From Deroplatys truncata (taxonomy: Eukaryota > Arthropoda > Insecta > Mantodea > Mantidae): a DNA stretch of 64,000 nt. Made by a program: the position numbers and the translations under genes. A model generated the notes under the pieces. The model had not been told where the DNA came from. It did not search any database and saw only the letters and a program-made list of their open reading frames with translations. The DNA lies in assembly GCA_030765065.1 (NCBI GenBank), contig CM060985.1, positions 177,756,096 to 177,820,095 on the forward strand, written 5' to 3'. This document shows positions 1-64,000 of the stretch, one piece after another. Each line of letters starts with the position of its first letter. Position 1 is the first letter of the stretch.

Positions 1-1212
1 GTCGGTGTCGTCCGGTTCGACGAGGTGGCCCTCGATGCGTTCCAGCTTGCGCTGGACCGATGCGAGGATCCCGTCATCCCCTTGGAGGCCCGTGATCTGT
101 CTTGAGAGGGCTAAGATTGCCCTGGCCGAGGTCCGCTGCTTGGCCTCAACTGCCGCAAGGCGCGTGTTGGCTGCGCAGCGTAGCCCAACCAGGCGAGAGT
201 TGAAGTCGATGTAGGTGGTCTTGAAGTCCAGAAGTGTGGCCTGCAAGGCAGACAGAGTGGCCTGTAATTCTGCTTGTGGATGCGAGGGGTCAGGAACCGT
301 CCGTGGAGGCTCAGCCCCACGGGGAGGCGTCTGCGGAGGCTGTAGAGTTGACGTCAGGGTAGTTGACCCAGTAGGTTGTTTCCGGGGGTACAGGGGGCAC
401 TGAGCCTGCCCTGTGTAGTGTGTACGCCCGGAACAGGTGGCGCAGTATCGGCGACGTCTGCGAAGGTCGTGGGCGGTGCAGTTTGCCGTGAGGCAGCCTG
501 CCCCGCAGTAATGGCACCGAGGTGCAGCGACGCATGCCTCCGCTGTGTGACCGAAGACACAACAGCGGCGGCAGGGTACCGGGCGTTGACTCCTACTGGC
601 TTCGATGCGCAAGCACTGCCCCAGCAGAGGCAGGCTTGACCCCAAGGCCGCCTGAGTGTCCGCGGCGGTTCCGAGATGGAGGCGAACCAGCGGTGTTGGC
701 CCTCGTTTTGAGGAAATTCGGGATGCCCGAATTGCCGAGTGCCAGTGGTGTCTTGCGGCATCCAGCACGAAATGTACTGGCAGGTCCCTCGGTACTCCAC
801 AGATGACTACACTGTGGCGGCCATCTGCCGGAGGGTGCGTCGGCGGTGATATCGGGCTCACCAAGGGTGGTAAGGGTGGCGTCGTGCAGCCCTGAGAAGC
901 AGAGCCGGAGGCAACAGGTGCAGGCGTTGCAATGCTGCGACCGGGTGAAGCAGCAGCAGAAGCGTAGCTGCGCCCGGTCGGCGGTGACGGTGAAGCAGCC
1001 TTCCCGGCGGATGCCGGTGGAGCTGCCGGCGAGTCGGCGGGGTCTGCGGCCGGAGTCGGCTGGAGAGCGCTGGGCTCCTCAGCGGTGGCCGGAGAAGCAG
1101 CAGCGGAAGCTTCAGCGGCGAGGCGTTTCCTTCTCTTCACCATTTCGGCGATCTCGTTGAGTGTAGAGATGTTGCCTCGGCGGAGTCTCGAAGCGAAGTC
1201 GTTATTACCCAT
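1..1212 (-). CDS. gag-like ORF1 protein of a non-LTR-type retroelement, partial (open at window edge)
   Basis: I read 404 codons on the minus strand without a stop, from ATG at 1212 to base 1, so the end lies outside the window. Residues about 30-125 are Pro/Ala/Ser-rich and probably disordered. Residues 214-227 (CRRCCVFGHTAEAC) fit CX2CX4HX4C exactly. A variant cysteine cluster lies at 233-245 (CHYCGAGCLTANC). A third knuckle at 257-272 (CATCSGRTHYTGQAQC) fits CX2CX4HX6C. After that the protein is Gln/Leu/Lys-rich and looks coiled-coil. Triple zinc knuckles in this setting are typical of ORF1/gag of Jockey- or CR1-like retrotransposons, which bind element RNA. The region is visibly GC-rich against AT-rich surroundings. 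Its N-terminus, knuckles and tail resemble the broken copies at 36.4-37.5 and 46.4-47.0 kb. No reverse transcriptase is visible here; it may lie beyond the left edge. Confidence 0.8.
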   Translation of the reverse strand, partial: MGNNDFASRLRRGNISTLNEIAEMVKRRKRLAAEASAAASPATAEEPSALQPTPAADPADSPAAPPASAGKAASPSPPTGRSYASAAASPGRSIATPAPVASGSASQGCTTPPLPPLVSPISPPTHPPADGRHSVVICGVPRDLPVHFVLDAARHHWHSAIRASRISSKRGPTPLVRLHLGTAADTQAALGSSLPLLGQCLRIEASRSQRPVPCRRCCVFGHTAEACVAAPRCHYCGAGCLTANCTAHDLRRRRRYCATCSGRTHYTGQAQCPLYPRKQPTGSTTLTSTLQPPQTPPRGAEPPRTVPDPSHPQAELQATLSALQATLLDFKTTYIDFNSRLVGLRCAANTRLAAVEAKQRTSARAILALSRQITGLQGDDGILASVQRKLERIEGHLVEPDDTD

Positions 1213-1256
1213 CACTTTTGGGTTATTAAATGGCAACACTAAGTCCTAATACATAC

Positions 1257-1500
1257 TTACCGAGGTCGCGGATTCAAACCCGGCGGAGGACGATGGATTT
1301 TTTCGAACGTAAAAATCCTTACCATAGCTTCCTTCGGAAGGGAAGTAAAGCCGGTGGTACCGTGTCGAAGATTTACGGCACGTAAAATAACCTCAAGCCT
1401 GATAAAGAGGCCTCTGGGCAAACTTACAGGTCTTTCCCTGTCAATATAGAACGGGACGCTAAGGACCACAGCAGTTAAAGAGCGTCCATAAATAAAACTT
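1257..1500 (+). repeat. SINE family 1, copy 1 (5' truncated)
   Basis: A perfect 11-bp duplication CTAATACATAC flanks it (1246-1256 and 1501-1511). It begins inside the tRNA-like head, with the box-B-like GGATTCAAACCC, and ends in ATAAATAAAACT. It matches 35440-35728 and, inverted, 47478-47706. It lies only about 45 bp upstream of the gag-like ATG at 1212, in that gene's leader or flank. Confidence 0.85.
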
Positions 1501-1644
1501 CTAATACATACAAAAACAATATACCACAATAAATAAACCTTCTGGTTCTTGAAAGGATAAAATAAATAAAATTCAAGACTATGAGGCGGTAGCAGGACTA
1601 GCATCCCGTCCACAAAGCACCAGCGTCAACAACTGCTCTCGTTC

Positions 1645-2297
1645 TGCAAGTCATGAAGTCCATAAGATTTTAAAAAGGTGAAAATCCATTGCGTCCTCCT
1701 CCAGCGCATCTAACACCCTGTCTCACAACTCCTCTACTGTACGGGCGAGTGGATGTTCTTCCTAATTAGAGCCGAAGATCCACTTTTCTCTAGCCCGCAC
1801 ATCTTCAATGAGATTCATATCCGGTGAATGTGGGGCCAATCGAGCAGCTCATATCGCGTCTGTTCATAAACCACCTTTAATCCAATTGGTGGTGTGTACT
1901 GGAATAGTTGTCCTGTTGAAACGGATTCTCTTGGAGATATCGTTTACGGGCTGAAGTATTCAGAATGTTTTGCAAAACATTTTCATATAAATCCGCCGTA
2001 AATCGAGCTTGGATGCGTTCTAGAAGTCCTGCTCCCTCATAAGATATCCACTCGCAACAAGCGACGCTAACACGACCTAGCCTGTTCAGTCTCTAACGAA
2101 GCGCTCATCATATCGGTGGCCATCTATACGGTAAACACGAACAGGACCGTCATTTCTCCTTTCGAAGATCTGGCGGATAGTAGCGTATTCTAGACGAGCC
2201 ACGATCTGTACTTGTATTAAGCGTTGCTTCCTCGCAGCTCGACGAGTCTTTATTCTACGCTCTCTAAAGCGTCTCCTTATGGTGCGTGTCGGAACCG
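1645..2297 (-). pseudogene. Tc1-like transposase, C-terminal two thirds, degenerate
   Basis: Read from 2297 leftwards: a TIRRRFRERRIKTRRAARK-type DNA-binding segment, then an FQQDN-like block near 1915, then LLDWPH and, in another frame, SPDMNLIEDVRA near 1800-1850 (the DDE third-acid region), and the tail AMDFHLFK followed by a stop near 1657. These are the landmarks of Tc1/IS630-type transposases. Several frameshifts and stops break it, so it is inactive. The N-terminal paired-type domain and inverted repeats are missing. Its right edge meets family A directly at about 2298, which creates a chimeric 109-codon frame at 2086-2415 that should not be taken for a gene. Confidence 0.75.
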
Positions 2298-3050
2298 AAA
2301 ACACATATTTTGAGGCCTCCTCAATCCAAAAAGTATTTTTGGAAACATGTCCTTGTGTGTGTGTCTGTGTGTGTGAACAGCATAACCCAGAAACGAACAG
2401 TCGGATAAACACCAAACTTGGTATTTAGGTTCAGTATCTTCCAGAGATGCGACACGAAGGTTTTCAAGAAAATCCCCCCACCCAGACTACCCTTTACATG
2501 GAACATTTTTCGAAAATTTTAATTTTCTCAAAAGTGGTTCTAACGATTTTGAATAAAATGCCATAAGTTTGACATTTTATGGCAAATGAATTGTATATCT
2601 CGAATGTTCTGGGAATGTTTCCAAAAGTACTCTTCATTGTTAACGACTTTTATATAATTCGTAAACCATAAGAGATAGGCAAACTTTTACTACACAAAAA
2701 ATGTAGATAGCGTTTAAATACACAATTTATGTTCATATACATTTTTTTTGTGGAGGAACTATTTTCGAGATATTGCTTGTTATTCCCTTAAATTTCCAAT
2801 ACTTATACTTTTTCTCAAATGGGAATTCGTTATTCATTTTTTTGTCTTGGTTAAGCAGAGAGTAATAATCTGTGGCAAAGGGAATGGTGCTGCACCTAGC
2901 AACCAGCTATTAAGAGATATGTATGTGCTTAAAGGCTACTGTATTTCTATATTGCATTTGCAAAAACAAAACAAGGGGAACATAGTAAGCCTTAAGCGAT
3001 AGTCAAAATATTTGTAGAACTGGTTGCTATGTGTAAAATGTAACTCTCTT
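2298..3050 (-). repeat. Family A repeat, truncated, fold-back subtype
   Basis: It contains the family's TG tract, the GAACAGCATAACTCAGAAACG block and the long A/T-rich body. The terminal TACTTTCTCTAC end is missing where it meets the Tc1-like pseudogene. At 2880-3045 the body carries a palindromic arrangement: GCAACCAGCTATTAAG is followed by its near-complement ending CTGGTTGCTATGTG. The copy at 33.6-34.5 kb has the same arrangement. Confidence 0.75.
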
Positions 3051-3293
3051 TGCATGGCAAGAACATAAAAAAATATTCTGTGGGCGTAAGAAAAATGAGA
3101 ACGAGTAACGGTCAAAATGATTTTTGTAATACAAGCATGATACCGAAAACCAAAACACAGAGCAGGATATGATTATGTACGAACGGAAGTGACTGATGTG
3201 TGTGGATAAAGCAAGGTGTAATTATAAACGAGCGGATGAGCTTGAGGTACAAGTGAGGCAGCACGTGTTTCCAGCAAAGCAGTAAACTGGAAG

Positions 3294-3385
3294 AAAAAAA
3301 ATCTGATGTGATACATTCACATTACTTTCCCTACCCTCTATCGTTTTTAGTGGGTACACAAGGTATTTTTACTTAAGCTTATTAC
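3294..3385 (+). repeat. Family A terminal fragment
   Basis: A run of A followed by TCTGATGTGATACATTCAC and the CTTTCCCTACC inverted-repeat region. It breaks into an opposite-strand copy after about 90 bp. Confidence 0.65.
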
Positions 3386-4203
3386 TCACTCTAATACGTA
3401 TAGTAAGTAGAATATTACATTTCACCTAAAAGTTTGATGTTGAGATTTCACCAGAAATGCATGTTTTGAAGCCCCATAATGCAAAAAGGCCCGTGTGTCT
3501 GTCTGAGAACAGCGTAACTCAAAAAGGAAAAGTCCGATAAATACCAAACTTGGTATTTAGGTTCAGTATCTTTAAAAGATGCGATAAGAAGATTTTCAAG
3601 AAAATCCCCCCATTCCAGACTACCCTTTACATGGAACATTTTTCGAAGTTTTGTTTTCTCTCAGAAATGGCACTAACGATTTTAATCAAAGTATCATATT
3701 TTGGACACTTTAATGGCAAATGAAAGGCATATCTAGAACTTTCTAGGAATGTCTCCAAAGGTCGCCTTCATTCTGAATGAGTTTTGCATAACTGGTAAAC
3801 CGTAAGAGATAGACAAAATTTTATGTCACATACAATTTATGTCATATACATTTTTTGTGTGCAGTGAACCTTTGCGAAATATTCCTTGTTATTTGTTTGA
3901 ATTTTCCAATACTTAATACTTTTTCTCAAATGGGAATTCGTTATTCATTTTGTTTTTCTTTCTTTTCTTTTTGCATGTCCTGGACATACACAGAGAATGG
4001 AATGCGCCACATAGCAACCAGTTCTTAAAACATTTGACTCTCGCTTAAAGCCTACCATATTGCCCTTGCACCTACAAGGAAATTAGCAATAAGATAATTT
4101 CTGAAAATGTTAATCTCAATTAAATAGATGGAGAATAAGCGTTTGTACAAATAGTTTGTACAGGAGTAGAGAAAGTCGTGTGAATGTATCACATCAGATT
4201 TTT
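3386..4203 (-). repeat. Family A repeat, near complete
   Basis: It begins with a diverged end (TAATACGTATAGTAAG), contains the full body, and ends GTAGAGAAAGTCGTGTGAA...CACATCAGATTTT. The next copy begins at once, in the same orientation. Confidence 0.8.
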
Positions 4204-5115
4204 ACTTTCTCTACTACGTATAGTAAGTAGGGGAAGTATTGTATTCCACCCAAAAATTCGATACCCAGATTTCACCGGAAGTATATATGTTTTGAGACCC
4301 CCGGAGTCCAAAAAAAGCATTTTTGGAAGCATGTCCGTGTGTGTGTCTGTGCGTCTGTTTGTCTGTGTGGCTGTCTGTCTATGTGTGTGTCTGTGAACAG
4401 CATAACTCAGAAACGAACAGTCGGATAAACACCAAACTTGGTATTTAGGTTCAGTATCTTCCAGAGATGCGACAAGAAGGTTTTCAAGAAAATCCCCCAC
4501 CGCAGATTACCCTTTACGTGGAACATTTTTCGAAAACTTTAATTTTCTCAATACTGGCTCTAACAATGTTGATTAAAATATCATATGTTTAAGATATTCT
4601 CATGACAAATAAATCGTATATCTTAATTTTTTGGGAATGTCTAAAAAGTATTCATTGTGAACGGGTTGTGCATAACTGGTAAACCATAAGAGATAGACAA
4701 AATTGTAATACACAAAAATGCAGATGGCGTTAAAATACACAATTTGCCATATACATTTTTGTTGTTGAGTGAACCATTTTCGAGATATTGCTTGTTATTC
4801 CCTTAAATTGTTCAATACTTACTTTCTCAAATGGGAATTCGTTATTCATTTGTATTGGATATGCAAAGAGTATTAGTCTGTTGCAAAAATAATGGTGCTG
4901 CACATAGCAACCAGCTATTAAGAGTAATGTCTACGCTTAAGGGCTACTATATTTCTATATTGCCCTTGTAACTATATATTCCCCTTATATCTATAAGAAA
5001 ATTAGCAATAAGATAGAGTCTGCAAATGTTTATCTCCACTAGCATGAAGTAGATGGAGAATAAGCGTATGTAAAGAGTAGAGAAAGTCATGAGAGTGTAA
5101 CACATCAAATTTTTT
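4204..5115 (-). repeat. Family A repeat, complete, head-to-tail with the previous copy
   Basis: It runs from TACTTTCTCTACTACGTATA to GTAACACATCAAATTTTTT. Both 11-bp inverted repeats, the (TG)n tract with CTGTCTGT variants and the conserved body are present. Confidence 0.85.
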
Positions 5116-5238
5116 ATTGAAGTAACGCTAAATTTTTGTAGAGCACATTGGAAACTACAAACAAGGTTTAGAGTCTTAAAGGTTTAGCTTCTTTGCTGTT
5201 ACCAAGGCTTTGGCACGAGCATGCGCAAAGCACCGTAT

Positions 5239-5262
5239 CCGGCACTTATAATTTTGTGCCGG
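5239..5262. other. 24-bp GC-rich hairpin
   Basis: CCGGCAC and GTGCCGG form a perfect 7-bp stem around a 10-nt A/T loop. It stands out in AT-rich DNA and lies just outside the 3' end of the mariner-like pseudogene. Function unknown. Confidence 0.5.
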
Positions 5263-5324
5263 CCGATTATTTTTGACTAGAAGTGTACATACAGGTAATT
5301 ACAAATATGCGTACTACTCTATGT

Positions 5325-5905
5325 ATCTTACACTATTTTTTCCACATGGTCCCCACACCGGTTTACACATTTGTCCCATCGCAACACTAAATTTGAGATG
5401 CCCGTGTAGTAGAATTCCTCCGGTTGACTGTGGTACCACCGTAGGACTACTGTCTTGGCTTCATCGTTGTATGTGGAGTGCCGTCCTGGCAGGAACTACT
5501 TCACCGGTCTAAAAACGTGGAAATAACTAGAGGCGAGGTCTGGACTGTATGCTGGGTGGTATAGATTCTCCCAGTGAAATGCCCGGAGCTTGTGGACGGT
5601 TCTGATTGCCACATGTGGCCTTGCATTGTGGACGCTGATGACTGCCCGCAGACATGACAGAGTGGAATTATAACTGTCGGCATTGATGGTTACACCTTGT
5701 GGCATGAATTCCAGCAGGAGGGTCGACAGCGATCCTAGAAAGCGGTTGGTATCACTTTCCGAACGGATGGCACGAGGAATATGTCACAGGCGAACCCGGA
5801 TGTTTCCACGTCATGCTGTGCTGCTTCCATTCCGATGTGAAATGCAGTATCCATGTTTCATCGCCAGTAAGAATGCGGTTCAGGAAGCCTTCAGCCTCCT
5901 CGGCG
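5325..5905 (-). pseudogene. mariner transposase, catalytic-domain remnant
   Basis: Reading leftwards from about 5900: AEGFLNRILTGDETWI (first catalytic Asp, GDETW near 5850-5868), WKQHSMTWKHPGSP, LLEFMPQGVTINADSY, then VHNARPHVA and HPAYSPDLASSYFH, and an ending close to the usual RCGDHVEK. This is the DD34D core of mariner transposases. The normally invariant HDN is HN here, so the second catalytic Asp is missing, consistent with an in-frame loss of one codon. At least two frameshifts also break the frame. The N-terminal helix-turn-helix half is absent. Confidence 0.85.
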
Positions 5906-5984
5906 TACCGTTGCATATGATGCAGTGGATGGATGTATTAACTTCCTATTTACAGCCCGAAGTTGGCTAAAAAATAGGGGCAAA

Positions 5985-7010
5985 GACTTTTGATTCGCCC
6001 TCGTATTCTTATAACAACGTATTCTTATTATTTTATCTACTTCTTGTTAATAGAGATAAACTTTTATATTACATTTACACATTTCGTTGTTCCATAGAGT
6101 AGGCAGAGTGATAGTGTGGTTTCAAAAGAGTATGTAGTATTTGATGGCTTAGAAATTCTATGCTATAATAACCAAGAAGAAAATAATAACGCCTTCCCAT
6201 TTGGGAAAAGTAAATGTATTGGAAAACCGAAACAAAAAACGAGGAACATCTCGGAAATGGCTAGGATTGGACTTAGTTGACGTAGGGGACACCTAGGACC
6301 TCAACCCACACACCCTGGGAGCAACGGATGAGATGAAGCAACCGTAGGTGCAGGACCGGTCGACGCAGATGTTCCCAAAGAGGTGCAAGCTTGATTACCC
6401 AGCCGAAGAGCGCTCAACGGCGTACTGCGCAAGTCCTGCAGGGTGGCTCCTCCTGCGGAGACCGGGGAAACCTCGACCCAGCAGCGGAGGCTTCAACGGT
6501 CGCCGAGGAGGAGTTCCAACGCGCAAGCCTCTGCACCAGTTGCCCGCAGCCGAGCAAAACACAGCCCCGGAGTCAATCTGTAACGAGAGAGAGGAAGATG
6601 AAATGGGAGGACATAAGGGAGAGAGAAAAAAGTGGGAGGTAATGATACTTCCCAGCATTCACCTGGTGACCCGGGCAAACCCCCAAAAAACCATGAGTCA
6701 GGAAGGTAGTTTGGGGAATCGAACACAGGTTCTACCCTATGCGGGTCATAGTACTTGAGTTATCCCGCTCGTTTGGAAATGGTTAAATCTCACGAAGCAT
6801 TTTACTTGATACAAATGGTGTTCTTTAAGAACATCAACATTAAAATTTTATTTACCGTTTTCCAAATATAAAGACCTTATTCGGAATAAAGAGGATATAT
6901 TTGTCAATACCTATAGTATTTTAATCATAATAATTGGATTCATTTTGATGCATGAAAAATAACCAAATGATAAAGGTTTTCCACATAAGGGATAATTTGG
7001 CGTGCTGAAC
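5985..7010 (+). repeat. Old, diverged family A copy split by a SINE
   Basis: 5985-6252 and 6783-7010 together match the diverged subtype (TTCGTTGTTCCATAGAG..., ATCTCGGAAATGG...). SINE family 3 interrupts it at GGAAATGG. A younger opposite-strand copy follows at 7011. Confidence 0.6.
6264..6774 (-). repeat. SINE family 3, copy 1 (about 0.5 kb, tRNA-headed)
   Basis: Read on the minus strand it starts CGAGCGGGATAACTCAAGTA, with a box-A-like AACTCAAGTAC and a box-B-like GTTCGATTCCCC. The flanking duplication GGAAATGG is at 6253-6260 and 6775-6782. The same element occurs at 32387-32885. Its interior is GC-rich and gives several long but meaningless open frames. Confidence 0.75.
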
Positions 7011-7157
7011 TTTACTTTGTCTACTACGTATAGTAAGTAGGGTAAGTATTGTATTCCACCCAAAAATTCGATACCGAGATTTCACCGGAAAGACATGTTT
7101 TGAGACCCTCTGAATCCAAAAAAGGTATTTTTGGAAACATGTCCGTGTGTGTGCGTT

Positions 7158-7207
<50 letters not shown>

Positions 7208-7625
7208 TCTGTGTGTGAACAGCATAACTCAGAAACGAACAGTCAGATAAACACCAAACCTGGTATATAGGTTCAGTATCTTCCAGAGATGCGACACGAA
7301 GCTTTTTTTTTGTTGAGTGAACCGTTTTCGAGATATTGCTTGTTATTCCCTTAAATTTTCCAATACCTATACTTTTTCTCAAATGGAAGTTCGTTATTCA
7401 TTTTTTTTGTCCTGGATATACAAATAGAGTGGAATACTCCACATAGCAACCAGCTCTTAAAATATTTGACTATCGCTTAAAGCCTACCAATTCCCCTTGC
7501 ATCTACAAGAAAATTAGCAATAAGATTAACATCTCGATTAACATGAAGTAGATGGAGAATAAGCGTTTGTAAAAATAGTTTGTACAAGAGTAGAGAAAGT
7601 CATGCGAGCGCAACACATCAGATTT
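7011..7625 (-). repeat. Family A repeat with internal deletion
   Basis: Both ends are present (TACTTTGTCTACTACGTATA... and ...AACACATCAGATTTTTTTT) and the (TG)n tract is long, at 7140-7218. The segment from the AAAATCCCCCCA block to the TTTGTTGAGTGAACC block is gone, so the copy is about 0.6 kb. Confidence 0.85.
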
Positions 7626-7635
7626 TTTTTACTTC

Positions 7636-7920
7636 TATCTATAGACCGCCTTTAACTACATTTGTGATATCGTGACCTTACCTTTGGAACTTTTTGCCTA
7701 TTGGCAATGCTGTTAGCTCCTATTCGATTATTGTTAAGTTTTTTTTTACATTTTTGGGTTTTAATCAGTAAATCAAACACGAACATACATTTATCCTTAC
7801 AGACTCTGGGGAGGATAGGGAATAATCCTGATAGAGTAAAATTCGCAACTCTCAGCCGGAAGTCGAACCCGGGAATCCTCGCACAGCAGGCAGGTGCTCC
7901 ATCGACTGAGCTATGAGGCT
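7636..7920 (-). repeat. SINE family 2, copy 1
   Basis: On the minus strand it begins GCCTCATAGCTCAGTCGATG (box A) followed by GGGTTCGACTTCC (box B), a clear tRNA-like head. The body runs to TTTAAAGGCGGTC. It matches 60046-60315. It sits inside a family A copy whose far end resumes at 7921. Confidence 0.8.
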
Positions 7921-8098
7921 AATTTTTCCTGTTCATGCAAAGAGAATAGAATTTCAAAGTCGTCCAGCTACTGGCTTTAGCCTGTTATACTCTTCTTACA
8001 CTTACAACGAAAATGGGTTAATAAGATTTTAACAAAAATAAGCTTTTTGTAAGAAGAGTTGGTAGAGAAAGTAATGTGAGTCCGACACATCAGATGTT
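7921..8098 (-). repeat. Family A right-hand remainder
   Basis: Diverged terminal part ending GGTAGAGAAAGTAATGTGAG then CACATCAGATGTTTTT. It is separated from the rest of its copy by SINE family 2. Confidence 0.65.
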
Positions 8099-8463
8099 TT
8101 TCGAGCGGTACTATTTTGAACACAATCTATGTACGCTTCCTGAATGTTTGCATTCAGCGGAGTTGGAACATCGAGTTCACTGTCGGCTATTAAATCTTCA
8201 ACAGCGATCGATCGCTAAAGCAGGAAAACGACAAATGGAGCAAAATTTAATTTTAAATTTCGGAAATAAAAAGCAATGTGGAAAGCGCTTCCTTCAGACT
8301 GGCGAGTGGGGTTGTGCAGAGGAAATTCGATTTTCCATTAATCGATACCCATAACCATCAAGTGAGCCGGCTTTCCCCGGATCGCAAACAGCACAACGAG
8401 CTGCTGAAAATGTACAGTCGCCGTCCTACTCCACGCTCGCTTGCATCAGCTTTATTGAATTAA
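8076..8463 (+). other. Two overlapping short open frames, unassigned
   Basis: Frames of 92 codons (8076-8354) and 61 codons (8278-8463) overlap in a stretch that is not family A and is less AT-rich than its surroundings. The second contains FPLIDTHNHQVSRLSPDRKQ and ends RSLASALLN. I do not recognise either. It may be a remnant of an unknown element or of an exon, or chance. There is no splice or promoter evidence. Confidence 0.25.
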
Positions 8464-8671
8464 CGTACCGTTTACTACTCAGTTAGTTATTTCTCTCTAA
8501 CAGCATATTGATAGTTATTGCATCGTCAATATTCCTATACTGGCGTCATGCTAAATAATTAATTATAGATTAAATGCCCTCTGGCACAGATATACATGCT
8601 TATAATTAAGTAAATAACACTTTTAACACTTTTATTATAGTTTGGGAATACAAAACAAAATATAATAATAT
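8464..8671. other. AT-rich spacer, nothing recognised
   Basis: Simple A/T-rich sequence with no reading frame, repeat boundary or palindrome that I can support. Confidence 0.4.
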
Positions 8672-9440
8672 TGTGTTACGTTCGCATGACTTTCACTACC
8701 AATTCTTCAACCCTCAGTAGATAGAGAAGGTGTTGCATTCTCGGAAATACATACTTTGAGGCCCTCAGCATCCAAAAAGTCATTTTTAGTGAAAGGTGCG
8801 TGTGGTACCTCTGAACAGTATAACTAAATCTGAGAAGTCTGATAAATACCAAACTTAGTATTTAGGTCCATTACTTTCTAAAGGTGCAAAACTATCCTTT
8901 ACATGAAATATTTAAAAAAAATTGATTTTCTAAAAATGGGCTTTGACGAGATTTATTAAAGAACAATATATTAAACATATTTGCGTAGCAAATAAAACAC
9001 ATATCTTGAGTTTTCTGGGAACAGCCTGTAAAGTCCTCTTCATTCAGAAGGAATTTTGTACAATCTTGTATAACTGGTAAACGTTAAGTGAAAAACGTAG
9101 TACATAAGAAATGTAGGTCTCTTATAAACAAACAATTTGTTTTAAATAACCTTTTTATGCCATCAGCCATTTCCGAGATATCCGTTATTTATTGTTCAAT
9201 AGTTCAATACTTAGTCATTCCTTCATGTCCTGTCGATTTTCATTTGATTTTAGGGATGTCATGGAAACAGTATGGAAGGCCAGCATATAGCGTCCAATTG
9301 TTAAACATTTGACTGTCGCTGTTCTCTTTGTACCTATAACGGAATGTGTAATGTAGCTATTTCTTTAAAGGTTTATTTGGTTTGAAATAAAGTATAATTT
9401 GTATATCTACTAATAAACCATGGGTCTATAGTAGGATTAA
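8672..9440 (-). repeat. Old family A copy
   Basis: A short plus-oriented terminal scrap (TTCGCATGACTTTCACTACC, 8685-8704) is followed by a minus-oriented diverged copy. That copy carries TACCAAACTTAGTATTTAGG, the GGTAAACGTTAAG block and the tail found in other old copies. Confidence 0.6.
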
Positions 9441-11009
9441 GCATGATCATGAGAGAAAATTAAAACGAATAGCAATTTTGCTCTTTAGAAAAGTAACATG
9501 TTTTTTGAAAATTCATACCAATACGAAAGAATATCTCGGAAGTAGTTAATGCCACAGAATATTTTATTTCGTATAAATTTTGTGCTTTAGTGACATCTAC
9601 ACTTTTTGCGTAGCTAGATTTGTTGCCTCCCTCTTACGGTTTATCAGTTACGTAAAAGTCATTCAGAATAAAGGGAAATTCATAAGACACTCCCAGAAAA
9701 TTTAAGATGTTTTATTGTATTATTATTTGCCCCACTTATGGACGCCAATTTGAGAAGATGGATGTATTGTCTTTACGTTGTTTGCACCACGCTTTGGGCA
9801 TCAATTTTGAGTAGGTTGTATTGAAGGAGTTGTATTATATTTCAACTGTTGGGGAGCCGAACTTGTAGTAATTGTAACCACACGTATGGTACCCGGTAGC
9901 CTTCGTCCCAAATTTAAAAATATAAACTTTGTCATTTGACTGTTTCTTTAAGTATTAAATATTTATGATTGCCTCGGCTGCGTCAGTATTATTGTAAAAG
10001 ACATGTTTCTCTTTGTAGGGTTATGCTGCGACAAGAATATAGGGTTACACAGATTATAATTTTACTTCACTCCTTTTATTAATGCTTGACACGACTTAAA
10101 TAACACTTCACTGATATAGAGAGCTGTGAGATTCTTTTTATTAATTAATTACACTTTTTAACACGTAAACTTATTTTTCTTCTCACGCAAATGCGTATTA
10201 TATTTCTTGAGGACACCTTTTGCGTCTAGTTAGTAACGCTGTTTGTAACCGACTGAACTCTAAATTTGTAAAATTTTCTCCTTTTCAGTTTCTAATCCTA
10301 CTCCAATACAATGTCTTCTATTAACTAAAGCTTTTTCTGGTTGTTGATTGCCTATTTTATAAACTGTCACAAAATTTACATTATTGTTGCTTCAATAATG
10401 ACTAGTAGCATTGTTAAACATTCTTACTCATTATTGCCTCATTGTTACCTCTTTGTTAGCAACTTTTGACCTATTTCTCACAGCTCCTACATTATTAAAT
10501 TACGTAATACATTCACATAACATTATTGAACATGTATACAATAATATAAACATACATAATGACTGTAACATACACTTTTTATATATTTTTACATACACAT
10601 ATTGCTTTAAGGCCGGCTGTTATTGAATTTATATGTTACATAATTAGACTGACATCACTTAAGTGATAAGAATACTGCATCAAAAAACGGTGTAAGTATT
10701 GTCATGCATATATCTTATACACATCAGTTTAATCAAAATCGTTGGAGGCTTTTTGGAAAAATCAAAACTAAGCGAGAATTTTTCACGTAGAAATAGTTCG
10801 GTTTGGCGGTGTTTCCTGAATTTCTTCCTCTTGCGTCTTAAATATACGTATTCGGTTTTAATCGGATTTTTTATTATCTTCGCACATACATACACGAAGC
10901 GTTTTCTAAATTATTACAACTGTCTGATTGTACATTTCCGTGTAGGTATAACGGGTTACCAAGTTTGGTGCTTATCCGATTGTTCGTTTTTGAGTTATGC
11001 TGTTCACAG

Positions 11010-11043
<34 letters not shown>

Positions 11044-11182
11044 ACACACGGACATGTTTCCAAAAATACTCTTTTTTGGATTCAGGGATCTCAAAACATA
11101 TTTCCGGTGAAATCTCGGTATTGAATTTTTGGGTGGAATACAATGCTTCCCCTACTTAATATACGTAGTAGAGAAAGTAAAA
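9441..11182 (+). repeat. Family A copy split by a solo LTR
   Basis: 9441-9707 carries the AATATCTCGGAAGTAG and CCCAGAAAATTTAAGATG blocks. 10683-11182 continues with TTTAATCAAAATCGTTGGAG and reaches the intact right end TACGTAGTAGAGAAAGTAA. The part 10948-11182 is much more similar to young copies than the rest, so two copies may be joined here. Confidence 0.65.
9708..10682 (-). mobile_element. Solo LTR, copy 1
   Basis: About 975 bp. Read on the minus strand it starts TGATGCAGTATTC and ends CA. The flanks are AAGA (left) and AAAA (right), not a perfect duplication. It shares its whole length with the copies at 24.3, 26.4, 44.0 and 58.7 kb, and carries an extra 65-bp near-duplication around 9730-9810. 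Confidence 0.6.
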
Positions 11183-11257
11183 ATAATATTTCAGAGGTTT
11201 AGAGCCACTAAAGGATTCATTTGGCGTAAATTGTGTGCTTTAACGACATCTACAATT

Positions 11258-12996
11258 TTTACTTTCTCTACTACGTATAGTAAGTAGGGGAAGTATTGCA
11301 TTCCACCCAAAAATTCGATACCGAGATTTCACCGGAAATACACGTTTTGAGACCTCCTGAATCCAAAAAAAGCATTTTTGGAAACATGTCCGTGTGTGTA
11401 TCTGTGTGTGTGTGTCTGTGTGTGTGTCTGTGAACAGCATAACTCAAAAACGAACAATCGGATACGCACCAAACTTGGTATTTAGGTTCAGCATCTTCCA
11501 GAGATGCGACACAAAGGTTTTCAAGAAAATCCCCCCACCCCAGACTACCCTTTACATGGAAGATTTTTCCAAAATTTTAATTTTCTCAAAAATGGCTCTA
11601 ACGATTTTGATGAAAATATCATATGTTTAGGGTAATGTCATGACAAATGAAATGTATATCTCGAATTTTCTGGGAATGTCTCCAAAAGTATTCTTCATCG
11701 TGAACGACTTTTGCATAACTGGTAAACCATAAGAGATAGACAAAATTTTACTACACAAAAAATGTAGATCGCGTTAAAATACACAACTTATGTCATATAC
11801 ATTTCTTTTGTTGAGTGAACCGTTTTCGAAATATTGCTTGTTATTTCCTTAAATTTTCCAATACATACTTTTTCTCAAATTCGTTGTTCATTTTTACTTT
11901 CTCTACTACGTATAGTAAGTAGGGGAAGTATTGCATTCCACCCAAAAATTCGATACCCAGATTTCACCGGAAATACATGTTTTGAGACCTCCTGAATCCA
12001 AAAAAAGCATTTTTGGAAACATGTCCGTGTGTGTGTCTGTGTGTGTGTGTGTGTCTGTGTGTGTGTGTGTGTCTGTGAACAGCATAACTCAAAAACTAAC
12101 AGTCGGATAAACACCAAACTTGGTATTTACGTTCAGTATCTTCCAGGGATGCGACACGAAGATTTTCAAGAAAATCCCCCCACCCCAGACTAATCTTTAC
12201 ATGGAACATTTTTCGAAAATTTTAATTTTCTCAAAAATGGCTGTAACGATTTTAATGAAAATATCATATGTTTAAGATAATGTTATGAGAAATGAAATGT
12301 ATATCTCGAAATTTCTGGGAATGTCTCCAAAAGTATTCTTCATTATGAACGACTTTTGCATAACTGGTAAACCATAAGAGATAGACAAAATTTTACTACA
12401 CAAAAAATGTAGATCGCGTTAAAATACACAACTTATATCATATACATTTTTTTTGTTGAGTGAACCGTTTTCGAGATATTGCTTGTTATTTCCTTAAATT
12501 TTCCAATACTTATACTTTTTCTCAAATTCGTTATTCATTTTTTTTATGTCCTGGACATAAAAATGGAATGGAATGCGCCACATAGCACCCAGCGATAAAA
12601 TATTTGACTATCGCTTAAAAGCTACCATATTCCCCTTGCATCTACAAGAAAATTACAAATAAGATTGACATCTCGATATCTCGATTAATATGAAGCATAT
12701 GGAGAATAGTCGTTTGTAAAAATATATTGTACAAGAGTAGAGAAAGTCATGTGAGTGTAACACATCAGATTTTTTTTATGTCCTGGACATGCAAAGAGAA
12801 TGGAATGTGTCACATAGCAACCAGCGTTAAAATATTTGACTATCGCTTAAAATCTACCATATTTTCCTTGCATCTACAAGAAAATTACCAATCTCGATAT
12901 CTCGATTAACATGAAGCATATGGAGAATAGGCGTTTGTAAAATTAGGTTGTACAAGAGTAGAGAAAGTTATGTGAGTGTAACACATCAGATTTTTA
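11258..12996 (-). repeat. Family A repeat, outer member of a nested pair
   Basis: It begins TACTTTCTCTACTACGTATA at about 11262 and is broken after TTCGTTGTTCATTTT (11892). It resumes at 12776 with TTTTATGTCCTGGACATGC and ends GTAGAGAAAGTTATGTGAG then CACATCAGATTTTT. Confidence 0.85.
11893..12775 (-). repeat. Family A repeat, inner member of a nested pair, complete
   Basis: 883 bp with both ends intact, (TG)n tract at 12025-12075 and the full body. It is inserted in a T-run of the outer copy with no duplication beyond T. It is a good reference copy. Confidence 0.9.
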
Positions 12997-13107
12997 CTAG
13001 TAAGATTTGGTTTATCTCTTACGGTTTACTAGTTATGCAAGAGTAATTCAGAATGAAGAGGGCTTTACAGGTTGTTCCCATAAAATTCAATGTATAGACC
13101 TTATTTA

Positions 13108-13768
13108 TGATGTGCCAAATTGACCCTCCCCGGAGAAACATACTCTAAGCGATGACGGGTTCCACGAAAGGAAGATTGACATTTACGGGAACAGAAGTGA
13201 AACGACTATGATAGTGGCTTGTCAAGGAGACGACAACAACAAGAAGAAAGCGCGCAGTTAATTTGAGTTGGTTAGTACGTCAGGCGATGGTGATCGTCGA
13301 CTGCGCAGGCGCCGGATTAGTTGTAGCTCTCCTCAACGTGCACTCCAGAAGGCTGATAAGTCTTTCTTCGACGGCGAGTGAGGTCACGAGGGAAACAATA
13401 GGTCAGCGTTTAGACAGAAGGCATTCCGGACGGTATTTCTAAATTATTTTTTTAGCTTAACTTATTTAAAAGTTGATCGTCGGAACTATACGTTTATTGT
13501 GGTTTAGATTTCAAAGATATCGGTAAATGTGAGAGCAGAAAGCAAGTACGTAATTATTGGAATTTAATTAAATGTATTAAAGCCGTTAAAAATATAAAGA
13601 ATTGTGAAAGAATAAGGGTTTCTAAAAAGCTAATTATGTATGTTATTGAATGCAAGTTTATTAAATAAAAGAAATTCGTTTATTAATCAATTATGTAATA
13701 TATTTTAAGTACAAATCTGCCATTATTCCTACATTCAATCCACTTCCTCTTGGGTTAGAAAAATACGT
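13108..13768. mobile_element. Unidentified 0.66-kb insertion in family A
   Basis: Family A sequence stops near ATTTATGATG and resumes near TTTCAATGTAATATG. Between them is unrelated sequence that is GC- and CpG-rich at 13120-13420 (for example GTCGACTGCGCAGGCGCCGG) and AT-rich afterwards, with AATAAAAGAAATTCG near 13663. It has no long frame and no clear inverted ends. The base-composition switch and the left-hand TGTGCC would suit a solo LTR of another family, but I could not find a duplication. Confidence 0.4.
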
Positions 13769-14095
13769 TTCAATGTAATATGTTGAAATATATAGTATTG
13801 TAATCAAAACCGTTAGGGTCATTTGTGGTGAAAATCAAAAACCACGAATATCTTTCCCGGTGTAGGGTAGTTTGCAGCGGAGAGGTTTTCTTGAAAATCT
13901 TCGTGTTGCATTTTTGGAAGATTCTGAACATAATACCAAATTTGGTTTTAACCGGACTCTTCGTTCTTGAGTTATGCTGTTCACAGATACATATACACAC
14001 AGAGCTTTTTTTAAAATATTTATTTTTATTCTTGCGGCCTACCATTCAAGAAGTTACATGAAATAAATTGTGTGTCTTAAAGAGATGCAGGTTTT

Positions 14096-14545
14096 TTACT
14101 TTCTCTACCACGTACATAACAGGTAGAGAAGGTATTTATTCTACCCAAAAAATTCTATACCGAGATGTCACTGGAAATACGTGTTTTGAGACCCCTGAAC
14201 ACAAAAACATTTTTTAGAAAACGCTCCATGTGTGTCTGAACAGCGTAACTCAAAAACGAAAAGTCGAATAAACACCAAACTTGGTATTTAAGTTCAGCAT
14301 GTTCCAAGGATGCGACACAAAAAGTTTCAGGAAAATCCACTCAGCAACAACTAACCTATACATGGAACATTTTTCGAAAATTGTCATTTTCTAAAAAATT
14401 GTTCTAAGAATTGTTATTAAAATATTATATATGAAAGATATTTACATGAAAAAGCATATATCTTGAATTTTCTCACAATAGCCTAGGAAGTCTTCATTCG
14501 GAAGGAATTTTGTATAATCGCTAAACACTCGACTGAAACATCCTC
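14096..14545 (-). repeat. Old family A copy, truncated
   Basis: It starts TACTTTCTCTACCACGTACA and carries TACCCAAAAAATTCTATACC and ACCAAACTTGGTATTTAAG. It stops where the mariner remnant begins. Confidence 0.7.
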
Positions 14546-15070
14546 ACGACGTTGTAAATAAACACGGCACATGCGCACAGCTTTCTCATGTCTAAATTTT
14601 CAGTCAGTATGCAATGTACGGCACTTTTTGAAATGCCTACGATGTCTGCTAGCTCGCGCACTCAGTTGACGGTCATCCAATACCATTTTGTGGATTTTAT
14701 TCACAATTTCTAGCGTGGTCACCTCACTTGGTCGACCACTGCGATATTCGTCTTGGCAGCTCGTACGGCCTCGCTTAATCTCTGCCACCCAATATTTTAC
14801 TGTTGTAAACGAAGGAGCAGACTCCCCAGAGTAGAATCTAGCTCAGCTTTAATATTAGTTGGACTAAGACCTTTCAAATGAAAGTATTGTATCACATAAC
14901 GATGACCAGTTTTATCCATGTTTACAAATTCGCTGAGAGAGTTCTCTATTGATGCCTGCCAAACAATTATTAGACAACGCAGCATCTTCAAACTTAAGGT
15001 TTATAAGGGTAGTACTTTCTACCATAGTCACCGCTATATATACGTCAGGCCAGGTACTTCTGGGACTGCC
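14546..15070 (-). pseudogene. mariner transposase, N-terminal half, frameshifted
   Basis: Leftwards from about 14920: MDKTGHRYVIQYFHLKGLSP and TNIKAELDSTLGS (first helix-turn-helix). After a frameshift near 14800 comes VAEIKRGRTSCQDEYRSGRP then SEVTTLEIVNKIHKMVLDD (second helix-turn-helix, linker). Another shift gives DIVGISKSAVHCILTENLDM and RKLCA, and then the sequence breaks off, so the whole catalytic domain is missing. CAGTCCCAGAAGTACCTGGC read on the minus strand near 15050-15075 looks like a mariner terminal repeat and leader. The combination identifies an internally deleted mariner copy. Confidence 0.85.
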
Positions 15071-15376
15071 CTCGTGTTTATAAGCTTTTTTAGCTCCTGC
15101 AGCTAAAGAAATAACCCTTATGTACTTGACATTCACACATTACACTACCGCAATGCGTCGCCACAAAATAGAACATCTCTAGGCATTGTGTGGCTAACCA
15201 CAGCGTGGCAACTTACTTCGAGAAGTGCTATAAGTGTAATATAGTTTCCCCTAGTGATTAAATGCTGTACATTCTTCTTCTGCGTGTAATTCCGCACACA
15301 GTTGTGTTAACATAGCTTTTCCACCCCATTTCGAGAAACTTGAACAGACCCACATTTCGCTTAGTTTTGTGATTTT
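15071..15376. other. Spacer, nothing recognised
   Basis: About 300 bp without a supportable frame or repeat match. It may be mariner flank. Confidence 0.35.
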
Positions 15377-15535
15377 ATTATTTTCTCTACCAGTTGCCTA
15401 TAGGCAGAGGAAGATTGCATTACACCCTAAAATTTAATACCGAGATTTTAACAAAATTATGTTCCAGACCTCCGAATACTTTATTTGGATTCAGGGAACT
15501 CAAAACGTTTATTTTAAATGTGTAGCAATTCAATA
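15377..15535 (-). repeat. Old family A end fragment
   Basis: TTTTCTCTACCAGTTGCC followed by a diverged CCTAAAATTTAATACCGAG block, cut off after about 150 bp. Confidence 0.5.
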
Positions 15536-16262
15536 TGTTATAACTCACATGAATGGCTCGACGCTTGTACAAACTATTTTACAAGCCTTATTCTCCATAT
15601 ACTTCATATAAATCTTATTGCTAATTTTCTTGTAGGTGCAAGGGGAATATGCTAGACTTTAAGCGATAGTGAAATCTTTTGAGAGCTGGTTGCTATGTGG
15701 AGCATTCCATTCTCTTTGTGTGTCCAGGAGCAAAAAAAAAAAAACAAACAAATAATGTATTTCCATTTGATAAAAAGTACAAATATTCGAAAACTCAAAC
15801 AAATAAAAAGAATATCTCGGAAATGGTTCACTACACAAAAATGTATATGGCATAAATTGTGCGTTTTAACGAGCTCTACATATGTGTGTATAAAACCTTT
15901 TGTCTATATCTTAAGATTTACCTCTTGTGCAAAGGCCATTCAGAAAGAAGTTCACTTTTGGGGACATACCCAGAAAATTCAGGATATAAATTTCCGTTGT
16001 TATGAAGAAATATTAAATATTTGATATTTTAATCAAAACCGTTAGTCATTTTTAGTAATCAAAGCTTTCGAAAAATGATCTTCGTGATCACATCTTAGAA
16101 AGATACTGAACGTAAATACTAATTTTGGTATTTATCCAGCTTTTCCGTTCTGAGTTTGCTGTTCACAGACACACACGCGGACCTTTTTCTAAGAGTCCTT
16201 TTTGGGTTTAGGGGCCTCAGTACATGTATCTCCCGTGAAATATCAGAATCGAATTTTTGGTG
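15536..16262 (+). repeat. Family A repeat, diverged, lacking its left tip
   Basis: It contains CTTGTACAAACTATTTTAC, CTTATTGCTAATTTTCTTGTAG, the CTGGTTGCTATGTGGAG block, and a short ACACACGCGG tract near the right end. It ends in a damaged GAATTTTTGGTGTC. Confidence 0.7.
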
Positions 16263-16429
16263 TCTAGCTTTTATGTTCTTGGTAGAGGTGGTCGTAATAA
16301 TCTTGAAGACGAATGTAGGGAATTTTTAAGAAGTGGAGGGATTTTTTAAGCATCTCAAGGGGATATTTTACTGAGGAACATCGGGAAGCTACAGATAAGC
16401 TAATCTTGTCGACATTTGAGATGATAATT
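16263..16429. other. Short unassigned stretch
   Basis: It contains GGAGGGATTTTTTAAGCATC and no match to any other family in the window. Confidence 0.35.
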
Positions 16430-17233
16430 TATTGCTCCAAATTTAAAAAAGTATTAACTGTGTGTTTTTTACTGTTTCTTTAAGTATTAAATATTCATGT
16501 TTGCCTCGGCTGCGTCAGTAGTATTGTTAGATACACGTTTCTCTTAGCAGGGTTGTGGTGCGACTAAGAATGTAGGCATACACAGATTATAATATTACTT
16601 CACTCCTATTATTAATGCTTGATACGATTTAAATAACACTTCACTGATATTGAGAGAGCTGTGAGATGTTTTTATTAATTACTTGCACTTTTTAATACGT
16701 AAACTATTTTCGTCTCACACGAATACGTATTATACTTCTCGAGGACGTGTCTCGTGTCCAGTTAGGAACACTGTTTGCAGGCAACTGAATAGATTTCAAC
16801 CGCCTAAACTTGTAAATTTCTGTATTTTAAGTCTCTGATTGGCTATTCCTATTCCAATAGAATACCTTCATTTAACTAAAGCTTTTTCTGGTTGTTGATT
16901 TGCTATTTTTATAAACAATACATTATTGCTTCCGAGAATCACAAGTAACATTATTAAACTCTCAAACTCATTATTGCCTCAAGGTTACCTCATTGTTACC
17001 TCATTGTTAGCAAACTTTTAACTAATATTCTCACAGCTCCTACATTATTAAATCACGCAATACATTCACATAACATTATTACACATGGATACAATAATAT
17101 AAAGACATACAATGACTGTCACATACATTTTACATATTATTGCATACACATATTGCTTCAAGGCGGGCTGTTGTTGAATTTATATATTATATAATTAGAC
17201 TGAAATTATTTAAGTGTTAAAAATACTGCCTCA
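16430..17233 (-). mobile_element. Solo LTR, copy 2 (3' end truncated)
   Basis: It matches the other solo LTRs from CCAAATTTAAAAAAGTATTAA to the terminal ACTGCCTCA. The part that would be the LTR's own 3' end (left side here) is missing. No target duplication can be assessed. Confidence 0.65.
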
Positions 17234-18009
17234 CATGGCAACTCATAACGGGTAATAAAACAATTATGTCCTTTTCTTTAAGGGTTTCGTAGAATCTGAT
17301 TACATCATCTCCATTGGACCTTTTGACCCTAGCATCTGATGTTGCTCTAGATCTATATGTGTTGAGAAAGGAATTATTTGAGCCAGACGTTGTCAGCTGC
17401 TTCGGAAGGATTCTCGATGTCAGCTGATAAATACGTAAGTCAAAAGCTGTAGTTCCAGCAAAATGACGTACCCAGCAAGCTAATTTTCAAGTTCGCATAG
17501 CATTATATTTTCCATCCTGAGGCGACATTTACCTTTTAGTTCTCGATTTTCATTTCATAGAAGAAATAACGTACAAGAAACATTATGATATGTTCCAGCC
17601 TTCAGGTCATACTGAATGTGTATCTTCAATCTCTCATGTAGTGAACTTTGTCCTTTTTTCATCCAAACTAGTCATTGGTAACAAGGGTGGTTTAACTTTG
17701 CTCAGGTATAAATAGTGAATACTGTCTGCTAATTATCAGCTAAGTGTTTATTCCGTATTTATTACTCGATATTTCTTTTGAAATTTGGCTCGCAGCAATT
17801 TGAGAATTTAGCATACAGTTTCAATTATTTCAACGTGGACATACACAGCTTCCGGTAATGAACTAATGCAGTGTCTTCTAAAAATAGTTATTAGTGACTA
17901 TATGCTACATACCTTACAGAAACTCCGAAACAACAAAAACTCTTCCTTGAGTAAACAAACATTGCATCGAAGTACCACAAGTCGTTCGCAACTAATGAGG
18001 CACAGTTCA
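17234..18009. other. Unassigned sequence, no repeat recognised
   Basis: 775 bp with no family A, SINE or transposase match and no frame of interest. It is the start of the longest family-A-free stretch in the window (17.2-19.9 kb). Confidence 0.4.
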
Positions 18010-18082
18010 GATAGACAGATGGATAGATAGATGGATGGATGGATGGATATGGATTTGGATTTGAATTTGGATATGGATATTG
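18010..18082. repeat. GGAT/GATA microsatellite
   Basis: GATGGATAGATAGATGGATG and onwards, grading into GGATTTGGATTTGAATTTGG and GGATATGGATATTG. Confidence 0.85.
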
Positions 18083-18537
18083 TCGAAACCTCTACATTTA
18101 CTCTAACTCAGGGGGTAGAGCGAGGTACCGGTTTTCAAACACATCAAAAACTACACGAGGTCCGACAGGGGCAGGCTCAACTAAGGTCTTAAATACCTGA
18201 AATTCCTAAAAATATACCTAGATCATGGTGTGGAAGGATAGAAGGAACTAGCTACTTCAATAATTTACATGACAGGAATTTAGATTGACAGAATATGTAT
18301 TAAATCAAAATGGATACATTGTTACCTGTCTTGCTGACGGCGGAGCGTCCCTTCCTACATTTGCACTGCTTACTGCATTACAAGAGACTCTTACTTAGCA
18401 TCAGACGCTACTACTGCGAACCGGTCCCCCCCCCACTACCATGACGTCATTACCGGTCTGTGTTGCCAACCCAAGAACCACCCAAATAAACATTACCATA
18501 ACCAAATGATGATACATATATTTCCACAACCAAATGC
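18083..18537. other. Unassigned sequence
   Basis: No gene is seen. GGGGGTAGAGCG and GGTTTTCAAAC resemble tRNA promoter boxes but are too close together to support a tRNA or SINE head. Confidence 0.35.
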
Positions 18538-18642
18538 CACAATATGGATTTGGATTGGTTACATAGAGAGAGACATAGATGGGTGGATGAATCGATAGAC
18601 AGGTACATAGACAGAGAGAGACAGACACAGACATAGATAGTC
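18538..18642. repeat. GATA/GACA microsatellite
   Basis: ATAGAGAGAGACATAGATGG through GACAGAGAGAGACAGACACAG. It also gives a spurious minus-strand open frame. Confidence 0.75.
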
Positions 18643-18875
18643 AAGCTGGCCGCGTCCTCGATGCGTAACAATTAAGTCTCTTCTTTCTCCGGCTAGCGTT
18701 GAGCAGTGTCGACTCTGTAAAGTCTACAGGGGGTGATAAAATTATATATAATATAATTATCCGATAATAAAAACATCGGCTCTGGTAATTATTGACTTTA
18801 TTATACAGTTATGGTACACATTCAGGAACACGTGCCACCACTTCGTCAATTATCCGCGACTGACATAGTGATGAC

Positions 18876-19100
18876 TTTTGCGCGGCGCAGAGTTCAGCTA
18901 AGTGAACTTACATGTCACAGGGTTCCGCGAATAAAATAGTTACATGGCGCAGGGTTCAGTGAAGAGTGTAGTTAGTTGTATTCCGGTGCAGAGTTCAACT
19001 GAGTGTCAAGTTACTCGTGTTCTGTGAATTTCGGCATGTCCGATATTATCCACCTTGCACGGCGCGGAGTTCAGCTAGGTGTGTAGTTACTTGTATTTTG
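18876..19100 (+). repeat. Degenerate tandem repeat, about four units
   Basis: GCGCAGAGTTCAGCTAAGTG (18880), GGCGCAGGGTTCAGTGAAGA (18956), GGTGCAGAGTTCAACTGAGTG split as GGTGCAGAGTTCAACT (18994), and GGCGCGGAGTTCAGCTAGGT (19060) recur with similar downstream words (GTAGTTACTTGTATT). Spacing is 40-75 bp and irregular. Confidence 0.55.
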
Positions 19101-19599
19101 TGATTTCGCCCTGTCTGATTTCATCCTTACTGCCCATATGTCACGTGATTATTTTGTTCGGTTTTCAGTCATGTGACTATCTCCTGTTTTCGTATTCGTC
19201 AGTTTGTATTCTTCTCTCTCCATTTACTGGCTCAAATTTCAATTCTGTTCAGCTTTCTCTTCCCACGGTACCATTAAAAATTAGCTTAATTTATACTGTA
19301 GCACGTAGTATGTTTATGGCTTTAATCCTTTTCTCGGCACAAATATCGTCTTTCTTCCGCTTTGAAAAGAAATAGCACTTTCCTCGTAGACCGTTTTTAA
19401 TGGCTCAATGCTTTTGTATATGTGTGCCGACAGACCTTTCCTGTCCCAAGAAAAGGGCTGGGCTGTCGAACCTTACTTCCTGAGACAGTTGCAATATTTT
19501 GTATGACGGCTTTTCCTATCGAGTTATAACATTAAATACAACATTTTACACATTTGTTTAATCTGTATACAATCAAATCGAATACGGGGTCCAGTTGAA
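19101..19599. other. Unassigned AT-rich sequence
   Basis: A 98-codon plus-strand frame at 19079-19375 is Ser/Phe/Leu-rich, and I treat it as chance. No repeat is recognised. Confidence 0.35.
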
Positions 19600-19856
19600 C
19601 CGTATCAACAGAGATGCACATGGATGGATTAGATAGACGGATGTATCGAAATGGATGGATCGAATTAGACGGATTGGGTAGATACATCGAATTAGATAGA
19701 TTAAACAGATCGGGTTAGATCGGATTTGTTAGAATTGGATGGATGGATGCATTAGATAGAATTCGATGGGTGAATCGAATTGGATAGATGAAAAGATGGA
19801 TGACTGGATGGGATTAGAGGGTTAGAAATATGGATATATATATATATATATATACA
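19600..19856. repeat. Diverged GGAT/ATTAGATAG minisatellite ending in (TA)n
   Basis: Repeated words GGATGGAT, GAATTAGATAGA, GATCGAATTAGACGG, then an (AT) run at 19832-19852. Confidence 0.75.
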
Positions 19857-20300
19857 TACAGTGAAGACCATTTGAGTTGAGACTGTACAATATCTCCAAA
19901 ACTAAGCGTTATAGAAAGAAATGTCTTTAATAAAAGTTGCTTGATATTATGGGAGAAAGTGAATGCCATTACTGGTGTTTTGTTTGGAGGATGTTGTGAT
20001 GGTCATTTTAGGGTCAATTTAATTCTTTTAAATGGGAACCTACATTTTGTACATTGCTTTCCCATTAGAAAATCGTTTATAAAGAGCTGTTCTTTTGTGA
20101 TGAGGAATAAGGAAACAAAATAAAAAATGTTGGTTCCCAATTACGAAACGTAACTTGAACCTCAAATGACCATCCATGGGTGGCCCAACCATTCATTGCG
20201 CTCTTCGTACACAGCCATTCAGAATTTACGTTGTTATTTACGTTGGTGTAACAACATTTGTAAAGTGGTTTATACAAATGTTGATTAGCTTTTATGAGGA
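19857..20300 (+). mobile_element. Long-TIR element (family D), partial
   Basis: It begins CAGTGAAGACCATTTGAGTT, matching the left end at 43591, and shares TTGATATTATGGGAGAAAGT and TGTTGTGATGGTCATTTTAG. The central segment (about 20115-20260) is inverted relative to the 43.6-kb copy, as expected for an element with long inverted ends in the other orientation. The right end is lost at the mariner remnant. Confidence 0.65.
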
Positions 20301-20645
20301 GTGAAAAAACGTTTGCGTGAAACAATCGGGAGGAAACGGGCAAGACTTCTCACCAAGGGCATCGTCTTCCTTCACGACAACGCGCGACCTACAGCCCAGA
20401 AGACCAGCGCACTTTTGAAGCAGTTTTGCTGGGACATCATCGACCACCCTCTTTACAGCCCGGACCTTGCTCCAAGCGACTTTCACCATTTACCTTGCTT
20501 GAAGGAGCACTTAGGAGACCGACGATTCGCTTCAGACGAGGTGGTAAAACACTTCGCGACAACGTGGCTGAACAGGCAAGAACAGGATTTTTACCAAGAG
20601 GGAAATTCAGGCTCGCCCCCACGAAGCGACTATGTTGAAAAATAA
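20301..20645 (+). pseudogene. mariner transposase, C-terminal catalytic fragment
   Basis: An open frame of 114 codons reads GIVFLHDNARPTAQKTSALL, HPLYSPDLAPSDFHHLPCLK, EHLGDRRFASDEV and ends DYVEK, the last residues of many mariner transposases. It holds the second and third catalytic acids. The two Asp residues are one codon closer than in intact relatives because the His of NARPH is absent (NARPT). The first Asp and the DNA-binding half are missing, so this is a fragment although its frame is open. It directly abuts the family D copy to its left. Confidence 0.85.
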
Positions 20646-21044
20646 CCTAATGTGTGTACTATCATTTGGTTGTGTTGGTTGTCTGAAACAAAATGTACGC
20701 GTTTTACTGCAGGATTTGTAACCTTAGTTTCTGATTAAACGTCTTGGTTTTTCAATTAATTCAACACAATGGAGTTGCCAAGTTGATCAAAAATAATCCC
20801 CATGAATGTAGTGTGTTGGAGACAACTCTGATTCTGCCCAAACACCTTCATATTTAATTCCTCAAGATTCCTTTATTAATACACGTAAAAATGCTCAAAA
20901 TGAGTTTTATTAATATACAGATAAAGAATACTATGATCAAACCAGGTTTGGAGATCTCTTAGTAACTCACTAAATTTCATTTTCAATTCTCTTTTATTTA
21001 CGCCTCTAACAAACACAGTGGATTCAACGGTATGCATAGTTAAA
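20646..21044. other. mariner 3' flank and unassigned sequence
   Basis: The first 150 bp may be the mariner 3' UTR. The rest is AT-rich with no match. Confidence 0.35.
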
Positions 21045-21105
21045 AAAATCTGATGTTACACTCACATGACTTTCTCTACCTCGGTACAAACTATTAAGCT
21101 TCTTT
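21045..21105 (+). repeat. Family A terminal fragment
   Basis: AAAAAATCTGATGTTACACT then CACATGACTTTCTCTACC. Only the first 55-60 bp of the element is present. Confidence 0.7.
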
Positions 21106-21883
21106 CCACTACCATGTTCTATTGATTTTATCAAGTATGATGCACTAAATTTGGAAAACGAGGCCTGTCCCTTATGAGCCCTCTGGTGACATCCGTGGTA
21201 CAGAAGAATTTAAATAACACGACTCTGCATGGAGATCACGGAATTTACATGCTTGAATGCTAAGCCGAGACACACTATGCCACAAAAGTCGTTCAATAAT
21301 TTGAATTGCCTTTCAGCATACATACTGAATTACTAGATTACGTGACGTAAGAGAAATACATTGCAAATGTAAATACAAGTCCCATTTCAACAAGATGATC
21401 TATAAACTGTTGACATCCACTCCTTTCGCTGGTGATATAAACTCCTTTCAAAGTATTGACGTCATGCGCAGACAATCGACTGGTGGCAGCGGCAGAATTA
21501 ATCTCGAGACCTTGTAGATGTTTCATTTTATACCTACCAAATTTAAATGTTAAATACTCTCGGAACGTAATAATTAGGCCGGCCACTGTTGCTTCGCTTA
21601 ATGAAAGCAAGCAGAATGCTCTAAAGGACCTGGAATTAAAAAACGAAGAGAACGCGTAGGGTTCAACAGACAGCAGTAAGGTGTAAAGACACAGAGAAGA
21701 ACTGTGGACTTCCCCTTTCGTTCTTCAATGTCAGTGTTGGCATCACTGAATTTAATCAACGCGTTCCACCCTTCCCTGCACCTCGTGCATTCCTTCTGCG
21801 AAAAAGAATTTGAAACACGAAAAATCCACAGTGATACTTCACGATTTATTAGTTTACATTCCATCATGGCCGTATTTCTCGAA
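21106..21883 (-). other. Unassigned stretch with minus-strand open frames
   Basis: Minus-strand frames of 90 codons (21338-21610) and 89 codons (21598-21867) overlap slightly and together cover 21338-21867. They are richer in charged and polar residues than chance frames nearby (for example GRYKMKHLQGLEINSAAATS; EGWNALIKFSDANTDIEER). I recognise neither product. No family A or SINE match lies inside. It could be an unknown element's coding remnant, an exon or chance. Confidence 0.3.
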
Positions 21884-21968
21884 AAAAAATCTGATGTGAT
21901 ATATTCACATGATTTTCTGTACCCTCTACTGCTTATTATACTGTGTATACATTTTAGTCTTTCGAAGA
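21884..21968 (+). repeat. Family A terminal fragment
   Basis: AAAAAATCTGATGTGATATA then TTCACATGATTTTCTGTACC. It is cut short by the opposite-strand copy at 21969. Confidence 0.7.
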
Positions 21969-22752
21969 TTTATTACTTTCTCTACAACGTATAGTAAGTA
22001 GTGGAAGTGTTGTATTCCACCCAAAAATTCGATACCTAGATTTCACTAGAAATACATGTTTTGAGACCCCCTGAATCCAAAAAAAGCATTTTTGGAAATA
22101 TTTCCATGTGTGTGTGTCTGTGAACACCATAACTCAGAAACGAACAGTCGGATAAACACCAAACATGGTATTTAGGTTCAGTATCTTCCAGAGATGCGAC
22201 ACGAAGGTTTTCAACAAAATCCCCCCACCCCAGATTACGTCTTCCATGGAACATTTTTCGAAAATTTTAACTTTCTCTAAAATGTCTATAACAATTTTGA
22301 TTAAAATATCATGTGTTTAATATATTTTCATGACAAATAAAATGTATTTTTCTGGAAATGCCTCCAAAAGTACTCTTCATTGTGAATGACTTTTGCATAA
22401 CTGGTAAACCATAAGAGATAGACAAACTTTTACTACACAAAAATGTAGATCGCGTTAAGATACACAATTTATATCATATCCCTTAAATTTTCCAATACTT
22501 TTTCTCAAATAGGAATTCGTTATTCAGTTTTTTACGTACTGTGCATGCAAAGAGAATAGATAGCGCCACATAGTAACCAGCTATTAAAACATTTGACTCG
22601 CTTATAGCCTACCATATTCCCCTTGCACCTACAAGAAAATTAGCAATAAGATTAACATCTCGATTAACATGAAGCATATGGAGAATAAACGTTTGTAAAA
22701 ATAGTTTGTACAAGAGTAGAGAAAGTAATGTGAATGTAACACATCAGTTGTT
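21969..22752 (-). repeat. Family A repeat, near complete
   Basis: It starts TACTTTCTCTACAACGTATA, has a short TGTGTGTGTC tract, and ends GTAGAGAAAGTAATGTGAAT then CACATCAGTTG. Confidence 0.85.
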
Positions 22753-22864
22753 TTTCCTTTCATGTACACGTTTGCAGTCCAGGTACAATTTGAAATCTCC
22801 GCGCCACAGTACCGCAGTACGCTGCTAGAGGAACCAAAACAAAATAGAACACCCTATTGATAAA

Positions 22865-23030
22865 GTGGAATATCGTGTGGTATTTCGGTTTGAAGAAGAA
22901 TAACGCTGCAACAATCCATACTGTGTTGGTGGAAGTGTATGGCAAGAATGTATGAGCGTATGATAGAATGTTTAAGTGGCACAGACGTTTTCAGTGTGGT
23001 GAAACTGGTCTGAATGACGAAGAACAAAGT
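22865..23030 (+). pseudogene. mariner transposase, N-terminal scrap
   Basis: In one frame with a stop: AATIHTVLVEVYGKNV, AYDRMFKWHRRFQCGETGLN and DEEQ. This matches the mariner segment with the FEWHKRF motif and the acidic linker of the DNA-binding domain. It is only about 55 codons and abuts a Penelope-like fragment, which looks like insertion or recombination. Confidence 0.6.
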
Positions 23031-23330
23031 GAGTGACCATCTCTCTGTAATCGCATGCCAATGTAGGAAAGCATATATAGGGCAGACAGTCGCACGTTCG
23101 AAGATATATGTGCGGAACAAAAACGGAATCTCAAGACTACTTCAACCAGAGATATCGGCAGTGGTTCAGCACAACCTTGACAATGACGCAGAATTTTATT
23201 TGACAAGGTCACGGTTTTACATCACAGTGGCCACGACAAGCTTGTCAAAGAAGCGATTGAAATCAAACTAGAGTCCAATGGTTTTAGCAAAGACAGCGGC
23301 CTATGGCTGAGCACAACATGAACTAGGGCA
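23014..23330 (+). pseudogene. Penelope-like element, GIY-YIG endonuclease remnant
   Basis: The frame reads CQCRKAYIGQTVARSKIYVR, LLQPEISAVVQHNLDNDAEF and, after a frameshift at about 23245, EAIEIKLESNGFSKDSGLWL STT. This follows the order CxCG-x-VYIGQT ... SAVAEH ... REAIEI ... N-x-D-GL-LS-TW of the GIY-YIG domain that ends the ORF of Penelope-like retroelements. The catalytic Arg/Glu region is poorly preserved and no reverse transcriptase is attached. The sequence differs clearly from the copy at 37.7-38.4 kb, so a second Penelope-like family is present. Confidence 0.75.
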
Positions 23331-23744
23331 CTCAACAATCAGAGACCGGTGGAAAATAGCGGATGTTCTAACAGTACTTCACCGGACTAATCACAGTGCT
23401 CCGGCCCCCATTGACCCACGTTATTTAGCCGCGCCCTCTACTCGGAGAGTATATATACCGCCCGGCCTGGGGCATCTCATTACCTTCCCTACAAAAATCT
23501 CAACATCCATCCTGTAACCCGATACCCCCGTCACTACGTGGTTTAGCCCCAATTAGGGCAGGTGCACCTTCAAGTTTCCCTCATGCATCAAGCATCATCT
23601 CATCACTTCCTGAAAAAGACCATGGCCAAAAGCTCGAGCGACTTTATCAGTATCACGCGGCTGGTAACCCGAGAAGCCCTAATCAACAATCATCGCCGAG
23701 ATAGCTTCAAATCTTACATCATGCACGACATTTTAAGTATTACA
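23331..23744 (+). mobile_element. Penelope-like 3' region / LTR-like sequence
   Basis: Following the endonuclease tail come AATCAGAGACCGGTGGAAAA, a CpG-rich promoter-like GCCGCGCCCTCTACTCGGAG, and AGTATATATACCGC (TATA-like, 23450-23463). This fits the LTR-like repeat of Penelope-like elements. It has no confident coding content. Confidence 0.45.
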
Positions 23745-24085
23745 AAGGTCACAGGAAACTGTCCAACCTTTTTTTGCTCAATGACAACGTCCCATCTCTT
23801 TCTGCACAGGACACATTACATATACTGCTTCCTTGAGCCATCAAATTTTGCTTCAGACTTTGTATTTTCGTGACATGGCACCCAGTGATTCCTTTGTCTT
23901 TCCTTTGATAAATAAACCATCATTTCCAGAATGACGATGAGGTGATATTCGAGGTGGAACGCTTCTTGAATCAAGTTCTCCGTCAGATAATCCATCGTTG
24001 GGAAATATGTGTCGCATTTAAGGGTGAATATGAGGATGATAAAGTTTCGTGCTCTCAGCTTGATTTTTTTAGAGGAGATAATTAA
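23745..24085 (+). pseudogene. mariner transposase, C-terminal remnant
   Basis: Fragments in shifting frames: MAPSDSFVFPLINKPSF near 23875-23925 (the LAPSD third-Asp motif), then NDDEVIFEVERFLNQVLRQ, and RWEICVAFKGEYEDD near 24000-24040, the conserved C-terminal region. Three or more frameshifts are needed. Dead copy. Confidence 0.7.
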
Positions 24086-24309
24086 AACTTTATGACCCAC
24101 CCCTCGTATTCACGCAAAAGAATATGAAACACCCAAGGAATATCTGACTTCCTTAACTTCTTCCCAACAGTTGCCCAAGTTCTAGACATTCTGAGTAGCT
24201 ATAAGCACCCTTTGACTGTGGGACAATCATCGATGGGAATGGTCGAATAATTTTATGGACCTTATTTTAGTTCCAATAGATATTAAATAACACAAAAGCT
24301 ACATGATTT

Positions 24310-25245
24310 TGAAGTAGTTTGTTGCTGCGTACGTATGGAAAGCCAATTTGAAGATGTATTATATTTCGACTGTTGGGGAACCGAACTTGTAGTAGTTGCA
24401 ACCGCAAGTATGGTAAAATGTTTCAGGTAGCCTTCGCCCCAAATGTAGTTCCCGGTGGCCTTTGCCCCAAGTTTAAAAATATTAACTTTGTAATTTTGAC
24501 TGTTTCTTTAGATATTATATATTTATGCTTGCCTCGGCTGCGTCAGTATTTATATTTTTTAGAGACATATATGTCTTAGCAGAGAGTGGTGCGACTGAAG
24601 AATGTAGGCTTACACAGATTTTAAGCTTTCCTTCACTCCATTTATTAACGCATTACACGGTATAAATAACACTTCACTGATATAGATAGCTGGGAGATTT
24701 TTTATTAATTACTTGTACTTTTTAACACGTAAGCTATTTTCGTCTCACAGGAATACGTATTAAATTTCTCGAGGACGCATCTCGCGTCCTAGGAACACCG
24801 TCTACAACCAACTGACTTCTGAATTTGTAAATTTTGCTACATTTTAATTTCTGATTGGCTAATCCTAGTCCAATAGAATACCTTCATTTAACTAAAGCTT
24901 TTTCTCGTTGTTAATTGGCTATTTTATAAACTTTCACAAAAATTACACTATTGCTTCCAAGAATCACAAGTAGCATTATTAAATTTTCAATTTCATTATT
25001 GCCTCAAGGTTACCTCATTGTTAGCAACTTTTGACCTATTTCTCACAGCTCCTATATTATTAAATTCCGTAATACATTCACATAGCGTTATTAAACATGT
25101 ATACAATAATATAACATATACAATGATTGTTACATACATTTTTGTATATGGTTACGTACACATATTGCTTTAAGGCGGGCTGTTATTCAACTTATTTATT
25201 ATATAATTAGACTGAAATCATTTAAGTGTTAAAAATACTGCCTCT
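24310..25245 (-). mobile_element. Solo LTR, copy 3
   Basis: 936 bp with an exact 4-bp duplication ATTT (24306-24309 and 25246-25249). The minus-strand start is AGAGGCAGTATT (canonical TG damaged at one base) and the end is CTACTTCA. No internal retrotransposon sequence adjoins it. Confidence 0.75.
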
Positions 25246-25249
25246 ATTT

Positions 25250-25875
25250 TCACATAACCCGAAACCTAAACATATACAACGAAATAAGATTCCCCTTCTA
25301 CACCACCAAGTTAATTTCTTGAAATACAGGGTCTGCATAACCGAGACAAATAACCTTCTGAGCTAATACAAAATATATCTTCACTGATTTATAATGCAAG
25401 CAGATTTCTCTCTCTTTATACAATTATTTAGCACGGCCTACTAATGAAATTGATATACAAAAATGCAAAGGACATAAAGCAAAAAATTTCTACTCGTGTG
25501 TTCTTAGAAGGTTTCGGCATCCAGAAACTTCATTGCATACATCTATAGAATTAGAATAATATTTAGAACAAAATATTATAGAAAGAAATTATTAATGTGT
25601 TGGTGCTGTGAATTAGATATCTTATTACATTAATGAGTTATTGTATTAGTTTGTCCGTGGCTAGTACTGTATTTTGCTTCAGGTTTTAAAATTCTTGAAA
25701 GTCATTTCCCGAATGCTTATGTAAGCATGGGTTATCTCCTATGAATTCTAGTGGAATTATCAACGCAAGTTTGGCACATAGGTGGATTATACAATTCATA
25801 CTAACACTCCTGTATATCGCATCTGGTGGAGGCGCGGGTACCGATCCCGATATCTCTTTCATAATTGAGGAAGAA
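25250..25875. other. Unassigned AT-rich sequence
   Basis: Nothing recognised. A 75-codon minus-strand frame at 25686-25913 runs into family A and is probably chance. Confidence 0.35.
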
Positions 25876-27360
25876 AACAAATTTGTTGAAAAAAAGTGAT
25901 GTGATGCATTCACATGAACTTCTCTACACCCGGTCGTTTATTACTGGATGTACAAACTATTCTACTAACGTTTATTTTTATATGTACTACATTTTAATCG
26001 AAATAAGACTTTGCAGAAACAGCTACATGACACATTTCGTTATAGATACAAAGAGAACAGCGATAATGAAATGTTTAAAACTGGACGCTATAAGCTGAAT
26101 GTTGACAGAACTTTCAGAGAAAAACAATTCGAACCTTTAATAAGGGATATCTCCGAAATGGCTTATGCCACAAAAAGTATTTCAAATATATTGTGTATTT
26201 AAAAAGTACTACATTTTTTGTGTAGTATCGCTTAACTTTACCAGTTATACAACATTACACAAAATTTCTTCCAAATGAAGTGGACTTTACAGGATCTTCC
26301 CGGAAAATTAAAGATATACGCTTTATTTGTAATGTAAATATCTTTAACATAGATATTTTAATCAAAATGGTTCGCTAGAGGGCCGCAAAAAGAGAACTTT
26401 GTAGAAGTCACAACCACGTATGGAAAGCCAATTTGAAGTAGGAGTTGTATTGTAGTTCGACTGTTGGGGAGCCTAACGTGATGAAGTTACAACCACGTAT
26501 GGTACAATGTTCCGGCGTCCTTCGCCCCAATGTTCAAGACTCAACTTTGTGTTTTTACGTTTTCTTTAAATATTATATATTTAGGTTTTCCTCGGCTGCG
26601 TCAGTACTAATTTGTATAAACAGGGTGTAGTGCGGCTGAAGAATGTAGGCTTACAGAAATTATAATTTTTACTTCACTCCATTTATTAATCCTTGACACG
26701 ATTAACAACACTTCACTGATATACAGAGCTGTGAGATTATTTATTAATTACTTGCACTTTTTAGCACGTAAACTATTTTTGTCCCACACTGAATACGTAT
26801 TAAACTTCTCGACGACGTGTCTCGCGTCCAGTTAGGAACGCTGTCTACAAGCAACTGACTTCTGAATTTGTACAATTTGCTCAATTTCAGTTTCTGATTG
26901 GCTAATCCTACTCCAATAGAATACCTTCATTTAACTTTCAGGTTTTGTGGTTTTTGATTGGCTGTTTATAAGCTGTTTCAATAATTACATTATTGTTACT
27001 CCAAGAATTACTAGTAGCATTATTAAACTTCCCAATTCATTACTGCCTCAAAGTTACCTCATTGTTAGCAACTTTTGACATATATTCTCACAGCTCCAAC
27101 ATTGTTAAATTATTTAATACATTCACATAACGTCATTATGCATATACACAATAGTATAAGCATAATACAATGACTGTTACATACATTTTATATGTTATTT
27201 ATACACACATTGCTTTAAGGTGGGTTGTTATTGTATTGTATATTATATAATTAGAATGAAATCATTTAAGTGTTAAAAATATTGCCTCAACTTCTAAAAT
27301 AATTTCTATATCAAGTTTTTGAGTGGAAGTGTTGGTACATAGTAGAGAAGGTTAAAATCT
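25876..27360 (+). repeat. Old family A copy split by a solo LTR
   Basis: 25876-26395 starts AAAAAAAGTGATGTGATGCA and carries the old-subtype body. 27294-27360 holds the right end (TTTTTGAGTGGAAGTG, GTAGAGAAGG). The gap is exactly the solo LTR with its ACTT duplication. Confidence 0.65.
26400..27289 (-). mobile_element. Solo LTR, copy 4
   Basis: 890 bp bounded by a perfect 4-bp duplication ACTT (26396-26399 and 27290-27293). The minus-strand ends are TGAGGCAATATT and GACTTCTACA, with canonical TG and CA. It is inserted in an old family A copy. Confidence 0.8.
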
Positions 27361-27935
27361 TCGCTTCAAGAACTATCGTTTGTTAAAGCGAAATAAATTG
27401 AAAGTGAGCACAATGCATGAAATACTTATAGTTGTTGCATGTCCTCTAAACCGAACAACAAAGCGTCGAGAAACTAAAATTGTTGTTGCAAGTAGTAAAT
27501 CCCTGGCGCTGGTTGTACAATGCCATGAGATGATATTCAAATTAGGAAGTTTCTCAAAGTAACACAGTTTGTTTAAGCTGCTTAGTTCTTGAAAATATCC
27601 ACATACATAAACAAGAAAACCACTTTAATGTGCTGCTAAAGTTTGAGTACTGCTAAACCGAGAGGGTTGGGGGTTACAAGTTTCGTGTTCAACGTACCAG
27701 CGTCATCCTCGACAAATATTACCAAGTAGAACTTAACTTTGCTTGAAGCTCATCTTTATTCCTGCCAAATTATTAAAGACTCCAAACAGGCGCCCTTCGT
27801 ATTTACTGGTGTCAACCCTTATAATTTCTAGCGCAGATGTTCCTATCTCTTCAACTCCCTAGGCATCTATTGATAATACCCACTTTATCAACACGATTTT
27901 TGGGACTACACAAAACTTTGTTTTATATGTTTAAA
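27361..27935. other. Unassigned sequence
   Basis: No repeat or product recognised. The plus-strand 60-codon frame at 27380-27562 is not supported. Confidence 0.35.
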
Positions 27936-29460
27936 TACCTGAAGTGTTATATTCACATGTCTTTCTCTACTCCTATTAGTGGGTATACAGTCTATTTTTA
28001 GCGACAGTCAAATGTTTAACAACTGGACGCTATATGCTGGCCTTAAAATTCCATACTGTTTCCATGACATCGCGAGATACAACTGAATGTTGAAAGGGCT
28101 TCAAAGGATGATCAAGAAATGAACAATACAAAACTTTAAAAGCGAATATCTCAGAAATGGCTTATGCCACACATTATTTGAAATAAATTGTGTCTTTTAA
28201 CGACATATAAATTTTTACTTTCTCTACCACGTATAGTAAGTAGGGGAAGTATTGTATTCCACCCAAATATTCGATACCGAGATTTCATCGGAAATACATG
28301 TTTTGAGACCCCCTGAATTAAAAGAAAGCATTTTTGGAAACATGTCCGTCTGCGTGTCTGTGAACAGCATAACTCAGAAACGAACAGTCGGATAAACACC
28401 AAACTTGGTATTTAGGTTCAGTATTTTCCAGAGATGCGACACGAAGATAACTCCTTACATGGAATATTTTTTTTGAAAATTTTAATTTTCTCAAAAATGG
28501 CTATAACGATTTTCATTAAAATATCATATATTTAAAGATACTTTCATGACAAACGAAGTGTATATCTCGAATTTTCTTGGAATGTCTCCAAAAGCATTCT
28601 TAATTGTGAACGACTTTTGCATAACTCGTAAACCATAAGAGATAGACAAAATGTTACTGCACAAGAATGTAGATCGCGTTAAAATACACAATTTATATCA
28701 TATACATTTTTTTTGTTGAGTGAACCAATTTCGATATATTGCTTGTTATTCCCTTAAATTTACCAATAACTTTTGAAAAATGGGAATTCGTTATTATTTA
28801 TTTACGTCCTGGATATACAAAGAGAATGGAATGCGCCACAGAGCAACCACATCTTAAAAGATTTGACTATCGTTTAAATAGTATCATATTCCCCTTGCAC
28901 CTACAAGAAAATTAGCAATAAGATTAACATCTCGATTAACATGAAGCATATGGAAAATAAGCGTTTGTAAAAATAGTTTGTACAAGAGTAGAGAAATTCA
29001 TGTGAGTGTAACACATCGGATTTTTTGTGTAGTACGTTTTCGTCTATCGCTTAACGTTTAACAGTTATACAAGGTTATACAAAATTCCACCCAATGAAGA
29101 CTTCATACACTATTCCCAAAAAATTCAAGATATACATTTTGTCATTAAATATCTTTGCTATATGGTATTTTAACCAATATCGTTACAAGCATTTTTAGAA
29201 AATAAAAATTGTCGAAAGATGCCCCATGTAAACGGTAGCTACGGGTGGGGGGATTTTGTTTGAAAATCTTCGTGTCGCATCTTTGGAAGATATTGAACCT
29301 AAATACCAAGTTTGGTATTTATCCGAATTTTCTTTTTTAGTTACGCTGTTCACAGACACACGGACATGTTTCCAAAAGCCTTTTTTGGATTAACGTGACC
29401 TAAAAACATGTACTTCCGGTGAAATCTTGGTATCAAATTTTTAGGTGGAATACAAGTAAA
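27936..29460 (+). repeat. Old family A copy split by a young one
   Basis: 27936-28212 (GTGTTATATTCACATGTC...) and 29026-29460 (TTTTGTGTAGTACGTTTTCG... to the GGTGGAATACAAG end) form one diverged plus-oriented copy. Confidence 0.7.
28213..29025 (-). repeat. Family A repeat, complete, young
   Basis: It runs from TACTTTCTCTACCACGTATA to GTAGAGAAATTCATGTGAG and CACATCGGATTTTTT. The TG tract is unusually short (GTCTGCGTGTCTGTG) and part of the CCCCCCA block is deleted. Confidence 0.88.
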
Positions 29461-30310
29461 ATTCAAAACACTAACAAAAGAATATTTCGGAAGTATTCAC
29501 CGCCACAAAAAAATGTATTTGACTTCAACTGTAAGCTATAACAAGATTTACATTTGTTGTGAAGCAAGGTTTTGTCTACTTACGGTTGGTGTTGCACAAA
29601 AATCGTTTAGAATGAAGCCCTTCCAGAGATTATTCCAAAAAATTCAAGATAAATGTTTAATTGGTCATGAAACGTCTAAAATGTAGGGTTTTTTTTAATC
29701 AATTTCCTTAAAGTTTTGATAAAACAAAATCTTTTAGGGGTGGGGATATTTTCTTGAAGTTTTCAAGAGAATTTCCCACCACAAGCAAACATTCACATGG
29801 ATCATTTTTGGAGATTTTAAATAGCATATATTTAATATATAGACACGAAGAATCAGATAGATATATATAGCCAATGTAGTAGGACCTCATTCGGAAGGAA
29901 TTTTGTATAATATTGTATAACGGGTAAACGTTAAGCAATAGACAAAAACGTACTGCACAAAAAATATAGATCTCTTTAAAACATACAATTTATTTCAAAC
30001 AATTTTTTGTGACATAAGCCATTCCCGAGATATCAATTATTAATGGTTCAAATTATTTAATACTATTGTCATTCTTTTAAAGTCCTGTCAATTTTTAGCT
30101 GTTTCTCACGATTTCATGTAAAGAGGATGGAATTTTGAAGTCCATTGCTATTCTCTGTGCATCTATAACGAAAGGTGCAAAGTTACTATTTTTGCAAATG
30201 TTTATTTGGATTAAAAAAGCTTTGATAAAAACAGTTTGTATAACCAGTAATAAACAATAGGTTAGAAAAAGACATGCGAATGTTGACGTATTGTATTCTT
30301 AAAATTATAC
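29461..30310. repeat. Old family A sequence, two opposed pieces
   Basis: 29461-29700 is plus-oriented (ATATTTCGGAAGTATTC...). 29701-30310 is minus-oriented with GGTAAACGTTAAGCAATAG and ends GGTTAGAAAAAGACATGCGA. Confidence 0.55.
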
Positions 30311-30800
30311 ATTAGTACATATTTTTGGAAAATAGTAATTCCACAAGAATTTTTATTTTTCTCACCTTTCGAAGTTCAAAGTAAAGTTTCTTTTAGTATA
30401 ATGTGGAAATATTTTAATTTAGTTATGACATTGCATAACTTCACTCAGGAGAGCCAGCTGTTAAAAAACGACAATATAATAACGCATTGTTATTTCAGAT
30501 AATCAGGAAGTGATACGTTTTGACTGATCTGAATAAAAATTTAAACTACATGAAGAGAAAGAAGGGGATTATTTGTCAATAGGGTTTGCAACGTTAATTA
30601 CGCTATACACATTTAACATGCATTATGCCTAATTTACGAGTGTCGCGTTGAAAGGTAATTTATCAAACAATTTCTAAACGGGGTAATAAATGCTTTTGAA
30701 ATAATTCGGGCGAACAACATAAATAAACTACTGGCGTATCACTTTTAAATTAACTGCTGGAACATTGAAAATTTGGAGGGAGAGATATTGGCGAAATGAA
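30311..30800. other. Unassigned AT-rich sequence
   Basis: 490 bp, no match within the window and no frame of interest. Confidence 0.35.
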
Positions 30801-30885
30801 ATATGAAAAAATCTGCTGTTTTGTACTCGCATGACTTTTCCTACCTACTCTTCAACTCATTCTTACAAATGCTTATTCTATACAA
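30801..30885 (+). repeat. Family A terminal fragment
   Basis: GAAAAAATCTGCTGTTTTGT then CTCGCATGACTTTTCCTACC. Confidence 0.65.
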
Positions 30886-31417
30886 TTACTCTCACTACTA
30901 CGTATGGTATGTAGGGGAAGTATTGCATTCCACCCAAAAATTCAATACCGAGATTTCATCGAAAATGCATGTTTTGAGGAACCCTGAACCCAAATAAACT
31001 TTTTTGGAAACATGTACGTGTGTGTCCCGTATATTTATGTGTCGATCTGTGAACAGCATAACTCAAAAACGAAAAGTCGGACACAAAGATTTACAACACA
31101 ATTACTGCACCCTTTACATGAAACATTTTTGGGAATATTTTTATTTTCTCAAAAATGGCTCTAACCATTTTAATTAAAATACCATATGTTTAAGATATTT
31201 TATGGCATATGAAATGCATATCTTGAATTTCCTGGGACTGTCCTCAAAAGTCCTCATTCCGAATGACTTTTGCATAAATGGTAAAGGGTAAGAGATAGAC
31301 AAAATTTTTGTTGTTGGGTGAACCATTTCCGAGATATTCCTTGTTATTTGTTTGAATGTTCCAATATTTATACCTTTTCTCAAATGAGAATTTGTTATTC
31401 CCTTTTTATTCTTCCTT
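30886..31417 (-). repeat. Family A repeat, interrupted
   Basis: It starts CTACTACGTATGGTATGTAG, carries the body through ATTCCCTTTTTATTCTTCC, and is broken by another copy at 31418. Confidence 0.7.
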
Positions 31418-31988
31418 TTACTTTCTCTACTACGTAAAGTAAGTAGGGGAAGCATTGTATTCCACCCAAAAATTGGATACCGAGATTTCAGCGGAAATAC
31501 ATGTTTTGAGACCTCCTGAATCCAAAAAAAAAGCATTTTTGGAAACATGGCCGTGAACAGCATAACTCTAAAACGAACAGTCGGATAAACACCAAACTTG
31601 GTATTTAGGTTAAGTATCTTCCAGAGATGCAACACGAAGGTTTCAAGAAAATCCCTCCATACCAGATTAACCTTTATATTGAACATTTTTCAAAAATGTT
31701 ATTACTTGTTATTTCCTTAAATTTTCCAATACTTTTTCTCAAATGGGAATTCGTTATTCATTTTTTATGTCCTGGACATGCAAAGAGAATGGAATACTCC
31801 ACATAGCAACCAGCTCTTAAAACATTTGACTATCGCTTAAAACCTACCAATTCCCCTTGCATCTACAAGAAAATTAGCAATAAGATTAACATCTCGATTA
31901 ACATAAAGCATATAGAGAATAAGCGTTTGTAAAAATAGTTTGTACAAGAGTAGAGAAAGTCATGTGAGTGTAACACATCAGATTTTTA
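31418..31988 (-). repeat. Family A repeat with internal deletion
   Basis: It starts TACTTTCTCTACTACGTAAA and ends GTAACACATCAGATTTTT. It has no (TG)n tract (reads GGCCGTGAACAGC) and lacks about 300 bp of body after CAAAAATGTTATTACTTG. Confidence 0.85.
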
Positions 31989-32386
31989 AACAGCTTGTCG
32001 CTATGTGATGGCTTTAAGATACCATGCTCCTTGTATGAGTATGAGAAAGCGACCAATAGCGACTTGCCACATAAAAAAATCTGATGTTATATTCACATGA
32101 TTTTCTCTACCTTCTATTGCTTATTAGTGGGTATACAAATTATTCTTAGCAAACGTTTATTTTCCTCTTTACATAAGTTTAATCGAGATGAACATTTCCG
32201 GAAATAACTTTCCATTTTATCGTGAGACACTGGAAATAGAATACTCTTTAAAAGAATAAGGATTGAACAATTCCAACCATTAAAAACGGGTATCTGGTAA
32301 ACGACTGAAGCCACAAAGTTCGTGTTCTCAGGAGATCTATATTTTTCGTGTAGTACGTTTTCTACAAAATTCCTTCCAAATGAGGA

Positions 32387-32885
32387 TTGGATTGGCTAAG
32401 GAGAAGACTCGACACTGATGCACATACAGGATATTTTACCTACCACCACGATGAGGAATCTCTGGGAGGAAGGATGAGGAGAGAGGAGACACCGGGCGGC
32501 CGGGAACCAGGAGCAAACAGGCAGACCGCGACCCCATCTCACACACAGGAGGTCCAATGCCTCTCAAGGGAAAGGGGGTTCGATATCCCGGCAGCCATCC
32601 GAAGGTGCAGGGATGCAGAGAGTCACAAAGAGCATCCTTTTCCCTGCTACACTGCACCAAAATACTATCGCCGACACTTCAGACCCTGAAAAGGAGATGA
32701 ATTAAATGAAGATTGGAACTAAATGGAGAGACAGGAAATCTGGGGGATGAAGGAAAACACCCCAGCATTCGCCTGACGACCCGGGAAAAACCCCATGGAT
32801 CAGAGTGGGCGATACCCGGGAATCGAACCCGGGATCTACCGATGTGGTCCACAGACGTAATTGCCTGAGCTACCTCCCCGCTCGG
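32387..32885 (-). repeat. SINE family 3, copy 2
   Basis: 499 bp. The duplication TTCCAAATGAGGA (32374-32386) / TTCAAATGAGGA (32886-32897) brackets it. The minus-strand head is CCGAGCGGGGAGGTAGCTCA (box A) with GGGTTCGATTCCC (box B). The acceptor-like and T-arm parts look tRNA-like, but the head continues straight into a 400-bp body, so this is a SINE and not a tRNA gene. Confidence 0.85.
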
Positions 32886-33054
32886 TTCAAATGAGGAAGA
32901 CTTTATATGCTAATCCCAGAAAGTATCTTTAATATATGGTGTTTTAATAAACCGTTGTTAGAGGCATTTTTAAGAAAATGAAGTATTTCGAAAAATGTTC
33001 CATATGAGGGGTACTTGAAGGTCTTGGAGTCACAGCTTTAGAAGATAACTAACC

Positions 33055-33410
33055 ATAGCTCAAGTGGGATAGAGTCTTCCCTTCCTAACGCCCACACGAA
33101 TCGAAGACTCTCATTCCACAGGACGTATGACAACGCCCGGGGAGACGCGTTATGGTGGACAGAAGGTCTACGAATCAGACAATGATAGACCAGGGTGGGT
33201 GGTCAACCACACGTCTGGGGTAAGAGCGAGGAAGTGTATGATAGATGATTGATAAAGGTGATGATGGAGCACCGGTGGAATGAAACATGGCGGGGAAAAC
33301 GGAGAACCTGGAGAAAACCGCACAGACGCCGCTTTGTCCACCATAAATCCCACATGCGAGTCCTTGGGATTCAAACCGCGTCGCCTTGGTGAGAGGCGAG
33401 CTGTATAACC
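33055..33410 (-). repeat. SINE-like retroposon, family 5
   Basis: Flanked by imperfect duplications TTTAGAAGATAACTAACC (33037-33054) and TTTGGAAGATGCTGACC (33411-33427). The minus-strand head is GCTCGCCTCTCACCAAGGCG then GGTTTGAATCCC (box-B-like), with a GC-rich body. Box A is weak. Confidence 0.65.
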
Positions 33411-33610
33411 TTTGGAAGATGCTGACCTTTAGCACGTATGTTTTGTTTTTAATTATGCTGTTCACACTGACGCAAACCTTTTTCTGAAAACTTTTTTCGT
33501 TTGTTTCAGCGCACCTCAAAGCATGTAATTACGGTGAAACCTCGATATTCAATTTTTGGGTGGCATACAATACTTCCCCTATTTGTTGAATACAGTAGAG
33601 AGAGTAAAAA

Positions 33611-34545
33611 CTCTTTTTACTTTCTCTACTACGTACAGTAAGTAGGGAAAGTATTGTATTCCACCCAAAAATTCGATATGGAGATTTCACAGGAAATACA
33701 TGTTTTGAGGTGCGCTGAATGCATATAAAGCATTTTCGGAAACATGCCTGTGTGTGTGTGTGACTGTAAATAGCATAACTCAGAAACGAACAGCCGGATA
33801 AACACCAAACTTGGTATTTAGGTTCAGTATCTTCCAGAGATGCGACACGAAGGTTTTCAAGAAAATCTCCCCACCCCAGATTACCCTTTACATGGAACAT
33901 TTTTCTAAAATTTTTATTTTCTCAAAAATGGCTCTAATGATTTTGATTAAAACATCATATGTTTAAGATATTTTCATGACAAATGAAATGAATATCTCGA
34001 GTTTTCTGGGAATGCCTCCAAAAGTATTCTTCATTGTGAACGACTTTTGCATAACTGGCAAACCATAAGAGATAGACAAAATTTTGCTACAAAACATGTA
34101 GATTGCGTTAAAATACACAATTTATGTCATATACATTTTTTTGTTGTTGAGTGAACCATTTCCGAGATATTGCTTGTTATTAAATACTTATTTTCTAAAA
34201 TGAGAATTCGTTATTAATTTTTTTGTCTTGGATATGCAAAGAGTATTAATCTGTGGCAAAGAGAATGGTGCTGCACACAGCAACCAGCTATTAAGAGATA
34301 TGTATGTGCTTAAGGATAATGTATTTCTATATTGCCCTTGCAATTACAAAACAAGGGGAACATAGTACGCCTTAAGCGATAGTAAAATATTTTTAGAACT
34401 GGTCGCTATGTGTAAAATATAATTCTCGTTGCATGTCTAAACATCGTTTCTGCAAATGTTTATTTCGGTTAATATGAAATAGATGAAGAATAAGAGTTTG
34501 TACAGGAGTAGGGAAAGTCATGTGAGAGTAGCACATCTGATTTTT
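33611..34545 (-). repeat. Family A repeat, complete, fold-back subtype
   Basis: It runs from TACTTTCTCTACTACGTACA to GGAAAGTCATGTGAGAGTAG then CACATCTGATTTTTT. At 34255-34440 it has the internal palindrome seen at 2880-3045 (CAGCAACCAGCTATTAAG ... CTGGTCGCTATGTG). Confidence 0.85.
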
Positions 34546-34655
34546 TGTTTACTGGAGTGGTTTCAAAACGTATATTACCAGTGAAATCTCTTTAGCAATT
34601 ATTTTGTGGAATACATTACTTCCCTACTTACTATAGGTACGTAATTGACGAAGTA
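34546..34655 (+). repeat. Family A right-end fragment
   Basis: ACGTATATTACCAGTGAAAT, TTTTGTGGAATACATTACTTCC split as TTTTGTGGAATACATTAC, and CTACTTACTATAGGTACG. Confidence 0.55.
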
Positions 34656-35205
34656 AGAACAAGCAAATAGTGCTATAATGCTATTCTTGCAGTATTGGTG
34701 TGTGCAACATAAACACAGCAGCTTAACGTTGGTACGCAGGTGTATGTGAACCCTACTGCGGGGTCAATACAACTTCTGAAACTTACGGCACCATAAACAA
34801 GAGCTTACATAAAGGCAAAGTGCCACTTTTTTGCTTCCTCTCGTGTAAGGAGAGCATGTGAGGGAACTGCATGGAAATAAAAATTCAAGCAGATAGAATT
34901 AGTCTGTAAATCCCAGTTCTTAAGCAAACTATTACGCGCCTTTATTTATCTCATTGGTAAATAAAACATACATCAGCATTAAATTCTATTAGGGTAGACA
35001 GTGAATCACATATTTTGTTTTTAATTAAAATATATACGACTCTAAGCATAGCATTTTTATAGACATATTTAAGTGACACTTACCCTAAAGTGTTTTCTTT
35101 TTACTCTCAGGTAACTGCCTGTAAATGAGGTAAAATCTAGTTACTGTAAATCGTTTTTACCCAACTAGTGGGGATAAATTGGTCCAGTGGTCAAGGCCAA
35201 TCGGA
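34656..35205. other. Unassigned sequence
   Basis: 550 bp, nothing recognised. Confidence 0.35.
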
Positions 35206-35800
35206 CTAACACTTTTACTGTTTCCACCACGCGCATAGTACGTAGAGAAGGTGTAGCATTCAACCACCCAAAAATTCGATACCGAGATTTTATCGGAAAT
35301 ATACGTTTCGATACCCTGAACCAAAAGCAATTTTTAGAGAAAAGGTCCCTCCGTCTATGACTGTAAAGAGCATAACTCAAAAACGAGAAGGCGGATAAAC
35401 ATAAAACTTGGTGTTTAACTCCAGTACCTTCCAAAACTGTCGTCTTCCGTGGTGTACTGGTAACCATGCCAGCCACTAGTACCTGAGGTCGCGGTTTCAA
35501 ACCCTGCGGAGGGCGATGGATTTTTTCGGGCGTAAAAATCCTTACCATGGCTTTTTTCGGAAGGTAAGCAAAGCTGGTCCCGTGTCGTAGATTTAGGCAC
35601 GTAAAACAACCTCAAGCCTGATAAAGACGCCTGTGAGTAAATTTACCAGCCTTTCATACCCAATATAGAATGGGACGCTATGAACCACAGCAGTTAAAGA
35701 GCGTCCATAAATAAAACTCAATTCAATTCCTTCCAAAACTGCGACACGAAGATTTGCAAGACAATCCCTCAACCGTCAACTAAACTTTACATGGAATAAG
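35206..35800 (-). repeat. Old family A copy split by a SINE
   Basis: 35206-35439 and 35729-35800 are one diverged copy (GTTTCCACCACGCGCATAGT ... TACATGGAATAAG). It is interrupted by SINE family 1 at CCTTCCAAAACTG. Confidence 0.75.
35440..35728 (+). repeat. SINE family 1, copy 2 (full length)
   Basis: 289 bp bounded by a perfect 13-bp duplication CCTTCCAAAACTG (35427-35439 and 35729-35741). The tRNA-like head has CCGTGGTGTACTGGTAACCA and the box-B-like GGTTTCAAACCC. The tail is CATAAATAAAACTCAATTC. This is the reference copy for the family. Confidence 0.93.
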
Positions 35801-36230
35801 TACGAAGGCTTTCACGGCCGGAGTTAATCGATAAAACATTAAAATCTTCCGGGCTGGAAGGCCGTGGTCTAAGGGTAAAATTACTAGTACCCGACGTTTC
35901 GGTCAACTCTGTGGTTGCTATCTTCAAGAGTGTAACACCCAGGACAGCTTGATAACGGCTGCCAACTAGCCTTTTGGGGGGGGGGGAACGGGAATAAAGG
36001 TATAAAGGAAAACAAGATATAAGGCGTATTTGGAAGGAAAAAGGAAGAGGAAGAGAAAGGGTTTGTTCTGAGGTGGCTCTATATATTGGGCCATGTTGGT
36101 GGTTGTGGTGGCCGGTACAGCTTGCGCAACCGGCGGATAGTGGGTAACTATGGCATGTTGCGGAGTTCTCCGCGGTGCAGGCTAGGTTACTGCCATGACC
36201 GAGGCCCTGACAGCGACCTAACAATCACTG
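35801..36230 (-). mobile_element. Penelope-like LTR-type region
   Basis: The minus strand reads GAGTTGACCGAAACGTCGGG and then CGGCCTTCCAGCCCGGAAGA. In one frame this gives TTELTETSGTSNFTLRPRPS and SPEDFNV, a phrase I recognise as recurrent at the ends of arthropod Penelope-like elements. A TATA-like CCAATATATAGAGCCACC lies at about 36075-36092 and a G-run at 35974-35983. The region may carry a hammerhead-like fold (see findings). It lies downstream, in the minus direction, of the gag-like pseudogene. Confidence 0.5.
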
Positions 36231-36392
36231 GTGACTTTCATGGTGAATGGTGGTTGTGAGGTCATGTGGTGGCGTTGTGGAGTGTTCATCTGCGGCGTCT
36301 GTTGTGTTGAGCAGGCTGTTGCAGAACATGTTGCTCTAGGAAATTGCGGATCAGAACATAGCTTTCCTCCAGCTGTGATGGTTGTCCTGTAG

Positions 36393-37534
36393 TTAGCGGA
36401 GGCTGTTGGCGATGTCAGTGGTGGCGCGTAGTTGTTGTTCCTTCATGCTGGCGATTGAAGCCTCAATGGCCGTCAACCGCTCGGCTCTGTCGTCGGTGTT
36501 GTCGGTCGTGTTCTCCTCTTCTAGGTAACTTTCAATACGATACAGCTTGCGCTGTATCGATGGGAGCAGATCTGGGTCGTCGTAGTGAGAGAGTTCCTGT
36601 ATTGAAGCTTTCAACCTATTACGGCTTCCTGTGGCGGTGGCGTAGGTTCTGTTCGTGGTGCGTTGCTTGGCTTCGATGCCTGCAAACCGCCGGTTGGCGG
36701 CCTGCCGAGGCGCTTCCAGTTTTTGGTTAAGTTGTGAGGCTGCTAGTAGTTGAGTGATCGATGCTTCTATTGCTGTCAGAGTAGTGGCTGTGGTCGTGGT
36801 GGTGATGTTTCTCTCCCGGCGTGAGCGGGAAGCCTGAGGTGGAGCGTCTTGTGTCAGTTGTGGTGCCGCCCTCCCTGGGTAGAGTGGGCAGCAAGCTTGG
36901 CCGGTGAAGTGATCCAGCCTGCTGCAGGTGGCGCAGAATCTTCTTCGTCGAGAAAGATCATGCTGCTTGCAGGCTGTAGTCAAGGCCGGAGAGCCACAGT
37001 AGTGGTAGCGTGCAGGGTTACTCCAGTGTGCCGCCGAGTGCCCATACTGGCAGCAGCGACGGCACGGTGGTGTCCAGTTTGTGCGGCTGGCTTCAAATCA
37101 TATTGTGTTACCAAGTAGCTCCACGTCCGTTTGAAGAGCTGCGTCGTATTGCGCATTGTTGAGGAAAACAAGGCGCACCAGTGGAGACGGTCCATTCCTT
37201 GAAACAATCCTGTTTGCCTTTACCATTGAAGGCCAGCGTTGTTGGAGTTGTTCAGGTTCCTCTGTACCCCGACCGTAACGGCACTGTAGCGGCCGCCTTG
37301 GTCGGGGGTGTTGTCAGGGGGGTCACCCGAGATGTCGGTAGAGGTGATCTTGCGTCGATTGGGCGCTGTCTGCGCCGGCGGTGAAGTTTGGTGGAGCTGC
37401 GTTGGCGGTCCCTGTTGCCGGTGCCGGGGTGGTGTCGCTGGCGGCAGGTGACGAAGGTCTGGCCGAGCTGTGATGCGACGGCTGGTTGGTGGTTTCATGC
37501 CGGTCTGGGCTAGGTTCCTCTCTAGCGTTCATGT
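36393..37534 (-). pseudogene. gag-like ORF1 protein, second copy, frameshifted
   Basis: From MNAREEPSPDRHETTNQPSH near 37534 it has a Pro/Ala/Ser-rich start. It then reads YSAVTVGV and, after a frameshift, SRNGPSPLVRLVFLNNAQYD, matching the 1-1212 copy. An in-frame stop follows at NTI. The first knuckle reads CRRCCQYGHSAAHW, with the last Cys replaced by Trp. The second region is YHYCGSPALTTAC. The third, FCATCSRLDHFTGQACC, is intact. The last frame, 36393-36983, is open for 196 codons with a coiled-coil-like tail ending DIANSLR. Clearly the same family as the window-edge copy but inactivated. No reverse transcriptase follows; a Penelope-like LTR-type region does. Confidence 0.8.
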
Positions 37535-37743
37535 GTCCACAGTAAGCTATAGACATTAATGACCGATAGGGATATATAGGTCCTCGCTCCATCGATGAGT
37601 TCCGTTGCCAAGATCGTGTAGCGGAGCGGGCACGGGGTTTCCTTCGTCCCATCTCTCGAGCAAAGACCGAAGACCGCGAACTAGGCATGAGATATTCCAC
37701 AATTTATAGCTCACCTCAAGGTCAAAACTGCCACAGTGGGTCT

Positions 37744-38400
37744 TCAGTGACGTGTCATCGCTGGTATCCACGTGCGATTGAGCTTAAATTTTTCCTTCTT
37801 TTTATTAATGTTGTTGGAGTGTTTATAAATTTCAATTGCTTCTCTATGGAGTCTAGCGTGATAATATTTTGTTGAAGATAGTACTTGCGTGTCTTCATAT
37901 AGGATACGATGACCTATAGTAACAAAGTGTTCAGCGACTGCAGACTTATCTGTTTGAGCAAGGCGACAATGTCGTTTATGCTCTGTTATTCGGGTATTTA
38001 TACTACGTTTTGTTGTTCCGATATAAACAGAGCCGCATGTGCAAGGTACTCCATATATCCCTGGAACACATAAGGGGTCTCTCTTGTCTTTGGCAGATTT
38101 TGAAGTTTGTTGAATTTTTCTGGTTGGTTTATATATTGTATTTATTTTGTGCTTTTTAAGTATTTTTCCAATGCGGTCTGTGACGTTCTTGACATAAGGT
38201 AAGAAGACTTTTCCCTTATATGTAGATACTTCGTGGCCTTGACGTGATATCTTGTTAGGGTGAATTGCTCTGTTAAAATCTTTGTTCGTAAATCCGTTTT
38301 GTAACATAGCCAGCCTAAGATGCTGTATCTCATCACTTAAGTATTGCCCTGTGCAAATACGTTTGGCTCGGTCCACTAGGGATTTGATTATTCCTCTCTT
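37744..38400 (-). pseudogene. Penelope-like element, RT tail plus GIY-YIG endonuclease
   Basis: 210 codons are open (38376-37744), with KRGIIKSLVDRAKRICTG continuing upstream to about 38400. Residues 1-120 are the linker after the reverse transcriptase (HEVSTYKGKVFLPYVKNVTD, RIGKILKKH). GIY-YIG follows: CVPGIYGVPCTCGSVYIGTT, KRSINTRITEHKRHCRL, SAVAEHFVTIGH, HARLHREAIEIYKHSNNINK, and FKLNRTW near the end. The key Tyr pair, the Arg of RITEHK and the Glu of REAIEI are all present, so this domain looks unbroken. The reverse transcriptase is cut off where a young family A copy begins (38403) and does not resume beyond it, so the element is inactive. Confidence 0.88.
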
Positions 38401-38402
38401 TT

Positions 38403-39270
38403 GTTACTTTCTCTACTACGTATAGTAAGTAGGGGAAGTATTGCATTACACCCAAAAATTCGATACCGAGATTTAACTGGAAATATATGTTTTGAGACCT
38501 CCTGGATTCAAAAAAAGCATTTTTGGAAACATGTCCGTGTGTGTGTGTGTGTGTATGTGTGTGTGTGTCTGTGTGTCTGAGAACAGCATAACTCAAAAAC
38601 GAACAGTCGGATAAGCACCAAACTTGGTATTTAGGTTTAGTATCTTCCAGAAATGCGACACGAAGGTTTTCAAGAAAATCCCCCCCACCCCAGACTACCC
38701 TTTACATGGAAGATTTTTCGAAAATTTTAATTTTCTCAAAAATGGCTCCAACAATTTTGATGAAAATATCATATGTTTAAGATAATGTCATGATAAATGA
38801 AACATATATCTCGAATTTTCTGGGAATGTCTCCAAAGGTATTCTTCATTGTGAACGACTTTTGCTTAACTGGTTATCCATAAGAGATAGACAAAATTTTA
38901 CTACACAAAAAATGTAGATCGCGTTAAAATACACAACTTATGTCATACACATTTCCTTTGTTGAGTGAACCGTTTTCGAGATATTGCTTGTTATTTCCTT
39001 AAATTTTCCAATACTTATACTTTTTCTCAAATTCGTTATTCATTATTTTTATGTCCTGGACATGCAAAGAGAATGGAATGCGCCACATACCAACCAGCGT
39101 TAAAACATTTGACTATCGCTTAAAAGCTACCATATTCCCCTTGAATCTACAAGAAAATTAGCAATAAGATTAACATCTCGATTAACATGAAGCTAATGGA
39201 GAATAAGCCTTTGTAAAAATAGTTTGTACAAGAGTAGAGAAAGTCATGTGAGTGTAACACATCAGATTTT
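38403..39270 (-). repeat. Family A repeat, complete, young
   Basis: It runs from TTACTTTCTCTACTACGTAT to GTAACACATCAGATTTTT. The TG tract is at 38537-38577. It lies at the broken end of the Penelope-like ORF. Confidence 0.9.
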
Positions 39271-40849
39271 TGTATATTGGAGAGTTCTGTAGTTTTTCAA
39301 ATGTTTCTCGCGATGCCATGGAAACAGTATGGAATTTTGAGGCCAGCGTATAGCGTCCAGTTCTAAAATTTTGACTATCGCTGTGCCCTTTTGTATCTAT
39401 AATAAAATGTTAATGTAACTATTTCCGGAGAAGTTTTAAAGTGAATTCGATAGAAAAATAAACTTTCGTAAGAATAATTTACGTACTTACTAATAAGCGA
39501 TAGAGGGTAGGGAAAGCCATGTGAATGTAGCACATCAAACTTTTGCTCTATATTCATACGCATAACGTTGGTATCAAGAACTGATGTGTTTGATTTAAAA
39601 AATTTCCTTCCCACAAGTAAGAATTTTGTACTTTGTTCTCACCAACACATCTTGCCTGGTACCATTTTGTTATTTTGTTTTCACGAAATCAAATCGCTTA
39701 GTTTTCCTGGCGAAGGAACACTACCCCTAACATTAAAAAAACCACAAATCGTGACATTTTGTTATTCTTCATCACAAAACACCACCTATTGGTTATTTGT
39801 TTCCCTTAAAAGCGTGTTCTGTTTGGGCCAAAGTGCTTCCTTGAATATGTTACGGGAATAACGAGAGAATCGGCTTTTGTTTTCTGTGCTGAAGGTTTAA
39901 CCTGTTCCTTTTTGTTTTCTCTGCCACGTACATAATAGGTAGAGGAGGTGTTGTATTCCACACAAAAATTTGACACCGACTTTCAGCGGAAATACATGTT
40001 TTAAGCCCCCTTGAATCACAAGAAGATCAGTTCTAGAAAAAGATCAACGCGCGTGTGCGTGTGTGTGAGACTTTGAACTGCCTAAGTCAAAAGCCGAAAG
40101 TCGGATAAATATAAAAGTTAGTTTTTAGGTTTACTACTTCCGGAAGCTGCGACAAAGAAGACTTTTAAAGAATTCCCTACTTCAACTACCGTTTACATGG
40201 TACATTTTTCGAAATTATTTATTTTATAAAAATGGTAGTATCGATTTTGACTAAAATACCATACCTGTATGGAAGATATTCACATGAAAAATGGAATGTA
40301 TGTCTTGAATTTTGTAGTAACAGTCTAAGACGTTCCAGTTCATTCGGACGGAATTTTGTATAATCTTATACAGGGTAATTCAAAAGTATCTTAACATTTT
40401 TCTGATATCGCTAATACATGGATTTCTTTTATAGTTAGTTGATTTGAAGGAATGCCCATCGTAGACGAAAGAATAGCAGTCGTTTCGGTTCGAATGCATG
40501 GAATGACAGGTCCGGCAAGATTTTCAGAGAAAATTCAGGAAACCGGGACCCAGATGTAAGTTATCACAGGTCTGATGAACAAATCCCAACGAAATGACGA
40601 TGATGCAGATGAGAAGCGTTCGGAGAGATCGGCTGCAACACCACGTACAGCATGCCATCACACGAAGTCCCACTGCCTCTGACCTCAGGGTGAGTACGAG
40701 TGGCGACCCCGAGGTACCTGAGCCACCCAGTGTTTGGGGTATAACCAGTCCACCCTGTCTCCTGGGGTCAGAAATAAGGAGACCTGGTCCTCCAGGTTGG
40801 GGTTTAAGCATGGGGCTCTCAACCACACTTGTAAAACCCTTGTTTAGAC

Positions 40850-41430
40850 GGATGGTTTGTTGTTGGCAACTTGGAATGTTCGAACTGTTATAACCTGCAA
40901 AAATGAAAGAAGTGGCAAATAACTCTCAAGGTATTGTGTGGAGTGTAGTGTTGCAAGAAAAAGTGGAGTGGAAAAGGAAGAATAAATAAACAGGATTACA
41001 CATTATTGTATGTGGTCAACTGAGCCTGGGCTACACAAGATAGGATTTATTATCACAAAGGGAATAAAGAAGAGCCAAATAGAGTTGGACCCAGTTAATG
41101 AAGGATAGTGTAAAATAGACTTAAGGTCCAATTTCGAAATGTGACTATGGTTTCTGTGTCCGCATCTGTGGAGGAAAGGGCGAGTTGACAAGGAAGAGTT
41201 TTCGTGAGAGTTTGGAAGGAGAGTGTGGTGAAGGAGTTTAAGGATACGTTGATGTTCTTGGGTGATTTTGGTGCTGGAGTGGCGGGGAGGCAAGTGTTGC
41301 ATGAACTAGGTGTCGAGGTTGGTGCCTTGCATGCACAGTTTGTGATTGGAATTAATTGGATTATTAAGGAAGGACGTTTCTCGTGTGTTATTGGTTTTAT
41401 AACTGTGTAGAATTGCATTTTACTTTTAAA
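40850..41430 (+). pseudogene. AP-endonuclease domain of a non-LTR retrotransposon, remnant
   Basis: Broken frames give LATWNVRTVITCKNERSGK near 40862-40920, WSTEPGLHKIGFIITKGIKK at 41012-41070, and MFLGDFGAGVAGRQVLHELG at 41250-41305. TWNVR and LGDFNA-VG are conserved motifs of the APE domain in RTE/CR1-like elements; here the Asn of GDFN is Gly. The GC-rich block 40660-40850 upstream (DPEVPEPPSVWGI, GWGLSMGLSTT) may be its leader. It lies wholly inside the TIR transposon, so it inserted there. Confidence 0.6.
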
Positions 41431-41734
41431 TTTGCTCAGGGTGAGTTCTTATTTGCCATATTCTGTGAGATTTCTATTGGTAAAGTTTTGCATTTGTTGA
41501 TTTACTATTTCTATTTTTGTAATCCTGGTGTTTCTCTCTGTGAATGGTCTGATTGTATTGGTTTTGTACCAGAATGTGGTTATCTATATAACCAGAGCTG
41601 CTTCTGTAATCTGAGTTGCTTAACTTGTTCTTGTTTTTATTGTATTAATGTACTGACTTGAATAAATTTATAGCCAGCTGATGACCGCAGTTTTGTGCCA
41701 CTCACACCGTTATTACTACTATCCACACTTTTAC

Positions 41735-42496
41735 TAGAAGACTGAGCAGGGACCTTGATATTTCACAAATCACTGTATGACATATCTTATGCTGTACCCT
41801 GAAGATACCTACTCCGGTCTAACATCCAGACACTGCACAAGCTGCAACCTGAGGTTTTCGCAGCTCGACAAGCTATGTGGTTTGACTTGTTACCGCAGTC
41901 GAAAATGAAAACTGATGAGCAATGTGCCGTTTAGTGATGAAACAATATACATGTGGTCACGTGAACATTTGTAGGATTTGGGCAGAATAACAGCCAAATA
42001 TGATCCAAGACCGGCAACGGGCCTCATCAAACGTAAATATCTGGGTGGGGATGAAGAAAACAAACATTTACGGGCCTTTTATGTTCGCAGAGCGATTAAT
42101 TACATGGAATACCTACTTTGACACGGTACAACAATTTTGGCACCGCAGGTGGAAGAGGATGGAATAACAAACAACGTTAATTTCCAGCAAGATGGGGCAC
42201 CAATTCATTTTGTCTTAATTATAAGAGAATACCCCAATTGCTGCTATCCAAAAAACAGGTGGATTGGTCCTGGCTAACAGAGAATCTTGTCACCCTGCTT
42301 TCCAGACCTTATGCCCTTAGACTTGTTCTTCAGGAAGTTAATTAAATATAAGGTGTATCTAACACGGATCAGTACCCTAACAGCAGCAGCATCAGACGAG
42401 GTCGGGCCTGCTATGCTGAACAAAGTGTTCCTGTCTATGGAACAAAGTTGGAGGCTCTGCCAAGACTTAGAGGGCAACCATATTGAAATGCACTAA
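41735..42496 (+). pseudogene. Tc-like transposase, degraded
   Basis: Fragments: LDISQITV near 41756 (helix-turn-helix), then weak matches around the first acid near 41930, FQQDGAPIHFVLIIREYPNC at 42183-42242 (second acid), RWIGPG, and SPCFPDLMPLDLFFRKLIKY near 42290-42345 (third acid in PDLMPLD), ending HIEMH. This is the arthropod transposase type whose core ends SPDLTPLDFFLWG and whose tail has GGHIE. At least five frameshifts or stops. It belongs to the TIR element that encloses it. Confidence 0.75.
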
Positions 42497-44031
42497 ATGT
42501 AGTATTTTGTATAGCATGTTTCTGAAGTACAGGAACTTTATCAATTAAATGTCTTTTTCACTAACATGTCAAGAGACTTTTGAATCACCCTGTATAACCG
42601 GTAAACGTTAAGCGACGGGAGATAAACGTATTAGGTACACTAAAACGGACAATTTATTTAAAATAACTTTTTGTAGCCTTAGCCATTTCCAATATACTTC
42701 TTATTAATAGCTCAAATTCTTCAAAACTCAGCCATTCTTTGAAGTCATGTCTATTTTCAGTTGTTTATTTCGAAGTCATGGAAACGGTATGGAATTTTAA
42801 GGCAGCATATAGCGTCCATTTCTTAAACACTCGACTATCGCCATTCCTGTATTTATAACCAAATATGTAATGCAGACATTTTCGGAAATATTTATATCGA
42901 TTAAAATGAAGTAGTTAAAAAAATATTCTTTCATATAACTAACTTGTATATCTTGTAATAAGCTATACCCTGGCCTTAAAATATCATACATCGCGAGAAA
43001 GAACTCAAAATGGACAGGACTTTAAAATCAATTGAAATAACTTTGTTTTTAAAGGAAGTCTGAATTTTGTATCTAATACGTCGCCTTCTATGCTTATCAT
43101 TTACCAGCTATACAAGAATGTAAGAAATTCCTTCCGAATGAAGGGCACTTGACAGGCTATTCCTAAAAATTCAAGATATACATTCTATTTGCCATCCGGA
43201 TATCTTAAATATATGGAAATTTAATCAACATCGTAAAAACCAGTTTTTTATAAAAATAAAAAATGATGAACATTTTCTTTATGAAGGGTAGTTTGGACTG
43301 AAGGATTATCTTGAAAATATTCCTTTCGTAGCTTTGAAAGTTACTGAAACTAGATATAAAGTTTGTATTTATCCGCCTTTTCGTTTTTGAGTTTTGTTGT
43401 TCAGACGCGCAGAAACGCACAAGTACTGTCCTTTTTATAAACATTATTCCTTTTTGGGTTTAGGCAGCCTCAAAATATGTATTTCCGGTAAATTATCGAA
43501 ATGTTGGGTGAAATACAATACAATACAATATTTTCTCCGCAGCGAAATTAAAAATAAATAAATGTGAATATTTTATTTCATATAGGTATACAGAGTGGAC
43601 CATTTAAGTTGAGACTGTAAAATATATCCAAAACTATGCGTTCTAGAAAAACGTGTCTTTTATAAAAGCTGATTGATATTATGGGGGAAAATGAATGCCA
43701 TTAGTTGTGTTTTATTTGGAAGACGCTGTGATGGTCATTTTAGGCTCAATTTGACTTCTTTAAATGGGAAAATACTTTGATTTCTCACTTCTCATAAAAA
43801 ACTAAACAGTATTTGTGTAAAGCAGTGTGCAGTTGTACTTACACCAACGTAAGTAAGAACGAAATTTCTGAATGGCTGTTTACGAAGAGCGTAATGAATG
43901 GTTCCACTATCCATGCACGGTCATTTGAGGATCAAGTTACGTTTCGTAATTGGAAACCTACATTTTTATTTTTTTCCTTATTCCTTATCACAAAATAAAA
44001 ACCTTTATAAACCATTTTCTAATGACAAAAC

Positions 44032-44982
44032 TGAGGAAGTATTTTTATCACTTAAATGATAAAAATGTAATTATATAGTATAAAAATAATAATAGCCCAT
44101 CTTAAAGCAATACGTGTATAATATACAAAGTGTATGTTACAGTTACTGTGTTATGTTTACTCTATTATGTATATGTATAATAATGTTATGTGAATGTATT
44201 ACATAGTTTAACAATGTAGGAGCTGTGAGAATAGAAGCAAGCTGCTTTTCGTAGCAAACAGAATTACAAAGTAGAAGCCGAAAGTGCTAACAATGAGGTA
44301 AACTTGAGGCAAAGAAAGTTTGAAAAGGCTACTAATAGTTCTTTGAACAATAATAATGTAATATTTGAAACAGTTTATAAATAGCCAATCAAATACTAGA
44401 AAATCTAGAAGTTAAATAAAGGTATTCTATTGGAGTGGGATTAGCCAATCAAAAACTATAAATAGAGAAAATGTACAAATCCAAACGCTACAAGAAAGCC
44501 TACCCAAGCAGTTCGGTTCGGTACGGGTCAGTGATTGTATGTGAGACATAAAAAATTATTGCGGCGAGGTCATTATATAAAGTTTAACTGTTAAAAAGTG
44601 TAATTAAAAAATCTCACAGCTCTATAGCAAGATATATCAGTGAAGTGTTATTTAAATCGTGTGAAGGATTAATAAAAATTATAAAATAAAATTATAAGTT
44701 GTGTAAGGCTTGTAAATTAGCCGTAGCAGCCCTGTTAAGAGATACATTTTCTGCAAATTACTAGTGACGAAGCCGAGATATACATAAATAAATACACATA
44801 AAAATAAAAAGTTGGTTCTTAAACGTGGGGCGAAGGCCACGGAAAGTTTGTATCGTACGTGGGGCGAACACTCCTAGAAACATATCTCCCGCAAATTGGC
44901 ATCCATTACCTGTGTGGTCTAAAACAGCTTGAAATTGATGCCTATATGTGGTGCAACCGCTGCAATAAATAAACTCCCTTCA
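44032..44982 (+). mobile_element. Solo LTR, copy 5 (reference, plus orientation)
   Basis: 951 bp from TGAGGAAGTATTTTTATC to CTCCCTTCA, with an exact 4-bp duplication AAAC (44028-44031 and 44983-44986). In this orientation it has CCAATC at about 44444, TATAAATAG at 44457-44465, and AATAAAATT near 44684, which is a sensible U3-R-U5 order. A 4-bp duplication with TG...CA ends suits Ty3/Gypsy-like LTRs. No primer-binding site or coding region adjoins it. Confidence 0.78.
44457..44465 (+). promoter_or_regulatory. Candidate LTR TATA box
   Basis: TATAAATAG, with a CCAAT motif about 13 bp upstream and CAGTTCGGTTCGG about 45 bp downstream. The CCAAT-type blocks are conserved in the other solo LTRs of the family. 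Confidence 0.4.
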
Positions 44983-45063
44983 AAACAACATGTAGGTTCC
45001 ATTATAAAAAATCAAATTGTCCCTAAAATGACGATCACAACGTCCTGGAAATAAACAATCTGG

Positions 45064-45882
45064 AGTGTTACACTCTTGTACAAACTATTTTTACAATCGC
45101 TTAATCTCCATATGCTTCATGTTAATCGAGATGTCGATCTTATTGCTAATTTTCTTGTAGATGCAAGGGGAACTGGTAGGTTTTAAGCGATAGTCAAATA
45201 TTTTAAGAGCTGGTTGCTATGTGAAGTATTCCATTCTCCTTGTATGTCCAGGACAAAAAAAATGAATAAAGAATTTGAGAAAAAGTATAACTATTGGAAA
45301 ATTTAAGGGAATAACAAGCAATATCTCGAAAATGGTTCACTCAACAACAAAAAGGTATATGACATAAATTGTCTATTTTAACGCGATCCACATTTTTTGT
45401 GTAGTAAAATTTTGTCTATATCTTATGGTTTACCAGTTATGCAAAAGTCGTTCACAGTGAAGAACACTTTTGGAGACATTCCCAGAAAATTCGAGATATA
45501 CACTTTATTTGTCATGGAAATATCTTAAACATATGATATTTTAATCAAAATCGTTAGAGCCATTTTTGAGAAAATTAAAAGTTTCGAAAAACGTTCCATG
45601 TAATGTGTAATCTGGGGTGGGGGGATTTTCTTGAAAATCTTTGTGTCGAATCTCTGGAAGATACTGAACCTAAATACCAAGTTTGGTGTTTATCCGACTG
45701 TTCGTTTCTGAGTTATGCTGTTCACAGACACACACACGGACATGTTTTCAAAACTGTTTTTTTTTTTTTGGATTCAGTGAGTCTCAAAACATATATTTCC
45801 AGTGAAATCTCGGTATCGAATTTTTGGGTGGAATACAATACTTCCCCTACTTACTCTACGTTGTAGAGAAAGTAAAAAAAGA
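45064..45882 (+). repeat. Family A repeat, near complete
   Basis: It starts TCTGGAGTGTTACACTC, where a short deletion removes the first inverted repeat, and ends TACGTTGTAGAGAAAGTAA. It is inserted in the long-TIR element; comparison with the 20.0-kb and 43.7-kb sequences gives the empty site. Confidence 0.88.
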
Positions 45883-46395
45883 GACACTAATGCTATTCAC
45901 TTTCCCCCATAATATCAAGGAACTTTTATTAAAGACATTTCTTTCTACAACGTTAGTTTTGGAGATATTGTGCAGTCTCAACTTAAATGATCCACCCTGT
46001 ATATTTACAATTTATTGGCCGTCTTTGGCCGTCTTTTTACCGGTGTTTACCGTGCTTTATATCAGAGGTTGGTAGTACTGAATGCGCTTTGATGGAGGTG
46101 TCAATTACCATAGCTGCTTATAAATGCTAAAACATTATAATAACAGTTAATTGCACAAATTCACTGCAAGGGTTGTCGTAAAATAATAATGGAAACTTAA
46201 GACTTCTTTTAGAATGTATAGGCTGTTTTAGTTTCCTTTAAAATAACTGCATTGTTTTATTTCCCCCCACAAGTAATATACATGCCTGCTTCGTTCACTG
46301 CCCTTAACGTACGAAGAAAGTTCTCCTTGTGGCCAACAGATGGTAGCAATCGTTTAAAGTGATGAATTCTTGAGAAGAAAGGCAATTTTTTAAAA

Positions 46396-47021
46396 TTGAC
46401 TCACTTCATCCTCCGACCAGCTATAGACCGAAGTATCCGTCGATCCACTCCGGCTTCAAATGTACCTGCACCTACATCTCCTCCGACGCCATCACCGCCA
46501 CCACCTGCAGCAACAGACACCACCCTGCGAGATGCGATCCAGGATCTACATTCAGAGGTCCTGAACATCGGATCCAGCATCTCGCAACAGGACGAAACAC
46601 TCGCCTCACCTGCCACCGCCGCTCAATTTACCAACCTGGAGCCACAGCTCAGTCGTCTTGACGCAATGGAATCCGCCATCCAGGACCTTCACACCATCGT
46701 CACCGACTTCACTACCGCCTTCCAGAGCTTCACCGCACGCTGCCTGCGGCGGTTCGAAGAGCCGACACAGCCATCCGAGGCCTGGGGGAATTCATCGCCA
46801 GCCTGCCACCGCCATCAGCACCGCCAGCTCCAACAGAATGCCTAGAGGAGGTTAGGCACACGACGTCAACCCTGCTTACGACGATTGCCGAGTGGACCTC
46901 CGAACTCTCGGGCATGAAGAGTGAACAGGAACGCACAAACGGCTACTTGATGTTACGCTCGCTTCTTCCCAGCCACTATCGACCACCAGAGGGCTCCTTT
47001 CGAGGACCGCGCCACAATTAA
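46396..47021 (+). pseudogene. gag-like ORF1 protein, third copy, C-terminal part
   Basis: The first frame (to about 46725) has a Pro/Thr-rich start, then a coiled-coil-like SAIQDLHTIVTDFTTAF. After one frameshift it continues LHRTLPAAVRRADTAIRGLG, EFIASLPPPSAPPAPTECL, and STLLTTIAEWTSELSGMKSE to the stop at 47019-47021 (RGPRHN). The zinc knuckles are absent. The composition and the downstream word CAGGGCCTCGGTCATGGC, shared with the minus strand near 36196-36214, link it to the gag-like family. No endonuclease or reverse transcriptase follows. Confidence 0.65.
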
Positions 47022-47460
47022 TAACTGATGCAATAAAAAACCACAAGAACAACAACGCTACAAACCTTTCCACGTACCTACCCGTGGTGGCGGCCAGGGC
47101 CTCGGTCATGGCCGTCAGCTGGACATTCCTTACTCCACTGCCAGCGCAATAAGCTGGCAGCTATCCTATCACGCACTAAGGGGGGGGTGCAACAGCGGAA
47201 CCCCAATACCTATCCCGACTTCTCCTTTCTACTCCACGCTAAATACTACCTATTTCCCCCCAAAAGGTATACTATTCAGTTTATAAACCTAAAACGCACA
47301 GTAAAACAAGATTTTCATAAGCACATTAAGAAACGCACTACAAAAATTGCCTGATAATCTGTAAACAACTTTAAACATTTGTGTAACGTCTGTATTCTGG
47401 ATCGATGTGGTCAACCTCACTGGAGAATTGATGATTTATATATTAATGCTTCTTTCTCTG
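47022..47460. other. 3' flank of the gag-like copy, then unassigned
   Basis: It contains GCCAGGGCCTCGGTCATGGC at 47093-47112 and a run of G near 47181. GGTCAACCTCACTGGAGAA at 47409-47427 recurs at 53564-53582, suggesting one more dispersed repeat. Confidence 0.4.
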
Positions 47461-47477
47461 TTCTGCTACCTCGAGTT

Positions 47478-47706
47478 AAATTGGGTTTTTGTTTATGGGC
47501 GCTCTTTAACTGCTGTGCTCTTTAACGTCCCATTCTAGATTGGGCGTGAAAGACTGGTAATTTTGCTCAGAGGCCTCTTTATCAGGCTTGAGGTTCTTTT
47601 ACTTGACGTAAATCTAAGAAATGAGACTACCGGCTTTACTTCCCTTCCATGTTAAGGATTTTTACGCCCAAAAAATTCCGCCCTCTGCCGGGTTTGAACC
47701 CGCGAA
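47478..47706 (-). repeat. SINE family 1, copy 3 (5' truncated)
   Basis: Bracketed by TTCTGCTACCTCGAGTT (47461-47477) and TTCTTCTACCTCAAGTT (47707-47723), 15 of 17 identical. The minus strand starts TTCGCGGGTTCAAACCCGGC (box B) and ends in the GCGCCCATAAAC-type tail. Confidence 0.88.
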
Positions 47707-47723
47707 TTCTTCTACCTCAAGTT

Positions 47724-48415
47724 CTTCGCGATGTTTGTATTGCTCTTTCAGTCCCGTTTCGAATACAGTGTTACAGATCTCAGAAATCATCTTTGTATAT
47801 TTTGCAAATTTTGATTTTACTGGTCCATGTTTCGGATCCATTTGTGGCATTAGTATTGCTACAGCCGTTTACAGTTTAATTATCGAGTCTGGTCTGGCCG
47901 TATTACTTTCTCTACTAACTACATTAAGTAGGTGGGGTATTGTATTCCAGTCTAAACTTCGACGTTTTCGGGCCCACTGATTTTTAAAAAGAACATCGCG
48001 CGCTTGTGGACGTGTTTGTTTTTCTGAATCTATAAACAGCTTAGCTTGGAAAGAAAATTCGGATAAATATCAAATTTGGTATTTAAGTTGAGTTATCTTC
48101 CAAAGACAGGAACATTTTTAAGAAAATTCCCTTTACACGAAACATGTTTCTTTTAAAATTACTAATGATTTTGATTAATATACATTTAAGTGTAGAATAA
48201 AGTGTATATGTTGAATTTTCTTGGGATAGCTGTGAAATTCTCTTCGACCTGAAGACTTATACACTTAAATACATTCACATGACCTTCTTTACTCTCTATC
48301 ACTTATTAGTGGGTGTACAAATTGTTTTTACAGAACTGGACGCTATATGCTGGCCTTAAAATTCCATACTGTTTCAACGATATCGCGAGAAATAACTGAA
48401 AATCGACAGAACTTA
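47724..48415. repeat. Unassigned start, then old family A fragments
   Basis: 47724-47900 is unassigned. 47904-48250 is minus-oriented old family A (TACTTTCTCTACTAACTACA). 48250-48415 is a plus-oriented old piece (GGACGCTATATGCTGGCC). Confidence 0.5.
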
Positions 48416-49252
48416 AAAAAAACTGATGTGTTACAATCACATGACTTTCTCTACTCTTGTACAAACTATTTTTACAAACGCTTATTCTCCAAATGCTCCA
48501 TGTTAATCGAGATGTTAATCTTATTGCTAATTTTATTGTAGATGCAAGGAGAATTGCTAGCCTTTAAGCGATAGTCAAATATTTTAAGAGGTGGTTATAC
48601 TATGAGGAGTATTCCATTCTCTTTGCATGTTCAGAACATAAAAAAATGAATAATGAAGTCCCATTTGAGTAAAAGTCTTGGAAAATTGAAGGGAATAACT
48701 AGCAATATCTCGAAAATGGTTCACTTAACAAAAAAATGTACATGACATAAATTGTAAATTTTAACGCGGTCTACATTTTTTGTGTAGTAAAATTTTGTCT
48801 ATATCTTATGGTTTATCAGTTATGCAAAAGTCGTTCACAATGAAGAATACGTTTGGAGACATTCCCGGAAAATTCAGGATATATATTTCATTTGTCATGA
48901 AAATATCTTAAACATATAATATTTTAATCAACATCGTTAGAGCCATTTTTGAGAAAATTAAAATTTACGAAAAATGTTCCATGTAAAGAGTAATCTGGGG
49001 TGGGGGATTTTCTTGAAAACCTTCGTGTCGCTTCTCTGGAAGATACTGAATCTAAATACTAAGTTTGGTGTTTATCCAACTGTTCCTTTCTGAGTTATGC
49101 TGTTCACAGACACACACACGGACATGTTTCCAAAAATGCTTTTTTGGATTCAGGGGGTCTCAAAACATATATTTCCGGTGAAATCTCGGTATCTAATTTT
49201 TGGGTGGAATACAATACTTCCCCTACTTGCTTTACGTAGTAGAGAAAGTAAA
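48416..49252 (+). repeat. Family A repeat, complete
   Basis: It runs from AAACTGATGTGTTACAATCA to TTTACGTAGTAGAGAAAGTAA (split TTTACGTAGTAGAG, AAAGTAA). Another copy's left end begins four bases later. Confidence 0.88.
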
Positions 49253-49800
49253 AAATCTAGTGATAGATTCACATGACTTTCTCTATCCTCTGTTGCTTAT
49301 TTGTGCGTGTAGAATTTACTGTTATTAAGTTTATTCTCCATTCTACTTCATTTTAATCGAGATAAACCATTCTAGAAATAGTTACAGTAACATTTCATTA
49401 TAGATACAAAGGGATTAGAGATAGTTGAATGTTTTAGAACTGGACGCTGTATGGCTATCTTAAAATTACATACCGTTTCCATGAAATCGTAGGAAGCAAC
49501 TGAAAATCAATAGCACTTTAAAAGTGTAAGATTCAGACAATTCGAAACAATAATAACGGTTTTTTTCGGAAATGGCTATTGCCACACAAAATTTATTTCA
49601 AATAAATTGCGTGTTTCAAAGTTAAATCTTGTAGAAAAGTTAAGCATTAAGCCATAGACAAAAACGTACTACACACGAAATGTAGATCTCTTTACACCAC
49701 ACAATTTATTCCAAATAACCTGATTGTGACATTAGGCATTTGGGAGACATTTATTATTAATGTTCCCATTTTTCCATACTTAACAATTATGGTAAAGTCC
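49253..49800 (+). repeat. Old family A copy, head-to-tail with the preceding one
   Basis: TCTAGTGATAGATTCACATG then ACTTTCTCTATCC, followed by the old-subtype body to the start of the second duplication copy. Confidence 0.65.
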
Positions 49801-52020
49801 TATCGATTTTAAAATGTTTCTCGCAATATAATGAAACGAGTATGGAATTTTAAGGCCAGCATATAGCGTCCAATTCTAAAAGTTTAACTGTCGCTGTTCC
49901 CTTTGTATCTATAACGTAATGTGCAATGTAGCTATTTGTGCGAAAGGTTTATCTCCATTAAAATGAGCTTGATAAGAAAATAAACTTTCGCAAGTATAAT
50001 TTATGTACTTACTAATAAGAGATAGAGGGAAGGAAAGCCATGTGAATGTAACATATGAACTCTTTGTTGTATTTGATACACATAACGTTGGTATCAAGAA
50101 CTGATGTGTTTGATTTAACAAATTTCACTTCCATGAAGTAAGAATTTTGTACTTTTTCCTCACCAACACATCCTGCCGGTACCATTTTGTTATTTTGCTT
50201 TGCACGGAATCGAATCACTTAATTTTCCTGACGAAGGATCAGCACTCCTAACATTACAAAAAAAACGGAAATCGTGTCCTTTTGTTATTCCTCATCACGT
50301 ACTTTATCACAGAACAACACTTCTTGGTTATTTGTTTACCTTAAAAGCGTGTTCTGTCTGGGCCAAAGTGCTTCCTTGAATATGTTACGGGGATAACGAG
50401 AGAATCGTCTTTTGGTTTCTGTGCTGAATGTTTAACCTGTCCCTTTTTATTTTCTCTACCACGTACATAGTAAGTAGAGAAGGTCATTCCACACAAAAAT
50501 TCTACAACGATATATCACCGGAAATACACGTTTTGAGGCCTACTTAATCCAAAAAACTAATTTTAGAAAATGATCCGCGCTCGCGTGTGTATGTGTGAGC
50601 TTGTGAACTGCCTAAGTCAACTGCCAAAAGACGGATAAATACAAAAGTTGGTATTTAGGTTCAGTACGTTCGAAAAATGGGATACAGAAGATTTAAAAAA
50701 AACCAACTGTAACTACTAATTATATGGAATCTTGTTTTTAAATTTATTTTCTAAATAGTGCTTCTATTGGTTTTTTTTATAAAATGCAACACTATAATAA
50801 AAGTATTCACTTTGAACAATAAAATATACATCTTCAATTTTCTATAAACATCCTGTGAAGTCCACATCTTTCGGAAGGAGTTTTGTATAATCTTAAATAG
50901 CTGGTAAATGTTAAGCGACAGACGAAAAACGTACTAGGCACACAAAAACACACAATTTAATTTAAATAAACTTTTGTAGCATTAAACATTTCCAATATAT
51001 TTATTATTAATAGTTGAACTGTACAAAGTTTAGCCATTGTTTTAAGTACATTGGGAGAAAGAACTAAAAATCGACAGGACTTTAAAAGTACGAAGCAATT
51101 CGAACCCTTAATAACAGATATCTCGGAAGCGGCTGATGTCACAAAAAAGTCATTTGAAATAAATTGTGTGGTTTAAAGGGATTTACGTTTTTTGTGTAGT
51201 ACGTTTTCGTCTATGGCTTAAAATTTCCAAGTTATACAAGATTACACAAAATTCTCTTCTAGCCAAGAGGACACGTTGTTCCAGAAAGTAAAAAATATAA
51301 AACTTATTGCTATTAAAGTCTTTAACATATGTTTTTTTATCAAAATTCATAACACATTTTTTATAAAATTAAAAATTTCGAAAAGTGCTGCATTTAAAGG
51401 TGTGGGGGATTATCTTGAAAGTCTTCCGTGTCACATGTTTGAAAGGTGAAACGATATAACAAGTTTGTATTTTCCAGATTATTCGTTCTTGTTTTATGTT
51501 GTTCACACACACATACACGGACCTTTTTCAAAAAATCCTTTTTTATTCCGGGAGCCTCAAAACGTGTATTTCCGATATGGTTACCGAATTTTTGGATGGA
51601 GTATGCGTGGCAGAGAAAGCAAAAATAAATGAATGTGAATATTTCTAATTTAATTACAATTTATTGACCCCTTTGGCCGAAATTACTCGCCCTATTTACT
51701 GTGTTTTATATCAGGGGTTGGTAGTACTGAATGCCTGCTTCAACGAGGTGTAACTAAAAGCTGAAACGTAGTAATGAAAGTTAGTTGCAGTTCTTGTAAA
51801 ATAATAAAGGAATATTAAAGCCTGTATTAAATCGTATAGAAAAATGTTCACTTTCCTTTAATAAACTGCATTCTTATATTTCCCACACAAACAATATACA
51901 TGCCTGCTTTGTCCACAGCACCCTATATATGAAGAAAGTTCTTCTTGTGGCCAATAGATGGCAGCAGTCCTTTAAAGTGAGGAATTCTTGAGAATAGTTT
52001 TTAAAATTTACTTGTTTAAT
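49800..52020 (+). repeat. Segmental duplication, copy 2 (uninterrupted)
   Basis: Contiguous counterpart of 39280-46400. It has none of the large insertions, so it shows the pre-insertion state at both sites (ATAATCTTAAATAGCTGG for the TIR transposon; the TGTGAATATTTCTAATTTAA region for the long-TIR element). It includes old family A in both orientations. Confidence 0.8.
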
Positions 52021-52364
52021 CCTGTGATCGCTTAGGCTAGCGTAACCTACCCCACTTCTGCTTTTTCTTTTGCTTGTGGGTTGGATCTGAAACCGCTAGA
52101 GCTCCAAACTGCTGATGCTATCGTTTCTTTGATCTCCCAGCTTTCCTTCCGTTAGTGTATTATAGTTTAAAATTCTCTTGTTCAATTTTACTTTCTATTT
52201 CTTTGTTTCCAACAGTAAATGTTCTACAAATTTTTGTATTTCCATTTATAACTAAGAAAAATATAAATAATATGCAATATAAGTTACTATAAAAACAATG
52301 CTTTTAATAGAAATGACTAGGATATAATGATTTTCAGAAACGGTTTTTAATAGGTAGCACACTG
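52021..52364. other. Unassigned AT-rich sequence
   Basis: 344 bp, nothing recognised. Confidence 0.35.
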
Positions 52365-53512
52365 TGACACATGACCTTCTCTACTCTTGTAAAAATTAGT
52401 TTTACAAACGCTTATTCTCGATATGCTCCACGTTAATCTAGATGTTAATCTTATTGCTAATTTTCTTGTGGATGCAAGGGGAATTGGTAGGCTTTAAGCG
52501 ATAGTCAAATATTTTAAGAGTTGGTTGCTATGTGCAGCATTCTATTCTCTTTACATGTCCGTAACATGAAAATAATTAATAACTAATTCCCATTTAGCAA
52601 AAGTATATTATCGATGCATAACCCTTCTAACCTAAATCCTGTTATGTTGTTCTAAACTTTTAAGAAGAGTAATATTTTTAAGAACAGTATTAGGAGTTAC
52701 TAGAAGAGATACAATAAAGAATGATGACATAAGAAAATGATTAAGGACCTTTAACCTAAATGAAGAAATACAGCATAACAGAGAAAAGTGCCTAGAACAC
52801 GTAGAGAGAATGACTGAGGAACGCTACCCAAGGAAAATACTCTAGTATATATACCTAAAGGAAAACGAAATGTCGGAAGATCCAGGAAACGATGGATAAA
52901 TCAATAAATTAAACATTTGGAGCACTCAACAAAACTTGAAGACGTATAAGTATTGGAAAAATTCAAACAATTAACAAGGAATATCTCGGAAATGGGCCAC
53001 TTAAAAAAATACAAATTTTGTGTTTTAACGAGATCTGCATTTTCTGTGTAGTACAATTTTATCTATCTCTTACGGCTTACCAGATATGTAAAAGTCATTC
53101 ACACTGGAGAGGGCTTCTGGGGATCCCAGAAAATTCAAAATATATGTATTAATTTGCCGTAAAGTATCTTAAACATATGATATTTTAATCAAAATCGTTA
53201 CAGCCATTTTTGATAAAATCAAAATTTTGTAAAACATTTCCATGTAAAGCATAGTCTAGGTTGGTGAGATATTCTTGAAAGTCTCCTTGTCGCATCTTTG
53301 AGGGATATTGAACTCAAATACCAAATTTGGTATTTATCTAACTTTTCGTTTCTGAGTTATGCTGTTCACAGACACACACTGACGTTTTTCTTAATAGCTT
53401 TTTTGTGATTCAGGGGGCCTCAAAATATGTATTTCCGGTAAAATATCCATATAGAATTTTCGGGTGGAATGCAATACTTCCCATACCTACTATTCGCAGT
53501 GGAGAACGGTAA
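52365..53512 (+). repeat. Family A copy split by a reverse transcriptase fragment
   Basis: 52365-52617 and 52941-53512 are one copy (ACATGACCTTCTCTACTCTT ... TATTCGCAGTGGAGAACGG). GTATA occurs at both edges of the insertion and may be its target duplication. Confidence 0.7.
52618..52940 (+). pseudogene. Non-LTR retrotransposon ORF2, extreme C-terminal remnant
   Basis: In one frame RRDTIKNDDIRK, then FNLNEEIQHNREKCLEHVER and MTEERYPRKIL. After a frameshift comes KGKRNVGRSRKRWI. This is the post-reverse-transcriptase tail seen in RTE-like and related arthropod elements (R-T-x-D-x-I-x-N-xx-IR ... W-x-H-x-x-RM ... GKR-x-x-GRPRKRW). About 90 codons, two stops. It sits in a family A copy. Confidence 0.7.
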
Positions 53513-53689
53513 TAATTTTAAAAATCTATCTAATGACTGTTTAGCATGCACTCTGGATCCATGGGTCAACCTCACTGGAGAAGACATGATTTATTTATTT
53601 ATTCAATTAATAAAGAATTACCACACGAACGCTGTATCTCCTACAGTATATAAAATTTACACAGAATAAGGTACAGAAGTTTGTAAAAC
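53513..53689. other. Spacer with ATTT-rich stretch
   Basis: It contains GGTCAACCTCACTGGAGAA (also at 47.4 kb) followed by ATTTATTTATTTATTC, possibly the A/T-rich tail of a retroposon. Confidence 0.35.
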
Positions 53690-53970
53690 TATGGGAATGC
53701 CAATAGATTACAACAGCAATATACTCCCTGCAATTTGCGAATGATCAGTTAATTCTGGCCCAAGAATATGAAGCTGTAGAATATCTTACCAGGAAATTGA
53801 TTCAAGAATACAACGAATGGGACCTAGAAGTAAATATAGATAAATCCAAATAAATGGCCATTGGAGATGTTTATCAAGATTTGGTACTGGAAGACGAAAT
53901 GGCGATAATTAAACCCACAGGATGATAAATACCTAGGAGTAAAGATTACAAAAATAGGAAGCAAGAAAAG
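53690..53970 (+). pseudogene. Non-LTR reverse transcriptase, palm fragment
   Basis: IYSLQFANDQLILAQEYEAV, EYLTRKLIQEYNEWDLEVNI, DKSK, a stop, MAIGDVYQDLVLED, KYLGVKI. The catalytic box normally F/YADD is FAND, so the first Asp is Asn. The sequence type agrees with the C-terminal scrap at 52.6 kb, and both may come from the same element family. Confidence 0.7.
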
Positions 53971-54184
53971 GAAATAAGATCAAAAATAAACTTCTTTCTT
54001 TTCTTTTTTATTTCATCCCTTGGAAACAACTTACATTGATTTTTGGACATGTCAGAATTGGATATGTATACACGTTACATTACAGCAAGTAATACTAAAA
54101 TAATTCTTAATAATAATTAATGTTAGTTTCATTTCAAAAACACTATGTCACAGAATAACAAAATTAAATAATCTATGTAATTTA

Positions 54185-54795
54185 ATTATGTGATTATGGA
54201 AAACATGTTTCATTTAAATAGTCATTCATATGTAAGTATTACCTTTCTAGAAGCACATTTATTAGTTTACCTTTAAAAGATTCTTTATTTAAGTTTTTTA
54301 TTGAAGTATCTAGTTTTTTATACATTAAGATACCGAGATGGGAAATGCTTGCTAGGCTTTTTGTAAGCCTGTGGCTATTGAAATGTAAGTTATTGAGATT
54401 TCTTGTGTTGTAGTTATGATATTCTGAGTTCTTTTGAAATATAGTTATATTATTATGAATGAAGTTTAAGGTTTCAAGAATATATAAGCATGGGATGGCA
54501 AAACTTTAAGTTCATTGAATACGTATCTACTTGGTGTTCTTATAGGTACTTTCAGAGTTGCCTTTAAAATTTTGGATTGTGAGAATTCGTGTTGCTTTTG
54601 GAGAGGAGCCCCAAAAAGGGATGTCATAGCTAATTTGGGACTCAATGCAGCTATGATGCACTATCTTTAGTATGTCTGTGGAGCACACATTGGCCAATTT
54701 ACCAACAGCATAACATAATTTGTTCAGTTTGACACTTAGTTTTAGTATATGGGTTTCCCATGAGAGTATGTTATCAATCCAGATTCCCAAGAATT
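54185..54795 (-). pseudogene. Non-LTR reverse transcriptase, thumb and C-terminus (Jockey/CR1-like)
   Basis: From 54790 leftwards: GIWIDNILSWETHILKLSVK, LNKLCYAVGKLANVCSTDIL, YDIPFWGSSPKATRILTIQN. After frameshifts come HNYNTRNLNNLHFNSHRLTK, SLASISHLGI and SFKGKLINVLLER. LGIWID-x-x-LSWE-HI, SYGI-FWG and NYNTR-x-x are hallmarks of the Jockey/CR1-type C-terminal region. It is a different family from the plus-strand fragment at 53.7 kb. The catalytic box is not present. Confidence 0.8.
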
Positions 54796-55265
54796 ATATT
54801 ATGCATTTTTAAACAATGGGAGTTTGATTTATTTATAATTATGAATTATGTTTTTTGATTGGTTATGGAAATACAGATATATTGTGTTTTCCACATTCAG
54901 TGAAAGTTTGTCTCTGTTAGCCAACATTGTAAGCTATTATTTGTTCCATTTACTACATTCTGGAGAGATACTAAGTTTTTCAAGAAACTATGCTATGTCT
55001 ACTTTAAATACCACATTATGGGATAAACAGGTGTCAAAAAAAACTAAAAATACATATTTAAAAACATAGAAGTATTGTAATCTATAGCTGCGACGTGTCG
55101 ACTCTGAACTATCATTGTAAATAGAATTATAGAGAACAGAAATGGATTATTGGAGATCTGCTAGGATTTTTAAAGGAGAAAAGATTTGAAATGAAATTAC
55201 AAAAGAAAGCATGAACGTTCAAATTTCAAATCTCGATTTTATTCAACAGAAACAATTACAATGGT
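54796..55265. other. Unassigned AT-rich sequence
   Basis: 470 bp without a supportable feature. Some may be upstream, rapidly decayed reverse transcriptase sequence. Confidence 0.35.
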
Positions 55266-55269
55266 ATGG

Positions 55270-55437
55270 AACCGAGCGGGATGGCTCATGCGGTAAAGTC
55301 TGTGGCCCGCATTCGGGAAGTCCCGGGTTCAAATCCCGTGGGCCAACCAAACTGTCTGAGGATTTTTCGTGGATTGGACATTTAATACCACGACCAAAGT
55401 TCCAATTTAAGTCTAAGACAACAGTAAAATGAAAAAC
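55270..55437 (+). repeat. SINE family 4 (short, tRNA-headed)
   Basis: CCGAGCGGGATGGCTCATGC (box A) and CCCGGGTTCAAATCCC (box B) are followed by only about 100 bp ending GTAAAATGAAAAACAA. A young family A copy begins immediately after the A-rich tail. Confidence 0.75.
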
Positions 55438-56314
55438 AATCTGATGTGTTACACTCACATGACTTTCTCTACTCTCTACTATTTTTACAAACGCTTATTC
55501 TCCATATGCTTCATGTTAATCGAGATATCGAGATGTCAATCTTATTGATAATTTTCTTGTAGATGCAAGGGGAATATGGTAGCTTTTAAGCGATAGTCAA
55601 ATATTTTGACGCTGGTTGCTATGTGGCGCACTCCATTCTCTTTGCATGTCCAGGACATAAAAAAAATGAATAACGAATTTGAGAAAAAGTATAAGTATTG
55701 GAAAATTTAAGGGAATAACAAGCAATATCTCGCAAACGGTTCACTCAACAAAAGAAATGTATATGACATAAATTGTGTATTTTAACGCGATCTACATTTT
55801 TCATGTAGTAAAATTTTGTCTATCTCTTATGGTTTACCAGTTATGCAAAAGTCGTTCATAATGAAGAATACTTTTGGAGACATTCCCAGAAAATTTGAGA
55901 TATACATTTTATTTGTCATGACAATATCTTAAACATATGATATTTTAATCAAAATCGTTAGAGCCGTTTTTGAGAAAATTAAAATTTTCGAAAAATGTTC
56001 CATGTAAAGGGTAGTCTGGGGTGGGGGGATTTTCTTGAAAACCTTCGTGTCGCATCTCTGAAAGATACTGAACCTAAATACCAAGTTTGGTGTTTATCCG
56101 ACTCTTCGTTTTTGAGTTATGCTGTTCACAGACACACAGACAGACACACAGACACACAGACACACAGACAGACACACACACGGACATGTTTCCAAAAATG
56201 CTTTTTTTGGATTCAGTGAGTCTCAAAACGTGTATTTCCGGTGAAATCTCGGTATCGAAATTTTGGGTGGAATACAATACTTCCCCTACTTACTATACGT
56301 AGTAGAGAAAGTAA
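55438..56314 (+). repeat. Family A repeat, complete, young (plus-orientation reference)
   Basis: It runs from TCTGATGTGTTACACTCAC to CTATACGTAGTAGAGAAAGT and AA. Both 11-bp inverted repeats are perfect, and the CA/CAGA tract is at 56131-56180. It sits directly in the tail of SINE family 4. Confidence 0.92.
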
Positions 56315-56361
56315 TAAGTGGTAATAGCAAATGCCATGCCATTTATCTACAGACAATGTAA

Positions 56362-56935
56362 GCAGTTAGACTGGACGGCAACCTAACGACATCTGCATGG
56401 CACGAAGCATGGCATGCGCTGGGGGTCCCTGTGGGCACGCGATGAAGCAAGATGGCATTTCCAGGGATGAGACCTGGAAGGCCAGCTGCCTTTCTGTATT
56501 GGGGCGGCGGTTAGACTGGACGGCACCCTAATGTCATCCGCACGGCATGAAGCAGGGGTTACAGGGATGAGACCTAGAAGGCTAACTGTCCGCCTTTCTT
56601 TGTGAGGGCGGCGGTTAGGCTGGACGGCACACTAATGCCATCTGCACGGCATGAAGCAGGTGGTTACAGGGATCAAACCTAGAAGGTTAACTGTCCACAA
56701 TCTGTGTATGAGGGCGGCGGTTAGACTGGACGGCACCCTAATGCTATCTGCACGGCATGAAGCAGGTGGTTGCACGGATGAGACCTAGAAGGCCAACTGT
56801 CCGTCTTTCTGTGTGAGGACGGCGGTTAGGCTGGACGGCACACTAATGCCATCTGCACAGCATGAAGCAGGTGGTTGCACGGATGAGACCTAGAAGGCCA
56901 ACTGTCCGTCTTTCTGTGTGAGGACGGCGGTTAGA
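56362..56935 (+). repeat. Tandem array, about five units of 104-106 bp
   Basis: TTAGACTGGACGGCA or TTAGGCTGGACGGCA recurs at 56511, 56615, 56721, 56826 and, truncated, 56931. A longer, diverged unit starts at 56366. Each unit also has GGCATGAAGCAG, GATGAGACCTAGAAGG and CTGTCCG. The units are GC-rich and very similar to each other. The array ends exactly at Tc1-like sequence. Confidence 0.92.
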
Positions 56936-57448
56936 CTGACTGTGGTGAGCACAGCGTGGAGGGCTGCATTGTTGAGCGGCATAGCGGACAAACACCAGGT
57001 GTGATGGTTTGTAGCGCCATTGGTTACAACAATCGATCTCACCTCCTACGAATTGAGGGCACTTTGAACAGCAACCGTACATAACGTGGTTGTAGAGCCT
57101 GGGGTACTCCCTCTGCTTCGGGCATCTGCACAGGTCACATTTCAGCAGGACAATGCCCGACCGCATACTGCGAGGAATGTACAAGCCTTGTAAGAAGAGC
57201 GACGGATACCATTGCTTCCCTGGCCTGCACGTACGCCTGACATATCGCAGATTGAACGTGTCTGGGATATGGTTGGTCGGCACTTGGTGTGTCATGGTCC
57301 TCCAGTATCCAATGTCACGGATTTGTGGGCTCCAATACTAACTGCGTGGAGGAAAATTCCTCAGGAACGTATTCAGAACCTTTTTGGTTCAATGCCACAG
57401 CGTATAACAACTCTAATTGCAGTGCATGGAGGCCACACCAAATACTGA
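56936..57448 (+). pseudogene. Tc1-like transposase, catalytic-domain remnant
   Basis: Shifting frames give GYNNRSHLLRIEGTLNSNRT at about 57018-57078, then ISAGQCP/QQDNARPHTARNVQ near 57145-57190 (second acid), and a 79-codon open end from 57212: LPWPARTPDISQIERVWDMV (third-acid region), WRKIPQERIQNLFGSMPQRI, and the terminal GGHTKY with stop. This is the standard end of Tc1-like transposases. The first acid and the DNA-binding domains have been replaced by the tandem array. Confidence 0.82.
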
Positions 57449-58050
57449 ATATTAGGGTTCAAAGGTCATGTATAGATTTGAATATTTTATCCTCTGTTAC
57501 TTGTCATGTATCTAGCCTGGGGTATTAAATTCATTGAATTCACGCGTTTCCTTCTTGGTGTTGCAATTTTTACAAACGGCAGTGTATTTTCTCGGTATCA
57601 ATTTTTGAATGGAGTGCAATGCATTACGTACGTGGTAGATAAAGTAAAGAAAGTAAATACCAATGTAGGGCCCTTTAAAGCACACCATTTATGCCAACTA
57701 TCTTTCCTTTTCTTTTTGGTTTGTTTGCGGCGTTAGCCATTTCCGAGATATTCTTTCTGATTGGTTTTAATTTTCACACACTTATACTTTTCCCAATTGG
57801 GAATTCATTCCTTTTTCTCTCGTGCTCTTACAAAGAGAATGGAATTTCAAATCCAACACATAGCGACCAGCTCTTAAGAGATTTGACTATAGCTTACACC
57901 TTCTTTATTCTTCTAATCCTCTATAAGTCAATGTATAGATAATAAAACCTAGTCTGCAAAGCTTTATCTAAATTAACAAGAACTACATAAAAAGAAAGTT
58001 TGTAAGAATAGTTTATGGAAGGATGGGTGGAGAAAACCATGTGAATGTCA
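57449..58050. repeat. Old family A sequence
   Basis: 57540-57645 is a right end (GGTATCAATTTTTGAATGG, ACGTACGTGGTAGATAAAG). 57646-58050 is old body with CATAGCGACCAGCTCTTAAG and a weak GGTGGAGAAAACCATGTGAA end. Confidence 0.55.
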
Positions 58051-58439
58051 CATTTTTCCCTCTAAATAGCTAAATGATGTGTGTTTATGTGAACCCAAAA
58101 TTAAACTTTTTTCTCGCGTACCTTCATAGTTTAAGTCCCTCTTGTTATAGAGGTATTCATATGGAATGTTTGAACATAGCATGTAGCAGTAACTAGGTGA
58201 CGTACCGGCTCGTTATTCTTCTGATCTATTGCAAACAACCATGAACACAAAGGCGATAGGAGAGTCCTAAGAGACGCATTTTTAAAGTAAATGTCGCTTT
58301 AATATTTTGCCGCTGCAGTCTCTATTTTCAGCATGCGCGATCACTATCTACATTCATTAGGAAGCGGGCGCAGCTGTGAGTGATCGTTACTTTGTGTTTT
58401 CCTGTTGTTAGAGTGTTTTATAATGTTCGAAATAATCTC
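58051..58439. other. Unassigned sequence, possibly mariner 5' flank
   Basis: No match until the mariner reading begins near 58440. Confidence 0.35.
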
Positions 58440-59835
58440 TGAAGCAGATCGGTGATTCGTTTTTTGAACGTGAGAGGTATTACGCCAAAAAACATTCATA
58501 GCGAATTGTGTGAGGTTTATGAGGAAACAATAAGTGACAATGCCCGGCCACACACAATCAAACAAATTCAAGATTTCATCTCATTAGATTTGATTGGAAA
58601 CAATTCGACCAACCACCCTACAGTCCGAATTTGGCCCCAAGCGTTTTTCAACTGTTTCTTCATCTGAAGAAAACATTTCAAGGATGATTTGGCGTTCATC
58701 AAAGTGAAGTGGAATTGTTCTTTACGTTGTTTGCTGCTGCGTATGAAAAGCCGATTTGAAGTAGGAGTCCTATTATATTTCAACTGTTGGGGAGCCGAAC
58801 TTAAAATTCTTTGCAACCACACGTATAGTAAACAGTTTCCGGTAGCCTTCGCCCCAAATGTATTTTCAGGTGGCCTTTGCCCCAAGTTTAAAAAAGTATT
58901 AACTTTGTAATTAAACTGTTTCTTTAAATATCTAATATTTATGTTTGTCTCGGCTGCGTTAGTATTATTCTAGAGACATGGGTATCTTGGCAGGGCGTGA
59001 TGCGACAAGAATGTAGGCTTACACAGAGTATTATTTTACTTCACTACTACTGATATAGAGAGCTGAAAGATTCTTTTTATTAATTAATTACAGTTTTTAA
59101 CACATAAACTTCATTTTCGTCTCACACAAATACGTATTAATACTCTCGAGGACGCACAAGCAACGCATTCAGTTATGAGCACTATCTGCAGGCAACTTAA
59201 CTGTTTTCCACCGTTTAACTTGTAAATTTCTGTATTTCAAGTCTCTGATTGGCTATTTTTACTCCAATAGAATACCTGGATTTAACTAAAGTTTATTTTC
59301 TGGTTGTTGATTGGCTATTTTTATAAACTGTCACTAAATTTTTTTTATTTCTTCCAAGAATCACAAGTACTATTGTTAAACTCTCAAAATCATTGTTACC
59401 TCAAGGTTACCTCATTGTTAGCAACGTTTAACTTATTATTCTCACAGCTCCTACATTATTAAATTACGTAATACATTCACATTACATTATTACACATGGA
59501 TACAATAATATAAACAGATACAATGACTGTAATATACACTCTTTATATATTGTTACATACACATATTACTTTAAGGCGGGCTGTTAGTGAATTTACATAT
59601 TATATAATCAGACTGAAATTATTTAAGTGTTAAAAATACTGCTTCAAGAGTCGTCACCATTCTTTGACGAAGGTATACAAATAGGCTTTCTCGTTACATG
59701 TGGCTGAATAATGGAGGATTATATAGAGCAGTTGTGTAGTGATAAAAAAGATTTGGAAAATAATGTTTGTTTTTATACAAAAATATATCGGTACTTCAAA
59801 ATCTCGCCTCGTATAAAAAGTGCTCGCACAGTACC
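58440..59835 (+). pseudogene. mariner transposase with internal deletion, split by a solo LTR
   Basis: RFLNVRGITPKNIHSELCEV at 58457-58516 (first helix-turn-helix) is joined directly to SDNARPHTIKQIQDFIS (second catalytic Asp region), so the middle of the protein was lost. Then QPPYSPNLAPS-like, FLHLKKTFQG sequence runs to 58704. After the LTR the frame type resumes at 59647 with FFDEGIQI near 59661-59684 and EDYIEQL near 59719, the normal mariner ending. Two frameshifts or more. The LTR boundaries agree with the transposase break. Confidence 0.8.
58705..59646 (-). mobile_element. Solo LTR, copy 6
   Basis: 942 bp, minus-strand TGAAGCAGTATT to CCACTTCA. It is flanked by AAAG and AGAG (3 of 4 match). 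Mariner coding sequence continues on both sides, which independently fixes the ends. Confidence 0.8.
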
Positions 59836-60045
59836 GTGCTGTAACTCTTGAAAGATTGTCAATCGAATTCTGTTACCACCCTTCTAGGATGATCATGTAC
59901 CAGGTGGCCCAACCGCGCCGCATTTCAAGTGCGTAGATACCCCTTCGTGCGTTGCAGAGCTCAAGAGGGCAATTCAAAATACACACGGGTCAATAGGCAA
60001 CTGGCGAATCAACGTGTGCTAGCTTCGCTTTTTTTTCTGAAACTT
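59836..60045. other. Unassigned, less AT-rich sequence
   Basis: Includes CAACCGCGCCGCATTTCAAG. No match found. Confidence 0.3.
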
Positions 60046-60315
60046 CCCTTTATAACCCGCCTTTAACTACAATGGTCGTATCGGCGTCCTTTCCTTTGGA
60101 ACATATTATTGCCTATAGGCAATGGGTTTATAGTAACCTTTGGACTCTAATCATTAGAATCACACATACACACCCACATTCATACGTCCAGACTCTGAGG
60201 AGGATTGGGAATAATCTTGGCTAGAGAAAAATGTCCATTCTCCAGCCAGGAATCAAAACCGAGACCCTTCGCACAGCAGAAATGTGCTCCACTTACTGAA
60301 CTACGGGGCCAGCTG
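60046..60315 (-). repeat. SINE family 2, copy 2
   Basis: The minus strand starts CAGCTGGCCCCGTAGTTCAG with a damaged box B (GGTTTTGATTCC) and ends GGTTATAAAGGGAAGTTTC. It aligns throughout with 7636-7920. Confidence 0.78.
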
Positions 60316-60820
60316 AGCTAGGTTGTATTCCTCTTCCTTATCAGCAAAAATGATAGCGAATCGTGTTCATAAGAAGCGCTTCCCAGGCTTACAATAAAGT
60401 GCACAGTCCGTGATAATAGACAAAAACAGACCGAAAAGTTCTTAGTATATTTTCCACTTCAGGTACAGAAGCTTTATTTTCGAGGAATAAACTTAGTTTT
60501 TAGACTGACAAACAATTAATATATCTTTATTTAACTTATTCGTATCCGCCCTTATCTATTCCTTTTATTGCGTTTATAGTATTTTTGTCTAACATTACGG
60601 ACTATAAGCATCAAACATGAGAGCTCGTAGTGTTTCATTGCCATTTTTTCGGTTGCTATTATAAATTTTATTGATACTATTGTTATTATCATCTAACGGT
60701 ACTGTTATCCTGACTTCGCTCATCGAATAGGTGTTTGAAATTTGCCCCTGTTGATTGATACGATGCTCCAACCGCCTCTGTGCATTATCCATATGCATGT
60801 TTCTCAGACCCTGGTGCAGT
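60316..60820. other. Unassigned sequence with one minus-strand frame
   Basis: A 67-codon minus-strand frame (60595-60798) begins MHMDNAQRRLEHRINQQGQI and is polar and Asn-rich. Its product is not recognised. It could be a remnant of the N-terminal region of some element protein, or chance. Confidence 0.25.
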
Positions 60821-60954
60821 AGTAGTGGTAGTTAAGTGCGTTAACGCGCCAGTTTCCCACTGACCCACGTTTACTTGGAATTGCCCCGTTGAGTTCTGCA
60901 ACTCTGTTAACGCACGAAGGATTATCTGCACACGTCAAATACGGCGTGGTTGGT

Positions 60955-61040
60955 CCATCTGGTATAAATAGATTTTACAGTGTGGTCGGCTTTAAGTCCG
61001 TGTTGTGGAGCTTCAAGTTACAGTCTGGCTAAATTAGGCC
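60955..61040 (+). promoter_or_regulatory. Candidate RNA polymerase II promoter or retroelement 5' region
   Basis: GGTATAAATAGATTTTACAG at 60960-60979, in a locally GC-richer stretch, about 400 bp ahead of reverse transcriptase sequence. No downstream intact gene supports it. Confidence 0.3.
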
Positions 61041-61209
61041 TTTAACGTATATTGTTTTCTTTACAGGAGGATTTTGAAACGGCAGCAGGAGAATCCGAGG
61101 CAAACGTCTAATGTTCGTATCATCAGGATTATAGTGAGTCTCCACCAGTAATTGTGGTATGTATATTATGTTAGATTGTTCATTTAGCTGCTATTAATTA
61201 TCAGCTAAA

Positions 61210-62602
61210 GTAAAGCATTCATTGAAGCTGGTATTTCGGTTCCCTTATTTATTAATATTAGGTCACCTTTTCAAATAATTTGAAGTATCTTAAGAAATAT
61301 CTTAGTAAATCAAAAATGGTTATATATATCCCTGTGAATTTCAGCATAAAATAGACCAAAATACAATAACTGAATCTAAATCGGCCAGTAGAGGTGTTCC
61401 TCAAGGATGCATTTTATCGCCACTGTTGTTCAATTTATTCATAGACGATATAGCAGACGTGTTTATAGCAGAGAAAATTAATGGCCCAAAAGTAGACGAT
61501 GTCTGCATTCCTGTACTTTTTTTTTACGCTATTGACATGACAATTTTGTCAGTGACGATAGAAGGCTTACAGAAAGGTATTAACAAGTTGGAAGAATATT
61601 GTAAACAATGGAGTTTGGTGGTAAACGTTAACAAAACAAAAACAATGGCTTTCAAAAATGGCTATTTGTATGGTAGGAATGAAAAATGGTATACAAGGGG
61701 CTAGAACTACAAAGCGTTAAACATTTCTCCTATTTAGAAGTAATGTTTAATATGAGATGAAAATGTAAGAAACATCTATCAGTAACTAACTATAAAGCAC
61801 GAGGGCAGTTAAATGGATTATTACGTACCCTCTCGCGGATACCGGATATACCTGTAGATACATTAGAAAAGATGTATAACTCTATGATAAGGCTGATTTT
61901 GTTATACGGAAGTGAAATCTGGGGATAGGAAAGAGCAGAGCATATAAATAAAACACAGGTAGCATTTTGGAAAATAGTTCTTGGAGTTTCACAAGGCACA
62001 TCAAATTCGGGGGTACTGAGGGAGGTGGGATGTTATGAAGACACAATACACTGTAACATAAATGTTATAAGTACCAGCAAGAAAACCTGTCTCCTAAGTT
62101 TTGGGCATCTGATTTGGATAGGGGTTTGAGGAGAATAGGAATGGGGTCAGTATGGCAAAGAGCTGAAACAAATGACAAAAATACATAGAAAGGTGTCAAG
62201 ATAAGACTAAGAGACATCAACCAACAGGAAATAGATTCGAATTGTAAAATTAAACCTTCTCTAAGTCTAGTAAATGAAATAAAATTGAATTGGGGTAAAG
62301 AGGCATATATACTTAACTTAGGAAAAAAGAAAGTATCAGAAATGGCATGGTTTAGACTGGGGGGCTGGAGGGCGCAGAAAATCACTGGCGATTCTGGCAG
62401 GAGAATCTGCCCATTCTGTGATTTGGATGAGGACTGGGTACATATTTTGGCGAAATGTGCACAGTGGGAGAACCAGCGAACAATTAAACTGAAAGAAAAC
62501 TTCTTAAGTCCCTCAAGAAAGAGGATGGCATGTTGGGGTCTATTGGCTGACCAGAGGAACTGGAAAAACGTGGGCAATTTCTTGGCCAAAGTGTTCAGTT
62601 AG
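61210..62602 (+). pseudogene. Non-LTR reverse transcriptase ORF2, C-terminal half, degenerate
   Basis: 61370-61704 reads SASRGVPQGCILSPLLFNLF, IDDIADVF and EGLQKGINKLEEYCKQWSL, VVNVNKTKTMAFKNG. The catalytic box is YAID (61530-61541) instead of YADD, so the first Asp is Ile. 61705-62280 is full of stops with LREVGCYE-like traces. 62285-62602 is open again: KVSEMAWFRLGGWRAQK, then CPFCDLDEDWVHILAKC, a CX2CX7HX4C knuckle typical of ORF2 C-termini, and a stop after FLAKVFS. Different family from the fragments at 53-55 kb. The sequence to about 62870 may be its 3' UTR. Confidence 0.82.
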
Positions 62603-62959
62603 TCAAAGATAATTTATTTCTATTTTCCCCTTTCTTGTTCTTTTTTGTATTGTTTTCTTTTTCTGTTGCTTATTTTGACACCATACCTGTATCTTAAATA
62701 TGCATGTACGGTCAATGACCTATGCACTAAATACTTGTGTAATAACTTCAATAATTTGAAACCAAAAAAGATACCTTATCTATCCACCTACAAACTTCAG
62801 GGGTTGCTTCCTAGCTGGAAATTGAACACAAAAGTTTATATCACCTTGTGATTACCCACATCATACATCAATTGGAGCCAGTTTTCGGCGTTTGTGTGAC
62901 CATGGGTCCTTTGAGACAGACGAACGTAAGCTAAACGACGGTTATCTGCATCCTACATT
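62603..62959. other. 3' flank of the reverse transcriptase, otherwise unassigned
   Basis: A/T-rich with no frame of interest. Somewhere here it passes into the Tc-like pseudogene. Confidence 0.35.
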
Positions 62960-63665
62960 ACAACCGCTATTAACCCTATGACCTCCAACGTGTGCAGGGA
63001 TTATCACTGGCGAATTTTCCTCCATGGATATATTCCGTCGCAGGTTTGTGCAACAGGCCATCACCATTATGCAATTTCCGTCTTCAGTCCTCTTCGCGCA
63101 TTAAGTGACCTTTGGTAGAGATGACATCATTAACCTGCAAAATTGTAATCTGTGGGTTACAGAAAATGCTCACAGAATTGTGGAAGCGTATCATCAGTAG
63201 CGGTTATTGTTTGGGCAGGAATTATTGACAACCACCTACTTAGACCAGTTCTTTCACAAGACGTGATCTGAGAAGCGTATTTGGTCTTCCTGCAACACAC
63301 TCCGCTCTCATTGCTGGAGAATGTGTCTTTGGCAATGTGACTGCAGCATGATGTTGTACCAGCCCACTTCTGCATTAATGTTCGCCGACACCTCAACAAT
63401 ATCTTCTCCAGACGTTGGATTGACCGTGAAATTCCTCGATTACCGGTCTTAAACTCCGTGGATATTTACTTGTGGGGGAATCTGAAAAGCATTGTGTACG
63501 GTGAGCCCATCCTTGACATTCAGATCCTTCAACAGAGTATCCATATAACCTATGACGATATTCGGATAGTCTGGAACATTCGAACGAGTGGGGAAGTCCA
63601 TGATGCGACATATAAACGCACGCACAGCATCCCATGAAGGGCACTTTGAACATCTGTTGTGATGT
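62960..63665 (+). pseudogene. Tc-like transposase, degraded
   Basis: Shifting frames give NLQNCNLWVTENAHRIVEAY at 63134-63195, GIIDNHLLRPVLSQDVI near 63221, LPLSLLENVSLAM-like and LQHDVVPAHFCINVRRHLNN at 63345-63405 (second acid, normally QHDGAPAHF), RRWIDREIPRLPVLNSVDIY and LWGNLKSIVYGEP near 63413-63505 (third-acid region), and EGHFEHLL at the end. It matches the arthropod transposase type ending GGHFEHLL. It is related to, but clearly different from, the transposase in the 40.4-kb transposon. More than five breaks, and no inverted repeats found. Confidence 0.75.
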
Positions 63666-63796
63666 GGATGAGGCTTAGGCCATGTAGTGTGTGCTAGAGC
63701 CCTCTGTTTGATGTCGTTTTTCAATGCCATCTGCCGTGGAAACTATGCATTTCCGCACAAAACGTGATATGAGCTTCTGTGTTCCATTTCCAGTCA

Positions 63797-64000
63797 GTAA
63801 TTACCCCACCCCAGATTACCCCTTGCATAGAACATTTTTCGAAAATTTTAATTTTCCAAAAATGGCTTTAACGATTTTGATTAATATATCATATGTTTAA
63901 GATATTGTTATGAGAAATGAAATGTATATCTCGAATTTTCTGGGAATGTCTCCAAAAGTATTCTTCATTGTGAACGACTTTTGCATAACTGGTAAACCGT
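63797..64000 (-). repeat. Family A repeat, internal part, runs off the window
   Basis: CACCCCAGATTACCCCTTGC, TTCGAAAATTTTAATTTTCC and onwards to ATAACTGGTAAACCGT. The (TG)n end is missing at its left, so it is truncated or was broken before 63797. Confidence 0.8.

Follow-up and report, generated by a model that had tools for sequence, protein, structure and literature searches.

A HINE family of a mantis genome, its probable Helentron partner and nesting at an internal T-run

Among described systems, the HINEs and Helentrons of the mite Metaseiulus and of Culex (Thomas, Vadnagara and Pritham 2014; PMC4067079) are comparable to the family reported here. As described there, a subTIR lies 2-4 nt from the 5' end, a subterminal 3' copy of it is followed by a palindrome, and insertion is into T-rich target without detectable target-site modification. 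The Helentrons of that account carry Rep, a Pif1 helicase and an AP-type endonuclease, and their derivatives share their ends. These traits recur here, the palindrome as a candidate hairpin that is weak by energy. The 3' subTIR of the present family, however, lies 24 nt from the 3' end, compared with 38-60 nt in the mite HINEs, and an inverted repeat beside the 5' subTIR is present here as in DINE-1, whereas PMC4067079 gives it as absent in mite HINEs. In comparison with the HINEs of that account, the present family is further distinguished by more than 118,000 exact 3' ends and by frequent self-insertion.

Drosophila DINE-1 (Yang and Barbash 2008; PMC2374699) likewise combines a subTIR with a partial inverted repeat beside it, 3-22 bp from the 5' subTIR, and shares with the present family a GTCY-rich microsatellite and insertion between Ts; its stem-loop just after the 3' subTIR has a candidate counterpart here. 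Its subTIR is described as 13 bp long and of other sequences, in contrast to 11 bp here, and we saw no counterpart of its central repeat array. The order of DINE-1 parts is given as 5' subTIR, nearby partial inverted repeat, GTCY-rich microsatellite, 3' subTIR and stem-loop (PMC2374699, PMC4067079), and a like order of ends is printed for oyster HINEs (PMC7492417).

FoHeli of Fusarium oxysporum, an element of Helitron2 type (PMC5148889), resembles the present family in its asymmetric inverted repeats, in self-insertion and in units where several 5' ends go with a single 3' end, which are explained there by use of the leftmost 5' end together with the first 3' end. In that account FoHeli is without an endonuclease domain, unlike the partner element described below; the duplicated 5' piece is typically shorter than 200 bp, compared with about 612 here; and "a number of" cases are mentioned, whereas here there are thousands of junctions. 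Helraiser/Helibat (PMC4778049) shares rolling-circle transposition, as proposed for the present family, and a 3' hairpin, which in Helraiser is the terminator and can be bypassed, as was shown there. Unlike the present family, Helraiser is a canonical Helitron with 5' TC, 3' CTAG and an A^T target, and no endonuclease is named in the account. Plant arrays in which many 5' ends accompany a single 3' end were attributed to a different mechanism (Xiong et al., cited in the review PMC12628747), and head-to-tail junctions are mentioned in PMC5876387.

Here we analysed a window of 64,000 nucleotides, the whole stretch under study, which is part of contig C11 in an assembly of 4,289,915,091 bases. 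We are highly confident that the repeats in question are a HINE family probably moved in trans by a Helentron of about 10 kb in the same genome; nested elements appear to be moved from an outer 5' end to an inner 3' end.

Orientation and end structure of the element

A sequence check at 55438-56314 found all the pieces named by the first-pass annotation, namely the ends, the 11-bp repeats, the palindrome and the CA/TG tract. This named copy holds TCTGATGTG, with ACTTTCTCTAC 22 nt inside the TC and GTAGAGAAAGT 2 nt from the opposite end, and it contains both the palindrome CTACTTACTATACGTAGTAG and the CA/TG tract. The proposal of a non-autonomous, Helentron-like rolling-circle element is supported, as a Rep/helicase element with the same ends is present in the same genome. 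Its orientation has to be reversed: the TC at the left end, read as a Helitron 5' TC, belongs to the true 3' end, and GTAA at the right end, taken for a variant 3' terminus, marks the true 5' end. From the 5' side, there are TT, the 11-bp subTIR, a partial inverted repeat and a GTCY-type microsatellite; at the 3' end there are the subTIR, a short hairpin and CAGATT. The parts of the named copy are as follows.

55438..56314, minus strand: named copy, a whole HINE, with its 5' end at 56314 and its 3' end at 55438
56313..56314, minus strand: 5' terminal TT
56302..56312, minus strand: 5' subTIR ACTTTCTCTAC
56279..56289, minus strand: inverted repeat GTAGGGGAAGT, which could pair with the 5' subTIR at 9 of 11 places
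56127..56186, minus strand: microsatellite, of GTGT/GTCT type on the element strand
55462..55472, minus strand: 3' subTIR GTAGAGAAAGT, 24 nt from the 3' end
55444..55460, minus strand: 3' hairpin, ATGTG-7 nt-CACAT, 6 nt from the 3' end

Read on the complement of the strand used in the first-pass annotation, the consensus is TT-ACTTTCTCTAC, 12 nt, GTAGGGGAAGT, the microsatellite, and finally GTAGAGAAAGT, CATGTGAGTGTAACACAT and CAGATT. The 11-bp subTIR of the consensus thus lies 2 nt from the 5' end, and its 3' copy extends from 35 nt to 24 nt before the 3' end; the partial inverted repeat, 12 nt from the 5' subTIR, is complementary to it at 9 of 11 positions, and the GT/GTCT microsatellite, variable in length, occupies consensus positions ~133-150 near the 5' end. 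Canonical Helitron marks (5' TC, 3' CTRR, A-T insertion) were not found at the ends of the family. We assign the element to the non-autonomous Helentrons (HINE, DINE-1 type).

The predicted 5' fold is more stable than expected, with 1 of 300 shuffles as low for the consensus and 4 of 300 for the named copy. Across the 23 5' ends its helix is paired in 88.9% of cells, compared with 44-60% when the pairing is slid; covariation in these 23 5' ends did not exceed that of shuffles, so there is no covariation signal. For the 3' hairpin, 54 of 300 composition shuffles were as stable, and both arms, ATGTG and CACAT, are intact in 13 of 21 3' ends.

These counts rest on 23 5' ends and 21 3' ends in the window. 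The first list had 23 and 24, from which the 3' ends at 15527, 48258 and 52350, without clear terminus, were dropped; the 5' end at 34652 had also been dropped and the 3' end at 49252 added before ends were counted. The 11-bp repeats ascribed to every full copy are present in the named copy, but the claim is too strong for older copies, the exact subTIR being kept in 14 of 23 5' ends and 12 of 21 3' ends. As to the claim of more than 25 copies, ACTTTCTCTAC occurs 26 times in the window (0.02 expected from shuffles), but these are half-sites, two per whole copy.

An HMM was built from 12 fuller window copies, some of them internally deleted, and has a consensus of 835 nt. These 12 copies are 78-94% identical in pairwise comparison and lie at K2P distances of 0.045-0.161 from their own consensus. 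The named copy, itself one of the building sequences, matches positions 1-834 of 835 (E 3e-288). The HMM marks 61 segments amounting to 23,916 of the 64,000 bases of the window (37%), copies in the window being found by construction because the profile was built from them; at E <= 1e-20 there are 40 segments and 32% of the window, and the reversed window, used as a control, gave 0 segments. The following further copies are referred to by position.

3382..4200, plus strand: whole HINE, head-to-tail directly before 4202..5111
4202..5111, plus strand: whole HINE
7012..7624, plus strand: HINE with an internal deletion
11259..12992, plus strand: outer HINE, split at consensus ~612 by 11894..12771, an empty-site pair inside the window
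11894..12771, plus strand: inner whole HINE in a T-run of the outer copy 11259..12992, same orientation
21973..22750, plus strand: whole HINE
28215..29022, plus strand: whole HINE, flanks matching one unbroken stretch of other HINE copies (second empty site)
30886..31984, plus strand: two 5' ends (30886, 31418) and one 3' end (31984)
33617..34542, plus strand: whole HINE
38404..39268, plus strand: whole HINE
45061..45875, minus strand: HINE without an ordinary 3' end
48420..49251, minus strand: whole HINE; the 3' end of a further copy (49252) adjoins its 5' end

Ends of another type (CTCTACC...GGTAGAG; AGAGGGTAGGGAAAG), whose subTIR core is similar, were observed at 5' ends 14096, 39912 and 50447 and at 3' ends 3300, 21888 and 39541; the last 60 bp of these three 3' ends show 67-68% identity to the consensus. 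They mark a sister subfamily. A tandem repeat of about 105 bp (4.6 copies, 87% matches) lies at 56465-56938 of the window, 150 bp past the named copy.

Abundance, target sites and the internal hot spot

An exact pattern of the 3' end occurs 118,569 times in the genome (59,419 + 59,150), and its backwards control 0 times. We sampled twenty random 3-kb stretches from 14 large contigs, a set without C11, C12 and the small contigs. The family was present in 10 of the 20 stretches (reversed control, 0) and made up 11,604 of 60,000 bases, or 19.3% (bootstrap 95% interval 8.9-31.6%), which is a coarse estimate of its genome share. The share in the window, 37% vs 19.3%, is therefore about twice the sample mean. 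Exact patterns of the family were not found in viral and prokaryote contigs in three scans. Contig C1 has, close to its beginning, a tandem array (C1:20305-122592) whose unit measures ~3,409 bp; each of six scanned units holds a whole HINE, and the five units compared with the first are 97.8-98.4% identical to it.

The true 3' end adjoins at least three T (at least three A at the left end as first read) in 19 of 21 cases, against a background of 4.3%, and the 5' end, the right end as first read, is preceded by at least three T in 12 of 23 cases, compared with 4.3% at a random place. The first-pass description of flanks as A/T only therefore applies to most copies, but not to all; both ends of the named copy deviate, having no T-run flanks. 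Its statement that there is no convincing target duplication stands for the nested sites examined, where no duplication was found beyond T-run length. The nested copy 11894-12771 is flanked by 9 T, where the uninterrupted copies compared have 6-8 T or a broken run. Its host 11259-12992 lies in a third copy, since its flanks match one uninterrupted stretch of other copies.

Genome-wide, we counted 17,746 places (8,820 + 8,926) in which a new 5' end comes after the T-run at consensus ~612, and an element in the opposite orientation at this T-run gave 0 exact matches. The same T-run is uninterrupted in 35,405 places, the long C1 tandem array included, and the other border, a 3' end followed by the consensus from 613 on, has 8,701 occurrences; all of these counts are lower bounds, each with its own loss, because only exact matches are included, and the places do not each represent a separate insertion, since composites may move and tandem arrays add further copies. 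T counts at the hot spot were made by eye in the first 100 places of each form. In the commonest listed forms, 5 T precede the inner copy and 7 T follow it; unoccupied sites have 7, so that occupation adds 5 T, or 4 if the TT at each end is the element's. Because the occupied hot spot has 12 T (5 + 7) against 7 in the unoccupied one, a short target duplication of Ts alone may occur at insertion sites, and the same uncertainty about T duplication is stated for mite HINEs in PMC4067079.

Chains of borders were examined in C1:14.40-31.16 Mb, which holds 93 of the 100 listed left borders and 47 of the 100 listed right borders, the rest lying outside the shared range. Of the 73 chains of left borders there, 18 are accompanied by an exact right border no more than 2.5 kb away, and 19 contain more than one left border; conversely, a left border lies upstream of 20 of the 47 right borders. 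Serial left borders are 608-671 bp apart in 16 of 20 steps and 451 bp apart in the other 4. Individual loci take several forms: at L090, three 5' ends go with a single 3' end and no remainder, and the three units there differ mutually by 3-8%; L030 has one 5' end and two 3' ends; and L091 is a proper nest with a diverged remainder, which escapes the exact patterns, so these patterns miss some remainders. In the window, no remainder of an outer copy was found in the 300 bp behind 30886-31984.

The partner Helentron and its composite form

The Pfam model PF14214 has at least 152 matches in the genome (291 candidates, of which 150 were scored) and 0 in 14 control genomes. Open frames reach 2,543 codons in one group of near-identical matches. 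The first-pass annotation had suggested a search for a Rep/helicase element sharing the ends of the family, and such an element was found in the same genome:

C10:233551797-233561775, minus strand: partner element of ~10 kb, with HINE-like ends and a long frame

Its 5' end corresponds to HINE consensus 1-703 at 90% identity, and it ends with the last 34 nt of the HINE at 94% identity; consensus 704-800 is absent from the partner. The long frame, of 2,387 codons, reads opposite to the orientation of the first-pass annotation and contains Helitron_like_N (4.5e-28), PIF1 (2.9e-28) and DUF6570 (1.2e-16), as well as a region of herpesvirus-tegument-type protease (PF04843, 1.3e-8). The C-terminal endonuclease is weak alone (PF03372, 0.059). 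However, residues 2146-2376 are 38.6% identical (2.9e-50) to a PF14529-bearing stretch of a spider relative, whose own PF14529 match (2.1e-5, 24.8 bits) is just under the Pfam cut-off of 27.4. One partner frame is thus predicted to carry Rep, Pif1 helicase and a C-terminal endonuclease, the endonuclease being recognised through relatives only. The PF04843 region is N-terminal in the partner protein (L063:35-7195, minus strand) and is annotated also in several of the listed relatives.

Among PDB sequences, the frame matches the Helitron transposase Helraiser (7lcc, 5.2e-22), over the helicase. At E 0.001 there are 262 relatives, and the best 120 include spider, snail, psyllid and hoverfly proteins. 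Motif 2 of the partner Rep is VEFQMRGSPHEH; it contains the S described in PMC4067079 as diagnostic for Helentrons. No RPA domain was found in the 2,387-codon frame, whereas an RPA reading frame is present in some Helentrons.

The 3' regions of three further partner copies are 99.5-99.7% identical to that of the C10 copy. An exact 42-mer of the partner 3' end has 39 genome occurrences; the 118,569 exact 3' ends of the HINE and these 39 do not give a copy ratio, because the patterns differ in length and age. For 35 of the 39, a listed Rep match lies 4.4-5.7 kb upstream on the same strand, with 60 of the listed Rep places used. In the window itself, the partner protein gave no match by tblastn over the whole length. 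Pfam found no partner domains in six-frame stretches 16260-21040, 22760-27736, 34660-38403 and 40360-45060 (both strands) or in 57000-64000 (plus strand only); stops were scanned as X, and eight long frames of the window were scanned besides. Loci L031-L050 stand apart: their Helitron_like_N matches score better and are mostly interrupted, and the 11-bp repeat of the family is present in only 1 of these 20 loci (~3.5 kb each); they are perhaps another Helitron lineage.

At C10, C4, C9, C8 and C5:94.8 Mb, HINE piece 1-612 lies in front of the partner, with the hot spot as the point of junction. Across these five loci the outer pieces share 97.9-99.8% identity with one another, and at the two loci compared they are 94.8% (C10) and 93.7% (C9) identical to the inner 5' end. 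The flanks differ among C10, C4 and C9, the loci with flank in the stretch read, and the partners at C8 and C5:94.8 Mb lie inside yet another HINE. The sixth of the six 5' ends read, at C5:31.08 Mb, is without the shared outer piece. A HINE remainder follows the partner 3' end at C10 and C8 (95.7% identical to each other), that at C8 likely belonging to its third, outermost HINE; no HINE segment was found behind the partner 3' end in the ~0.76 kb read at C4 and C9.

The exact junction of outer and inner element occurs 68 times in the genome. It lies upstream of 18 of the 29 listed partner copies with frames of at least 1,000 codons (C10:134013306, one of 30 such frames, was left out, its match covering the profile end only), so that HINE 1-612 plus Helentron is the commonest form among long-frame partner copies. 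It also lies upstream of 17 of the 39 exact partner 3' ends, the other 22 being without the exact junction, and 49 of the 68 junctions have none of the 40 typed Rep places 3-8 kb downstream. The simplest reading is that a Helentron inserted in a HINE and that the pair, from the HINE 5' end to the Helentron 3' end, moves as a unit. Five composite junctions in a row, in steps of ~1.27 kb, were observed at C12:216157320-216162445, perhaps a tandem array grown from the composite.

Competing explanations and other elements in the window

In the preferred reading, the protein of the partner would mobilise the HINE by nicking at its 5' end, and one strand would be peeled off by rolling-circle replication up to the 3' subTIR and hairpin and joined to a T-rich single strand. 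For a nested element, transfer that begins at the outer 5' end and stops at the inner 3' end would leave several 5' ends with one 3' end; alternatively, transfer could run past the inner 3' end to the outer 3' end. A canonical Helitron (Helitron1) in the orientation first read, with 5' TC and a variant 3' end, would account for the TC at the left end and for palindromes near both ends, but CTRR is absent, insertion is mostly at T-runs and not at A^T, and the partner frame runs the opposite way, with the Helentron S in its Rep motif (VEFQMRGSPHEH). Frame direction alone is no proof, because a Helentron with an inverted frame exists (PMC4067079), but here the layout of the ends agrees with it. 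We reject this reading as very improbable. Little more can be said for a cut-and-paste origin, in which the family would be a MITE of a DDE transposon and the T-run would hide a short duplication made of Ts only. Inverted repeats, small size and many copies would fit, and T-runs could conceal such a duplication; however, the repeats are asymmetric, both ends are shared with a Rep/helicase element, and a hot spot occupied 17,746 : 0 by orientation is unexpected for symmetric cut-and-paste. Judged from the repeats, the shared ends and the hot spot, this reading, too, is rejected and can hardly be correct.

A more serious, though still rather unlikely, alternative concerns the composites: serial 5' ends and lone 3' remainders might derive from unequal recombination or from circle replication without a terminator instead of nested transposition. 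Serial 5' ends with steps of 608-671 bp in 16 of 20 cases speak for it, and circle replication predicts arrays of many 5' ends with a single 3' end (PMC12628747). By contrast, the junction lies at one internal T-run and looks like those of ordinary insertions, the outer remainder is kept at some sites (11259-12992, L091), a unit with one 5' end and two 3' ends exists (L030), and the three units of L090 differ by 3-8%. Moreover, the same composite is found at five partner loci, with different flanks at C10, C4 and C9. Recombination between repeats or decay of the remainder could be another source of composites without a remainder. Nested transposition by the Helentron partner thus remains the reading that we prefer. 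Traces of the model in which an outer 5' end is paired with an inner 3' end, proposed from few Fusarium elements, are seen here genome-wide, and the one-sided polarity of the hot spot is a prediction of single-strand integration.

It is about an even call whether the family, by carrying its own preferred target in one orientation (the T-run at ~612), has generated new composites through self-nesting and outer-5'/inner-3' pairing, one of which is now the main autonomous form. If so, self-nesting would be an engine both of growth and of the formation of new lineages in a family that makes up maybe one-fifth of a 4.3-Gb genome, and would illustrate how far one HINE family may inflate a genome. 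In the open-licence literature, we recognised no account that describes this family, nor one in which the main autonomous form is a HINE-Helentron composite. To our knowledge, no cell assay for a Helentron has been published. This genome offers a partner with a long frame, more than 100,000 exact 3' ends and a built-in target that can be scored, and the model of one 5' end and the first 3' end, derived from few fungal elements, becomes testable in numbers.

Searches of the window with Rfam at the gathering cut-off and with ARAGORN gave no match. Among transposon scraps, there is a frame that we take to be gag-like, with a zinc knuckle, and a presumably mariner-like frame at 20298-20645 (plus strand), both without a Pfam match. 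Used as a host marker, the gag-like frame had no hit among 7,997 scored. In the scanned parts of the window, DDE transposons are present only as fragments (mariner-like). Pieces of DDE_3 and HTH_48 are present, in both cases under the Pfam cut-off, and so is a reverse transcriptase (PF00078). Besides 20298-20645, the positions of these scraps are 1-1245 (minus strand), 61309-61704 (plus strand), ~57150 and ~22880 (both plus strand).
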